Shown: piece after piece, positions 1 to 64,000 of the stretch
How positions within the stretch are numbered: the stretch's first letter is position 1
How the letters are laid out: each line of letters begins with the position of its first letter
Assembly (NCBI RefSeq): GCF_019649055.1
Contig: NW_026570236.1
Coordinates: 248,001 to 312,000, forward strand
Length of the DNA: 64,000 nucleotides
From: Paramacrobiotus metropolitanus
Lineage: Eukaryota > Tardigrada > Eutardigrada > Parachela > Macrobiotidae
Direction: 5' to 3'
The notes under the pieces: model-generated
What the model was told of the DNA's origin: nothing
Seen by the model: only the letters and a program-made list of their open reading frames with translations
Database searches by the model: none
Program-made: the position numbers and the translations under genes

Positions 1-1478
1 AAATGTATTATTTGGTTCGCCCTGATGCTTCTTAGCCTCCTCAAAGTAGCTGTCCACATAGTTCTCTGGTGTATCCGACTGGATGGAATGCTCCTTTCGC
101 TCCTTGATACGTTTCTCGGCAAAGGGCATGTAGGTGCGCCAGTTGTTGTAAAACTTGTTCCAGTTGGCTTTGTACTCGGGAATGATGTGTTTGATCCAGG
201 GATACAGGTACACCGGCGTCAGGGGCGGTCCCAGCAGACGGGTGTTTTGGGCGAAAGCCTCGGTGAAGCGGTTATACTCTTTGTCGTTGATCTCGTAGCG
301 TTTACCAAAGGCCAACAGTGAGACAATGTTGGCGGTAAAGTGTTCGATGTAGCCGCGCGGATCGACGGGATCCTTGGCATGCTTGGTGAAGTAGGTGAAG
401 TTGTCTTCGATCTCGTTGAGAATGGTGTCCTGCAGCCAGGATTTGCCCAGACCGTAGTCGCGCAGCGTGCGCGTCATGAAGCGGCGGTGTTCGCGCCATA
501 AATCACCTTCCGACTGCTGGATACCTGCAATCGTTAGGTTCTTTGTGTGATTGTGTTGCCAAAGCTTTATAATTTCATGGTTATGTCTCTATAACGCTTT
601 AAAAATAAATAATTCGAGTGCGTGACATTTGTATTTAAGTAATCATTTTCAGGACAATCATGTCGGCCGTGCCTAATTCTTTTATTATCACGTGTTATAT
701 CCACTCGTTATGTATCTTTAGAAAGCGTCGTAGTGTAATGGCAGCACGTACGAGCCTCCCACTGAACTTGTGCAGCCTAACGTTGCAATTTTAAAGGATT
801 GGATTTGAGCTTTATAATTTTTTGCAGATAAACAATAGAGTATGTACTTATCTTGCATTGCACTTACATTATCGATGAACTGATATCAATACACGTACCT
901 CGCCCTTTGGCAAAAGTGTTCTGCGGGTAGTCAGGATCGCGACCGGTTGTGATTTCTTCGTTGAACATCTTCTTGGCGGTGTCGAAGTCGTGCATGACCA
1001 CCAGCAGTTTCGGTCCATATTGCACGCTCACCGTATCGCCGTATTTCTTGCTCCATTTGGCAATGGCGGCAGCGGGATCCGGGAATAATTGCGGCAAATG
1101 CCCGACAATCGGCAAAGCTAAATTCAAACAAGAAAAAAGTTTCTATATTAAATAAGAGAATAAAAAAGAAATTTGTATAATAAGTATAATGCACTGTAAT
1201 ATTTATATGCGCATGCAGACGGCGCCGAGATCACACATTTTTACTAAGTCTTGACGCTCGAATGTTAAAATGTTACTGATTTTAGTTATTTACTGCAATA
1301 CCGGTACAAAAATTACTAGAATCGTCTTACCAGGTGGTCCAGGTGGTAAATTCTTTGGAAACAGTTTCCGCAGTAAAAAGAACGCTGCCACCGCTAAGCA
1401 CGCAAAGGCCGCGCCCAACGTGAAATATGTGTTCAAGGCGGAAGCGTTGCTGTCGGTGGCCATCTTTTCCGTGGCCAT
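1..1478 (-). CDS. Cytochrome P450 (CYP2-like), 5' part, 3' end outside window
   Basis: Three exons on the minus strand: 1331-1478, 899-1117 and 1-524, the last running off the window. All junctions are GT-AG and phase 1 is kept throughout. About 297 codons are visible. The start at 1478 gives a short polar N-terminus, a single hydrophobic ER anchor (about residues 17-36), a basic stretch, then the proline-rich hinge LPPGPPALPIVGHLPQL typical of microsomal P450s. Exon 3 opens with GIQQSEGDLWREHRRFM, containing the C-helix WxxxR that contacts the heme propionate. It continues through NIVSLLAFGKRYE, typical of CYP2-clan proteins. The ExxR and heme-Cys motifs would lie beyond position 1. The expected role is an ER monooxygenase; the substrate cannot be inferred. 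Confidence 0.93.
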
Positions 1479-2894
1479 TGTTACACACCGGTGCTCTACG
1501 GGTTAACTTTTTTACGCCACCCTGTCTGGGCTGACTGAGTTACCTTACCGAACACGACAACGTGCAAACTGGACTAAATGCGAGAATCTGCTTGGAAGCC
1601 ATACCGGACCAGTTACCGTTGTTTTTGGCAGAAATTCGACATCAACTAAAAATTGCCGGCAGCGGTCGGTGTTTATGTACAGAGAAATTTTGCGATAACA
1701 GTCATTAAATTGTTATCTGCCGAAGAATTTAACTTGTTGCACATGCATGTGAACCACTGAACTGAACCAAATGACACCGTAAGGATAAAAACATTTTGTG
1801 GAGTACAAGGAAGCTCGTTCAAATTTTATTATTTTCATACGATGCTTGTAGAGAAATCACGATATCATATAGTACGGTTTATTACACAATAAGAGACTAT
1901 CGAGAAACATAAAAATAAACTGTCTAAATTAATATAAAAATTAAATAACATTACAGTTTTTTATACTTTCAAATTGGAGTGTTTTTCCCAATGATGGTGA
2001 AGGAGTCATAGTTAAAAACTGCTAGAAGTATTTAATTATTAACGATTTATAATTTCCCTGTAACGAAATAGTTGTGGATGCCCGCAAGCGAAGCTTTGAA
2101 GGCTGGTAGCATTATAATGACTCATGCTTCAGATTTTCGACATATCGTTGAAAAATGACATTCACGCATCGTGTCGCACATTTTTACCATGCCGGGCAAG
2201 CGATGAACTGGTTTGGTTTTGCTCTTTTGCCAAAACTCTGAACTTGACTAATGCAGTTTTCGAAAAATTCGCTAAGGTAAAAAATATATTTTCCACCAAT
2301 GTCCAGCGGCTAATCATGACCTAACAATAAGCGTCGTTCTGATTTAATTTAGGACTTGACTTATCGAGCATAGCAAAATGTTTTTCGGTAATATATAAAA
2401 AAAAAGTTCTGCAGCTGCGCAAGTACAGATACGTACGTGTACGAACGTCCGGTCTATTTATTATCATATTACGAAAAAGCTTGTGAGGTAACGGTACTCG
2501 ATGTTGTTAAATTGTTTATGATTGTTATTTAAATTGTTAATTTATTGCACGAACGTTACCCTTGCGCAGAGTTAAACAAACTGGGAAGGATTGAAACCAT
2601 ATATGAAATACTGCTATTTGTAAGGGTTTTTTATTCAAAATGCAACCTCAAAATATATCTTTAAAATATAATATGTGCTCTTGATTGGAAAAATCCTTGC
2701 TGCAGAAGGGGCGCAGCTTTGTTTGCCTGTCAGATTTACCATAAGAACCGCAGTACTACATACAAACATTTATTGGCCGGAAGCGGTGCAGGAAATTCTT
2801 TTTTTGTGAATAAGCTATATATTTGGCCTAGTGATCGCCATACAAAACTTCAGAAAGTCTGGTTTGTCAGACCGCCTTGTCTTGAAGCCGGCGG
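1479..2894. other. Intergenic, divergent promoter region between P450 and FABP-like gene
   Basis: AT-rich sequence with no supportable exon on either strand. It must hold the promoters of the divergently transcribed P450 (-) and FABP-like (+) genes. Only the TATA element of the latter is recognisable. Confidence 0.6.
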
Positions 2895-2901
2895 TATATA
2901 A
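2894..2901 (+). promoter_or_regulatory. TATA box of FABP-like gene
   Basis: GTATATAA lies about 50 bp upstream of the ATG at 2950. A start site some 25-30 bp downstream would give a 5' leader of roughly 20-25 nt. Confidence 0.55.
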
Positions 2902-2949
2902 TTGTAGTCAGTAAAACACGGTATACACTTCTTCCTCATCACAACCATC

Positions 2950-3998
2950 ATGCCTGCTGAATCTCATGTTGAAAATTCCCCGTGGATCGGATCATTTCGA
3001 ACTACCGGTAACGATGGAAAAGTGGAAGAATTCCTAATGAGTGTCGGTAAGGCTTGCAATTTTCATGGTTTTTTGTCGTTTTATATCACGTATCGTTAAC
3101 GTGCCAGAACTTCTAAGTATCACTGCTTAATTTTTTAACTGGAGCATAAGTGTCACCATTACTTTTCTGCTATAAGCGTTTCCACATGGAAAGCAGTACT
3201 AAAAAAATTTTGTTATACTATTGTTGATTGGCAAACTTTACTCAAGTTTGAAAATCAAGATCAGTTATTTGTTATTCAAAATAAAATAGTTTGCAGCAGC
3301 TGCAACAATTTCTGTATGCGTGACGCAAGCTGTCAAGTATTTTAAGCCGATTCATTTTCATAAAAACTGTACCACAGAGCGGTGCGGTAACAACAGTTAC
3401 ATAAACCCTACAATATTACAGAACAATTTTGCGATTAGAACCATTTCTAACTGCAGGGCATACCAAAGAAAACGCTAAGCGACTGGGAACTCCCGTGACA
3501 ACCTTTACCTTCTCCAATAACGACGGCAAATGTGGATACAGAATTGAATTTGAAGGATTTTCGAAAGACACACCCTTTGAACTGGGGAAGCCTTTTCAGT
3601 ATCCTGCCAAAAATCGCGGAGAGGGAGTGATAATTACGGTACGAAAACGAATGCATTCTTCATGATGTTGTAAAAAATAAACTACGTTCTAGGATTATGT
3701 TAAAAAATCCGACTATATTTTTTTCGTGGTGTTGTAAAAATGCGAATTTGCGTCCAAATGTAATGAGTAAACTAATTGCGTAGAAATTTTAACATAACCA
3801 GAGCGCTTGCAGCAACGGTACGACTGGACCGAACCCACCCGTACCATGCGGTCAACTGTGAAAACTACCGAAGGATTTGACTTTACCGAAGATTATACTT
3901 TCGCTCCTGATTACAATTCGGCGGAATTGGTTCGGACATCTCCCAGTGTGCAGTCACGTACTGTTTTGCAGCGTATCGCAGAATGTAAACCACTTTAA
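2950..3998 (+). CDS. Intracellular lipid-binding (FABP-like) protein, distantly SAHS-like
   Basis: Three exons (2950-3046, 3457-3638, 3813-3998), phases 1 and 0, all GT-AG, giving 154 residues, close to the 130-150 usual for fatty-acid-binding proteins. The N-terminal SPWIGSFRTTGNDGKVEEFL fits the first strand and helix of the calycin/FABP fold. LGTPVTTFTF and FELGKPFQY fit the middle strands, and the C-terminal SVQSRTVLQRI fits the final strand that closes the barrel. There is no signal peptide, so a cytosolic lipid chaperone is expected. Tardigrade SAHS proteins share this fold but are secreted. This one lacks their leader and is divergent, so it could be an ordinary FABP or a cytosolic relative. 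The family call is fairly sure, the ligand unknown. Confidence 0.75.
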
Positions 3999-4873
3999 TA
4001 ATATCCATTCTCACGACAAACTGTAAAAGTGTTTTGGTACGCATTCCAGTCGAAATGTGAATCCGGGAACGTCTTCTGAGAAAACATGATCGTAGTGACA
4101 CAAGAATATGATGATTACCCTGATAAGTATCGCCTGCGATTTCGTACGTAGCATTAAAACAACGAACAATGGTAAAAACATCGGTAATGCCACTGAAAAT
4201 TATAAGTGCAGTAGTAAAACTGCCCATACGCCGGCATACGGGACCGGTATGCATGTGTAGCGGTATGCAGCTATGACCTCCATGTGCATTCCATGACCTC
4301 GGTCAGCAGCCACTCCGCCGCCACACCCACAGCACATCCAATCACAATCCTTTCGACCGTCCCATTTAAAACTGTTTCCTTTATTTGTACTTTCTGAGAT
4401 GGTTTTCAATTGTCGCAGCTGGATTGACAAAAGCCCACACAATTTACTGCCATGCGCATTCATGTACACTCGTACGAACCGATTCCAAAAGAAGTACTTA
4501 CGATACACAGAATACAGTACCGGTTACTTTAACTATATAACCGCAAGGCATTAGTACAATCACCAGATTTTAATAAATGTACCACATAATTTGTATAATT
4601 AATTGTCAGATCATAGAGTATGCAGAGATCATCCAGTTGTAAGCCGATCGAAAAAGCGTGAAAGAAATTTTAAATCATAGGACAACCACACTAATAAACA
4701 CGAGACTTGGTAACGCGTGGATCAGTGACTCCGGTAACTCCAGATCCAAGAACGTAAAGTTCGCTTCAGTATCTACAAAATCACCAATTTATAAACAGTC
4801 GTATGTATGTATGAAAATGCTGATAGACTTGGCCGCATGATTACTTACTGCTTTGCGATTTGCCTGAATTAAT

Positions 4874-4895
4874 AAGAGTAGTTTCTACTACTCTT
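4874..4895. repeat. Perfect 9-bp stem, 4-nt loop hairpin
   Basis: AAGAGTAGT, loop TTCT, then ACTACTCTT. The arms are perfectly complementary. Function unknown. Confidence 0.6.
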
Positions 4896-4961
4896 CAAAT
4901 CCTGTGTCCAATGGCAGTCGCTCGTTTCTTTAATTTCACGCATTTCATTTATTCACTATGG

Positions 4962-4992
4962 GTACCATCAAGCGGATGTCCCTTGATGGTAC
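4962..4992. repeat. Perfect 11-bp stem, 9-nt loop hairpin
   Basis: GTACCATCAAG and CTTGATGGTAC flank the loop CGGATGTCC. It lies only 66 bp after the preceding hairpin. Confidence 0.65.
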
Positions 4993-5594
4993 AGCAATTC
5001 AAGTAAATAAATAATTTTCCTGCATTCCTTCAAACCGTATAAAGCGCACGCTCACGTTATTAAATGCGTTTTCATAAAGCTGTCGTGCCACACCAGCGTA
5101 CAGGGATACACGAATTACATAACTTAATTCCGAACAAAGGCTTTCAGTTTCTTTCCCGCCAATCTTACTATAATTAGTAATAGTGTCATACAACTGTGGT
5201 GTAAATTGGTAGACTCAGCAGTAATAATTTGAATCTCATCCGATTCTGGATCTGGATCGGCGCACTGCTGTGATTACTGCTCGTATATTCGCTACTCTAC
5301 ACGAAGTAGTCACTCAAACTCAACTGCGTCTGGCTGGATAATCATTCGTTTGGCAGCTACTTGATCCCGGTGCGTCGGCTGTTTTTAACGTTCCGATGAG
5401 CTATCTCACATCTTCCGCTCGAGTGCTAAAGAATTAATCATCGTCTTACGAGCACACCGACTAGCATCTCGGGACTTTTTCTCCGATCACTTTTCTGCCA
5501 GATGTTGCAGTGAATTTTTTAAAACTTTGTGCTTTACAGCTGTTACGTGTAGTCAGTCAATGTCCTGATACGTATCGGTACTAGATTCGGCACA

Positions 5595-8500
5595 ATGACG
5601 GATCTCCTACAGAAAGCCATAAATATTAAAAATGAATATATCATTCCGCAAAAGTATGTTCCGGCTTATTAAAAAATTTCGAAGCAGCGCGTTGCAATCG
5701 ATTTTTAATAAACTGTGATTTTTTGCAGTTTAACACAGTACTATAACCACTCGTGTACGGCCAAAGGTCAAGATCCCAAATGGTGGATATTTCTCTGCAG
5801 CAGCGTGTTATGTCCACTGGTGCTGAACGGCTTTCTGGGCATTTGGTTCATCACCAAACTGATTATCAGCAAAACTGTCAACCGGATCAGTTCCCGTCCA
5901 AACACACCGAATGCGGCTACCACCGATCATGCGCTTCCGGATGATCTGTTCGGAAAGGAATCCTCCAAAACGGTCAAAAAATGGGAGATGCCCTGGTCGC
6001 AGAAACTGGAGAAGGAAGCCAGCAAAATTATCTTGACGCAGACTACTGTTGGTCATTTAATAGTGAGTACACACTATACAGATGTATTGCTTGTGTAACA
6101 CATTTCCTGCGTAGTAGTACTTCGTAATACTATAGTATAGTACAGCAATAAAGATAATGCTGCGCTTCAGATAAGGTTAAAATCAATAAATTTAGCGACA
6201 ACAATACAATATTAAAAATTGGCATTGATTGTTATAAAGTTTTGCGCTTGCAGACAGTAATAGCGTTTATCGTCGCCATGCTTTCGTTCGGGATTTATGT
6301 ATTTGAAGTGTCAGAGTAAGTGGTGGTTTAGTAAATTTGTAATGTACGAGTACTAAATTTTAATTTTTTTTTACAACAATATGTTCAGCTTCGTCCCTTC
6401 AAACCAAATTTGCTAATTCTGACAGAGCAATAACTAATACTGTTTGTAGCTTCGTTCCTGCGTTGGAAATTTGCCGTCCGTGGTTACAAACGATCACGTG
6501 GCAGGTGGATTTAGGTTGCAACATATTCTTCCTCATTCTTTTTATTATGCGGGTAAGGTGCGAATGCCGACCTGAATTAGCTGAGCTGCGCAAAATAATA
6601 ACAAAATCTAATACTTTCTACGTATATCTGCACATTGTGTACGCTGTGATTCATGTAACGCTGGGATAGGTTTATCATTTAAAAATTGTTATTAAGAGCG
6701 CTTCTGTCGAAAGTGCTGTAGCTGGAATTTGGTTGCAGTACATGGCTTCCAGTCGCAAAGGTCTGTTTTTGTGGGAACTGTACAGTATCGTAGATTACTG
6801 CACCATCCCACCGGCTTTTGTTGCGATGGTTTTGAACCGGAACTGGTCAGGTATGAAGCCGTTTGCCGATTCCAGATCGCTGTATACGACTATGTACCAT
6901 GTAAGGCCGACTAAAGTGTAATTTAACAAATGCGACCTTATAATAATCCACTACTCCGTATGTCCTTATGAACAACGAAGATAATAACGAAAAACTAAAA
7001 CTTTCTAGCTAGTCGCATCCTTTAATTAGGTATTTGGTTTAGGGTTACGGTTTATGCGTGTGTTGTATATTTTCTCCATCCCTGATGTAATGCAGTACAT
7101 TGGCTTATTGAAAACCCGGTTGGAGATCAGAGCAGCTCATCTGATTTGCCGGCTGCTTGGCGCGGTTTTTGTTGGCAGCGGCATTTTTCACTTGGTGAGG
7201 TCATCCGGCACGGACCATGCTGACAGCATAATTAATTACAGTGTTGCTATTTTCAGTTGGAAAACTTTTCGGATGTCGTTGATCCTGAAGACCACTCATA
7301 CCCAAAGTTCGTTTACTATACGATCATTACCATTTCCACGGTGGGCTATGGCGACATTTATCCCAAAACCGGCTGGGGACGAGCCTTTGCCTGCCTGTTT
7401 ATTATGGCCGCTTTGGTAAGCATTACGGCACTTGCAAAACGTTAGCGAAACAATACACACGTAAAAAATATGCAGTATAATTTTGCAATATGCAAATAAA
7501 ACTAAGTTGCTACCATAAAAAAGTTTATGACATTTTAGTTTATGCATGTTTCTGCTGCGTTCCGTGTTGTTTTAATCATTTGGTTTTATTTATTTCGTTA
7601 ATGCACTTCTTTAATTGTTTTATGAGTGTTTCTGTTGATAAAAATACTCGTACCAAAATTGTTACTGCTGATATAAGCTAATAGTTTTCACTTTCAACCA
7701 ATTACCCATGATGAACAGTCTCCTGTTGTTAGGGATTATTTGCATCTTCCATTCCCGACATCGTCAGTATGTTGACTGCGCGCTTTCAGTATGGCGGACA
7801 ATTTAAAAAGGAGCGCGGTACCCAGTTGAGTGATTGTCGTTACACTATTAATTCTATTGTTAAAATGCTCTCTAGAGAATTTATAATTTTAATTAAAGTT
7901 TCTACCTAAATTTATAGCCATGCCATCGTTTGTGGACACATAACGTATGCTGCCGCTCATCGATTTCTGGAGAACTTCTTCCATACCCGCAACCAAACGA
8001 ATAATCTCAGCGTGTTATTTATCAGTCAGTAAGTTATTTGAAAAAAACGTTTTGTATGTAAGCAACAGAAAAGTTTTTCTGTAATTGGTCGAGCCGACTC
8101 GAGCATGAAATTATCGATAATTGGTATGATAAATATCAGTTAAACTTTGTAAACAATTTCTAACGTTTGCCGACTGCCAGAGAAGTTGCTAAACGTACCG
8201 GCTCTTTGACAACATGCTAAGATTAATTTATTTGCGTCTACCAAGCGGGATTTATTTTTAGCGAAAATCCCGACTTGGAAATGGAAGCTCTGCTCAAGCG
8301 AAATTTCACGCATGTCGAATATTTACAAGGTGACGTGTTGAATAGTTCGGATTTGAGGCGCGCTGCCATTAAGGATGCGCTGGCGTGTCTTGTTATTGTA
8401 AGTATTCTGCTTTTCATAATTATAGTGCAAATCATAACAGTTACTATTTCAATAAAAAAGAAATTAAACTACAGGCCGATAAAAAGCCGGAAAGCAGTCA

Positions 8501-11500
8501 CGTGGAGGATGCTACAAATGTTATGCGTGTTATTTCCATAAAAAATGCCTGCCCATCAGCCCGGATTATTGTACAAATTCATCATACGAATAATTTGGTA
8601 ACTAAAGTAATGAAACGAAACATAATCCAGGTGTTAAAACTAATTTCCGATAAACAAGTTACTATTGCAAAAGTGATGTAGCACTGGCGATATTTATGTT
8701 AAAATACGGTACAGCACTACAATGTTACAATGATTTGAATACATATATAAGCTACAGTAGAGAGTGTGAGGAACTTACCGCTTATTGTGCAGTCGGCTAA
8801 TGCACGAAAAAATTAATATCGGATTGTACGGAATTTGATGATTATACGAAGCAAAAATTTGACTCTCGCTGTAAACGTAAATATATAATGTCAATGTGAG
8901 AATGTACAGTAGCAGTTCTTTTACTTTATTGTAAAGGTACACTTGACAAACTTGCCAACCTGGAGCACATTACGTGGAGATGTAGCAGTTTGTTTGGCGG
9001 AATTGAAAATGGGATTGTTAGCGGAGAGTTGTATTGCTCCTGGTTTCTCCACTCTGGTGTCCAATCTGATGCAGTCGTATTCCACATTAGGCAACTACAC
9101 GGTCGCACGTGCAAACTCCAGTAATGCGGTATGACAAAAACGTTGTGTCATATTATGTTTAACGAACGTTTTAAACTTTTTTTACATTGTGTAGAATATG
9201 TCAAATATTATAAATTTTTAATTTGTTTGCATGATTGTATCGAGCCAAAACAGATTTAAGCCTTTATTCCAGGAAATGAATCCAATTGATTTATATGTGA
9301 AAGGATGCTCAATGCGGATCGTTTTCCAACGGTTTAGCGAATTCTATCTCAACATGAACTTTACCAATGCCGCGCGGTAAGCGTTTTATTACAAAAAATG
9401 CGGTGCCCAATGCTTTTCACTAGCGTTTTAAACATTAGAGTAACTCTAAGTAACTTTACAGTCACTGTTATTCGTACTTGGATTTATTGCTGATTGGATT
9501 ATTCGAACGCCCGACTTGTTCGGATTTCGTAACGGGACTCGGAGGGATTCTCATTAATCCCAGTACGACGGTCATTAATGGAAACCACGTTGGTGTATTT
9601 CTTGCAAGATCGGCCACGGATGCCGCACGGTAAAGAACCTAACATTTACGCTTCAGCTGCTGTTATGCAAATTTATTTTGATGCAGCGGAATAGCTGTAC
9701 GAATACAGCCTTAGCGCATGATACCTTGTATTACAAAATTGTGTCGGCAGATCGTGGTTTTATTGCAAAGATTGTCATACCGGTGTGAAATCAGCGGCTG
9801 ATGTGAAGTTTTGCGGATGCGAAGCCAGTAAGCAGCAACATTAATTTCCACACACATGAAAAGAAATGTTACAATATTTGTTTGCTGTTGTTGCAGGAAA
9901 AGTTGACAAACGAATAGAAAAAGAGCAAAATCCCATCCGACAATTTTGGTTAAGTTGTCAAAAGGGCACAACGTACGGCAATGCTGCAGACAAAAGTCGG
10001 TTGTCGTTTGCTAAAAACAGATCAGGATATGAGCGACAACTAAGGGCATTTAATCTCCGGTAGGTGTTTCATATGTTGTCTTAACTATCAATAACTGTAT
10101 TCGCATAGCTGTTATGTAAGTTATTTATATATTCGATGTTGTAAACTCGTTTTTGAAATATTAAATGCATAGGATGTGTTAGTAAGCAGCTGTAAGCACT
10201 TATAAAGATCTAGATTAAAATGAATTTGGCAGAAAAGGGAGTCTACGCTTATCCATGTTACTTGAAACAGGAAAGGGAAACGCTCCACCGGACTTACATC
10301 TGACGCTCTGACGATGTTGTACGACAACGTTGGCAAGAGTCACTGGATTCCCGCCAGACGATTTGAGGATGCCGTGCTGGTATGTCATCTGCTTTATAAA
10401 CTACAGTAGACCGGCCGGCGGCAATAAAACTATGCCTCATAAATAATTAAGAAATAAAAGCGCATCCCAGAAATGATTCGTATGTATCGGCCAATAAGAC
10501 TACATGCAATTCACATGTTTTGCAACGTCTAGGATATAAAAAATGCCGCCGGACGTCGATTTCAAGATCACACCGTGTTATGCATCTTCGCCGAGCCTGG
10601 AGCTGGATCATTAGGTTTAGCGCAGTTCGTGATTCCTCTGCGATCCGCCGGAATACCGGCACACAAACTGAAGGATATCATCATTTTTGGCAATTTGGAG
10701 TACCTGGAACAGGAATGGCATAAAGAGTGGGCGCTACGACATTTCCCAAAAATTACCATTATAAAGGTTCGTGCAAAATTAGGTATCTATATATGAACAC
10801 AAAGTACAAATAATTTTTCAAATACAGTAATGTCTTTGCTCTAGGTTTATTCGAAAAATATTTTTAAAAAATAATCAAAATTTTTAATAAATCCAGACTT
10901 TATCCAGATAATGTAAAATATACTTGTACGTAGATATCGTGTTATCAGTATTGCTGCTAGGCACCACTTTCTTGTGGAGAACGCGAACAATGTAAGGCGC
11001 CGCACTACGATTTCGCCCAAAATCATCGAAATGCCATCAGCCACGTACAGCAGAATGTATCGATATCTCGGCTTCTTTAAATATTTTGACCGCTACAATT
11101 CTGCAACTTGAACTGCAACTGCAACTAAAATTTACAGTATTGCACTCTGCAGTCAGCAATTTATTAATAATATTGTAATTTTAGGGCAACCCCTTAGACA
11201 GAATGGACCTGGAAGCGATTTCCATAAAATCCTGCGAAGTCTGCCTGGTGATATCGTCCAAGACCGGCCACTGCAAGGATGAAATTGTGGACGACCAGGA
11301 GGTCATTCTGGCCACGTTAAATTTGCAGGCTATGGATTTTGAAGAAAATTTTCCGGATGTGGATCAACATGCGGTACCGGTTGCCAGTCGCTCCATCAAG
11401 ATTGTCTCCAGTTTAGGTAACACGAATGTTAAATCACTCCTGTTCCCAAAAACAGCAAATCCAGTGCTAACGTACAGAAACATGATTTATAATTTTATAG

Positions 11501-12638
11501 AACACGATGACAATGTTAAATTTCTGGAATGTGAACGGGATGACAGTCTGCCGGTCAACGCATTCTTTTTATCGGAGCCGTTCGTTTCCGGTGCAGTGTT
11601 TATGGATACTGTATTGGATTCCCTGATGATAACGGTGACAATAAATGAAAAATTAAGAAATATGCAGCATAACTAACCTGGATATTTAAATGCGCTGCAT
11701 TTCTAGACCTTTTTCAGTCCCTTATCCATTTCGGTCATTCACGCTCTTGTATTTGGTTCTTCGCAACTGCAACCAGAAAGCGGCAGTCCAGACAAAGACA
11801 GCCGTGCCCAGTTTTCCACACCCGTCGTGCCGCCGTCGTTTCTGAAAATCATTGATCTGAGCAAGCCAAAGTATTCCAAGCACGCGGTAATTAAACAATG
11901 CCAAATCCAAAATTAAAATTATTCTTAAGATTATTATTCTTAAGATTGCCTTCTCGTTTCCTCAGGAAGCATTAAATTGCAAAAACATGGGAAATACATT
12001 TGCTTGATGTAATACATGTTTGACTGACAAAGGTCACATTAATTTTGAAGCAGCTATTTTTTAAAGAAAAATTCTGACTAATTATTTTTTTAAAAAGGCA
12101 AACATAAAATCAGTTATAACTAAATCTTCTGTCTGTTGTGTATACATACGTATATCCGAATAAACCAGGTTCGCACAAAATCGTCACATTCAGTGGCTAA
12201 ATTACTGGCTTCTTCGGATAAAGTATAACCTGATGAGATTATTAATTTCAGAATTCATCCTACAAAGACTTCGTTTGGAATGGCTTCACGCAAGGCCTGA
12301 TTTGCCTGGGTCTCTCACGGCGTATTTGGCCGGACGCGGCACCACCGCAGAACATGAAACGCTGTATTATCACGAACCCGGCACCCGATGTCATGCTGTT
12401 GCCGGACGATGCGGTCTTCGTCTATGCACCCACCCACCTGCCGGTGGGTGCCACCCGTAGCCCGCCTGAGCCGCGCAAGTATCTCAGTCCGGTGGACGAG
12501 CTGGATCAGCTGTCACAGGATTTGAAAGAGAAAATGGGACAGTATAAAAGTCTGAATCCGAAACCGCCGAGTGTTCAGTCTTTGCCGAATGCAAACGCGA
12601 GAAATCCCTATGACAGTTTGCCACGTAAACCATCCTAA
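5595..12638 (+). CDS. Slo1/BK-type potassium channel alpha subunit, divergent
   Basis: Twenty-one exons, all GT-AG and phase-consistent: 5595-5653, 5729-6062, 6254-6315, 6450-6552, 6739-6850, 7043-7194, 7257-7415, 7733-7824, 7918-8028, 8262-8397, 8475-8597, 8937-9128, 9273-9376, 9462-9629, 9751-9827, 9897-10059, 10271-10379, 10533-10766, 11185-11634, 11707-11886, 12252-12638; 1,168 residues. An extra S0 segment (WWIFLCSS, about residue 38) marks the Slo1 class. S4 is [15 protein letters not shown] (about 224-238). The K+ filter TVGYGD is at about 302-307 (7338-7355). RCK1 includes [17 protein letters not shown] and [14 protein letters not shown]; the linker keeps FYCKDC...FCGC; RCK2 starts [11 protein letters not shown]. 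Odd points: the calcium-bowl segment reads ECERDDSLP instead of an Asp run, and the third S4 Arg of Slo1 is Tyr. Predicted role: plasma-membrane voltage-gated, high-conductance K+ channel with altered gating. Confidence 0.95.
6389..6415 (+). other. Decoy acceptor / exon-start duplicate in BK intron 3
   Basis: A TTCAG acceptor followed by CTTCGTCCCTTC precedes the true exon 4 start at 6450 (TTTGTAG then CTTCGTTCCTGC) by 61 bp and resembles it closely. Use of this acceptor would bring a TAA stop within about ten codons, so it looks like a dead duplicate of the exon start. Confidence 0.45.
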
Positions 12639-13250
12639 AGAGGATTAGTCGAGAGATTTCAACTGTTTTTTGTTTTGTTTTTGTTACCAAATGTGAAATC
12701 TAGCGCTAGCCTGCAACACTATGTTTAAGCTTATACAAGAAATACAAAATGTGTAACACTGGGTACACTACCTAGGGTAGCAGGTGCTAGTAGTAGTTCT
12801 TTGCACACGAAGGTTGTTTTATGAATGTTTGACATTTACCAACGATGTCCTCAACACTGTGTAATATCTAGCAAGTACTGTAAATTGCTACTTGATTAGT
12901 AATCAAGATCGAGGACGTTATAATTAAGAAGCCAATGCCAACAAAAATCAGATTTTATTTAACCCTGATTACAAAATTCTGAGCACCTAACAAAAGCTTG
13001 GATTAAACGGCAATTTCTTTCAAGGCAGGCTTGCTAAAGAGTATAAACAAAATACACATATACTGTACAAAACGTAATCAAAAGATATGCATTTTTGTGT
13101 ATAAATATTACCCCTTCGAAATCATCGAGTGTTTGACATAAACAAGATGTTAACGTGCCATGCATATATGATATGGAAAAGGTCATTCAAATTCTTGAAT
13201 AAAAATGTCATTTAATTCACTCAGCAAAATTATTAATTGAACGAATCATC
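12639..13250. other. BK 3' flank and left edge of duplication unit A
   Basis: No exon seen. Sequence from about 12859 onward resembles sequence from about 30684 onward, which marks the start of the tandem duplication. Confidence 0.6.
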
Positions 13251-14444
13251 TTATTCGTCGCCCAAACAAACGGCTGCCTTCTTTAGCAATTCGTTCATTC
13301 CATGCAGACGAGCAAAATCGAAATATGCCAACGCCGTGTCCTTCTTCACATCCGCCATCATCATGTCCTGACAGACACTCCGCAACGCCGACATCCCGTA
13401 CTTATCCGCCACACACCACATCTCCCGCAGTTCTCCCAGCTCCGCCGTGAACGGCTGTCGACTGTACGCGAACTGCACGACCTTCTCCAAGACCTCCCCG
13501 CGCAGGTCCATCAGCACGTACTCACCGTTGGTACGGTTGCGGTCAGTGTGGTTCTGGAACATGTCCAAGAAGAGTGGCGACTGAGCCGCCAGGATGGCCC
13601 GATGGGCGGGAAAGCGGCGGCCGTCACTGGCGATGAGAAGGCAGTCGGAAAGGAGACCGCCGTCCAGGAGGGAGCGCAGTTCCACCGGCTGACGCTTGAC
13701 GTGGTACGTCATGTTGACGTAGATGTCGCCCGCGCGAAGGATGTAGTCGCACCTGCCCGTGGTCTTCGACGTCGTATAAGTTACCAAGGAGGACTCCGAA
13801 AACTGTCGAAGCCGCTGCGGAGCGGAACGTGCGGAATTTTCCTTAAGCCGGTCCTTTGTCGGGATCCACAGTTCCGGGGCTGCATAAGCTTGTGAGCTGA
13901 AATAAATTTTTTGTGTGTATACAAGTACATACGACTAGTCATTGTGTATAATATTTTACAAGTATAAAAAACCGGAAAAAATCTACAGCTCAGGTTTTTG
14001 TCTTAGATAACAGCGAATTTCAGAAAGGTCAGTATTATGAAGTCAGTACACCATCAGTATCAATTATCGATATGGTTACGCCATTTTTACCTACGCGGTA
14101 TTTGAAGTACGTAGCATTTTGCACCATATATGCCACAAGACGCACCTGATAGTGATCTCCGCTAGGGCGTCGTAGGGATCTTCGACCCCGTGGAGCGGTG
14201 TCAAAACCGCACTAGTATTGATGTAGCCGCTCGACAAGTCATTATTCATCTTAATGGTCAGCGTCCATGAGGACTCGGAGATCTCCGGATAGTCTTGCTG
14301 CTGGGTCACGCTGAACTCGGTCTTATAGTCAGAGAGTCCCACATTTCCAACTCTCGATCCTTCAGCACTTGGGGTTTGCACAAATTTATCCGTGGGGATC
14401 TTGTACTGTAAGGTCAGGGACTGTTTCTGAGCGCTCAGCGACAT
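13251..14444 (-). CDS. MATH-like/BTB domain protein (unit A copy)
   Basis: Two exons, 14146-14444 and 13251-13896, joined by a GT-AG intron at phase 2; 314 residues. The N-terminal 100 residues (STLT-like pattern SSWTLTIKMNNDLSSGY) look like a degenerate MATH/TRAF domain. Residues about 185-300 form a clear BTB/POZ domain: LSDCLLIASDGRRFPAHRAI, then LAAQSPLFLDMF, and YVLMDLRGEVLEKVVQFAYS. A short BACK-like tail ends in KKAAVCLGDE. This is the SPOP-like layout, so a substrate adaptor for a Cullin-3 ubiquitin ligase is the expected role; that is inference from family. The paralogue in unit B (31109-32296) is frameshifted, so this is the only intact copy here. Confidence 0.88.
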
Positions 14445-15475
14445 GATTTTGGTCGTAGATAACAGTTTATTGTGAAAAGGTCAGTATGGTTTTATCACTG
14501 CACTGCAACTGGCCAGCAGAGTCGAAATAATTTAGCAACAGTTAAAAACTGCGAATGAACTGCAGGGGTTTTAATACCCTTTAACCGGCTAACTGTGGGG
14601 TGCAGGATTTGAGTACCTAACTTGCGTAATGTTACTAAGTAAGAAACCACCAGATAAGCGTTCATCCGGGTCACCTAATTGCCTGCCAGTTACCAATATC
14701 CATACCGGCCCATACAGATTACATTAAGTTTTACGTCCGTCTGGTTGTGCAAGCTGGTTAGAAAAGGTCGAAAAGTAAAACCGACTCGATCCCTTGAAGT
14801 ACTAAAACAGCCAAAACCATACTTCTATAATTATGACACAGAAAACTTGTTATTTTTACAAGTTTTAATATTCCATACTTCTTCCCATACTTAAGACCGT
14901 TAGGACATATTTTTTTAGCAGAACGTTTAAAAAAACTGCAAAAAACCCTACGAACTGCGTTCAAAACTTAGGAATTTTTTAAGGCCGAATTTGACTAAAA
15001 CTGATCATGTGTTGATAAGATCATAAAAACCGCGCATAATTACGTTTAATTTTGGACAGTAAGGTTGTATGAATGTAAAGAAAACATATTATATTTATCA
15101 TTTTATGCTCAAGTGTGTTATTTTGGGATATTGTGTATAATATTCTGAATGGAAAACGCAATGTAAATTTTTGATCAGTTGATCTATCCCAAAATTGATT
15201 TTGGGCTGTTAGGTTCACTTACATTAAACCAAACAGCTCAACACATGGTGAAAGTAACTTAAGTAAGTATGCTAATTAAACAGTAAGAAAGTGTAGTCGC
15301 TTATTGCGCGTACTGCATTACCGAAGAATATTGCATGCGTATAGCGGGAATATTGTACATGATAAAATGCAGGCGTTTGTTTTAGGCAGCGTGATTTCAT
15401 TGTTTTAGTGTCTTCAGACTTCAGAGCACCATGAGGTTGGTTGAAAAAGGTGAAATAAAAACAGATTGTATTGTA
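14445..15475. other. Noncoding, conserved between duplication units
   Basis: No exon seen. It aligns with unit B at 32297-34790. It contains the empty site of the Harbinger-like element (TAA at 14618-14620) and the empty site of the retrocopy (AAAACAT at 15081-15087). Confidence 0.7.
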
Positions 15476-16265
15476 CATACACGTGAACTTTCGCCATCGC
15501 GCACTCCTAAATACTTTTTTGCATTGCTTTATGACATTTTGTAGCCAAAGAGTTTGTATACGTAGGCGTCAAATCCGTTTGGGCGCGCAACATCCGGTTC
15601 GTAATTATTAATGTCCAGGTCAATTGCTCTGTGTAAGTCTTACGCCACGCGCAAGCGGCAGTCGGGTAAAAAATCATGACGTCACGGCGCGTAAGCAGGT
15701 AAACGATTTGATTGGTAAACCAGAATTCTGGGATGGGTTTTCTGCGTGTAACCGTTGCGCTTCGAAATCGAAGCGCAACCGTTACCCAAACTACGAGTAA
15801 CTCGTAACTCTCCTGCACAGATCAACAAAATTTTTGTTTGTTTTAACCAGAAGTGCATCCAGCGACCCAGATTGACACTCCTAAACTCAGAATTAACTTT
15901 TTTGATATAGTACCACATTAACGCATCAAAAATAAAATTTTCGGTTCCACTTCAATTTTCAGTTGTTCAGTTTCTTTCTTGCCACGGAAGCGTACTCGAC
16001 TTACGATTGGACGATAAATTTTTCGCTGAGTCGTGGACAGATTTTTACGCGCGCAATTTGAAGAGCATCGGCTCATAATGAGACTTCTGGTACACCTCCG
16101 CGCGTGTAAATTTTTGGAATTTTATTTCATTAATAATTACGAACCGGATGTTGCGCGCCCAAACGGATTTCACGCCTACGTATACATACTCTTTGGCTAC
16201 AAAATGTCATAAAGCAATGCAAAAAAGTATTTAGCAGTGCGCGATGGCGAAAGTTCACGTGTATG
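15476..16265. mobile_element. Inverted-repeat DNA transposon remnant (foldback/MITE-like)
   Basis: About 135-bp near-perfect terminal inverted repeats (15476-15610 against 16128-16265), starting CATACACGTGAACTTTCGCC and flanked on both sides by TA (15474-15475, 16266-16267). The 790-bp element has no transposase ORF. An internal hairpin at 15748-15785 has 18-bp arms with one mismatch. The TA flank suggests Tc1/mariner-type mobilisation. Unit B lacks it. Confidence 0.7.
15748..15785. repeat. 18-bp-arm hairpin inside the inverted-repeat element
   Basis: GTAACCGTTGCGCTTCGA, two bases AA, then TCGAAGCGCAACCGTTAC. One mismatch in 18 pairs. Confidence 0.7.
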
Positions 16266-16380
16266 TACCCGAATTTCGTACTATGTACCGGGCCAAATCC
16301 CTTAATGCTGGTTGCTTGCGTATATCATTCTGGGATAACGTTTCCCGTCATCGATTCGAAAGTAACCGTAATAAGCTGTA

Positions 16381-16890
16381 CTCGAAACGCACTTTAAATG
16401 TGTTCTGTAAGATACAGAGGCGGAAGTTCTGTAACGTTTCGATACCACCCCCTTACCGCTGATTGGACGCCCGAGTTAAAGTGTTCTGTATCTAAAAGGA
16501 ACTATCCTGGCTCCGTTACGATACAGAACTCACATTTCTTGCTAGGTCAAATTTATTTTTTGATGTGGATGCACAGTCCGCTGAATGGCAAAATTCCACA
16601 TCGGCGTACTTTACGTGCAATTGCCTTTCGCTTTTTGCCTTTTTTCACCAGTCGTTTGCTTGACAAAACTTAAAATCGCCTGAAAAACTGAAAGGAAACG
16701 GCCACAAAATTGTTGTGAAAAGTAAATAAACCGTTGACCAATTCAACTACGGTAACTGGGCGCTTTTAGAGTCCGTGGTCTCGTTGCTCTGTAACGCTCT
16801 ATAAGATTCAGCGCTGCACCATTGGTAGATTCACTTTTACAGAACTCCCGGCTCTCTATCTTAGAGAATGCATTTAAAGTGCGTTTCGAG
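16381..16890. mobile_element. Second TIR element (MITE-like), 510 bp
   Basis: Terminal inverted repeats begin CTCGAAACGCACTTTAAAT and extend imperfectly to about 60 bp (16381-16440 against 16830-16890). TA flanks both ends (16379-16380, 16891-16892). There is no coding capacity. It lies only about 115 bp from the preceding inverted-repeat element. Confidence 0.6.
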
Positions 16891-16892
16891 TA

Positions 16893-17139
16893 GTACTATA
16901 GACGAAATACTGCTCAAATGGTATAGTTTTTTCGTTCGTGATCTACTGCTCACTTTATTATTGTGATCTACTGCTCACTTTATAATTATCATTCTTTTGT
17001 ATAACGCAATATTGTACATAAAAACCAAGTATCTATTTATCCAAAAATTCATCGTTGTAAAGTCGGTATATTAAGTGCTCTCGCTTATTGTGTAGTAACG
17101 TTTTTTATTTACTGCTACAATTGTGAGGTTTCCAAGTAG
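16893..17139. other. Short AT-rich spacer
   Basis: Contains a short direct repeat of GTGATCTACTGCTCACTTTAT at 16938-16983 (two adjacent copies). No exon seen. Confidence 0.5.
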
Positions 17140-18010
17140 TACGTTTCCGAATATAGGAAATTAAATCCGGCATATCTTTGGGTATGCCTACAAAGGCTGA
17201 CCTTTAAAGTATCCTTGGCGAACACTGCGAATATGGGAAAATCAAATCCGGCATATCGTTGGGTATGCTTACAAAGACTGACCATTAAAGTATTGTTGGG
17301 TGTGCTTACAAAGACTGACCTTTAAAGTATTTTTGGCGAATGCTGCGAAGGCTGTGAACATGGGAAAATCAAACACGGCATACCGTTGGGTAAGCTTATG
17401 AAGATTGACCTTTAAAGTATCCTTGGCGAACGCTGCGAAGGCAGAGAATAAGGAAAAATGAAACCCGGCATGTCGTTGGGTATGCTCACAAAGACTAACT
17501 TTCAAAGTACCCTTAGCGAACGCTGCGAATATAGGGAAATCAAACCCGGCATATCGTTGGGTATGCTTACAAAGACTAACCTTTAAAGTACCCTTGGCGA
17601 ACGCTGCGAATGCTGCGAATATAGGAAAATCAAACCCGGCATGTCGTTGGGTATGCTTACGAAGACTGACGTTTAAAGTATCCTTGGCGAACGCTGCGAA
17701 TGCTGCGAATATAGGAAAATCAAACCCGGCATGTCGTTGGGTATGCCTACAAAGATTGACCTTTAAAGTACCTTTGGCGAACGGTGTGAATGCTGCGGAA
17801 ATGAGAAGATCAGAACCGGCATAATTACAGTGACCGCAGCAGCCATTTTGGCAAACTGTGGGAATAAAAGAATATAGGAAAATCAGAATCGGCATATTTA
17901 CAGTGGCCGGAGCAGCCCCCTCGGCGAATTGTGCAAATGCTGCAAATATGAGAAAATCAGATCCTGTATATATAGAGTAACTTCACAAGCCACATTGGCG
18001 AACTTTGCGA
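17140..18010. repeat. Minisatellite, about ten units of 81-90 bp
   Basis: Units carry the core ATAGGAAAATCAAACCCGGC followed by CGTTGGGTATGCTTACAAAG and a GGCGAACGCTGCGAA segment. Successive core positions (17446, 17527, 17617, 17707) give periods of 81 and 90 bp; the 9-bp difference is one GCGAATGCT block. Because periods are multiples of three, the minus strand stays open for 208 codons (17269-17895) with a roughly 30-residue repeat rich in AAFAAFAK. I see no splice context or signal that makes it a gene. Confidence 0.8.
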
Positions 18011-18518
18011 ATGCTGCAGAGTCTTGATAATTTAGGTCTGACTAGCAAACTAATCTCAACAGTTCTCCTGTAATCGGCAGCGCCCATACGCCCATACTAT
18101 CGTCACCGACTGGCTTTTTCAGTGGCTGCTGTATAAACCGAAAGACTCATAAACGCTAATATTTGCAGACGAACCCACATTAACTCCAGAATGCATTGCA
18201 TCTGATGCAATAATTATCGTTTTGAAATGCGTACGTCATTTGCGTAGGCTACATATATGGGGTTACTGATCTCATTCTTTACCTGTATTGCTTTCGTAAC
18301 GTCTGCTAACGTTCGTTTTGTTTAAATTGTTGCGTCTGCAAATAAGCTTGTGCTATGCGTAAAGCTAATTTTACAAATTTCATAGGTTCATGGCAATTTT
18401 TACTATAACAGTGTTAATTGTTTTGCATTAGTTACTAAAATTATGACAGCGATGACCGGTACTTTACCAGAGGCAACTACGTCTGTATACAGTCATGCAC
18501 AATAAAACCATTGTAAAA
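18011..18518. other. Noncoding 3' flank of GT11-like gene
   Basis: From about 18289 it matches unit B at about 34794 onward. The unit B junction there (TGTATTG shared by both sides) suggests a microhomology deletion or insertion. Confidence 0.55.
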
Positions 18519-20564
18519 CTACCGCTCAAAAATTTGCCAACTTGGAAAAATAACATAACCATCGGACGTAAAATTTCCCTTATCATCTACTTGCTTGTTC
18601 CCGATATAGTACATGAAATCATTTCTAAAGCTTATATATGCCCCCAACCAACCTTCCACCCCGTCCGTAAATACAAAGTGATCCATCATGCTCATCAAGG
18701 TGATCTGCACCTCCGGCGATTCGTTTACAAACATGACATTGGGCTCGGTGAAGATCTCTTTGCAATACGTCACATTGTTGCTGAAGATGAAAAAATTCAC
18801 CGGCGCATCGACGCGCTGAAAATGGATTGCAGCGCGTATTAAGCGCTTTTCTGTAGCAGAGAATTCCGGCGTATTTTCCACCTGCACAAAGAAGCCCACC
18901 AAAAAGGGCAGCGCCCAATCAGTCACTTCCGGTTGCCGCTGCATGATCTCGGCGACTACAGCGTTAACGTATAACAAACTATGATTAAGGATATCCGTGT
19001 GCAAGGTCAGCAGGGTTTGGATCGTCTGCCGGGATTCGGGTGCGTTCATCCATTTCTGAAGGATCCGCCCATTTCCTGAGGACATCTCAGAACGTGACGG
19101 CACTTTGAGGTATTTGCCTTTTTTCTCGGTGAACTTCTGGGCGTCCATCTGCGACAGTGTCATATTCTCAAACCGACTGATAACGGCATATTTGTGCAAA
19201 AAAACCGGCACGGATTTTGTAGCCACTGCGGCGCTGAATAACGCTCCCACGGCCACCATCCACTGGGCAATGTCAAGTTCAGTGTCGGTGTCTGTGAAGT
19301 CGACGGTTAGGTAATGGGGCGTGGCTGTAGACGGGTGGTTATGGTGCTGTTGGGATCGATCACACCGTTGGCGGCATACGTCCGCAGATTCAGCTTCATA
19401 ACCAGACGGTTGTTCGTCCATGGCACGATATCGTCTTTCTTGTTGGTTATCTTGGGGAATATTGTGGCTGGATGGACGTCTCCCGAGTTCAGTACGATCA
19501 GTTTCTGCTCAGATAACAATCAAAATATTATTAACCAAATAATTAATTATTTAACGTTAGTCGAAAATGATATTGTTAATTCCGTACGTTGACCACACAA
19601 GGTTTTGGTAATTCAAAAGTTAATTACTAACTTGCCTGCTAAAAAACAATGCAGATGGTAGTGTGTCAGACTGTACGAGTAGGTACATATTACATAATAT
19701 GTACAATAGGTAAGCGGTTTCTTAAAGCACGTGCAGTTCTTTCGTAACCCTCAAAATAATTATGTTTATTTTTTGTAATTTTAAAAATTATATATAATTC
19801 ATTACGGACGTACCTCAACTAATGTCAAATTATAGCCTCCGTCCTCGATAGGTTGCTCCGAAGCAGTCGCCGCCGATTGGTAGTTCGTCGTTTGAGACAC
19901 TTGTTCGTTTTTAAGCTGATCAGGGCTATAAAACACATTAAACAGGATTTGCACAATACGTCAATACACTAAAGTACAGATACAGCATATTATGTATATA
20001 AATATTATTGTACACCACAATTGTACATGCCTTGTGAATACATTGGGCTAAGAAAACTACAAAACAGTGATGCAAATTTTCAATATCACTTCTTAGTTTG
20101 TGAACTATGCGGTATCATATAAACCTGCTTACTACTTGTATAATTAACAGTATAACGCAATGCCGAACATTGACTTCGACGTCATGCACACTCACAGGTC
20201 AGAGAGCTGAGCAGATTATTTATTGCCTGCATAATAAATCACTGTTGATATTTCAGCTTCTCAGCAGCAATTTTAACGCTCTTTTTAAAATGTAGTCTCT
20301 TTGTACTGCGACACTGACAGTAAATTTGAAAGAACAGAAAATACATCTACGATAATTAGCCAAACTTTTCCTTATTTTGCAGTGAAGTAATGATTATCAC
20401 AAGCAGGGTACAATATGAGCAGAAAACATTTGAAACAATAATAAAAACAGTGAAACCGGCATATGTGGGGCCACGAAAGCCACGTACACGTACCTGCTGT
20501 GATTTTTTCCGATTATGGCATATAAAAAGATGAGCAGGCTAAAGGGCACAAAAAGAAATCCCAT
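18519..20564 (-). pseudogene. GT11 (alpha-1,2-fucosyltransferase)-like protein, unit A, apparent frameshift
   Basis: Three exons: 20494-20564 (encodes MGFLFVPFSLLIFLYAIIGK, a type II signal anchor), 19814-19925, and 18519-19504; phases 2 and 0. Near 19333 the frame must shift by one missing base to join ITTRLQPRP to HYLTVDF. A 41-bp intron would also fix it but is shorter than any other here. The intact reading would be about 389 residues. C-terminal FFIFSNNVTYCKEIF, then FVNESPEVQITLMSMMDHFV and GVEGWLGAYIS, match the GT11 pattern of a Golgi fucosyltransferase (FSDD...WCK, LMS, WW.AY). The GDP-fucose-binding HxRR motif expected near FLVGFFVQVEN is missing. So this is either a decayed gene or a non-enzymatic family member; the family call is moderate. 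Confidence 0.5.
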
Positions 20565-22138
20565 ATTGAATCTAATAATGAAGACTAAATTTAAACTGTT
20601 GGTGCCTGTGTGCTTGTATCTTTATTTGTTATTACTGTTGTCATCCCCGCACGTTGCAGACACGCCGGTAAAACAACTTCGCTCAAAAATGATATTGCTG
20701 ATTTTTGTAGGACAAAGTACGCTACGTTGTCCTTCAAAGATTCTTCACAAGAATGAACTGGTAACGATGCACAAAACCTAAAATGCAACATCATCCGCCG
20801 GCACAAATCGTTTATTCTGTAAGCAAAACGGAGTAATGAAATCGAGAAAATATATTGCCTGCGTACTTTTTGCAGTTACTGTACACAGTATTGTCAGAAA
20901 TTCTAAACACAAAGTAATATCTGCCAAGTACATACTGTACATCTATTACTTTTAAGAAACCAAGAGACAATTTGGTGGTAATAAATGGAAACTGTAATCA
21001 TGCGTAGAATAAAAGTACCAAGAATGGGATCGTTCCGATCTGTGGGTTTAACAATTTAGCGTATAGCTTTAACAATTTAGCAGAGACGTCTCACAAAATT
21101 TCGATTTGTCCTGCGGATAAAATTTTGAGGCTCAAGACCTGAGTGCATTTTGACGATCAACAACCGTTAATACATATGTTGCAGTTGACGCAGTATAAAG
21201 TTATGTTGCACATACAGTAAATCGTTATTAAGCAGTATTCTCTGCCCTCGGAAATATTTTGCTGCAGTTAATAGGATATTTGCTGTATATCGACAAAATA
21301 CCTGAACCATGCGTTACGATGTCGTCGAATTTGGTAAAATCGCTCCGAGAAAAATTATCAGTTGGAATTCTTAGTGCAACAAATCGTGTACGTGTATCCA
21401 TGGACATCGTTTTCGAATTTCGACGTACTCGGTAGACACCTGATCGCAATTTCACACCTCCGAGCAATCCTGCTGTAAAATAAGCATTTCTGCTGTATTC
21501 GTGCAGCTAGAATACTATTTGCATTATGTTCGGCTTCTCCAGCGAGGATTTTTTTTAACGACTGAGAGATTTTCAACAGCACAGAAATTGCTTACAACTA
21601 CCTGGATTAAGTTTACGGTCTTTTTGATAACAGATTTTTTTTCGTGTTTCTGAAGCGCGATTATGATGTCTTACTAGATAAATAAATAAATACTGGCTAA
21701 TGAATGCAAACTACAGGAAAATCGCAAGAATGAGAGCTGTAATAATATATTACGGTGGTACCTGTACATAGCAATATAATCAGTATAAAATTAATAGCTT
21801 TTATCTAGGCTGGTGATGGTACAGGTACGTGGTTAGGGGTTGCCACTTTATGACCTTTTGCACGACCGGGATGTGCCTGCAACCACCGCTTTCCATACAA
21901 CCGGCATCTCAAAACGCCCCGAACTACTCTGTTTCCTGCACCTCGACAAGTAGAAAAGAAATTACCAAAATTAAAAGGCCGGCGATTAATTTGTGCTGAA
22001 AGGCAGTGTTTACTAACAACGAAAAGTTGACATTTCATTTTGCACTCCATACGTACAGGTACCTCATGTCCTTTTGTAATTTCGAAAACAGAGAAGCTTC
22101 CGTAGCGTCAGTAGAATCAACTTTGGAAGTAAATAATC
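20565..22138. other. Intergenic, no supportable gene
   Basis: Lies between the GT11-like gene and the small membrane-protein gene. I found no exon on either strand. Confidence 0.5.
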
Positions 22139-22516
22139 TCATTTGTTGCAGTAATTTGTGATGTCATGTCTGTTTCCTATGACAATTTGTTGCAAAGCAA
22201 ATATGTTGGCTAATACTAGCGTTTTGCGTCGATCATAAGCGCGATTCCATTGAGCCACGGACAATCCGTGTTCCAAAGTTGACTGATTCTCCACGATGTT
22301 CCCCAATTCCATGAGGTGTAAGTAATCTTGTTTGGTCAAACTGCAACCTTTATTACAGCGCGCTATTAATGCGTGGAACAGGAAAGGGACCAAAAAAGCG
22401 AGCAATGTCCCAACACACGCCGCAAGGCAGATATAGAGATATACTAAGTAGGGAAGGCCTAACACTGTGCCGGACATTCCATTTTCTTGGCCGCTAGAAC
22501 CCCCCAGTGATGACAT
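22139..22516 (-). CDS. Small single-pass membrane protein (unit A copy)
   Basis: A single exon of 125 residues starting MSSLGGSSGQENGMSG. One long hydrophobic segment (LPYLVYLYICLAACVGTLLA, then FLVPFLFHALIA) is followed by a polar tail with SVAQWNRAYDRRKTLV. I do not recognise the family. Its unit B counterpart (36957-37283) has the same position, orientation, one membrane segment and a related tail (LRDWKRDYDNRRQ), but little other identity, so it appears to evolve fast. Non-coding flanks of the two copies align (22640-22760 with 37404-37520). Longer readings upstream are possible; this start was chosen for the compact membrane topology. Confidence 0.5.
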   Translation of the reverse strand: MSSLGGSSGQENGMSGTVLGLPYLVYLYICLAACVGTLLAFLVPFLFHALIARCNKGCSLTKQDYLHLMELGNIVENQSTLEHGLSVAQWNRAYDRRKTLVLANIFALQQIVIGNRHDITNYCNK

Positions 22517-23484
22517 TTTACTGATACGGTATGCACGTAGAAATATGCAAATGCAATGCATGCAGCGACAGGAGCGAATAAAATTAATGTTCGGCACAAG
22601 TGGGAACCGCGCGCGGTTGAAATACACTTTATAAACCTGCTTGCAACAGATCCAGGAATTTTCGGCCTTGAGGAATATTTTCTGTAATATGATTCAGTGT
22701 AGAAAGAAAATAATAATCTCAATTGTCTGCGTCAACAAAGTGATAATTATTGATGTTATTAAATATTGCATTACAAATTAATACGGATTAGAAAAAAGTT
22801 TGAAATCGGATCGCTGCAGCAATTTAGTAGCACTGAAACAACGTCATATGCGTTAAAGTTATGTGCTGTTCTTAGAGCCATTCACAGGATGACATCGGAG
22901 GGAGTCTCTTTCGTAGTACACGGTACTGAAATTAAAACTACTTACGCGTTTAACAGCCGTAATTATCACATTTTCTGTTTTAATTTCGAAAACAAGCTCC
23001 TCACACTGGCTCAAAATTGTGTACTTATTTCCCTCTTTTAGCCCAAATTTCCTTGATTTCGTCATGAGCTGCCAGAAGGATTCAATGCCACAATTTACCC
23101 CAAGCCATATGGAACACCACTGTTTGTGTGCCTTGACGCAATCATTTTTTCCACTATAAAATCGCATGAGCAGAGCCGGATGCCGGTGCGTTATTCCAAA
23201 AATGGATTTCCTAATTTAGTGATACTTTAAGTGTAAGTAATTATTTCTGCAGTAAATACATAAACCAGATCAAGGTTCCTTAAGACCCTCCTCAGGTTTA
23301 ACCTTGAAGTATGTGCTAATTAATATAATGGGAATCGGAATGCGTTAATCGGTTCTTAAACGAAGGCGAATTTCGCGGGAATATTAATTAATCCGCCAGC
23401 AAGATTAATACAAAGAATTAAGCACGGATACGTGTGCAATTGCATAGCGAAATATAACAAATTAGAAGCGCTATATTAATACCA
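22517..23484. other. Noncoding, shared with unit B
   Basis: Aligns with unit B 37404-38010. No exon seen. Confidence 0.6.
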
Positions 23485-23489
23485 TTTAA

Positions 23490-23985
23490 TGTTACCGCTT
23501 CCGGACTCCACTGGGGGCACTGGAGCCCCGGCTGCTGGGAGGCTGGTGCTCTCTGTGATCGGCTGTGTGCGGTGACCGTGGGTCAGCGAGAAGCCGGCCG
23601 ACCGGGGGTCGGCGGAAGAGAGCGACCAGTGCCCTGCGCAACCGAAGGCCCCTTTATTGAGCAGGTGCGAAATAACAGCACAAGAAAACAGCAGGGTGTG
23701 GCGGGTGGTAAAAGAACAGAGATCACTCGCGCGCACACGATATCGAAGGAGCAAAGACAGACAGCAGTGAGAACTGCAGATCGAACCATGCAATGCGAGC
23801 ACACGAACAGTACCAAGTGCAAACAGCATGCCCGTGCGTGACGGCGGCCGCTTTGATCTAAGCGCCACGGCGACGCGCAGCGCCACCAACAGACTCACGT
23901 AACTCGCAACACACGGCGAAAGGAGACAGAGCGGGAGCGCATGTCCTCCAGCTAACATTAACATCAATTAACTCGTTAATTGTCA
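23490..23985. mobile_element. LTR-like repeat, copy 1 (TG...CA, 496 bp)
   Basis: Begins TGTTACCGCTTCC and ends TTAATTGTCA, the TG...CA ends usual for LTRs. It is flanked by TTTAA on both sides (23485-23489 and 23986-23990). Its first about 165 bp recur exactly at 23991-24155, and its last part recurs at about 27794-27989. No reverse transcriptase or integrase coding is present. Best read as a solo LTR or LTR-like repeat. Confidence 0.6.
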
Positions 23986-23990
23986 TTTAA

Positions 23991-26900
23991 TGTTACCGCT
24001 TCCGGACTCCACTGGGGGCACTGGAGCCCCGGCTGCTGGGAGGCTGGTGCTCTCTGTGATCGGCTGTGTGCGGTGACCGTGGGTCAGCGAGAAGCCGGCC
24101 GACCGGGGGTCGGCGGAAGAGAGCGACCAGTGCCCTGCGCAACCGAAGGCCCCAAACAAAACCCCAAACAACCCAATATAAGAATTGATGAGCAGTTGCA
24201 CGGTTCTGCGGATGTATTTGCTGAAGATTCGGAGTTCAATTGGGAGAAAGCAAAATCCGGCTATCTTTACGTCGCCAGGGCTGACGTCGTTACGTTGCCG
24301 ATAAGGAGCGGTGCGGTGTGATGATCCCGGCGTGGTATGGCAGGATCCGTGGTGTCAGCATCCAGTCAGGTTTTTCCAAGCAAAGTGCAACCACCGCTAG
24401 TGACCTGCTTGCCGTCGGAAGTAAGCGCACCGGAGGTGGTGGCTTTGTATGCTGTCCGAGGAAGGTGCAACCGCTGCTGGGGTCTGCTTGCCGTCGGAGA
24501 TAAGCACGGGAAGCACCGGAGGTGATGGCCTTGTATGTCGTCCGAGGAAAGTGCAACCGCCGCTGGGGTCTGCTTGCCGTCGGAGGTAGGCGCACCGGAA
24601 GTGGTGGCCTTGTATGCCGTCCGAGGAAGGTGCAACCGCCGCTGGGGGTCTGCTTGCCTTCGGAGCCAGAGGTAGGCGCACCGGAGGTGGTGGCCTTGTA
24701 CGCCGTCCGAGGAAGGTGCCACCGCCGCTGGGGGTCTGCTTGCCGTCGGAGGTAACTGTGGCCGTCACTGCTGGCTTGCCTTGCCGTCCGAAGTAGGCGG
24801 TTGCAGTTAGTGGCACGCATTGTCGCTAGATGTAGGTGCAGTTGTGGCTGGAGGCTTACCTACCTGTTGGACACAATCCGGGCGTAGTTGCAGGTAATGT
24901 GTGGTCGTCGGAGCAGGATGTGGCCGTGGTTGAAGGCCTGCTTTGCCGTCCGCGGTAGGTGTAGCCGTCGCTGTTGGCTTGCCTTGCCGTCGGAGCTGGG
25001 TGCAGCCTTAGTTATAGCCTGCCCTGCCGTCCGAGGTGGTGCAACAGTCATGTTGGCTTTCATGCCGCCGGTGGGAGGGAAAGCCGTAGCTGGAACAACC
25101 CGCTTTGCCGTCGGAGGTGGTGGAGCCATCGTTGGTGGCTTACTGTCCGCAAAAGTTGGTGACGACATAATTGTTGGCTTGCCCTTCCGTTGGAGAAAGG
25201 TGCTGCCGTCGTTGGTGTGGCCGCTTGCCGTCTGAGGAGGGCATCGCCGTAGCTACGGAGCATGAGTCGCGTCCGTGGAAGCTGTAGCCGGCTTTAGTGG
25301 CCTGGTATGTCGTCCGTGGAAGGTGGAACCGCCGCTGGGGTTCTGCTTGCCGTCGAAGGTAGGCGCAGCCGAAGTTAGTGGCCTTGTATGCCGTCCGAGG
25401 AAGGGGCAACCGCCGCTGGGGTCTGCTTGCCGTAGGAGGAAGGCGCAGCCGAAGTTGGTGGCCTTGTATGCCATCCGAGGAAGGTGCAACCGCCGCTGGG
25501 GGTCTGCTTGCCGTCGGAGGAAGGCGCAGCCGAAGTTGGTGACCTTGTATGCCGTCCGAGGAAGGTGCAACCGCCGCTGGGGGTCTGCTTGCCGTCGGAG
25601 GAAGGCGCAGCCGAAGTTGGTGGCCTTGTATACCGTCCGAGAAAGATGCAACCGCCGCTGGGGGTCTGCTTGCCGTCGGAGGAAGCGCAGCCGAAGTTAG
25701 TGGCCTTGTATGCCGTCCGAGGAAGGTGCAACCGCCGCTGGGGCTCTGCTTGCCGTCGGAGGAAGGCGCAGCCGAAGTTGGTGGCCTTGTATGCCGTCCG
25801 AGGAAGATGCAACCGCCGCTGGGGTTCTGCTTGCCGTCGGAGGAAGCGCAGCCGAAGTTAGTGGCCTTGTATGCCGTCCGAGGAAGGTGCAACCGCCGCT
25901 GGGGCTCTGCTTGCCGTCGGAGGAAAGCGCAGCCGAAGTTGGTGGCCTTGTATGCCGTCCGAGAAAGATGCAACCGCCGCTGGGGGTCTGCTTGCCGTCG
26001 GAGGAAGGAGCAGCCGAAGTTGGTGGCCTTGTATGCCGTCCGAGGAAGGTGCAACCGCCGCTGCGGGTCTGCTTGCCGTCGGAGGAAGGAGCAGCCGAAG
26101 TTGGTGGCCTTGTATGCCGTCCGAGGAAGGTGCAACCGCCGCTGGGGGTCTGCTTGCCGTCGGAGGTAGGCGCAGCCGAAGTTGGATGACCTTGTATGCC
26201 GTCCGAGGAAGATGCAACCGCCGCTGGGGTTCTGCTTGCCGTCGGAGGAAGGAGCAGCCGAAGTTAGTGGCCTTGTATGCCGTCCGAGGAAGGTGCAACC
26301 GCCGCTGGGGCTCTGCTTGCCGTCGGAGGAAGGCGCAGCCGAAGTTGGTGGCCTTGTATGCCGTCCGAGAAAGATGCAACCGCCGCTGGGGGTCTGCTTG
26401 CCGTCGGAGGAAGCGCAGCCGAAGTTAGTGGCCTTGTATGCCGTCCGAGGAAGGTGCAACCGCCGCTGGGGGTCTGCTTGCCGTCGGAGGAAGGCGCAGC
26501 CGAAGTTGGTGGCCTTGTATGCCGTCCGAGGAAGGTGCAACCGCCACGGGGGTCTGCTTGCCGTCGGAGGAAGGCGCAGCCGAAGTTGGTGGCCTTGTAT
26601 GCCGTCCGAGGAAGGTGCAACCGCCACTGGGGGTCTGCTTGCCGTCGGAGGTAGGCGCAGCCGAAGTTGGTGGCCTTGTATGCCGTCCGAGGAAGGTGCA
26701 ACCGCCACTGGGGGTCTGCTTGCCGTCGAAGGTAGGCGCAGCCGAAGTTGGTGGCCTTGTATGCCGTCCGAGGAAGGTGCAACCGTTGCTAGCGGTCCGG
26801 TCTGCCGTCCGAAGGAGGTGCGGCTGTTAGGTCTGTGCCCGCTTGCCGTCGGAGGAAGGCGCCGCCGTAGCCGGGGGGCCTGCCTGCCGTCCGAGGAAGG

Positions 26901-27989
26901 TGCCCTTGATAGATCACCAGCTCGCTGTCGGATGTGTGCTCCGCCGAAGGTAATGAGCCTGTCAGCCGTCCGAGGAAGATGCGGCCGCCGTTAATGGGCC
27001 TGCTTGCGTCAGATATGGGGACAGCTATTCGTAGGCGGCCTAATTGCCGTCCATGGAAGGTGTGGCTGCATCTGGGGGCCTATCTTGTCGTCCGAGGATG
27101 GTGCAGCTCTCGTCAGTGGCCTAGTATTGCGCCCGGCCGTTGGAAGGGGGCTGTCGCTGTCGGAGGTAAAGCGGCCGTAGTTAGGGTGCTTCGTTGCTGT
27201 CCGAGGGAGATGCAGCCGCAGTTGAAGGCCTGTGTTGCCGTTAGAGTCACGTGCAGCCGTTGTCGGTGGCTTGACTGGCGTCGTGGTTAGGTGCGAGTCG
27301 CCACCGTAGTTGGAGGCCTGCCCTGCCGTCCAATGAAGGGCTCGCGTCAAAAATGGTGCAGCTTTCCTTCGTGGCCTAGCTTCCCGTTAGGCCTAGCCAC
27401 AGCAGATAATTGATGACGGGTGTAACTTGTCCGCTGAGCAGTGGTTGATCTTGGCCGCTTTTCCCTTCGCACTGATGGTTCTCCGGAGGGCCGCTTAACG
27501 AGCAAGTGGCGTTCAAGCTGAGTGCGAGCTGTTCGCTTGGCTCTTCGGATGCGGTGTGGATTTAGATGACGCATAAAGAGCTGATCTGAAATTCTGGCGA
27601 GGATATAACCAGTCACCGATGGTGACAGTCTGACAGAACCTAGAAAGCGATAAACGAGGAGCTGAGCCATCGCACAGATGGTAGCTAGAAATCAGCTATC
27701 GCAGATGCGCGGAACACGGCGCGCGGAACGGATAAACATTCCGAAGTCCAAAATGCAGATCAAGGAAGATGGAAGATCTCGATTCCGAACAGAAAAGAAC
27801 AGAGATCACTCGCGCGCACACGATATCGAAGGAGCAAAGACAGACAGCAGTGAGAACTGATCTAAGCGCCACGGCGACGCGCAGCGCCACCAACAGACTC
27901 ACGTAACTCGCAACACACGGCGAAAGGAGACAGAGCGGGAGCGCATGTCCTCCAGCTAACATTAACATCAATTAACTCGTTAATTGTCA
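23991..27989. mobile_element. LTR-like repeat, copy 2, interrupted by satellite
   Basis: Starts immediately after the TTTAA that ends copy 1, with the same 165-bp left part. After about 3.6 kb of other sequence it resumes at GAACAGAGATCACTCGCGCG (about 27798) and ends at the same TTGTCA, followed by TTTAG (27990-27994). The right part lacks a 79-bp block present in copy 1 (deleted between GATC microhomologies). The near identity of both copies suggests recent origin. The central part is mainly the 81-bp satellite. Confidence 0.6.
24380..27340. repeat. GC-rich tandem satellite, 81-bp unit
   Basis: The core array (about 25290-26790) repeats an 81-bp unit made of two related ~40-bp halves: one with GTATGCCGTCCGAGGAAGGT, the other with CTTGCCGTCGGAGGAAGGCG. 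Edges (24380-25290 and 26800-27340) are older, divergent units, the usual pattern of homogenised centre and decayed margins. The unit length is a multiple of three and contains no stop in any frame, so all six frames are open for long stretches (522 codons on the minus strand). Coding cannot be inferred. Confidence 0.88.
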
Positions 27990-28094
27990 TTTAGAAATAG
28001 AATATTATAATTATTATGCAATTTACGATGTGGGCAGCAAAAGAGGCATCCACGGGCATATATGTACAAAGTAATATCTATAGATCATAAAAGG

Positions 28095-29321
28095 CTATAA
28101 AAGGCTTAATTTGTTTGACAGTACTGTTAGTTGTGCCGAACGGTATATCCATTCGTGCATCTCTCGGTGTGGTCTAAACCAAAACTCCACTAAACCAGTT
28201 GCATCCGTTTTGGCGTTTCTAAAGGTGAACTGAGAGGATACATTCGATCCCACTGTGTTTTTAGAGGGAATTTCACCGTACTGAACCATGCTAGGAATCC
28301 ATGTTGGTGACAGTGAAGACGTGTAAGGTTCCTCCCTCGGTACAATCAACAGCCGCCCCTTATGACGCCACATGCACTGATTGTGAAATTTTTCCAGTAC
28401 ACGCTGCGATAGCGGCAAGCGAACCGCAACGGTAAAAACCGCTGTGTCGCCTTCGGTAATAGTTTGCGGGACCAAAGACTGGGCGAATATCTCTTCAGCA
28501 TGGGTGACCAGTGGTACTAGACTATAGCGTCGTATTACGGTTTTTTTCGTCAGTCTTTCTTCATAGCACACAATCTCGCCACTGGACTGCAAAGTCACGT
28601 TGAAAATTTGGAAAATCAAACTGTCACCGTACTGGGCGAAGTTATAGTGCTGATTGTTTAGGCTCTCCACAGGCAGCGCTTCGCCGTGCTGGAACAGCGT
28701 TCGGCCTTGGAAAGTCAAGGAGATATCCCGGGAATTTTTGTCTGTTGATGCAAGACAGCCGAAGGAAACGTTTTGGCCAAGACGTGGACGTCGTATAATC
28801 GGTACGGGGTCGTTCTTCGCAGTGGCAGCTTGAGGAAATTTTAAGGTCACTTTGTCATCTTCCTGGTACGGAATCGCACGGGCAATTATGTCGTCAACTA
28901 TAATGTAAAAGCATTTTCTTTCTGTTTGACCAAGCAGAAATCGTCGCCAGGGTTGACTTAATTAACTATAATTCAATTATCGAGTTAATTATGTTACCAG
29001 CTGGTAGAATTACGAGGATAAGTCCTTATTCTTTTCAAGCCTATTTGTGGAAGTTTATACGAGTACGTAGCTATTTTATTTAGTTTTTAAAGAATATACA
29101 TACTTATATTAAATTAGGATGTACAAAGAGCCTTATATTAACTATTCTGTGAAAGCATGATTTTTTTATTTTAAATTTTAGTCAATCCTTTGCAAACACC
29201 GAAACTTACGCAATAAATTTGCTTCGCTGTCTTTTTGCACAGTGCACGTGCTGCACCATCGGTACATTACACCCAATAACACGGCATGGAGCACCAATGT
29301 GAAAGGCGGTGGCAAAAACAT
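28095..29321 (-). CDS. Secreted two-Ig-domain-like protein (unit A copy)
   Basis: Two exons: 29210-29321 (signal peptide MFLPPPFTLVLHAVLLGVMY...) and 28095-28897, phase 1, GT-AG; 304 residues. The mature part has an Ig-like domain with RLGQNVSFGC as the B strand and SGEIVCYE as the F strand, with about 65 residues between the cysteines and the hydrophobic LIFQIFNVTL before the second Cys. A second domain has TAVFTVAVRLP and CMWRHKGRL. There is no transmembrane segment or GPI signal, so secretion is expected. I cannot assign a named family. The paralogue at 38607-39779 is intact and clearly homologous along the whole length; unit A has seven extra C-terminal residues (SNKLSLL). Confidence 0.8.
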
Positions 29322-30362
29322 TTTCCGGGGAATATATGCATGGCGTTGGTATTAAAGTAAATAAGTTTAATAGTTTATAAAACTCGTTTTAAAAATGAAT
29401 ACAATATGCCGGAAATTATCAGTGAAGTATCAGCGACGTACTAGTGCTTCTAGATATCCAGGTCTCTCACAGTAAATATATTCCTTTGTAGGTTTTAAAA
29501 AGTTGTAGTTAAGGAAAACAAAAACTTGTAAAGCAAGCTAAATCAAAACAGACACGAAACATACATTATGCTAAAACATAGTATTATATATAGTAAACAT
29601 ATGCATGCAAGTTACTACTGTTTTACTTGCAGGCGTTGCTAAGAGGCGCATTAGAACCCACGATTACGATAATATATTAATTTAAATTTTAAAATGAGTC
29701 TGTACTTGCGTTCCTACTCGTACTTACGAGTACAGTATTTTTAATTAACTGGCCGTGTTAGCTCCAAAATGTCGTTATGGCTGTGTCTTTTTATATTAGC
29801 TATGCAGTTGTGAACGGGGCTACCACTTTGTATATTAGTTTTGAAAATACAAAGTATACCGGGCAGTCACTGACAAGGCTATTTTGAGGTTTCTTACTAC
29901 AAACTATTCAGTGTGGAAATATTCAAACTGTTTCAGCCCTTAATTAAACTAAAATATGGAAGCCACAACTCATAATATCTGGAGAAAGAAATGGTGGATA
30001 TCCCGAGACCTGTGTTTGATAATACTCTGTAATATGCGGTGACGGTTATTGTTTGTACATTCGGTATTAATTTCTGCATACAGTTTTGAGTTTATTTTTG
30101 CTCGCGGAATGAACACAGTCAGATACGTATTTATCGAAGCCAAGAAACGTCACTAGTCTCAATTTCATTACCTAATGATACAGCAGCGATCGTAACGCAC
30201 AGAAGACAGTGAAATGATATAACTGTATTATACCGATTTCAAGCAAACACATTTAAAAGGATAGAGATTTCATCTTGAACCTGTATGATTTCTATAATGC
30301 CATTCTGTAGATCACGAAACACCACTGAAAAATTACTTAATAATCGTTAGAATTCCCAGCGA
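29322..30362. other. Noncoding, conserved between units
   Basis: Aligns at high identity with unit B 39780-40857. No exon seen; upstream region of the Ig-like gene. Confidence 0.65.
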
Positions 30363-30445
30363 CTATTTGAAAAATGGTAACTTCGCAAAGAGTCCGGTGG
30401 CCGCTTCCTTCACGTAGTTGACACCGTTTTCGACTTGCTTCATAA
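30363..30445 (-). pseudogene. Orphan copy of complexin last exon
   Basis: This 83-bp exon has an intact acceptor (TTTCAG) and stop and encodes MKQVENGVNYVKEAATGPLF plus AKLPFFK. It is the same length and nearly the same sequence as complexin exon 3 at 40858-40940. No complexin exon 1 or 2 lies upstream of it. Just upstream on the minus strand (about 30493-30590) is an open stretch ending in a GTAAGT donor in compatible phase (reading ...EDINLHAVIM), so the exon could have been captured by a new transcript. That is speculation. Confidence 0.8.
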
Positions 30446-30683
30446 CTGAAATTATAAAATCTAGGTTTTTATTACTCAACCAATAAATTGTAAGAACTTA
30501 CGCATGATGACGGCATGCAGATTAATGTCCTCAACAATGTTTGTTTGTTTAATGGGCTTAATGTCTGCGACGATCAGCTGTAACCTGCGCGAGGCCGAAG
30601 ACTACTCTCATCAGAAAAAGCTTTCGCGTAGCGAAAGCCTTACATCAAAAGATAAAACCATAAGCACTAACAATTCAAAGTAG
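30446..30683. other. Junction of duplication units A and B
   Basis: Similarity to the right end of unit B stops at about 30545, and the left end of unit B starts at about 30684. A small hairpin, CTTTCGC GTA GCGAAAG, lies at about 30624-30641. Confidence 0.55.
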
Positions 30684-31108
30684 TGTAATATGTGGCATGT
30701 AAATTGGTACTTCATTAGTAATCAAGATCAAAGACGTTGTAATTAAGTAGCCACTGCCAACCGAAATTAGATTTTATTTAACCCTGATTACGAAATTCTG
30801 AGAACACTAACAAAGGCTCGGATTAAACGGCAATTTCTTTCGAAGGCACACTTGCTAGAAGCGTATAAACAGATAATAGCATAGATTATTTTTCTACATG
30901 CGGCATGCATTATTTACACATATACTGTATAAAACGTAATCGAAAGATTTGTATTTTCATGTATACATATATACCCCTTCGAAATCATCGAGTGTTTGAC
31001 ATAAACAAGATGTAAACGTGCATGTATGATAGGGAAAACGTCATTCAAATTCTGGATTAAAAAGGTCATTTAATTTACTCAACAAAATTATTAATTTAAC
31101 GAGTCATC

Positions 31109-32296
31109 TTATTCGTCGCCCATACAAACGGCTGCCTTCTTTAGCAGTTCCTTCATTCCATGCAGGCGAGCGAAATCGAAATATGCCAACGCTGTGTCCT
31201 TCTTCACATCCGTCATCATCATTTCCTGACAGACACTCCGCAACGCCGCCATCCCGTACTTATCCGCCACACACCACATCTCCCGCATTTCTCCCAGCTC
31301 CGCCGTGAACGGTTGTCGACTGTACGCGAAGTGTACCAACTTCTCCAAAACCTCCCCGCGGAGATCCATCAGCACGTACTCGCCGTTGGTACGGTTGCGG
31401 TCGGTGTGGTTCTGGAACATGTCCAAGAAGAGCGGCGACTGGGCTGCCAGGATGGCCCGATGAGCGGGGAAGCGGCGGCCGTCATTAGCGATGAGAAGGC
31501 AATCGGTAAGAAGACCGCCGTCCAGGAGGGTGAGGAGTTCCACCGGCTGGCGCTTGATGTGGTACGTCATGTTGACGTAGACGTCGCCCGCGCGGAGGAT
31601 GTAGTCGCACTTGCCCGTGGTCTTCGATGTCGTATAGATTACCAAGGAGAACTGCATTTGCGACCACTGTCGAAGCCGCTGGGGAGCGGAACGTGCGGGG
31701 GATTTTCCTTAAGCCGGTCGTTTGTCGGGATCCACAGTTCCGGGGCAGCATAAGCTTGTGAACTGCAATAAATTTTTACTGTGTATATATAATCATTGTA
31801 GGTATGTACATATTTTGCAAGTATAAAAACCTGGAAAAAATTTGCAGCTCAGGTTTTTGTCTTAGATAACAGCGAATTTCAGAAAGGTCACTATTATGGC
31901 ATCAGTACACCAAAATAGTTATCGATATGGGTACGCCGCTTTTACCTACGCGGTATTTGAAATACGTAGCATTTTGCGCCATATATGCCACAAAACGCAC
32001 CTGATAGTGATCTCCGCTAGGGCGCCGTAGGGATCTTCGGCCGCGTGGAGCGGTGTCAAGACCGCACTAGTATTGATGTAGCCGCTTGACAAGTCATTAT
32101 TAATCTTAATGGTCAGCGTCCATGAGGACTCGGAGATCTCCGGATAGTCTTGCTGCTGGGTCACGCTGAACTCGGTCTTGTAGTCATAGAGTCCCACACC
32201 ACCGCTGGATCTTTCCGCACTTGGGGTCTTCACAAAGTTATCCGTGGGGATCTTGTACTGTAAGGTCACGGACTGTTTCTGAGCGCTGAGCGACAT
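31109..32296 (-). pseudogene. MATH-like/BTB paralogue with frameshift (unit B copy)
   Basis: Exons 32001-32296 and 31109-31762 correspond to the unit A gene and keep its splice sites. Early in exon 2 the sequence GAAAATCCCCCGCACG replaces GAAAATTCCGCACG, a net gain of two bases, so the frame from exon 1 meets a TGG-TAA stop near 31640. The BTB part stays open from an internal ATG at 31657 (MQFSLVIYTTSKTTGKCDY, 182 residues) and its residues are well conserved, so a truncated BTB-only product is possible. Otherwise it is a young pseudogene. A sequencing error in the C run cannot be excluded. Confidence 0.75.
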
Positions 32297-32490
32297 GATT
32301 TTGGTCGTAGTTAACAGTTTATTGTGGAAAGGTCAGTATTATGCATGGTATTATCACTGCACTGCAGCTGGTACTGGTAGTTTATAGCAGAGTCGAAATA
32401 ATTAAGCAACAGTTAAAACTGCGAATGAACTGCAGGGGTTTTAATACCCTTTAACCGGCTGACTGTGGGGTGCAGGATTTGAGTACCTAA

Positions 32491-33690
32491 TGCCCCGGTC
32501 ATACTTCGTGTTCGAAGCCTTTAAAACAGTTCTGATCAAAAAATGTGTTAACAGTATGATCGCAAGCTGTTCTAAGCACCTTTTTCTTAGAACAAAAAAC
32601 TATGACCACTGTCAGGAGATAGGCGCCACTGCCCAGGAGTGTGGGTTGAGTGGGTGTCGCACCGACTCCGATTTCGTGTTCTGTGTGATACGTCCACGGC
32701 CAGAGAGATTGGCATGGCATATGCAGGCCGAGACGTTTCGATTTGATTTAGTTGGAGATTTTGGCTCGACAGCATGGAGACGTCCATGCTGTGCGAGATG
32801 GCCTTTGGATATTTGCGCATGCTAGAGTGACCCTTTATTAACATCTTCGACATTAATAAAGCGATCGTTTGTGGCGTCGTTGTTTTCCGTTGCATTCCTA
32901 TGCAGCGCAGGCATAGCGCTTACACCACTCTTCGAACAAAATCTTGTTTTAGTGGGGAGGGGCTTAATCAAGCTTCTTAAGATGTTTTAGTACTTTTAAC
33001 CAATAGCATCGCTCATGACCGGAACTGGATCCTGGTTACAACACCGTATTCCCATTTTTTCATGTCTTGATAATGCGGATATACATGTACTTGAATTTAC
33101 GTAAAAAAGTACTGTCAAAAGCAGAGGTGATATATTCTTGAACTTATTTGGAAAAGTACGAGTTTTGTTACTATCATTTAAAATCGCGACCAACATCCGT
33201 AATATTTAACCAAAACTTGCAAATAATTTAACCGGCACAAAATGAGCAAAAAATGGTAGCGTAAAAACGAGGCTCGTTTTTTCCGAGCATTGCGACGAGA
33301 TGTTACGGCGCACAAAGAATAATAAGAGACAGTAGTGCTTGTTTCTTTCGGAAAAGCGGAAACTGCATCGCGTAATATTGGTAAAAACTGTTTTTAAAAT
33401 ACGAAAGCCCAAATTCAAATTCTTCTACTTTTTGGAAGTTCGTGGTACTCTGATGAAGTGATGCTACTGTAGTCTGATTTTTATTTTCAAATTTTTGGAT
33501 CAAACGGGTGAAGTCTCTATTACCAGAACAGTGTTAGCGGTATGACCAGCACACCGATAAAACTGTCCTAAGCATACTTCTGCGAACAGCTTAACACTTA
33601 AACACTTAACACTTAAAACAAATTCTTTAGATCCTGTGCTAAACAAAAAGTTCTAAAATTTTCGTTAGAACACGAAGTATGACCGAGGCA
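32491..33690. mobile_element. PIF/Harbinger-like non-autonomous element, 1,200 bp
   Basis: Inverted ends TGCCCCGGTCATACTTCGTG (left) and its complement at 33671-33690 (23 bp, one mismatch), flanked by a TAA target duplication (32488-32490 and 33691-33693). The uninterrupted site survives in unit A (TAA at 14618-14620), so the insertion is certain and postdates the duplication. A 3-bp TAA/TWA target is the mark of PIF/Harbinger. There is no transposase ORF. Confidence 0.85.
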
Positions 33691-33693
33691 TAA

Positions 33694-34147
33694 CTTGCGT
33701 AATGTTACTAAGTAAGAAATCACCAGATAAACGTCCATCCGGGTCACCTAATTGCCTGCCAGTTACCAATATCCATACCGGCCCATACAGATTACATTAG
33801 GTTTTACGTCCGGCTGGTTGTGCAAGCTGGTTAGAAAAGGTCAAAAGTAAACCCGACTCGATCCCTGGAAATACTAGAACTGCCAAAACCATACTTCTAT
33901 AATTATAACGCAGAAAGCTTGTTATTCTTACAAGTTTTAATATTCCATACTTTTTCCAGTACTACTTAAGACCGTTAGGACATATTTTTTTAGCAGAACG
34001 TTTAAAAAAACTGCAGAATACCCTACGAACTACTTTCAAAATTTTTTAAGGCTGAATTTGACTAAAACTGATCATGTGTTGATAAGATCATAAAAACCGC
34101 CCATAATCAAGTTTAATTTTGGACGGTAAGATTGTATGAATGTAAAG
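33694..34147. other. Noncoding, aligned with unit A 14621-15080
   Basis: No exon seen. High similarity to the unit A counterpart. Confidence 0.6.
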
Positions 34148-34154
34148 AAAACAT

Positions 34155-34408
34155 TTTTTTTATTCAAGTGCTTTTTATTTTTTTCCACCTTGCTAAGCCA
34201 GTTTAAACATCCAAAAAACACACAAACGTCACACAGCATAAAAAAACAGCGGAAACATGCGGCCGAATCACAGAGAACATTTGATCTAAATTAGCCGAGA
34301 CTGGTGTCGTTCCCAGGATGGATGCCGCATTTCCACGTTGAATTTCGATGCTGAACCTCTGGCGCAGATATTCCGTTGCGTAATGCGCAACGGAGTATCG
34401 GAACTCTC
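34155..34408 (-). pseudogene. 5'-truncated processed retrocopy with poly(A) tail
   Basis: A 254-bp insertion absent from unit A, flanked by the 7-bp duplication AAAACAT (34148-34154, 34409-34415). On the minus strand it ends in an AATAAA-like, A-rich tail (CACTTGAATAAAAAAA) and begins abruptly. It contains an open frame reading EFRYSVAHYATEYLRQRF and continuing to a hydrophobic C-terminus with a stop. These are the marks of LINE-driven retroposition. I do not recognise the source gene; it should exist as a full-length intron-bearing gene elsewhere, or the piece may be a LINE or SINE 3' end. Confidence 0.7.
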
Positions 34409-35023
34409 AAAACATATTACATTTATCATTTTATGCATAAATAAAGTGTGTTATTTTGGGATATTGTGTATAATATTCTGAATGGAAAACGCAGTGTAAA
34501 TTTTTGATCAGTTGATCTATCCCAAAATTAATTTTGGGCTGTTAGGTTCACTTGCATTAAACCAAACAGCTCAACACATTGTGAAAGTAAATATGCTAAC
34601 AAGTAAGAAAGTGTAGTCGCTTATTGCGCGCACTGCATTACCGAAGAATATTACATGCGTATAGCGGGAATATTGTACTCGTACATGATAAAATGCAGGC
34701 TTTTGTTTTAGGCAGCGCGATTTCATTGTTTTAATATCTTCAGAGCACCATGAGGTTTGTGGAAAAAGGTGAAATAAAAACAGATTGTATTGTATTGCTT
34801 TCGTAACCTCTGCTAACGTTCGTTCTGTTAAAATTGTTGCGTCTGCAAATAAGCTTGTGCTATGCGTAAAGCTAATTTTACAAATTTCATAGGTTCATGA
34901 CAATTTTTACTATAACAGTGTTGCTTGTTTTGCATTAGTTACTAAGATCATGACAGCGATGGCCGGTACTTTACCAGAGGCAACTACGTCTGCATACACA
35001 TGCACAACAAAACCATTGTAAAA
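34409..35023. other. Noncoding, aligned with unit A
   Basis: No exon seen. At about 34793 the unit A sequence corresponding to 15476-18288 is missing. Confidence 0.55.
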
Positions 35024-35297
35024 CTACCGCTCAAAGATTTGCCAACTTGGAAAAATAACATAACCATCAGATGTAAAATTTCCCTATCATTTGCTTGCTT
35101 GTTCCCGATATAGTACATGAAATCATTCCTAAAGCTTATATATGCCCCCAACCAACCTTCCACCCCGTCCGTAAACACAAAATGATCCATCATGCTCATC
35201 AAGGTGATCTGCACCTCCGGCGATTCGCTTACAAAAATGACATTGGGCTCGGTGAAGATCTCTTTGCAATACGTCATATTGTTGCTGAAGATGAAAA
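35024..35297 (-). pseudogene. GT11-like gene fragment, unit B, truncated
   Basis: Only the 3' quarter remains: FIFSNNMTYCKEIF through WLGAYISFRNDFMYYIG, about 90% similar to the unit A gene, then a one-base deletion changes the frame before the old stop. Upstream it is cut at about 35297 by a tyrosine-recombinase element. The exons for the anchor and catalytic core are gone. Confidence 0.85.
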
Positions 35298-35808
35298 CAT
35301 TACACTCCTTCTGCAGGATGTGGGTTGGGACACCATCACGCTGCAGCTGACCATCAAGCGGTCCAAAACGGATCAGCACCAAAACGGGATCACCCTGTCT
35401 CTGACGTCCAACGCCGCGCCGGCAGTACACAGCGCCTGCGTCACTTACGGGCGACAGCGCCAGCAGCAGCGGCCGCCTAATCTACCGTTCTTCATTTTCG
35501 GCAGCGGCCGATATTTGACCCGCACAGACCTGTCACAAGCGCTTAAGAGAACTCTCCCGGAAGGAGAGGACTCTCGGCGCTACTCATCGCATAGTTTCCG
35601 CATCGGCGGAGCTACAGCAGCCGCCACCGGCGGCTGTTCGCCGGAAGCCATACGCGAACTTGGACGATGGAAATCGTCCGCGTTCAAGCGTTACATCCGC
35701 CCGCAAAGTCTGCGCGTACCATCATGTTTGGGGCACTTCCTCACTCGCGCAGCTCTCTCGCAATGGTACGCACAGAACCGCACCGGAAGGTGCACTCATA
35801 CATCCTGA
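35298..35808 (+). mobile_element. Tyrosine recombinase, C-terminal catalytic part (DIRS/Crypton-type element fragment)
   Basis: An open frame fused by chance to antisense GT11 sequence. From 35298 it encodes DTITLQLTIKRSKTDQHQNG (beta-strand Lys motif), YLTRTDLSQALKRTLP, SSHSFRIGGATAAA (HxxR box) and IRELGRWKSSAFKRYIRP (Trp/His position plus catalytic Tyr). These are the conserved C-terminal motifs of tyrosine recombinases as found in DIRS, Ngaro and Crypton elements. The N-terminal SAM-like domain and the first catalytic Arg are missing, so it is 5'-truncated and inactive by itself. The exact family and the right boundary (perhaps about 36100) are uncertain. Confidence 0.8.
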
Positions 35809-35909
35809 CCACGAATCAGGATCCATCACCCTGGCCATGTATCAGGTGCCGTAAAACCTCCCTGGCCACGTATCAGGGAGCAGCTATTCACCTGGCCACG
35901 CATCAGGTG
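35802..35909. repeat. Array of four hairpins with constant core and covarying stems
   Basis: Four 17-bp copies of CCTGGCCACGTATCAGG (35804, 35830, 35861, 35891), spaced 26-31 bp. Each can fold with CCTG pairing CAGG. The flanking bases differ between copies but stay complementary: ATCCTG/CAGGAT, CACCCTG/CAGGTG (one bulge), CTCCCTG/CAGGGAG, CACCTG/CAGGTG. The array starts at the end of the recombinase frame. Confidence 0.75.
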
Positions 35910-36956
35910 TCCCACTCCACGCATACGCTCCTTCCGGTGGTCGAGCATGTTCTGACGTTTCCACGTGACTCCGCGGCCGAGCTGAGGCTGGCCACATGCC
36001 CCAACACAAGCGCCGGCGTTTCTCGTATTATGTCGTTAATGCAGTGTTTGCTAACAGCGAAAGGGTGCCATCTGAGATTCTCTAATGGAAAAGTTGTTTT
36101 TATTAATGCTACGGACGTTTTTTGTCTTCAGAATTACAAAAGGTTATAAGATGTCTGAAGTTCTGAACCGCATGGAGTACAAAATCAGCTGTTGCAGTAT
36201 AAATGTGTAATATTATATTTCTTTCTTACAACTATTTGTCGTAAAGAAATATTGCTCTTTCTAAGTTTTGACCTTTCCGTACGTCTAGAATAAGCAATGC
36301 CGATACTCAGACTCTGAATTACAAAAGTGCTTTATTACCGAGTAAGTGCGCTGAGCAACTATTGCATCTCACTTTTATTGAGTTCCGTTTGCTTTTATGC
36401 GGCAAAAAACCCCTATTACAAATTAGAGGAAAAGGCTCGCATATCGCATAACCTATTCTTTTTTGAAAGCTTTGTAAACAAAACTTATGCAACGGAAGCA
36501 ACAATAAGGTTAAAAAACCGCTTGCTGTTTTGCATGAATCATGAATCTTTTTCCCCTATTTTTTAAAAACATGCTATAAAACGTTGTGTATAACAAAGAT
36601 CGAATAATACGATTATCAGAAAGCACGTTGCAACGTTATGATAAAAATAAAATGCACACAATAATTTCAAATCAGGTAGAAAATTATGAAACTTGCATGC
36701 AAAAATATTTTTCGAGCAGGTGCGCTTTATAAGCAGCTACCGTACAAAAGCAGAAAACAGAAAATTTAATGAATTTTCAATAAATAAACTGGGAATCGAA
36801 TTCAGGATAAAGGTCCGGATTTGGCATTGAAATCTGGTGGACGCCCGTGATAGTGATCATATCCGGCCTCAGTAACATGTGAATCCGGTATTTAACCCGC
36901 ATGCTCCGGATCGTGCAGGTGCATGATAATTCAGCAACATCCAGCAGATAATGAAG
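35910..36956. other. Tail of recombinase element and noncoding sequence
   Basis: GC-rich to about 36060, probably still element sequence, then AT-rich with no exon seen. Corresponding unit A sequence (5' GT11 exons) is not recognisable here. Confidence 0.5.
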
Positions 36957-37283
36957 CTATTTGGCATGTTGTCGTCGATTGTCGTAATCCCTTTTCCAAT
37001 CCCGCAATGGAATTCGGAGCTCTGTTGCACGGCTAGTTAGACGGCTTGTAATAATCCACCCACAATTGAAGATGTTAAGCCATACTTCGCGCGTAAACTT
37101 TTGGTTGTTAATTTTTACGATTATAATGCGCACTATGACATATAATGCATCCCTAACCAGTAACCCAATCACAATTGCCAGTGCCAAGTATTCCCAATTA
37201 ACCGGACAAGCGCAGGTGCAAAGGCAGTTGCAAGCCTCCACGAATTTCCTTGACCCGTCATAAACCACAACCGAAGTATTCAT
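36957..37283 (-). CDS. Small single-pass membrane protein (unit B copy)
   Basis: A single exon of 108 residues starting MNTSVVVYDGSRKFVEA, a cysteine cluster (CNCLCTCACP), one hydrophobic segment (YLALAIVIGLLVRDALYVIV) and a basic tail ending RDWKRDYDNRRQHAK. Position, orientation and aligned flanks make it the counterpart of 22139-22516. The reading frame is open, but protein identity to the unit A copy is low. Function unknown. Confidence 0.45.
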   Translation of the reverse strand: MNTSVVVYDGSRKFVEACNCLCTCACPVNWEYLALAIVIGLLVRDALYVIVRIIIVKINNQKFTREVWLNIFNCGWIITSRLTSRATELRIPLRDWKRDYDNRRQHAK

Positions 37284-38533
37284 TGTAAGAGAAAGATTAA
37301 AAATCAAATGTGAAGTCAAAATGCAACGATGATAGCGGGCGTTAAAATAATGTTTAAGATGAGCATGACATTGCTGTTTAAATGCACTTAGAAAATCCGT
37401 TTGCAGCAGATCCAGGGATTTTCGGCCCTGAGAAATAATACTTGCAACATGATTCCCCATTGTAGAAAGGAAATAATGACGCCAATTGTCGACGTCGGCA
37501 AAGTAGTACCAATATTATTAAATGCTGTCTAATAAATTAATTCGAGTTACAAAAAAAGTTCGAAATGTGACCGGCGACCGTTACCACAATTTAATAGCAT
37601 CACAACAACATCATATGCGCTCAAGTTACATGCTGTTCTTGGGACCATTTCCCGGATGTTATCGGAAGCTTTTCCTTTTCGTAGCTCACAGCACTCAAAC
37701 GGAAAAAACTAACTTCTGTCTGACAACCTCAATTTTCACTTTCGATTTCGAATACAAACTGCTTACAATTACTTTAATTTATTTCCGTTCTCATACCCAG
37801 ATCACCGTGGTTTAGTTATGAGCTCATTGCAGTAAGATTTGATGCCATCGATGACCCCAAGGATTATAAAACACCGTTGTGCGCTGGACTTAATCATTTC
37901 CTTCACGAATGCATCGCTTGAGCAGAACCGGATGTCGGTGTGTTATTTCAATAAATAATTGCATAATCACGTGCCTATTTAAGGGAAGTAATTATACTGT
38001 AGTAAATTCATAAACGAAACGAAAGATAGCATTATATGTAATTAAGGCGCTCTTCAAAAATAAGCGAAGTACGAAGTAAATGGTTTGTACATGCGCAAAT
38101 GAAACTTTTTCGTTTTATTACACTTCCCACAATTGTTTTATGCTTTGTTTTAACCAATTTGGGCGGTAATGCGAAGTTCGGGAGTGGGCCGTTTTATAAA
38201 GTCGGGAGTTGGCTGTAAGAATAGTTGCGTTTTATGATAATTCTACCCTTGTAATAATATTTACCTATACTATATATATATGCGTATGGACAATGTCTTG
38301 ATTTCAATAAACTACAGTATAATGAAGCAAATCTGACTAAGAACGGTTTTGGCATTGAAATGGCGAAAAGGTCAATGCACAGCCGGAATGTATGATATTC
38401 ATCTGACAAAGCGAATGCAAAGAATTAAAAATGTACACATAGCAAGATCCGAACAAATCCCCAACAATTCGCATACTTAATTAGCAACATTCAGTCAGCA
38501 TCAGTGTTATTTACGATGCGGCAGCAGATAACA
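37284..38533. other. Noncoding, partly aligned with unit A 22517-23300
   Basis: No exon seen. Confidence 0.55.
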
Positions 38534-38606
38534 CACTGTTATTGTTCATAACTGTTATTGTTACTGTTATTGTTATTGTTGTTATTATTGTTCCTACTGT
38601 TATTGT
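38534..38606. repeat. GTTATT-type microsatellite
   Basis: Repeats of ACTGTTATTGTT / GTTATTGTTATTG directly abut the stop codon of the unit B Ig-like gene. Confidence 0.75.
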
Positions 38607-39779
38607 TCATAACACATTCAGTTTAGCCGATTGATATATCCATTCGTGCGTCTCACGGTGCGGCCTAAACCAAAACTCCACTGGACCATTATCACGCGGC
38701 TTGACGTTTTCGAAAGTGAACCGATAAAGTAATGATCCCACAGTGTTCTTGTCCGGAATTCGACCAAACTGAACCTGCATAGGAATCCACGTTGGTGGCA
38801 TGGAAGACGTGTACGGCTCTTCCTTCGGCACACTCAACCATTGTCCCTTATGACGCCACATGCAATGAGTGTGCAAATTGTCCAATACACGCTGCGATAG
38901 CGGCATGCGAACCGCGACGGCAAAGGTCGCCGAACCACCTTGTGTCACATTTTGCGGGACCAAAGACTGAGCGAATATTTCTTCGGCACGGGTGATCAAT
39001 GGCATTAGACTATAGCGTCGAATTACGGCTTTTTTTACCAATCCTTCATAGCACACAATCTCGCCAGTGGACTGCAAAGTGACGTTGAAAACTTGAAAAA
39101 TTAAAGTATCACCGTACTGAGCGAAATGGTAGCGCTGATTGTTTACGTTCTCCACGGGCAGCCTTTCGCCCTGTTGGAACAGCGTTTGGCCTTGAAAAGT
39201 CAAAGAGATTGCCCGGGAGTTTCCTTCTGGCGATGCAAAGCAAGTGAAGGAGACGTTCTGACCAAGACGCGGACGTCGGATGATCACTGCGGGGTCGTTC
39301 TTTTCCAATAGAACAGCTTGAGGAAATTTCAGGGTCACTTTGTCATCTTCCTGGTACTGAACCGCACGGGCAATTATTTCGTCAACTATAATGAGAACAG
39401 CGCTTTCTTTCCGTTTGACCAAACCGAAATTGTCGCCAGGATCGACTTGATTAATTGTAATACAATTATCTTAGCTACTTATGTTACCAAATTGGAATTG
39501 GTAGAACTATGGTGATAAGTTCCTGTTCCTTATCGAGTCTACTTTTAGTAGTTTATATCAGTACTATTTAATTTTTTTATTAAAGAACAGTGCACTAAAG
39601 AACCTGTATTTACATTTATTTGTTTTACATTTTTATTAGTAAATGCTTTGCAAAAACCAAAACTTACGCAGTAAATTTGCTTTGCTGTCTTTTTGCACAG
39701 TGCACGTGCTGCACCATCGGTACATTACACCCAATAACACGGCATGGAATACCAATGTGAAAGGCAGTGGCAAAAACAT
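38607..39779 (-). CDS. Secreted two-Ig-domain-like protein (unit B copy)
   Basis: Two exons, 39668-39779 and 38607-39385, with the same phase-1 GT-AG intron position as the unit A gene; 296 residues. Signal peptide MFLPLPFTLVFHAVLLGVMY. Ig-like features: LGQNVSFTC, LIFQVFNVTLQSTGEIVCYE, then the second domain with ATFAVAVRMP and CMWRHKGQW, ending FWFRPHRETHEWIYQSAKL. The frame is fully intact with many substitutions relative to unit A, which suggests both are expressed genes under constraint. The stop lies at the edge of a microsatellite, which may have shortened the C-terminus. Confidence 0.8.
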
Positions 39780-40857
39780 TTTCCAGGAAATATATGCATG
39801 GCGATGGTATTAAATAATAAGTCTAATAATTTATAAAAGTCGTGTTAAAATGAATACAATACGCCGGAAATTATCAGTGAAGCATCAGGAACCGAGCGAC
39901 GTACTGGTGCTTCCAGATCGCTCGTACAGTGACTATCCAGATATCTCACAGGAAATATATTTCTTTGTAGATTTTAAAAATTCGTAGTTTAAGAAAACAG
40001 GATAAATCAAAACAGGCACAAAACATACATTATACTAAAACATAGTATTATAGTAAACGTATGCATGCAAGTTCTGCTGTTTTTATTTGCAGACGTTGCT
40101 AAGAGGCACATGAGAACTCAACGATTACGAATAATAAATTAATTTAAATTTTAAATGAGTAAGTACTTATGTGCCTACCTGTTTTTTTAATTTCCTGGCA
40201 TGGTTAGCTCCAAATATCGTTACGGATGTGATTTTTATATTAGCTATGTAAAGTTTGAACGGGGCTAATACTTTGTGTATTAGTTTTAAAATGAAAGTAT
40301 ACTTCAAAACACGACACTGTAGATAGATACATAGTATGCGGACTGCAAATGACCACCGGGCAGTCACTGACAACGCTATCTTCAGGTTTCTTACTACAAA
40401 CGATTCAGTGTGGAAATATTCAAAAATATTTCAGCGCTTAAATAAATTAAAATATGGACGCTACAACTAATAATATCTGGAGAAAGAAACGGGGACATCC
40501 CGAGACGGCGAGACCTGTGTTTGCTAGTAGTAGGCGGTGACGGCCATTGTTTGTACATTGGGTATTAATTCTGCATACAGTTTTGAGTTTATTTTTGCGC
40601 GAGGAATGAACACAGTCAGATACGTATTTATCGAAGCCAAGAAACGTCAACGGTCAATTTCATCACCTAATGATACAGCAGCGATCATAATGCACAGAAG
40701 ACAATAAAATAGTATAACTGTATTATACCGATTTCAGGCAGACATATTTAAAAGGATAGAGATTTCATGTTGAACCTGTATAATTTCTATAGTGCCATTT
40801 TGTAGATCACGAAACACCATTGAAAAATTACTTAACAATCGTTAGAATTCCCAGCGG
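39780..40857. other. Noncoding, conserved between units
   Basis: Aligns with 29322-30362. Lies between the Ig-like gene and complexin. Confidence 0.65.
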
Positions 40858-41935
40858 CTATTTGAAAAATGGTAACTTCGCAAAGAGTCCGGTGGCTGCT
40901 TCCTTCACGTAGTTGACACCGTTTTCCACTTGCTTCATAACTGCAATTATAAAATACAGGTTTTTATTAACCGGAGAATTGTAAACATTGCCCATGATGC
41001 CGGCATGTAAATTAATTACGAATCTAAGTATAGTAAGTCGGCAGACTGTAGATAACTTTACGGATGGACAGTAAACATGCGTTGTTCTAATATGAGCACT
41101 CTGTTCAGTATGTTCTTTGTAAAATTTCTTTAAGAATCTATGCTGCCTTGTCTACATACGTCAGTTAAGCAGTGTTAAAAAAATCATATAATTGCATGCA
41201 AAATTAGAAACTCTGGACGCGTGTACTCCGTTATTTGTCATATGGATATGCACAAAAGGACACATCATTTTTCGATACTTTGCTGTCACTAATTCGAACT
41301 GGAAAAGTTTTCTAAACGCAGTCATACCTTGTAAATAATGCACTCGTACTGTTGATAATAATAAGCTGATAATAATAATTTATGTTCGGCCTGCGAATCT
41401 TACGTGGTAAGTCCTCGTCTGCCATGGCCGCTTGCTGGGCCAGTAGAGCTTGGTCGGCTTTTGGTTTATTGAGGCGACCTTCCATGCCCGGCATTGCGGC
41501 AGGTTCCGGCTCAACGATGATCTCCTTCTTTTTTATTCCGTACTGCATTTACAAGAATTCAGTGTCAGATTTTATATAATGATCCAACCGTAAAAGAATA
41601 CTAGTTATAATATGACAATTAATAAGGTAACGATAAAAGCATAATTTAGCGGCATCATGTATAAAAATTAGGTCCATAGATTATAAACATAACAGAGAAA
41701 TATTCAGCTCACTGACCTTATCGCGGATACCTTGCCGCATTCCTTCCCGCTGTTCCTCCATCTTGCGGTGCTTCTCTTTGCGCGCAAACTCGGCCTCCTC
41801 GCGCATTTTCATCAGTTCAGCTTCCTCCTCAGCCGTGGCCCCGCCCTCTTCCTTTTTCTCCCCGTCCCCTTCTCCCGTCAGTTTTTTCACTTCACCCATC
41901 TTACTGGAAAGCATTTGTTTGGCCATAAACTCCAT
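40858..41935 (-). CDS. cpx: Complexin
   Basis: Three exons: 41717-41935, 41404-41542, 40858-40940 (phases 0 and 1, GT-AG); 146 residues. Starts MEFMAKQMLSSKMGEVKKLT, matching the complexin accessory N-terminus, then an acidic Glu-rich stretch. The SNARE-binding central helix is about residues 37-80 (EEAEFARKEKHRKMEEQREG, then MRQGIRDKYGIKKKE). The C-terminal helix YVKEAATGPLFAKLPFFK is amphipathic, as in complexins that bind curved vesicle membrane. It ends in FFK without a CAAX box, so it is of the non-farnesylated type. Complexin clamps and activates SNARE-driven neurotransmitter release at synapses. The ATG at 41935 is chosen over upstream readings because it gives the canonical MEF start. 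Confidence 0.97.
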
Positions 41936-44900
41936 TTTGGCGGTGTAAGAGTGAAACGATTTCGGAGAAAAAAATCCCGTGCGTGTGCTTCTACAACAAA
42001 AACGTTGTATCCCAATGCCGGTAAAAAAAGGAAAACGTGACCGGTGTTCAGTAGTCACGAAATACTATTTGCATAGACTTCCTTTTTTTGTCGCATGCAC
42101 TTCTGCCTATTTGAACGGAAACATGTATGTACAGTTCACTTTTATACGCTTTTCAGGTTGCGTGATTATTAAATTATTGGTGATTGCTTTGCAAGTAACA
42201 AAGCTCGGGAAAGAGCCAGAACGAAATGATGTCATGACAATTTAAAGCGTATCAGCTGATCCAATGCATGTACACCATCAAGTTTTATTGGCGACTGCAT
42301 TTTACAGCTGGAAAGGATAAAGCATATATCTTTTTCAAGAAACCGTTTCTTAATTCCAATCATCATTTTTTGTAAACTTTGTTTTATTATATCACAGTAA
42401 ATTTATTTTATAATAAATACGTGCACCATTGTCAACGTATGAATAAGTTTTTTTAATTGCACTTTCACTGTGCTGACGTTCATGATCATGCATGCCAACA
42501 TCCGGTTGTGATTCATGGATGCATTTGATTGAACAATTACCGCAACGGCTATACATGATATAAATAATTCACCGGGATCCATTGTGATAAACGTGTTGAT
42601 AATCCCGTTCTAATTGTAACCGTGTGGATTCGCATTTCATTTTAATCCCGTGGAAACTGGGAGACGGCGCTGTTACGGATTGCTGTTATTGATTATTGCC
42701 ACATGACTCCTAACTGCTTTTTAACACATTGTACCCTGAAAACGGAACGACTGTCGAGCGCACATTACACAGTACAGAGTACACAGTAGCGGTCCGCTCA
42801 ATCTTTTCTGCCGTTTTTCGACAGCATAGCGCCCAGCCAAATATAGCCATATACTGTACTCGGCTGAAGCACTTTTTAGCATTATGCAAATCCGTCAATA
42901 TTCAGCCAATATGCATCCATTATTCACAGACTTATTCAGCTGAATAAGTGCTGCTGACAAAGAATAGCCGGCCAGTTTAGGTATACGGGTATCGTTTACG
43001 GATGCAGCGTAAATAATCCGCTATTCGCATGTACGTCCAATGTGATTGGGGATACAAAAGTTCCATAATTTAGCGCAATTTTAACAACTGTAAAACATTC
43101 ATTTCTGCCAGTAATACCGCCCATGCATATGTGCTTTTTCATGTCGTATTGACAAGAGCTTAGAAAAAATTAAAGGTTTGTAAAACGTAGAACTGTACCA
43201 TACAACACTGAGAATTCTGATAATTTGTGCCTGGGTAAAAAGCGTCGCAACGAATGCAATACAGCTTATTTTCCTGCACATTTTAAGCGGTTTGCAGTTC
43301 CTCTGTGCGGGAGATGTTCATGCGTTTGAAAAAACACAATTTTTTTAATTAAAAATATTCAGAAACATTTTCGGCTACGTAATTCAACTAATATATGGCT
43401 TTTTTCACTGGTGAAAATTATTTCTGCCAGTCGGGCGCTCAAGAAATGATTGTTGGTGCCTAAACTGTTGCTTACCTTGTGTTCAAGAAGAGAATGTAAA
43501 TTCCCAAGTACGTGACCTTTACACGAAGCAGGCAGGGAGTCCAGTTGAAGAAGGGTAGGTGAATATATTTGCTAGTAAAAACGATTAATATCCGGGCATT
43601 ACTCTTCGGATTCGGGCTGGGAGAGCGCTGCGACAACAGCGTGCCTATCCGGGAACAAGAGCATTAAAGTCCCCAGCACTTGATGCGGCGCGCGTTGGCC
43701 AACAGCGGACTCCTGTTTGCTGCGGATAATCGATACATACTTGCTGCAGTGGTAGCGCAATGGAAAGCGCGGATGTTTTCACTATACTGCAGCAAATTGC
43801 ATTCAGTTTGCTGGATGCTGTGTGGGAGTATAAGGGAATAAAATGCCAGTGATGACCGGGTGGGGTAGTGACATAAACGGCAGTTACCAATATCTGTAGT
43901 ATATGACACCAGTTTTAATTTTTTTGTCGGCTTAAGAGTAATAGTAATAATACAGTCCTATAGTAATTTAAATGTACGACTGTACGTACGTCGTAATGCT
44001 GCTTGTGTTGCTGTAATGCTTATTGTGTTTGTTTAAGTAATTTTTGTTAACTCGGTGCCTGACTTACCAGCCAGGATTTGCAAGAAAATGTTGTCATATA
44101 ATAAAAGATTTAAAACATTTCTACGTGTTTATAAAAAAATAAAATACCGCCTTTTCTTTTGTCGCATCACGAGCAGGTCAGTTATTTATCTGATTACATT
44201 TTTATTATTTACGTACTTTTTTTAATTTTGTAACGGCTGCGATGCGAAGAGATTTGTTCATAAACCCATGCAGTATTTATACGGAATTGAATATCTGGAA
44301 ATTTTTAGTACTCTTGGATTTGTGTTAGTGGTCAAGTTATCACTGAAAAAGTACTATTGGACATTTCCGCCGTCTGCGTATTGATCGGCTGCTGATCAGG
44401 CGTAATAAGAAGAATCGCAGCACTTCCGTTTAGTCAACATTATGCTCTGCATATCGATCCCTATTTGTGTATTCCCAGGGATGGCGCACTTTTCTCTGAA
44501 GACACACGTACGCTTGCTACGTGTGCATGGAGAACATCGACAAGATTCGTTTTCTTAAAGCGACTAATACCAACCGGCTTAGTCGCGCTTTACTCTGAAC
44601 AAAACCGCTTCTCCATGAGCTGGTAAATCCTTAGACACATACGATACGTACAGATGTACATTACTATAATTATGTACTGCACTGGCGATGTGTTACAAAA
44701 TACAGTAAACAATATTATGTATTACAAAATAATGGTTTTCCATGTAGAATACTGTACATACCAGTGTGTGAAAACATGTACAATACACTCTGTATACAGT
44801 AAGTACTTAACTATTTTGCTACCGTATATAATTACTATCAAATTTAAGTCTTTATATAATAAATTCGACTGCTACATTACCACGCCACGCAATTTGCAGC

Positions 44901-45334
44901 CCGGGAAGAATTATTCTACGATTATTCAGAAACACGGTCTAGTAAAGTCCAATAAAAATTTATCGTATTGTACGAAAACAGGTACCTACAGCTTTTGTCA
45001 TGCTACTTTATTTTATTAAAAATATACTTTATTTTATTAAAAATAATATCAATCAAACAGGGCTCACATTGCTCGGCAGTTCTGTATACTCATACGCAAG
45101 CAGCAGAGGGGCTTTAATAGCACACTGCTATCTGTATAATCGTCAAACAAATAAAACAAAACGAACAAACTATAAGAGGTAAATTGTTTTAAAAGTGGTT
45201 AGCCTTTGTAACGTTAAAAAATTTGCGAAGATTAACATGGTACCATGGAATGCAGTGTCCAGATCGGCATACGCAATAAAGAATGTTGAGAAATCTAGCA
45301 CGTGATTTCCCGAGGAGCTCATGTCATAACAAAA
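41936..45334. other. Long noncoding region
   Basis: About 3.4 kb upstream of complexin with no exon I can support. It has AT-rich stretches and short duplications (for example ACTTTATTTTATTAAAAATA at about 45005-45045). A tRNA-like A-box at about 43750 was considered and rejected. Confidence 0.5.
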
Positions 45335-45775
45335 TCAAGAGCAATCAGGATTGGTACTAGGGTAAAAATTGTTGCAGATGCAGCAAGGAAATGTTCTGCA
45401 CAGAGTGGCAGTGGGAATAGAATCCGCTGGTCCAAAGTACGTTTCGCATTGATTCTTACATGCTTGTTCGACAATGTTATTGCCGACTGATAGGGAGTTA
45501 CCCGATGAGATATATATGACCAAGTCGGTGCAGATATCCGTCGCGCCGGGCAATTTCCATTTGGTGGTCAGCGATGAGGGTGCAAGCGTAGTGGCCGCTG
45601 CGGTTGTCGTGGTGACCTTTGTTGTGGTCGTTGTCGATGTCATCGGCGCTCTCGTTGTCGTAATCGCCGCCAGGGTCATCCTGGCTTCGCTCACACAGAC
45701 GCAGATACTCAGTGCAATAATCACAGCATACATCCATATCATGGAAACCATTTTCCACTTGCTTGAGTTATTCAA
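45335..45775 (-). CDS. Secreted Thr-rich, Cys-rich protein 1
   Basis: A single exon of 146 residues. Signal peptide MIWMYAVIIALSICVCVSEA (the true start may be an internal Met). Then a mucin-like Thr/Ala/Ser stretch (TTTTTKVTTTTAAATTLAPS), likely O-glycosylated. The C-terminal domain has eight cysteines (DICTDL, ACKNQC, LCRTFPCCIC, final C). The same architecture and cysteine spacing occur in the neighbour at 47436-47924, so these are tandem paralogues. I do not recognise the domain. An extracellular matrix, cuticle or secretion role is possible but not shown. Confidence 0.72.
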   Translation of the reverse strand: MNNSSKWKMVSMIWMYAVIIALSICVCVSEARMTLAAITTTRAPMTSTTTTTKVTTTTAAATTLAPSSLTTKWKLPGATDICTDLVIYISSGNSLSVGNNIVEQACKNQCETYFGPADSIPTATLCRTFPCCICNNFYPSTNPDCS

Positions 45776-47435
45776 ATTATGATTAATTTTCTATTCTCCA
45801 CCGGGAAACAATGTAAAAGCAAACAGAGTTCGCAGTCCTATTAAACCAGAAGTATCGAAACACGACTTGGTTGGGTTTTTTAAAGGTTAATCGGTGGTTT
45901 TTATAAATTATACGAAAGCGGTACAGAAATTTCGAAAAGACCACTGCCTAAATCAACATCCGATTTATAATGTTACATAAAATTATTTTCCAGTTGTATA
46001 ATGTTCTCCACCTTAGGCGGCTGTATTACGTTGCTTCCGGTCTATTAAGACATGAAACAGTAAAATCGACAATGCAAACAGGCTACCTGCAGTTCCGCAT
46101 TTGCATACGTTCAGTCAAGAGTGAATATGTATTCAGATGTGATGCCACAAACTGGTAGTCGCACATGTAAAACTCATAGCCATATAGATATTAGACTTGT
46201 CGCTACATGCACAATTCTCGAGAATGCCTCACCATAATACATACCGCTAGCGATGCTTATGTAAAGATTCCATTCTTTTAGAATAATCGGCTCGATTTAC
46301 GAAAGTCGGTTTAAGGAGAATTTATGCCGTGTTTATATATCAAAAATAGGATTTACAAAATTCTACAGCTGTAATAAGAAGGGTCGCAGGATCGCAGGGC
46401 GGAAGTTGAGCAACATTAGCTGCTGTAACAAAAAAAAAGAACATTATCCAAGCTTTTTCGTTGCCACATGGGACTTATATGGCGGGCTAGTTGGTGATCT
46501 TTCTAACTTACTGCCACCTCTTAGAGTAGTCCTCATCTTTCGTGTCCAAGATAGCCACTGGACACCTTGGCGGTCTATTACTCGTAATGATCGCATGCTG
46601 CTAATTTGTTGTTTTCACAATACAATATGTATCGGGAAACGCCACTGGATTATGAATAGAGACCAAAACTTGTCAGCGGTTAATAATTGCTATTATTCTC
46701 GACAAGCCAAAATGTGTAATGGGGCCCGGGCAAATATTAATGTTGCATTCTTTTATTAATTTTGTGACTGGGTATTTTATGTAACGCAAAGATCTTGGAG
46801 ACCACAGCCAAATATGATTGATAAAAACTATATAACTGAAACAAGTATTGTATTTGTCTGTTTTGTTCTTAAAGGTCTATTCCTGGTAATCATTAATTTG
46901 CTTGTTTGTCGCAATTCGGCCGGATATTAATAGTGTTTCACAGTTCAGTAAGTTAATTCATATTATCACCTCACTGTTCCTATGCTATTAATCTATAACC
47001 AGAAAGAAATTTTTCAAAAGTTGTTTGTGAACTCCGATTCACAGTAATACTGTATTCGAACCTTATTGTAAGTCCACAGATATATAAAATTTTAGGTATC
47101 TGTATTATGTACCTCTGACAACAATTTTTGCTAACTTTTCATTTTACCTTTATTAATATGTTCACAAATTCTTAGTTGTACCGCACAAACGTATCGGCAG
47201 CTGCATAAAGCTACAAAGACATGACAATTGACAAGAGATTGTTGCAAGCTGTATGAGAGGCGAAGTACGAAAAACAGGCACCAAAGTGTCGTAAAAACAG
47301 TGAAATGTGCAACAAAAAGAGCGCACATTAACTATTACACGGGAAGCGCTGATAAAGCTACAAAGTGAGATAAACGAAAAAGAAAAAAGGCCTGACAAGG
47401 TCACAAAGCTATAAAGGTCACCAAACGCTACTTTA
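45776..47435. other. Intergenic, no supportable gene
   Basis: An open frame at 46406-46759 (+) has no recognisable features and no splice or promoter context. Confidence 0.5.
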
Positions 47436-47924
47436 CTAGCAAGAAGCGAAAGAAGTACAAACGCAGCAAGGTCTGGATGGGCACAGGCTAGGCGGAATGG
47501 GTAATGCTCCGAGATAAATTGTGCACTGGTTTTTGCAAATATCGAGCATCAGATCAGTGGACCCGAGTGCCATACTGGTGCCGGGCACGATGATTACATT
47601 GGCGCAGATATTTGTACCGGGAATATTCCAGGGAGCAATTGGTGGCAGGGTTGGTAGTGGCGTCGTAGGGGTCGGTTTCGTCGTCGTTGTCGGGGTGGTG
47701 GTTCTTGTTGTCGTCGACGGGGCGGGTGTTGTCGTGGTGCGTGCCGGTGTCGGTGCGCCGGGCGGGGGCAAGGTGGGAGCGGTGCCGCGGGCCACGGTGG
47801 GGTTAATTATGGTGGCCGTGCCGGGGGGTACAACACCTCGACCTGCATTTACCGACTGCAACCACAGACTAACAACTAACAAAACATATGCCAGAAAGGT
47901 GAATCTTTCCGTGGTGCGTGACAT
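47436..47924 (-). CDS. Secreted Thr/Pro-rich, Cys-rich protein 2
   Basis: A single exon. The start at 47924 (MSRTTERFTFLAYVLLVVSL, 162 residues) is preferred over in-frame ATGs at 47963 and 47954, because the TATA element at 47974-47980 places transcription start near 47950 and the signal peptide then begins at residue 1. The mature part has a Thr/Pro mucin-like run (TTTTPAPSTTTRTTTPTTTT) and a C-terminal eight-cysteine domain (NICANV, ICKNQC, LCPSRPCCVC, terminal C) matching the paralogue at 45335. Extracellular; function unknown. Confidence 0.75.
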   Translation of the reverse strand: MSRTTERFTFLAYVLLVVSLWLQSVNAGRGVVPPGTATIINPTVARGTAPTLPPPGAPTPARTTTTPAPSTTTRTTTPTTTTKPTPTTPLPTLPPIAPWNIPGTNICANVIIVPGTSMALGSTDLMLDICKNQCTIYLGALPIPPSLCPSRPCCVCTSFASC

Positions 47925-47973
47925 TCCGATGCTGGTCAGTTGTCGGTGTGCCATGATGGACATGCAGTTGATA

Positions 47974-47980
47974 CTTTATA
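47974..47980 (-). promoter_or_regulatory. TATA box of Cys-rich protein 2
   Basis: TATAAAG on the minus strand, about 50 bp upstream of the chosen ATG. Confidence 0.55.
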
Positions 47981-48965
47981 ACAGAAACAATACTAGCGTG
48001 TACTTATTATAGATACACATTCCAGTTTACTGACAACGCAAAACCAGTGATTTGGATATGTAATACCACGAAACGGCCTGGCTTTTTAAATAATCAAGTT
48101 TTGTTTGTTTTAATTTGCATAGCACATACATGCGATTACGTAAGTACATGTTGTTCATTTTGGCGCGATAAAAGGTGGAAATTTTCCAGAATGCCGCCTC
48201 ACTTCAATAAAATATACTGCAAGCAAACAAGCAGTTATGGCCCTTTGTTCACGTGCTGACATTATGCATGTACGTAAGTACTGTTTGTCGCCTAACTTTT
48301 ATGGATAATTACAGTACATTTTAAAAGTGGCCATAATACGCTGGTTTCTGCAGTTTTGTTCCGTATTAAATTTTATATTACCCAGTAATCGTAGTGACGT
48401 CGAAGTTTATAATGAAGCCAACGCCTCATGTTTTCGGAATAATACGAGAATAAGTGCCGCACAAAACGTTTCCAGGGCTGAATTTTATTATTTTGCATCC
48501 ACGGTTTGCACACATTTTGCGAAATAAAGATATTTATATCGAAACTGGATGTGAGCAGAACCAAAAGGTAAAAGTATACGAAGTACAACGTTGTTCTACC
48601 GGTACCGTCACTTCTGCCTTACAGTTGTTAGAGTACCTGAATGTTTCGCAAACATTCCTGTTTAGAATACGAGCTATTTCATTGTCCGCACACTTTTGCT
48701 ATTAATAGCTTTATTCGTTGCGTGCACTGATCTCTTTGAAAAAACACAGAAGCTGCACTTGCAACCACCGTAAAATATTACAAAAAACTGCGGTCAAATT
48801 TATAAACGCAAAAATTCCATATCCCATAAAAACCGCAAAAAGCGACACAGGTATCCGTGGCCGAACAGTTGGATAAAACAAATAAAATTACCTCCACAGA
48901 AAATTAAAAACATTCCCCAACCTTCCAGTTCAAAATTCGAAAACCAGAGAATGACTCAAACTTGT
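47981..48965. other. Intergenic, no supportable gene
   Basis: Lies between Cys-rich protein 2 and the 3' end of the synaptotagmin-like gene. Confidence 0.5.
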
Positions 48966-51710
48966 TTATTCCGTCAAACCCGAGCACTTTACGTAGCTAC
49001 AATTCAGCGGATACCACATCGCGCGACGGCGCTGCAGCAGTTCCGGTGTGATAAGCAATGTAGTCTCTCCGAGAACTTTGGTCCGGCGAAAGAATCCGTG
49101 TTTACTGCACACCGCCACATGCAGCCAGCCATGAGCCGTGTTAATGTCGACTGCCGGAAAAGATACAGTCTCCGCAAAGGTGGGGTTGCGCGATTTCTTC
49201 ACTGTTTCCGTTTTGCGCTTCAGCCGCTCACAGTGTGGTTCGTACAGGTACAGTTTAACGTAAGGATTAGGGAATTTCGGCTTGGTTTTGCTGAGGGATA
49301 ACAGATTGCGGCATGCCAGAACCGTCACGGTCAATGATTTGATCCGTTCTTCAAACGTCACTTGCAGTTTAATATCACCAAATGTTTCCTATCAAAACCG
49401 TAAAAAATCAGAAAATAAATCGCCAATAGTTTTGAAAAAAAGCAAAAAGCTGACAATACAACATCATGCTAATATTTACGCAAAAAAAAGGTATAAGTCA
49501 ATAATAAACGGAGAATTAAAGCATTAATTAAACATAAGCAATTATAAACGACTCTGGTTATATTTAGTTGTTAGAACATTTTTTGCCTTTAAGTTTTCGC
49601 AAAAATTTGGGTATGGTCACAGTAGGAACACCGTAATTCATCTTTATATATTATTTCAAAACACTTGGTAATGTGCGTCGCAAAAAAAACAATTTAAAAC
49701 CTTACCCGCGCAATGTGAACCTGTTGCTCTTCCATGGCACTACCACTGCCGACAGTCGATATCGAAATACCATCCAGTTTCGGAGCTCCCAGTTGCTTAC
49801 TCATTTCCGGATCGCTTCCGCAGATAAATCGCGGCGTAGAGGCCACCAGCCCCACATTCTGATTGAGCGGCGCAGCATTCCCCGATGAAAGCAGAAAACC
49901 CTTTCCAGCAGCAAGGCTTTCCTCATTGCCGTCCGTCGGTGGGGTCTGCAATTTCCCCCGCACTAACGGGTCTCGGCCGGCGTCGCGCGCATCAACAGCA
50001 GCAACTTCGGGACTGGAATGAGTGCGGCGGGGTGTGTGCAGGGATTTCGGGGGCGTGTGCGAAAAGATGGCCTCACTATGAATGTGCATCAAAGTGGCTG
50101 CTTCATGCAGAGACTTTGTGATCTTGTCGGCTAACGTCGGTCGGTGAAGTTTGTCAGCTGATTTTGGCTCTGAAAAAATCCAGATTAGCTGAACCCATGA
50201 AATTCAGATCCTAAATCTATGTAAGAAGCGCTAATAAATAATCGAAAATCCAAAAGTTTAATAGTTTTATAAAATATAAACTCGTCATTTGTTGCAAAGC
50301 CGCGGCAAGAAAAATACTACAATACCGCTTTAAAATTAAATATGCTAACAATAAATTGAATACTACCAACTCTATTCAGTATCTGCTACGCCGGTATTTT
50401 CACAAATGAAATCCACGTAATTTTGTCAGGGAGGTTGACCAGAAATCACCTTAACGAATCAAATTTCTTTATCAACGTTAAAAGCATTGTTAAGATAACT
50501 GATCAGCGACAAACGCTTATTTGTACATCTGTACATGCAAGTTACTAGTTACACAACCATTTCCATTCGGCATCGCGGAAAATGACAGAAAATGTCTAAA
50601 AAACCGCTTACTAGCTGCGGGAAGTGGACGAAGCGGTCCGTGAAGACTCTGCCGGAATTTCGGACTGCAGATAATATTCATGGACGGAATGTGAGCGGCG
50701 ATGAAGCGTTCTTCGGAATTCCTGGCCCTGCCGTGGAAATGAGGAATATGGTTATCCATATTACCCGGCGTGCTTGGTAATTTCCGTCCGTCGTCAATGG
50801 CCCGCTGCTTCAAACTCAGCTGCAAACTCCGCTTCAGCCCCAAGAGCGAACGCAGCACAAAGGCGGTTGTGGATATGCGCGGGATATTGTCCTTCCAGGG
50901 CATGGACTCCCCAACAGCGTTGCGGAGTTCCCTAGAAATTTAAATCATATGTGGTGCGAATCGGAAACGTTCAATTTTTTTCAAAGCTGGAACGCAAAAC
51001 AAATTCACAATACATTTAGAAAAATAAGCAGGAGGAAAAATTTATTCGCCAGAAAACTATTGTTATTTAATTAAATTGTAATTTCAGTTTTAAAATTTCA
51101 GTATTTTGTCAATGCAAAAAAATTGATCAATCCAGAACAAAGATTCGTCGCTTCAAACAAGTATACATTGATATCGTAATATCTTGAAATTTTGGATCTT
51201 GTATTCGCGAGTGCTGTATTACCGGGAAAATCTAAGCAGCCCATACCATTCTTTATCACACAGCGTACACATCCATTTCTTCCCGTGAACAGATTGATTG
51301 CGGCACGCCTTGCAGACGCGCCGATGGCACGATGGACAGTTGGCGCCCGTACTGAGCAGACGCCCAAAGACCGTCATGCACAGCACACAGGAATCCTTGG
51401 CCAATGAGAAGTCTACGCGAGCATCCCGCGCGCGCTGCAGTGTCTGGATTTCATTCTTCAAGGTGCTGCAATATCAACATGAACCAATCTACCGTTCTGT
51501 TTTGGGTCGAGTAAAAACTCTAGCGACCATAGAATGCTCAGTTGCTAGACGGATGACTGTCGCTGATGGTTACCCGAGGCGCTCGTCATGCTCACGACGC
51601 AGTGTTTCATCCCGCTCCGCCACAGTCCGAATTGTCTCCCGCTCTTCTTCCGTCAATTTTTCCAGGTTCTTCAGAACAAACAATGTGATGTGCTCGTTCA
51701 AATGATCCAT
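48966..51710 (-). CDS. Synaptotagmin-like protein (Slp/bitesize family) with a single C2 domain
   Basis: Five exons: 51574-51710, 51223-51465, 50765-50931, 49706-50169, 48966-49388 (phases 2, 2, 1, 0; all GT-AG); 477 residues. The N-terminal Slp homology/Rab-binding domain (about 1-125) begins LEKLTEEERETIRTVAERDE and holds a FYVE-like zinc finger with eight cysteines (CVLC, CPSCHRRVCKAC, CTLC). A low-complexity linker follows. The last exon (from residue 338) encodes one C2 domain: FGDIKLQVTFEERIKSLTVT, then CRNLLSLSKTKPKFPNPYVK, RNPTFAETVSF. Most Slps have C2A and C2B; here the stop follows the first. Calcium-coordinating Asp residues are largely absent. Expected role: Rab27-type effector tethering secretory granules to plasma membrane. 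Confidence 0.9.
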
Positions 51711-52922
51711 CAGTTAGAATGGTTACGAATCAGAATCCAAAAGATGAGAAAAGACCAGAAAGACTAAAGAGGAACCAAAAAAACTGGAAATAATATGGAA
51801 ACGGTAGTAAATTTAAAAAAATATTTCTTGTCAAATATCTTGTGAACGTCCAAAAATAAAGGGGAAATCCTGCGCCCAGACGGCCAGGCCAGTGCTGTGG
51901 CGCGTTTGCTTTAATACGTCATGCAGGCACAAAATAACAATAGGTACTGTACGTACGTAAGTACCGACTGTACTTACTTCAGCCTACAGGACGCAGTGCT
52001 ACGCACTCGTCAGCGCGGTCAAGTGACCACGCTTGGACTTCTGCACTGTGCAATGTACGTTTTTAAAAGCTAAAGTTAAAAAGCTTTCAAACAGTTATAA
52101 GACGTAATTGTTCTTCTACACATAATATCAAGTCTGAACAATAAAAAAACTGCGACAGCCGCAGATGTGGTAACACTGGTAAGTACTGTATGTACTGTAA
52201 TTAACGATAAATCTCTCATACACTCCAAGTTTACCGGCAGATTTATTTACTTAGCTGTAACTATAACACCAGGTCATCAAGTTTAAACGTATAATTATTA
52301 CTGTATTGGAAAAAAAATATTGCAGTCACATAGGTACTTTGTTTATCGTAATATTAAACTGTGCTGTCTGTACATAGTACTACATATCTATATATAATAT
52401 AAATATAGTATACTCTATCTTTATGTACATATAACGTAAATATTTGTATAGCTTTAAACTTGCGTCTATTGTCTGCAACTAAACTCACGCCGCGCGGTAT
52501 ACTAATTATGTTTTGCGCATTACTGCCGTGGTTGTTAATCATAATTATGCCGGGTTGTTCCCGATACACGTATGAAAGGATTTTTGTTCTTCTGTTTCCA
52601 GGGCGGTCCCCTTTCTTTCTGCTTTGTCTACGTAATTAGTCACAAGTTATTTTAATATGCAGTGCAAACAGAAACGTGTTTCCATAATTTTGCCCGCTGG
52701 AGTCGCGCGTCCGACCTTCGGCTAGTGTTGATTTCCCAGTCGTGTCATCATCCTGCTTACTTTAATCCGTATCCTTCTTTCGTGACAAAATTCATATGTC
52801 ATGTCACGCTACGCAGGAAACGATGCAAATTGACATGCATTCTATTTTCATGGATATGCCATTGTTGCGAAGTGTGGATGTGTGCCTGCATCGCCAAGCA
52901 GGACATTCGTGTGCATGTACCG
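51711..52922. other. Divergent promoter region, no gene seen
   Basis: Lies between the Slp gene (-) and the CCAP-like gene (+). No exon supported. Confidence 0.5.
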
Positions 52923-52930
52923 TATATAAG
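52923..52930 (+). promoter_or_regulatory. TATA box of CCAP-like precursor 1
   Basis: TATATAAG, 108 bp upstream of the ATG at 53038; predicts a leader of roughly 80 nt. Confidence 0.5.
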
Positions 52931-53037
52931 GACATCTCCAAAGTGTCAACGCTTGTATATGTTTTGTGGAAGCTGTTGTGTGCTGGATTAAGGTGGCCTT
53001 ATACCCGGGTGTTAATTTGACCATTTCGCCAGCCAAT

Positions 53038-54218
53038 ATGGATCGGAGGGAAGTGGCCCGGGCTATTGCTTCCCACCGGGGGTGTGGGTCTCGTGTGGTG
53101 TTGCTATTGTTTCCAGTTCTATTACTGCTGGTGCACACCGGAAATGCCGCTGAACCGACGTCTTTGTCTGAGCGGAATGAGGTAAGCGGTTTCCGCAGCC
53201 GTTGTGGTGTTCGGAAAAATCCTTCATCGGATGTTTTTACGAAAAAAATGAATAGGTTAATTATTTTCAGTGGGACGTAAACAGTGGTGACACTCGCCTT
53301 TAAGTCTATGTATACCTATTACCAGAATGACGTGCATGAGTGTGCATTTACCGCATTGTCGACTATCGTATGGGTAACCCTGTTCGTCTGTTACAATACA
53401 AAGTTAAAAAGTTTTCGCCATATAAAAAATTTCTTACTGAAGTTGCTGTTAGATCATGATGTTGTTTTTGAATTGATATTTAATCGTTTTTCTTTACATT
53501 ACAAGTTCATCGCATTTAATGTGCGCCGGTACAGCTAGTAGGCAGCGCCGCATCGATGACCTTTCCTAATAAAAAAAATGACTTACGTATTTGCATACTT
53601 ATTATAGTTACGTATTTGCAAATTAGATGTGGCATGTTTTACGGCAAAGATATCAAAAACATATCAACAACGGCAACAGGATTCGTCCGTAAGCGTGCAG
53701 TACCGTAAATACATGTACTATACTAGAAGTACAGGATACAAAATAGCGTGTGCAATGAAAAGATTTGGAAACTTTGTTCGGTCACAGCAGACGAATTTTT
53801 TTAGTGATCAAAGTGACGTTTAAAAGAATAGCTGCAAACGGTAACAAATTTTACAAGTTGACTAATGGGTTTTTGATAGGCCAACTCGCCATCGGATAAC
53901 GGCGGTACTCCTGCCCAACCGGAAGTACATCGTCAGCCCTTCGTTAAGCGTCCTTTCTGCAACATCTATGGCGGCTGTTCAGCCGCATACCAACTGGGTT
54001 CCCGTAAACGCTGGCTGTTTGCCCCTAGCGCTGCCGGTGGTGGTGGTGGTAGTGGTGCGTCATCCGCAGAAGGTACCTTTGTCCGTTCGACAAATAATGC
54101 GGCCAATATGCCCAGTGAAAAGGAGCTGGATGACGCACTAACCGTAATCGCCGCCGCGGAGGGCAGTTTCCTCAAGAATGCCTATCGAGCACGTCTTCGG
54201 GACCTATTTCGTCCCTAA
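53038..54218 (+). CDS. CCAP-like neuropeptide precursor 1
   Basis: Two exons, 53038-53181 and 53880-54218, phase 0, GT-AG; 160 residues. Signal peptide with core VVLLLFPVLLLLVHTGNA. Exon 2 carries the dibasic-bounded peptide KR-PFCNIYGGC (from about 53952), then SAAYQLGS-RKRW. The two cysteines at spacing CxxxxxC and the PFCN start match crustacean cardioactive peptide; the GGC form with a C-terminal extension resembles lophotrochozoan CCAPs. After the second cysteine there is no Gly-Lys/Arg amidation site, so processing is unusual. A Gly/Ser-rich spacer and acidic tail follow. The second precursor at 55644-56796 has the same layout. Likely ligand of a CCAP-type GPCR, released from neurosecretory cells. 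Confidence 0.68.
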
Positions 54219-55643
54219 ATATAAAAGGTCAATGAGGCGGAAACTCTATTTTTAAACTGGGAAAGCATACCGATGTAAAGAGTGTACAGCGTACCAATGG
54301 TGTCACGTAGTAGTCGGCATTAAGCGTTTTTCCGTAGTTTTTGATTTGCATATGATCAATAAATCCTGCTGACGTACACTTTCCGCTCATCAACATGAAT
54401 GAGCACGAATTATTTGAACAGTTATTTGTTAAGAACACATGCATGATAACAATTTGGGAATATATGGGTGGACGTTTGCGTAATATGTGTTAGCAGCAGC
54501 TTTGATTTGTTGCACGCATATTGGTTTACGGTGCATAATGAGATCGCTATTAAATGAAAACCTGCAGCCAGCATCTGTTGCATGTGATTATTATATCGCA
54601 CAATACAAGCTACTACACTGGCGTTCCCGTTAATCATGCAAGAGACCAGTAAAACTCAAAATTGCTTCTCCTCGCAATTATTATACCTGCATGCTTTACA
54701 GACACTGCTAACCGCGTTGCCGCGAAATAAATTGTTCTGGAAATTGCTAATTTGTATCTGTAGATTACTTCGCTGTTGTGCTGTTTGATAATTTGCAACT
54801 ACCAATGTTGTACCAATAACAGCTCGAGATTTGTAATAGCCATAATACAGGAATAGCTGAACTGTAAAAATTCTTTACTCTTACTCGCAGCATCAACGTC
54901 GAACTCTCAATATCAGAATACATTAATTATTAACCCATAATTAGATTTGGATATATGTATCTGTATATCAGTTCCCGAAGTAAATAAGTATATGACTCAG
55001 AGTTATATTTTGAACCTTTTAAGTCAATGTAGCCTTTCTTTGTTCGAATTCTGCACCAGCCCGTTATGTAAAATTATTATGGCCATTTTAATGAAAATTC
55101 ACTGTCTGTGCTGTTTCAATCTATGTTATGGAAGGAAAATTTTGTGTGTCTGCTTTCCCCTACAGGTCACACAGTGAACCAGAGTTTATTTGCCTCATTG
55201 TATACGAGCAGCCTGCGTTGGCGTACATACACCTTCATGCGCACAGATTAAAATTTGTTTAGCTGATTATGTATATAACAAATTTTGTAAAACAACCGGA
55301 AGAAAAAAAGGTATTTACTTACTAGATAAAATATCATGACAGCATTTGAATAGATAAGTTCGATGTAATACACAGTTCAAATATACTAAAAGATACAAGA
55401 TCAACTGGATAAAGAATATCCAGTGCGTTTTCATGTTAAATGACAACATGCAGCAACAAACTATAGGTTATGGCGAAAGCGACATTATAATTAATTACAC
55501 ATGCAATCACATTATAAATCGGACGATTTGTTTATTGGTTGCTGTTCAGGTTGCAGAACTTTGGCCGGCTGACAGCTCCACGTGTACGGTAAGGTCCGGA
55601 TTGGAAAGGTCATGTTCATATTATACAGCGATCTGGTGGCTGG
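54219..55643. other. Shared 3' region of convergent peptide genes
   Basis: No exon seen between the two convergent precursors. Confidence 0.5.
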
Positions 55644-56796
55644 TTACTGCCGTAAAATGGCCAACTGGCGTAAGCGATTTACGTCTTTGGGGTACAGGTC
55701 ATCCGACGGTAAAAAAGCGGCTACATCCTTGTCCATCATTGGTGCTTCCTCGCTCGCCCATCGTTTACTGTTGCCAAAACGCCCGGCCCCGCCGCATCCA
55801 CCGAACCGATTGCAAAAAGGCCGCTTGGCCATCAGGAATCGCGTGTAAGGCTTGATCGATGGTTCAGGCTGCACAAAAAAAAGTTTGTTGAGAACTAAGG
55901 TTTCGCATCCACGTTAAAGTTTGTTGAGAACTAAGGTTTCGCATCCACATTAAGGTTATGTAGTTCCAAAATAGCAGTTACTCGTAGGAGTTCCTTATGT
56001 ACGTACGTAATTACGTTTAGTAAATATTTTTCCGATTAAATCGTAATTAACTGCCGATTGAAAGAACTTGACCAGCTGATGTAAGTACGAGTATCTAGAC
56101 GAAGTTCGTGCACTGACCGTTTTGCGACTATATTTAGCTCTTCATACCCCCAGATTTCCGATTTTATTAATATCAGATTAGCATTGCAGTACAGTGTGCA
56201 TAAACATACAGGCAGCACTATGCAGGCAGCAGAAGTGCTAGCTTCAGCACCAAAGGAACTGACCTTTAATTTAATTTTATTGTGTTAATCGAACATGGTA
56301 CGTTATTAACAAATTGCGAATATATTCGAAGACATCTGAGCTGTAATGGCAAATAAAATGCTTGAGCGCACGTAAATTCATTGGTTTTCTCGGGACTTGC
56401 AAAGTCACTGCAAATCAAATATCAAAAATTCGAAAAATATGTAAAGCTTAGACCGGTCCGATATTTAATTCTGGAGAACAATCGGAGGTTATACATGTGC
56501 TTGCAAACTTGATATAATCCTGATACCGGCAAAATATTTAATGTTCGGATTCTTAGCAACTTTACTCAGTACCTAATGTTTGGTATCACTGAAAGCGCAG
56601 AAAGGTCACGCTTGAAAATCAGCTAAGTTTAGAAATTAGTAACAAATGTCTATTCAAAATCAAATAAAACATGTACATGACTTGCCTCGGACGTATCCAA
56701 GCTGATGGGGAGGACGGCCATACCGGCAACAAGGACATCCGTAATCAGCAGTACACACACTACAACCTTGACCATCAGACGCAGAGCGGGAAACAT
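55644..56796 (-). CDS. CCAP-like neuropeptide precursor 2
   Basis: Two exons: 56686-56796 and 55644-55868, phase 0; 111 residues. The intron has a GC donor (GAG then GCAAGT) and a CAG acceptor, a known minor U2-type class. Signal peptide MFPALRLMVKVVVCVLLITD. Exon 2 holds AKR-PFCNRFGGC-GGAGRFGNS-KRW, the same frame of cleavage sites and cysteines as precursor 1, then an acidic/hydrophobic tail ending RLRQLAILRQ. Intron position (just after the signal peptide, phase 0) and motif order show that the two genes are paralogues. The plus-strand open frame over exon 2 (55582-55848) is a shadow. Confidence 0.68.
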
Positions 56797-57690
56797 TATA
56801 GCACCCAGGTGACCCGCGAAATGGCGCAAATTAGTGAAGATGTTCCACACAATGTTCGTGATCGCAGTGTTTATAGGGGAGCAACTAGCAAACTTGGTTG
56901 GATAACTGGCCATTTATCAAGGCTATTTATCCTGTGCGATCATGAGGCCATAATACCCGTTAAACGTCACCAATTCCCTGATCATTTCCGGTGGCATTCA
57001 TTGCTACACCTTCTACCCTTCAACACAGCACGGGATGCGGACAAAAAACCGGCAATGGTGAACGCACTTCTTTTTGTCCTCACGGTGTATTAATCCCCAC
57101 TCTACGCAGAACTAACGCATTTAGTTTAGGGATGTTCGTCGCCAAATATTATAGGATCAGCCAGGGCTAAAATTGCATAATTTACAATTTAATTGTATTT
57201 CTCGCAGCGTAATAACGCCATTTGTTTTTGCACTGCTGCACTACCACTGTTTTCCGGAATTTCAGGAATCAATTAAATGTGCATTTTTTTGAAATTGTTT
57301 GGTCTACCAGACTCTACTGTATCCACGAAAGAATATATCACAGAAGTGAATTACTTCGCAGGCGGTTTAACGTTGCCCCACACATTTTTCGATTTCGATT
57401 TTTTTTACTGCAGTTACCAAATAATGTCCTAGCTCAGTTACTTATTTAATTGCTTTCTTAATTTTAATAATAATTAAAACCAAGTGTTTGCACCGTTAAA
57501 TCCCGTCTGGGCAGCATTACAAAAACGTTTACAAGTATCCAACGCAAATCAAAGCATCACTGCTGCAAAAATATCACAGAGCAGGTGAAAGAACCAAGCG
57601 CAAAAAGACCACAGTTTTACGAAATCAAAGCTCGTGCGGCAAATCAGGAAAGCCAGAAACAAAAGGCAAGAAAACATTCCCTGACGTTAA
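56797..57690. other. Intergenic, no gene seen
   Basis: Between CCAP-like precursor 2 (5' side) and the 3' end of the FBXW4-like gene. AT-rich, no exon supported. Confidence 0.5.
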
Positions 57691-60600
57691 TTATGAGCAA
57701 AATTCCATCCTGTATACTCCGTCCTGCAGTCCAATGTACATTTCGAAGGGTGTAAAGCACAATCCATATACCGAGCAGTTTGCTTTAGTTTCTCCATGTT
57801 TTTGCACAATGGAATGAGTCTAAATAAAAAAAACATATTGTGAATGCTACTTTTACTGCTAATTTATGTAATAATATTAGAAACGAACCGTTCTCAAATG
57901 CATGTCCTTATTTAATCTTTCAGTTATTATTACTGCGCATTTGCGCTCATGAAATCGCTAACATTTTTTGCTATTTACAGTAGTTCAATACTACGCTTTA
58001 TGTCTTTAGCAATAATTTGAGTATAAATCGTTTGATTTAACAGATCACAATAAACAACTTCCAATGCGCACTAAGCCATCCACAGAAAATAAGAGTTCGT
58101 CTATTTACGTTTTTCGTTCTTTCATGCCTTTTCGAATCTTTCCCTAAATAAACTTCCGTGACTACTTGCCTGAATAGGATAGCGGGCGTATCGACGGTCC
58201 CACAAACAAACGGCGTTATAATTAGCGTGACCGGTGGCAATGGTGTAAGCGCCATCGGTGCAAAAGCAATACACAGCCGAGTCCAGGTCAGAATCCAGTT
58301 CATCCACACAACGATACTGCAAAAGCAAATAATCGCGATGGTAATGCCGTCATGACGAGCTCAAACATAAACAAGCCGAAATGTCCCCAATCTGGTTGCA
58401 GCAAATAAACCACGAACAGGAACCTCGGATGAATCTAAGCTGATTGCAAAATTTTCAGTTCAAAGTTAATTACGTTACCCAGTTCCTAAATTTTCCTAAA
58501 AGCCTGATAATTTATTTCAAACCACGTACGTATTTGATTTTAATGTAAATATTAGTTTTGTTATCTCATAAATATTCCTGCTTACCCTCAAGTAACAATT
58601 TCGTAGCATACGCCCACTGAAAGTCTTCCCTAAACCAAATCTACGAATTCCGAAAACCGCGATTTTAATTTATCAGTTGATCACAAGCGGCAACCGAAAT
58701 ACCGGTAATTGTATGTGTCCGTAATTTTCTGCCGAAATGCGATTAAATCATTACAAAAATCAACAGTATGTCAAGGCCATCATTATCTATAAACTATCTC
58801 TATATAATCATTTCCGGTACAGCTAAGCTGATAAAAATCACTCGCAGTTTTCAGGTGCCTTGCCAATAAAAGCGGTTCTCCTGGCTTCGCAAGTGCCAGA
58901 CATAGTTGCTCCGTTGTGCCGAAACATTTACCCTAAAAATGCATTTATTCGTCCTGCTCGTCGTTGTACTGGCCGCTTCGGCCCACGCTGCCCGTAAACC
59001 GGCGGATCCGGAACCCAACCCAACCAAATGGTCGCAGATCCGCGGGACGGGCACACAGATTTCCGCCCGTGGCGAGATCATACCGGTGTGGATTATTAAT
59101 AAGCACAAAGAGCTGCTGCGACGGGACTTCACCAACGGCGGATGGGCACTGGAGAAAGACAACGTACACCACGTGGGAGCCAGCTTTGACGAGTCAGCTT
59201 GGATTGTACTGGGCAACAGCTGGAAGGTGCAACGCGGACGAGGCGGTCTGTGGACGACGGTGGAGGATGCACCGAAACTGCGACAAATTGCTGGGCGCAG
59301 CTACTATGAAGCCATCGGTAAGGCGCGGGAATGGTTTGTCCTCTTACGCATTATCACCAGAATAAATAGAATTATCCAATAAGTTTTTGAGTAGTACTGT
59401 GTCCCGAAATCATGGTAAAAAATTGGAACTAACACTAATGATTTGTATAAAGCAGAAGTTAAAGAAAACTAATAACGCAAATCACTAAAATTTTAGTGGA
59501 AACCGTAAATAAATGTAAATGCTCGTTATACGAGTATTTTCAATGCCGGTAAAAGATATTACGTAACTATTTCCGTTCGTTCTTAAATAATATTTCTATC
59601 TTTTAATGCATTTTCATGCTCTTAAGGTTAATGCGATAAATTACTGTCATTCACAGGCGTGGACAATAACGAGGACATCTACCACTTCATTGAGGAGAAA
59701 TGGCGTAAACTCCCAGGGAAAGCCGTGTACGCCGCTATCGGAATCGACGGTGCAATCTGGGTAATCAACCGTGAGCAAAGCATTTTCCATTGGGACTGGG
59801 CGCGCAATGACTGGGACGTGGTGGAGGGAAAAGCTGTCAACGTAGATGTGTACAACACCCATCGCGTCATCGTCAGCAACAAAGATCATGACATGTTCAC
59901 CTGGACCGGCAGCAACTGGAAGAAGGAAGACGCCAAATGCGTGCAGGCCTCCATTACCAGCAACAACATTTTTTGCATCCGAAAGAAAGGAGCAGTCGAT
60001 AACGAGATTTACCGAAACTGAATTTAAAAATGACTGGGGAAATGAGTTTTACCACAGTCTAACTCAACAAAATTAGCAGAAGAACTGCTCATACGAACGG
60101 AAATAAATTATCAAAATCACCGTTTTGTACATACGCAAAAGAGGAGCAGCATTCAATTTAATAAGTTCAAATCACATTCAGCGAAACCGGCATACCATCA
60201 CTTACAGCTATAAGAAAAAGAAGAACAAATCCAAATTAAGTAATCTACCTCTCTTAGATCCCAAATCCGCAAGAGTCCGTCGTGTCCACCACAAATCAGT
60301 GTATTATCATCAGTAAACATGGCAGTGAGTATTCCAAAACCATGTCGAAATCCACGATTTAGATTGCGCAGGACGGCCTCTGCACACAAAACATCAAGTG
60401 AAAGTTGGTGCGCTGAGTCTAATTTTTCAAAAGGGCAGAACCTTAAAAACTTCAATGACACTGCATAGAAATCTGATTCAGAGCCATGCACTGCAAACCA
60501 AAGCTTGCCGAAACTTAGAAATGTACCGATAAAAAGTACGTATAATTATCATGTTTTACTATTAAACTGGAGCGTCAACATGCAGGGACGTAGCGCACCA

Positions 60601-62473
60601 GTAGTTCCAGTACGAAGATATAAACGCTTACCTGACTGGAAATCGAAAATTCGTAAATTGCACTGTTCCATAAGAAAAGGATCTCTTGCGCGAGTACTCA
60701 ATCGTAAGAGCGGACTACGGGTTGTACCGGATGTTCCGATGGCCACTAGGGGAGCCCTACGATGCGGTGCCACACACCAAATCCGATCATCCAAATTTGC
60801 CAGCAATAGGGGGGATTTCTTATCTAAAAATAAGAGTGTTTCAATTCGGTATGCTAGCAGCGTGGCAAAAACGTCGCATGCACTTCATAATCCGAAAATT
60901 GCATGTATTAATGTTCAGAGAGAGAAAATTATCTGTCTCGCAACTTCCTTATAATCATAAGTCAAAACTGCATAATAATTAAACGTGTACTACCACTACG
61001 AATAAAATAGCACCATAAATAAGAGATGTTTTAACGGTGTAACAAATAGTTATAGCGACAAGTGATAGTGACAGTACTACCGAACTCAGAACTGTCCCTA
61101 ATTTGGCGTAAGAGTACCTAAATCGAAGAAGGAGACCGTATGATCACGAGATCCACTAAACAATAAACTATCCCGAACTGCAACGGAATGGACATCCGAT
61201 AAGTGTGGACGGCATTCGTATCTGCTTTGGAAAGTCGATTCAGCTTCCACGACAGTAATAGAGCCATTCCTAGAAAGAAAAAATCTCCTTACTAAATTTA
61301 ACTTCTGAAGTAACAGCTCTGGAAAACTGCTGAAGTGATGTAAACATCAAGTGATAACTGTAACGGAATTAAGCAATACGAAAAATTTTAAATTCAAAAC
61401 ATGTAACTTCAAATTAATTAATCATTACGTTTCTCTTGCACGGTTGCACCAGAGATGTATGATGGTGCATTACGAACAACAAAAATTAGGGCATCAAATT
61501 TGTCATTGTCAAACAAAAAATCTTAGAAACTTCTTGTATAAATGACAACTGGTTGCGTGTGCTTAATTTTGAAAAAATATTGGTTCCTGAATTTTGGTGA
61601 AAATCAAGAGAAAAGTTACCAATGCCCCGCCACCAAGTATCGTGCGGATACCGTGAAATCCCCAATGTGTCGTGCGGGATCAGAGCATTCCAGGTAGCTC
61701 GTGAAGCGCGCCGCATCGGTCGTCAGAGAAGCATCGACAAACTGCCACGGGAGCTGCATTATCTTCTCTAGACTGCACGTCCAAATGCCCCGATCATCCA
61801 GCAGCACGCGATGCATGCAAAGTGGGCTCTTGTGATTAATGCCAGCAGCCAACTGGTATAAGTAGGTCGTTCGACTTTTCTTCATTTTCCGCTCTTTAAA
61901 GCCATAAATCAATTGGCACTGCGTTTTGGCTGGCAATGACTTCCACACCATGCAAATGCTGCAAAAGTAAACGCAATTAATTAATCAACGCCACACATGG
62001 CGCAAACAGTAATTTTACAGTGATCAGGTAGCCAGACTGTAAGACACACAGGGAGTCACACGAGTCACACCTTATCACGTAAACCCAGTGTGTACATTAG
62101 CTTTTTTACCACCAAATTAATTACCTTTTTACCACTGAATTACTTAATTGAATGAATCTAAAGACAAATGAATGCGTTTATGGAAGTCAACAGATTTGTC
62201 TAGCACGCACGATGCATGAGATTTGCTGGCAAATTCTACATACCGTTCCGTGTTTCCTGAGCCCATACTGGGACCTTGAACGGGCAGAAATGTGCTGCGG
62301 ATTATCTTGCGCCATAGTATTTCATCCGCACAGAGGGATCGCAGTTCGTGGCACGCTTGCGATAGACGCCCTAGCGATGGAAGATCACAAAAGTTGAAAA
62401 TCTTCAATACGATTTCCAAAGGCAACTCCAGCAAGCCGAGTGCGTCCTGCTGAATGCTTCTGGATGTCGACAT
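57691..62473 (-). CDS. F-box/WD40 protein, FBXW4 (dactylin)-like
   Basis: Seven exons: 62244-62473, 61620-61958, 61118-61269, 60632-60823, 60249-60490, 58170-58316, 57691-57819; phases 2, 2, 1, 1, 0, 0; 476 residues. Intron 6 has a GC donor (CAG then GCAAGT). The F-box is at about residues 13-60: LLELPLEIVLKIFNFCDLPS, LGRLSQACHELRSLC, LWRKII. WD-type repeats follow: SDVHSVAVRDSLLFSGSRDH, NLRIFDFQSG, LICGGHDGLLRIWDLRE, CLWDRRYARYP, and a last strand SVYGLCFTPFEMYIGLQDGV. The layout suggests an SCF ubiquitin-ligase substrate receptor. FBXW4 is the best match from the order and short degenerate WD repeats; another FBXW member is possible. Intron 5 (58317-60248) hosts a gene on the other strand. 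Confidence 0.85.
58939..60021 (+). CDS. Secreted tectonin (beta-propeller)-type protein, nested gene
   Basis: Two exons, 58939-59317 and 59657-60021, phase 1, GT-AG; 247 residues. Signal peptide MHLFVLLVVVLAASAHA. The rest is made of about five to six tectonin repeats of roughly 35-40 residues: WSQIRGTGTQISARGEIIPV, then WIINKHKELLRRD; VYAAIGIDGAIWVINREQSI, then HWDWARNDWDVVEGKAVNVD; MFTWTGSNWKKEDAKCVQAS. Alternating W.x.V.G.A and VW.IN elements are the family signature. Secreted tectonins (tachylectin-1, fish-egg lectin) bind lipopolysaccharide or glycans, so an innate-immunity lectin is plausible but inferred. The whole gene sits inside intron 5 of the FBXW4-like gene, antisense to it. Confidence 0.82.
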
Positions 62474-63864
62474 GGACGGAATCGATGGCTCTCTGCTTCT
62501 CAAAGTAATTTACAGTGTTTACAAAACGCAAGGATTTTTCAACCTGAAACCATAGCTGAAAGTTTACATGGATTAGAATATTTGTATAGTAACTACAAAA
62601 CAAGCATAAAATACATAAAATTGATAATAAATTAAGTGACAAATCACAAAAGTAAAACGAAAACAAACGAAGTAGCTTAGTAGTTTTGATGGACAGCCAG
62701 ATCGGGTATCAGTTGCGCAAGTAAAGTGGTCGCCTCGTCACAGTGGTTGCCAGTGGTTGCATCGATTTTGTGAACAAAGAGCAGCACTCGACAGTTCTCC
62801 CCGGGCGGGAGTGCCGGCAGCGCCGTAGCGGAACGGCACTAGCACGGCATGGATGACTAATCACAATAATTTCGCAATCGTAACATTTGTCCACATTTTT
62901 AGTAACTTAAAAAATGTCAAATTAAGCCATTAAGGATTAAAGCAGCAAAAAATGTCATTTTTGTCTTTTTTTTTCGATTGAATGATACCGATATTCAGTT
63001 GCTTGTAATGCTTACCTGCCGACAGCTGCCGTTTATGTATAGTGACTTTATACTCACAGGTGTAAAAGCTGAATTCGGGACGAATTTTACCGTTCTTCAT
63101 GTTGGTCTAAATTTTCCTTATTGTACCACTTTTAATATCTGTACATGAAAAATCATGCATTATCACAAGAAATGCTTTCGGAAGCAGATATAAATCTTTA
63201 CTCACGGGGATTTGTTGATTCAAAGAAACATCCGCTGCTGTTAATGCGTATTTTTTTGCGTTCTTCAGCAAACAATGACTATTCAAGGTCCGGCACGTTT
63301 TGGTGATCTGTTCCATTGTCCATTTGTAACAACTCGTCTCTTTACTGCATTGCCATCCTTTGTGCATCGCGGCAGCCGAGTGCCAAAATCTTTGTTTGGA
63401 TAGCTGGAGAACGTGGACTGGCATGTCGGTACGTTTGTGATAAATACTCTGATAATGCATACACTTGGAACTCTACGTTTTATTTTCCACCTATGGCAGA
63501 CGGAATGTGCTGCATAGTGAAGTTATTTAATGGGCTTTCAGCACCAGAATCGTACTTTGCTCGCCAGACGTAATATTTTTGAAGCGGAAGTCATTATTCA
63601 TTTGGCTACTGAATGACAGTTTTGTTCCAAAGGTCACGTATAAGAACCGCAGCGTATCTAGTTATCCTTGTATTCTGAAATAACTCTGGACGGATCGCAT
63701 ATGCAGTTATCATGCAAGCAGGCGGGGATAATTTTGGAATATGGGTCTCACATTTAGCAAGCTGTAAGATTGCATATGTATTTGCAGTGCACAATTAATT
63801 AGCGTTTACCAAAGTAACATGATCGGGCATGGTTTAAATTATTATTATTTAAATTTCCTTGTAG
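62474..63864. other. Unresolved region with possible minus-strand exons
   Basis: On the minus strand, an ATG at about 63318 opens MEQITKTCRTLNSHCLLKNA...ALTAADVSLNQQIP, ending at a GTGAGT donor (about 63208). A second stretch (about 63036-63110) follows a TTTAG acceptor and reads TNMKNGKIRPEFSFYTCEYK up to a GTAAGC donor. A third open stretch (about 62677-62838) ends with a stop, but its frame did not join the second in phase. The first segment has a vague histone-fold look. I could not assemble a gene. Confidence 0.25.
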
Positions 63865-64000
63865 TGATCTGTTCGGCTCTAGCGCAGCTTACTCCATCAT
63901 TTACTTCATCCTCCCAGTTACGGCCGTACAGTAGCGGTGCTAGCGGAAACACCGGTGGTCAACAATCGTACTCTTACTACACATCCAACAATGTCAACGC
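63865..64000 (+). CDS. Secreted Ser/Gly/Tyr-rich protein, internal exon, partial
   Basis: After a CCTTGTAG acceptor, an open frame begins (x)VICSALAQLTPSFTSSSQLR and continues with Ser, Gly, Gln and Tyr-rich sequence to the window edge. VICSALAQ looks like the end of a signal peptide whose start lies in an upstream exon I could not place. The composition suggests a structural or cuticular extracellular protein. Runs off the right edge. Confidence 0.45.

Follow-up and report, generated by a model that had tools for sequence, protein, structure and literature searches.

A 17-nucleotide (nt) repeat with the consensus CCTGRCCAYGNATCAGG occurs four times, each copy on the + strand, at positions 35804-35907 of the window (the whole 64,000-nt stretch of DNA that was analysed). 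The array adjoins a fragment of a tyrosine recombinase and may be part of the 3' noncoding tail of a decayed tyrosine-recombinase mobile element, acting as a set of cis-acting stem-loops in + strand RNA. We give this reading a probability of about 0.4. Array and recombinase fragment share a GC-rich block, and the flanks of the repeat vary between copies in ways that suggest, with modest statistics, a paired stem.

Position and conservation of the four-copy array

Copy 1 lies at 35804-35820 (CCTGACCACGAATCAGG), copy 2 at 35830-35846 (CCTGGCCATGTATCAGG), copy 3 at 35861-35877 (CCTGGCCACGTATCAGG), and copy 4 at 35891-35907 (CCTGGCCACGCATCAGG), with start-to-start distances of 26, 31, and 30 nt. 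An earlier, sequence-only reading had described four copies at a spacing of 26 to 31 bp, and both its coordinates and its spacing are correct. The constant core that it described holds for 14 of the 17 positions, loop included, whereas positions 5 (A/G), 9 (C/T), and 11 (A/T/C) are variable. The spacer sequences between copies (9, 14, and 13 nt) are mutually dissimilar, which indicates that the array is not a simple minisatellite, and Tandem Repeats Finder reported no array at the four-copy site. Outside six known repeat regions, the array was the only place in the window where a 17-base word is followed, within 130 bases downstream, by three more near copies; no such word was found in any of 20 block-shuffled windows. 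The consensus, with up to three mismatches, matches the window four times, always in the array (equalled in 1 of 100 shuffles). The repeats are certainly genuine. They are enclosed by a 13-nt inverted repeat (pair I21; 92% complementary) with its left arm at 35781-35793 and its right arm at 35927-35939 of the + strand.

Recombinase fragment and its GC-rich block

By weak but consistent profile matches, the + strand frame at 35302-35808 encodes the last 168 residues, at the C terminus, of a tyrosine recombinase whose 5' part is missing. PF00589 matches the frame with an E value of 2.5e-4 (21.3 bits, under the curated cut-off of 27.1) and a longer version of it with an E value of 1.4e-4, and two PHROG integrase families match with E values of 2.1e-5 and 2.5e-4. 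Letters of the catalytic HxxR...Y motif are present as HSFR and RYIRP. No NCBIfam family matched the fragment, no solved structure in the PDB matched it by sequence, and its predicted structure model has a mean pLDDT of 36. The stop codon of the frame (35806-35808) falls within the first hairpin, which bears out the earlier claim that the array stands at the 3' end of a tyrosine-recombinase frame.

Both features lie in a GC-rich block (35302-36037, + strand) that is delimited by a break in homology and by GC content (0.55 to 0.65 inside versus mostly 0.28 to 0.48 outside) and is missing from a paralogous copy of the locus. The window holds two diverged copies of this locus (12859-30526 and 30683-41016), a tandem segmental duplication that is 69 to 95% identical by segment and contains BTB, glycosyltransferase 11, and Ig-like frames, with insertions peculiar to each copy. 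The paralogous pairs are 12859-14620/30683-32490, 14618-15090/33691-34157, 15081-15475/34409-34794, 18284-18797/34791-35301, 22613-23265/37373-38015, and 28129-30526/38620-41016. The left edge of the block is sharp (35301/35302), as the homology between 18284-18797 and 34791-35301 stops at 35301. The right edge is uncertain within 36010-36037: the match to copy 1 (22000-22033; E value of 0.003) restarts at 36038 and is followed by longer matches, and GCCGGCG at 36010-36017, common to both, could belong to either side of the edge. The block replaces about 3.2 kb of locus copy 1, and a family 11 glycosyltransferase gene, carried by the - strand, lies at the break.

Repeats, recombinase fragment, and the block common to both are all directly observed. 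Absence of the block from the paralogous copy suggests that recombinase and array arrived together, or at least in one replaced segment; arrival in two separate events is a conceivable alternative. Since the two share one block, the array is most likely the 3' tail of a 5'-truncated tyrosine-recombinase element.

Several other features were observed in the window. Protein domains comprise cytochrome P450, BTB, glycosyltransferase 11, and C2, with a sub-threshold Ig match and two matches to slowpoke potassium channels, a set that suggests an animal source. Locus copy 2 contains an insertion at 32490-33691 whose terminal inverted repeats (ATGCCYCGGTCATACTTCGTGTTC) measure about 24 bases; it is likely a non-autonomous DNA transposon. 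An insertion in copy 1 (15476-18283) has 141-base inverted repeats that are 98% identical (15473-15613 and 16128-16268), a tandem array at about 17254-17822, and a 4-base overlap of the copies at the insertion point. Immediately to the right of the block, about 105 to 113 bases (36073-36185) run opposite to their counterpart in copy 1 (22037-22141), which marks a small local inversion. A GC-rich minisatellite (about 60 to 62% GC) with an 81-base unit occupies 24375-26785 (18.4 copies at 94% in 25297-26785); several frames are open on both of its strands, and exact repeats of 67 to 170 bases lie at its edges (23483-24153 and 27793-27993).

Pairing in the stems and flanks

Each core can form five pairs that close a 7-nt loop (CCAYGNA), and four of the five pairs are invariant across the copies. 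On the + strand, copy 1 has A-U as its fifth pair (positions 5 and 13), and copies 2 to 4 have G-U, which on the - strand would become an A-C mismatch. Complementary flanks that differ between copies had been proposed earlier, and the ungapped extensions AT/AT, CTC/GAG, and CA/TG of copies 1, 3, and 4, respectively, are as described, while copy 2 (CAC..TGC) attains its CA/TG extension only if C at 35829 is bulged.

With one bulge allowed, at least two extra flank pairs in all four copies are expected with a P value of 0.0012 (200,000 draws from the block), and the summed flank pairs have P values of 0.0088 with and 0.0043 without the bulge. An empirical null gave a similar figure: viral contigs contain 65 unrelated occurrences of the core, of which 12 reach two pairs (bulge allowed), equivalent to a joint probability of about 0.0012 for four copies. 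A product of 2.4e-5 for the exact flank pattern is post hoc and was set aside. Permutation of the 3' flanks among copies was less discriminating, as the observed nine pairs are reached in 3 of the 24 arrangements, the real order counted. In column shuffles, which cannot model the bulge of copy 2, the covariation score was equalled in 9 of 500 cases; paired cells, cells changed on both sides, and further pair types were each equalled in 28 of 500, and pairs changed on both sides in 128 of 500. Independent changes are few because copies 2 and 4 have identical two flank pairs. Flank covariation is therefore suggestive. The strong covariation proposed in the sequence-only reading is not upheld by the permutations, the modest shuffle figures, and the bulged copy 2, and its account of the hairpins, correct in outline, overstated their strength.

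Folding of the array in context

Four separate hairpins, as envisaged earlier, are not favoured when the array is folded. In the best + strand RNA fold of 35796-35915, hairpins 1 and 3 form, and copy 2 pairs with copy 4. Hairpin 1 had a probability of at least 0.99 in the several stretches folded; those of the others varied with the stretch (0.001 to 0.008 for hairpin 2, 0.45 to 0.99 for hairpin 3, and 0.01 to 0.57 for hairpin 4). As + strand DNA, hairpins 1 and 3 reached 0.94 to 0.97, hairpin 2 0.03 to 0.17, and hairpin 4 about 0.46.

The array alone has a folding z score of -1.66 on the + strand (33 of 500 shuffles as stable) and -1.94 on the - strand (17 of 500), and separate folding-tool runs gave -1.92, -2.21 (DNA), and -1.79. 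Inclusion of the enclosing 13-nt inverted repeat gave -2.98 and -2.92 on the + and - strands, respectively. Among 149 + strand windows over 30000-42000, six have a z score of ≤-3, three of them within 35520-35844. Given these six windows and a - strand equal to the + strand, the array domain is unexceptional, and neither strand is singled out.

Two further observations concern locus copy 2. About 250 bases (34158-34408) are absent from copy 1 and contain a perfect-looking short hairpin near 34367-34399. The best-folding window of the 149 (z score of -4.39) begins at 34320.

Proposed function and alternative explanations

In the parent element, the array would act as a cis-acting cluster of stem-loops in + strand RNA. 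The conserved stem and 7-nt loop would be the recognised part, and fourfold repetition would offer an element-encoded protein several binding sites, which might serve packaging or the start of reverse transcription, among other roles. We infer that the array is an original part of the element, with RNA as its working form, and the class of the element and the binding partner are inferred likewise. In favour of stem-loops in + strand RNA, the stem and loop are conserved, the spacers differ in sequence, the flanks pair, and A-U is exchanged for G-U on the + strand. The pairing of flanks that vary from copy to copy (chance of about 0.001) and the enclosing inverted repeat, with the z scores of -2.98 (+) and -2.92 (-) that it brings, count for this reading. 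Against it stand a best fold without four hairpins (hairpin 2 at 0.001 to 0.008), z scores of -1.66 (+) and -1.94 (-) for the array alone, a - strand equal to the + strand once the enclosing repeat is included, 6 of 149 neighbourhood windows at ≤-3, and 3 of 24 flank permutations that equal the real order. A single copy is known, and none of 18 scanned frames contains a reverse transcriptase. The earlier interpretation of the array as a whole is supported in part.

The chief rival, which we consider unlikely, is that the quasi-palindromic 17-mer direct repeats are duplex DNA sites bound by the recombinase or an accessory protein, with inverted arms on either side of a 7-bp centre. A recombinase site typically consists of a 6- to 8-bp segment between inverted arms of 11 to 13 bp, according to an excerpt of PMC3212892. 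Short arms around a conserved 7-bp centre recall this arrangement, and a start-to-start spacing of 26 to 31 bp corresponds to about 2.5 to 3 helical turns. The arms in the array, however, measure 5 to 8 bp against the 11 to 13 bp given in that excerpt, and sequence-specific binding leaves flanks that vary yet pair unexplained, insofar as the pairing is real.

Equally likely as duplex sites is a neutral, degenerate repeat, in which a small palindrome was duplicated without function and flank complementarity arose by chance or by template switching in the hairpin. The modest pairing statistics (3 of 24 permutations, and 128 of 500 shuffles for changes on both sides) and the truncated state of the element would suit such an origin, whereas the retention of 14 of 17 core positions despite unlike spacers, and a site that Tandem Repeats Finder passes over, argue against it.

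Search for relatives

No relative of the recombinase was confirmed in viral contigs, none was found by protein search in phages or plasmids, and DNA searches found no relative of the block in phages or plasmids. Tandem array cores were absent from viral contigs with either a strict or a loose pattern; single cores, which occurred there in 65 stretches, were never accompanied by a second loose core within 300 bases and served solely as the empirical null described above. These absences are little informative because the viral, phage, plasmid, and bacterial collections by design hold no animal genomes. No Rfam model matched the array (up to an E value of 5 in 34700-37400) or, at gathering score, any part of the window.

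Among bacterial and archaeal genomes, two tandem loose cores were found in one stretch of a Caldilineae contig, which was rejected as a relative as it lies within a 685-residue coding frame with a Gly-rich tail and PGHASG twice. The loose single core was present in 75 of 199 genomes of the Caldilineae class versus 7 of 199 for a reversed control. This excess, which is only partly explained, may reflect codon and word usage; the variable bases look random. A triple core in G031 was likewise rejected, lying within a 332-residue frame in which a LIRxQAGxYL unit recurs. Of ten regions retrieved for inspection, L013 was the one read; the bacterial look-alikes examined are taken as coding coincidences.

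No description of such an array was found in the portions of the open literature available to a search that included the four 17-mers. Judging from the literature seen, which was partial, the means by which retrotransposons with a tyrosine recombinase identify their own RNA or DNA are little known. Should intact relatives carry the cluster as well, it would provide a concrete candidate signal; coming from one decayed copy, the cluster is a lead and not a result.

Comparison with known systems

Folded hairpins are reportedly used by a tyrosine recombinase at integron attC sites (PMC2727003). The array can be compared with attC by mode of working only and differs in having a conserved core sequence and in not being bacterial. 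No attC-type box (RYYYAAC/GTTRRRY) was found in 35796-35915, a search covering both strands because the boxes are mutually reverse complementary.

DIRS1-like elements have internal complementary regions of 24 to 110 nt each and inverted terminal repeats, and both termini share with both internal regions a motif that is ≥10 nt long, according to the text and table seen of PMC3266345. That the array is a remnant of such internal regions and a right terminus is very unlikely: it does lie 3' of the recombinase, where such regions are located, is enclosed by a 13-nt inverted repeat, and might recall the motif shared by termini and internal regions, whereas its copies are direct repeats, exact inverted 9-mers occur at only two places in 35700-36100, and inverted repeats there reach at most 14 nt compared with the 24 to 110 nt given for internal regions in that partial source. 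On the 3' side of the element, to which this search was confined, no inverted repeat with both arms in 35700-36100 exceeds 14 nt, so that DIRS1-like internal complementary regions and inverted termini appear to be lacking from that side, and the DIRS-like terminal structure suggested earlier finds no long inverted repeat to represent it in the 3' part of the block. Direct 9-mers in 35700-36100 are the array's own only; in the split direct repeats (A1 - B1 A2 B2) of Ngaro- or PAT-like elements, A1 would fall in the lost 5' part.

It is also very unlikely that the hairpins serve as recombination sites in folded, single-stranded form, with a eukaryotic recombinase acting on stem-loops of the + strand of its element as an independent counterpart of bacterial integron attC.

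A DIRS-, Ngaro-, or PAT-type retrotransposon is the most likely parent of the array, with the class left open and the DIRS order named as the likeliest. A Pfam scan of 18 of the 54 frames of at least 130 aa found neither reverse transcriptase nor RNase H; the fragment begins only at 35302. Crypton DNA transposons are similar in being eukaryotic tyrosine-recombinase elements. The Crypton recombinase families compared in the available part of PMC3212892 match DUF3504, and those of DIRS and Ngaro do not; the fragment, which comprises the C-terminal part only, differs from Crypton in having no DUF3504 match up to an E value of 10, which makes a Crypton identity less likely. Hairpins or palindromes are not mentioned in PMC3266345, PMC9210276, PMC4157794, PMC6681497, and PMC8547959. 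While no inverted termini with internal complementary regions and no split direct repeats were seen in the block, unlike in DIRS1-, PAT-, and Ngaro-like elements, it shares with them, as far as they are described in the parts consulted of PMC3266345, PMC4157794, and PMC9210276, a tyrosine recombinase with noncoding repeats downstream.
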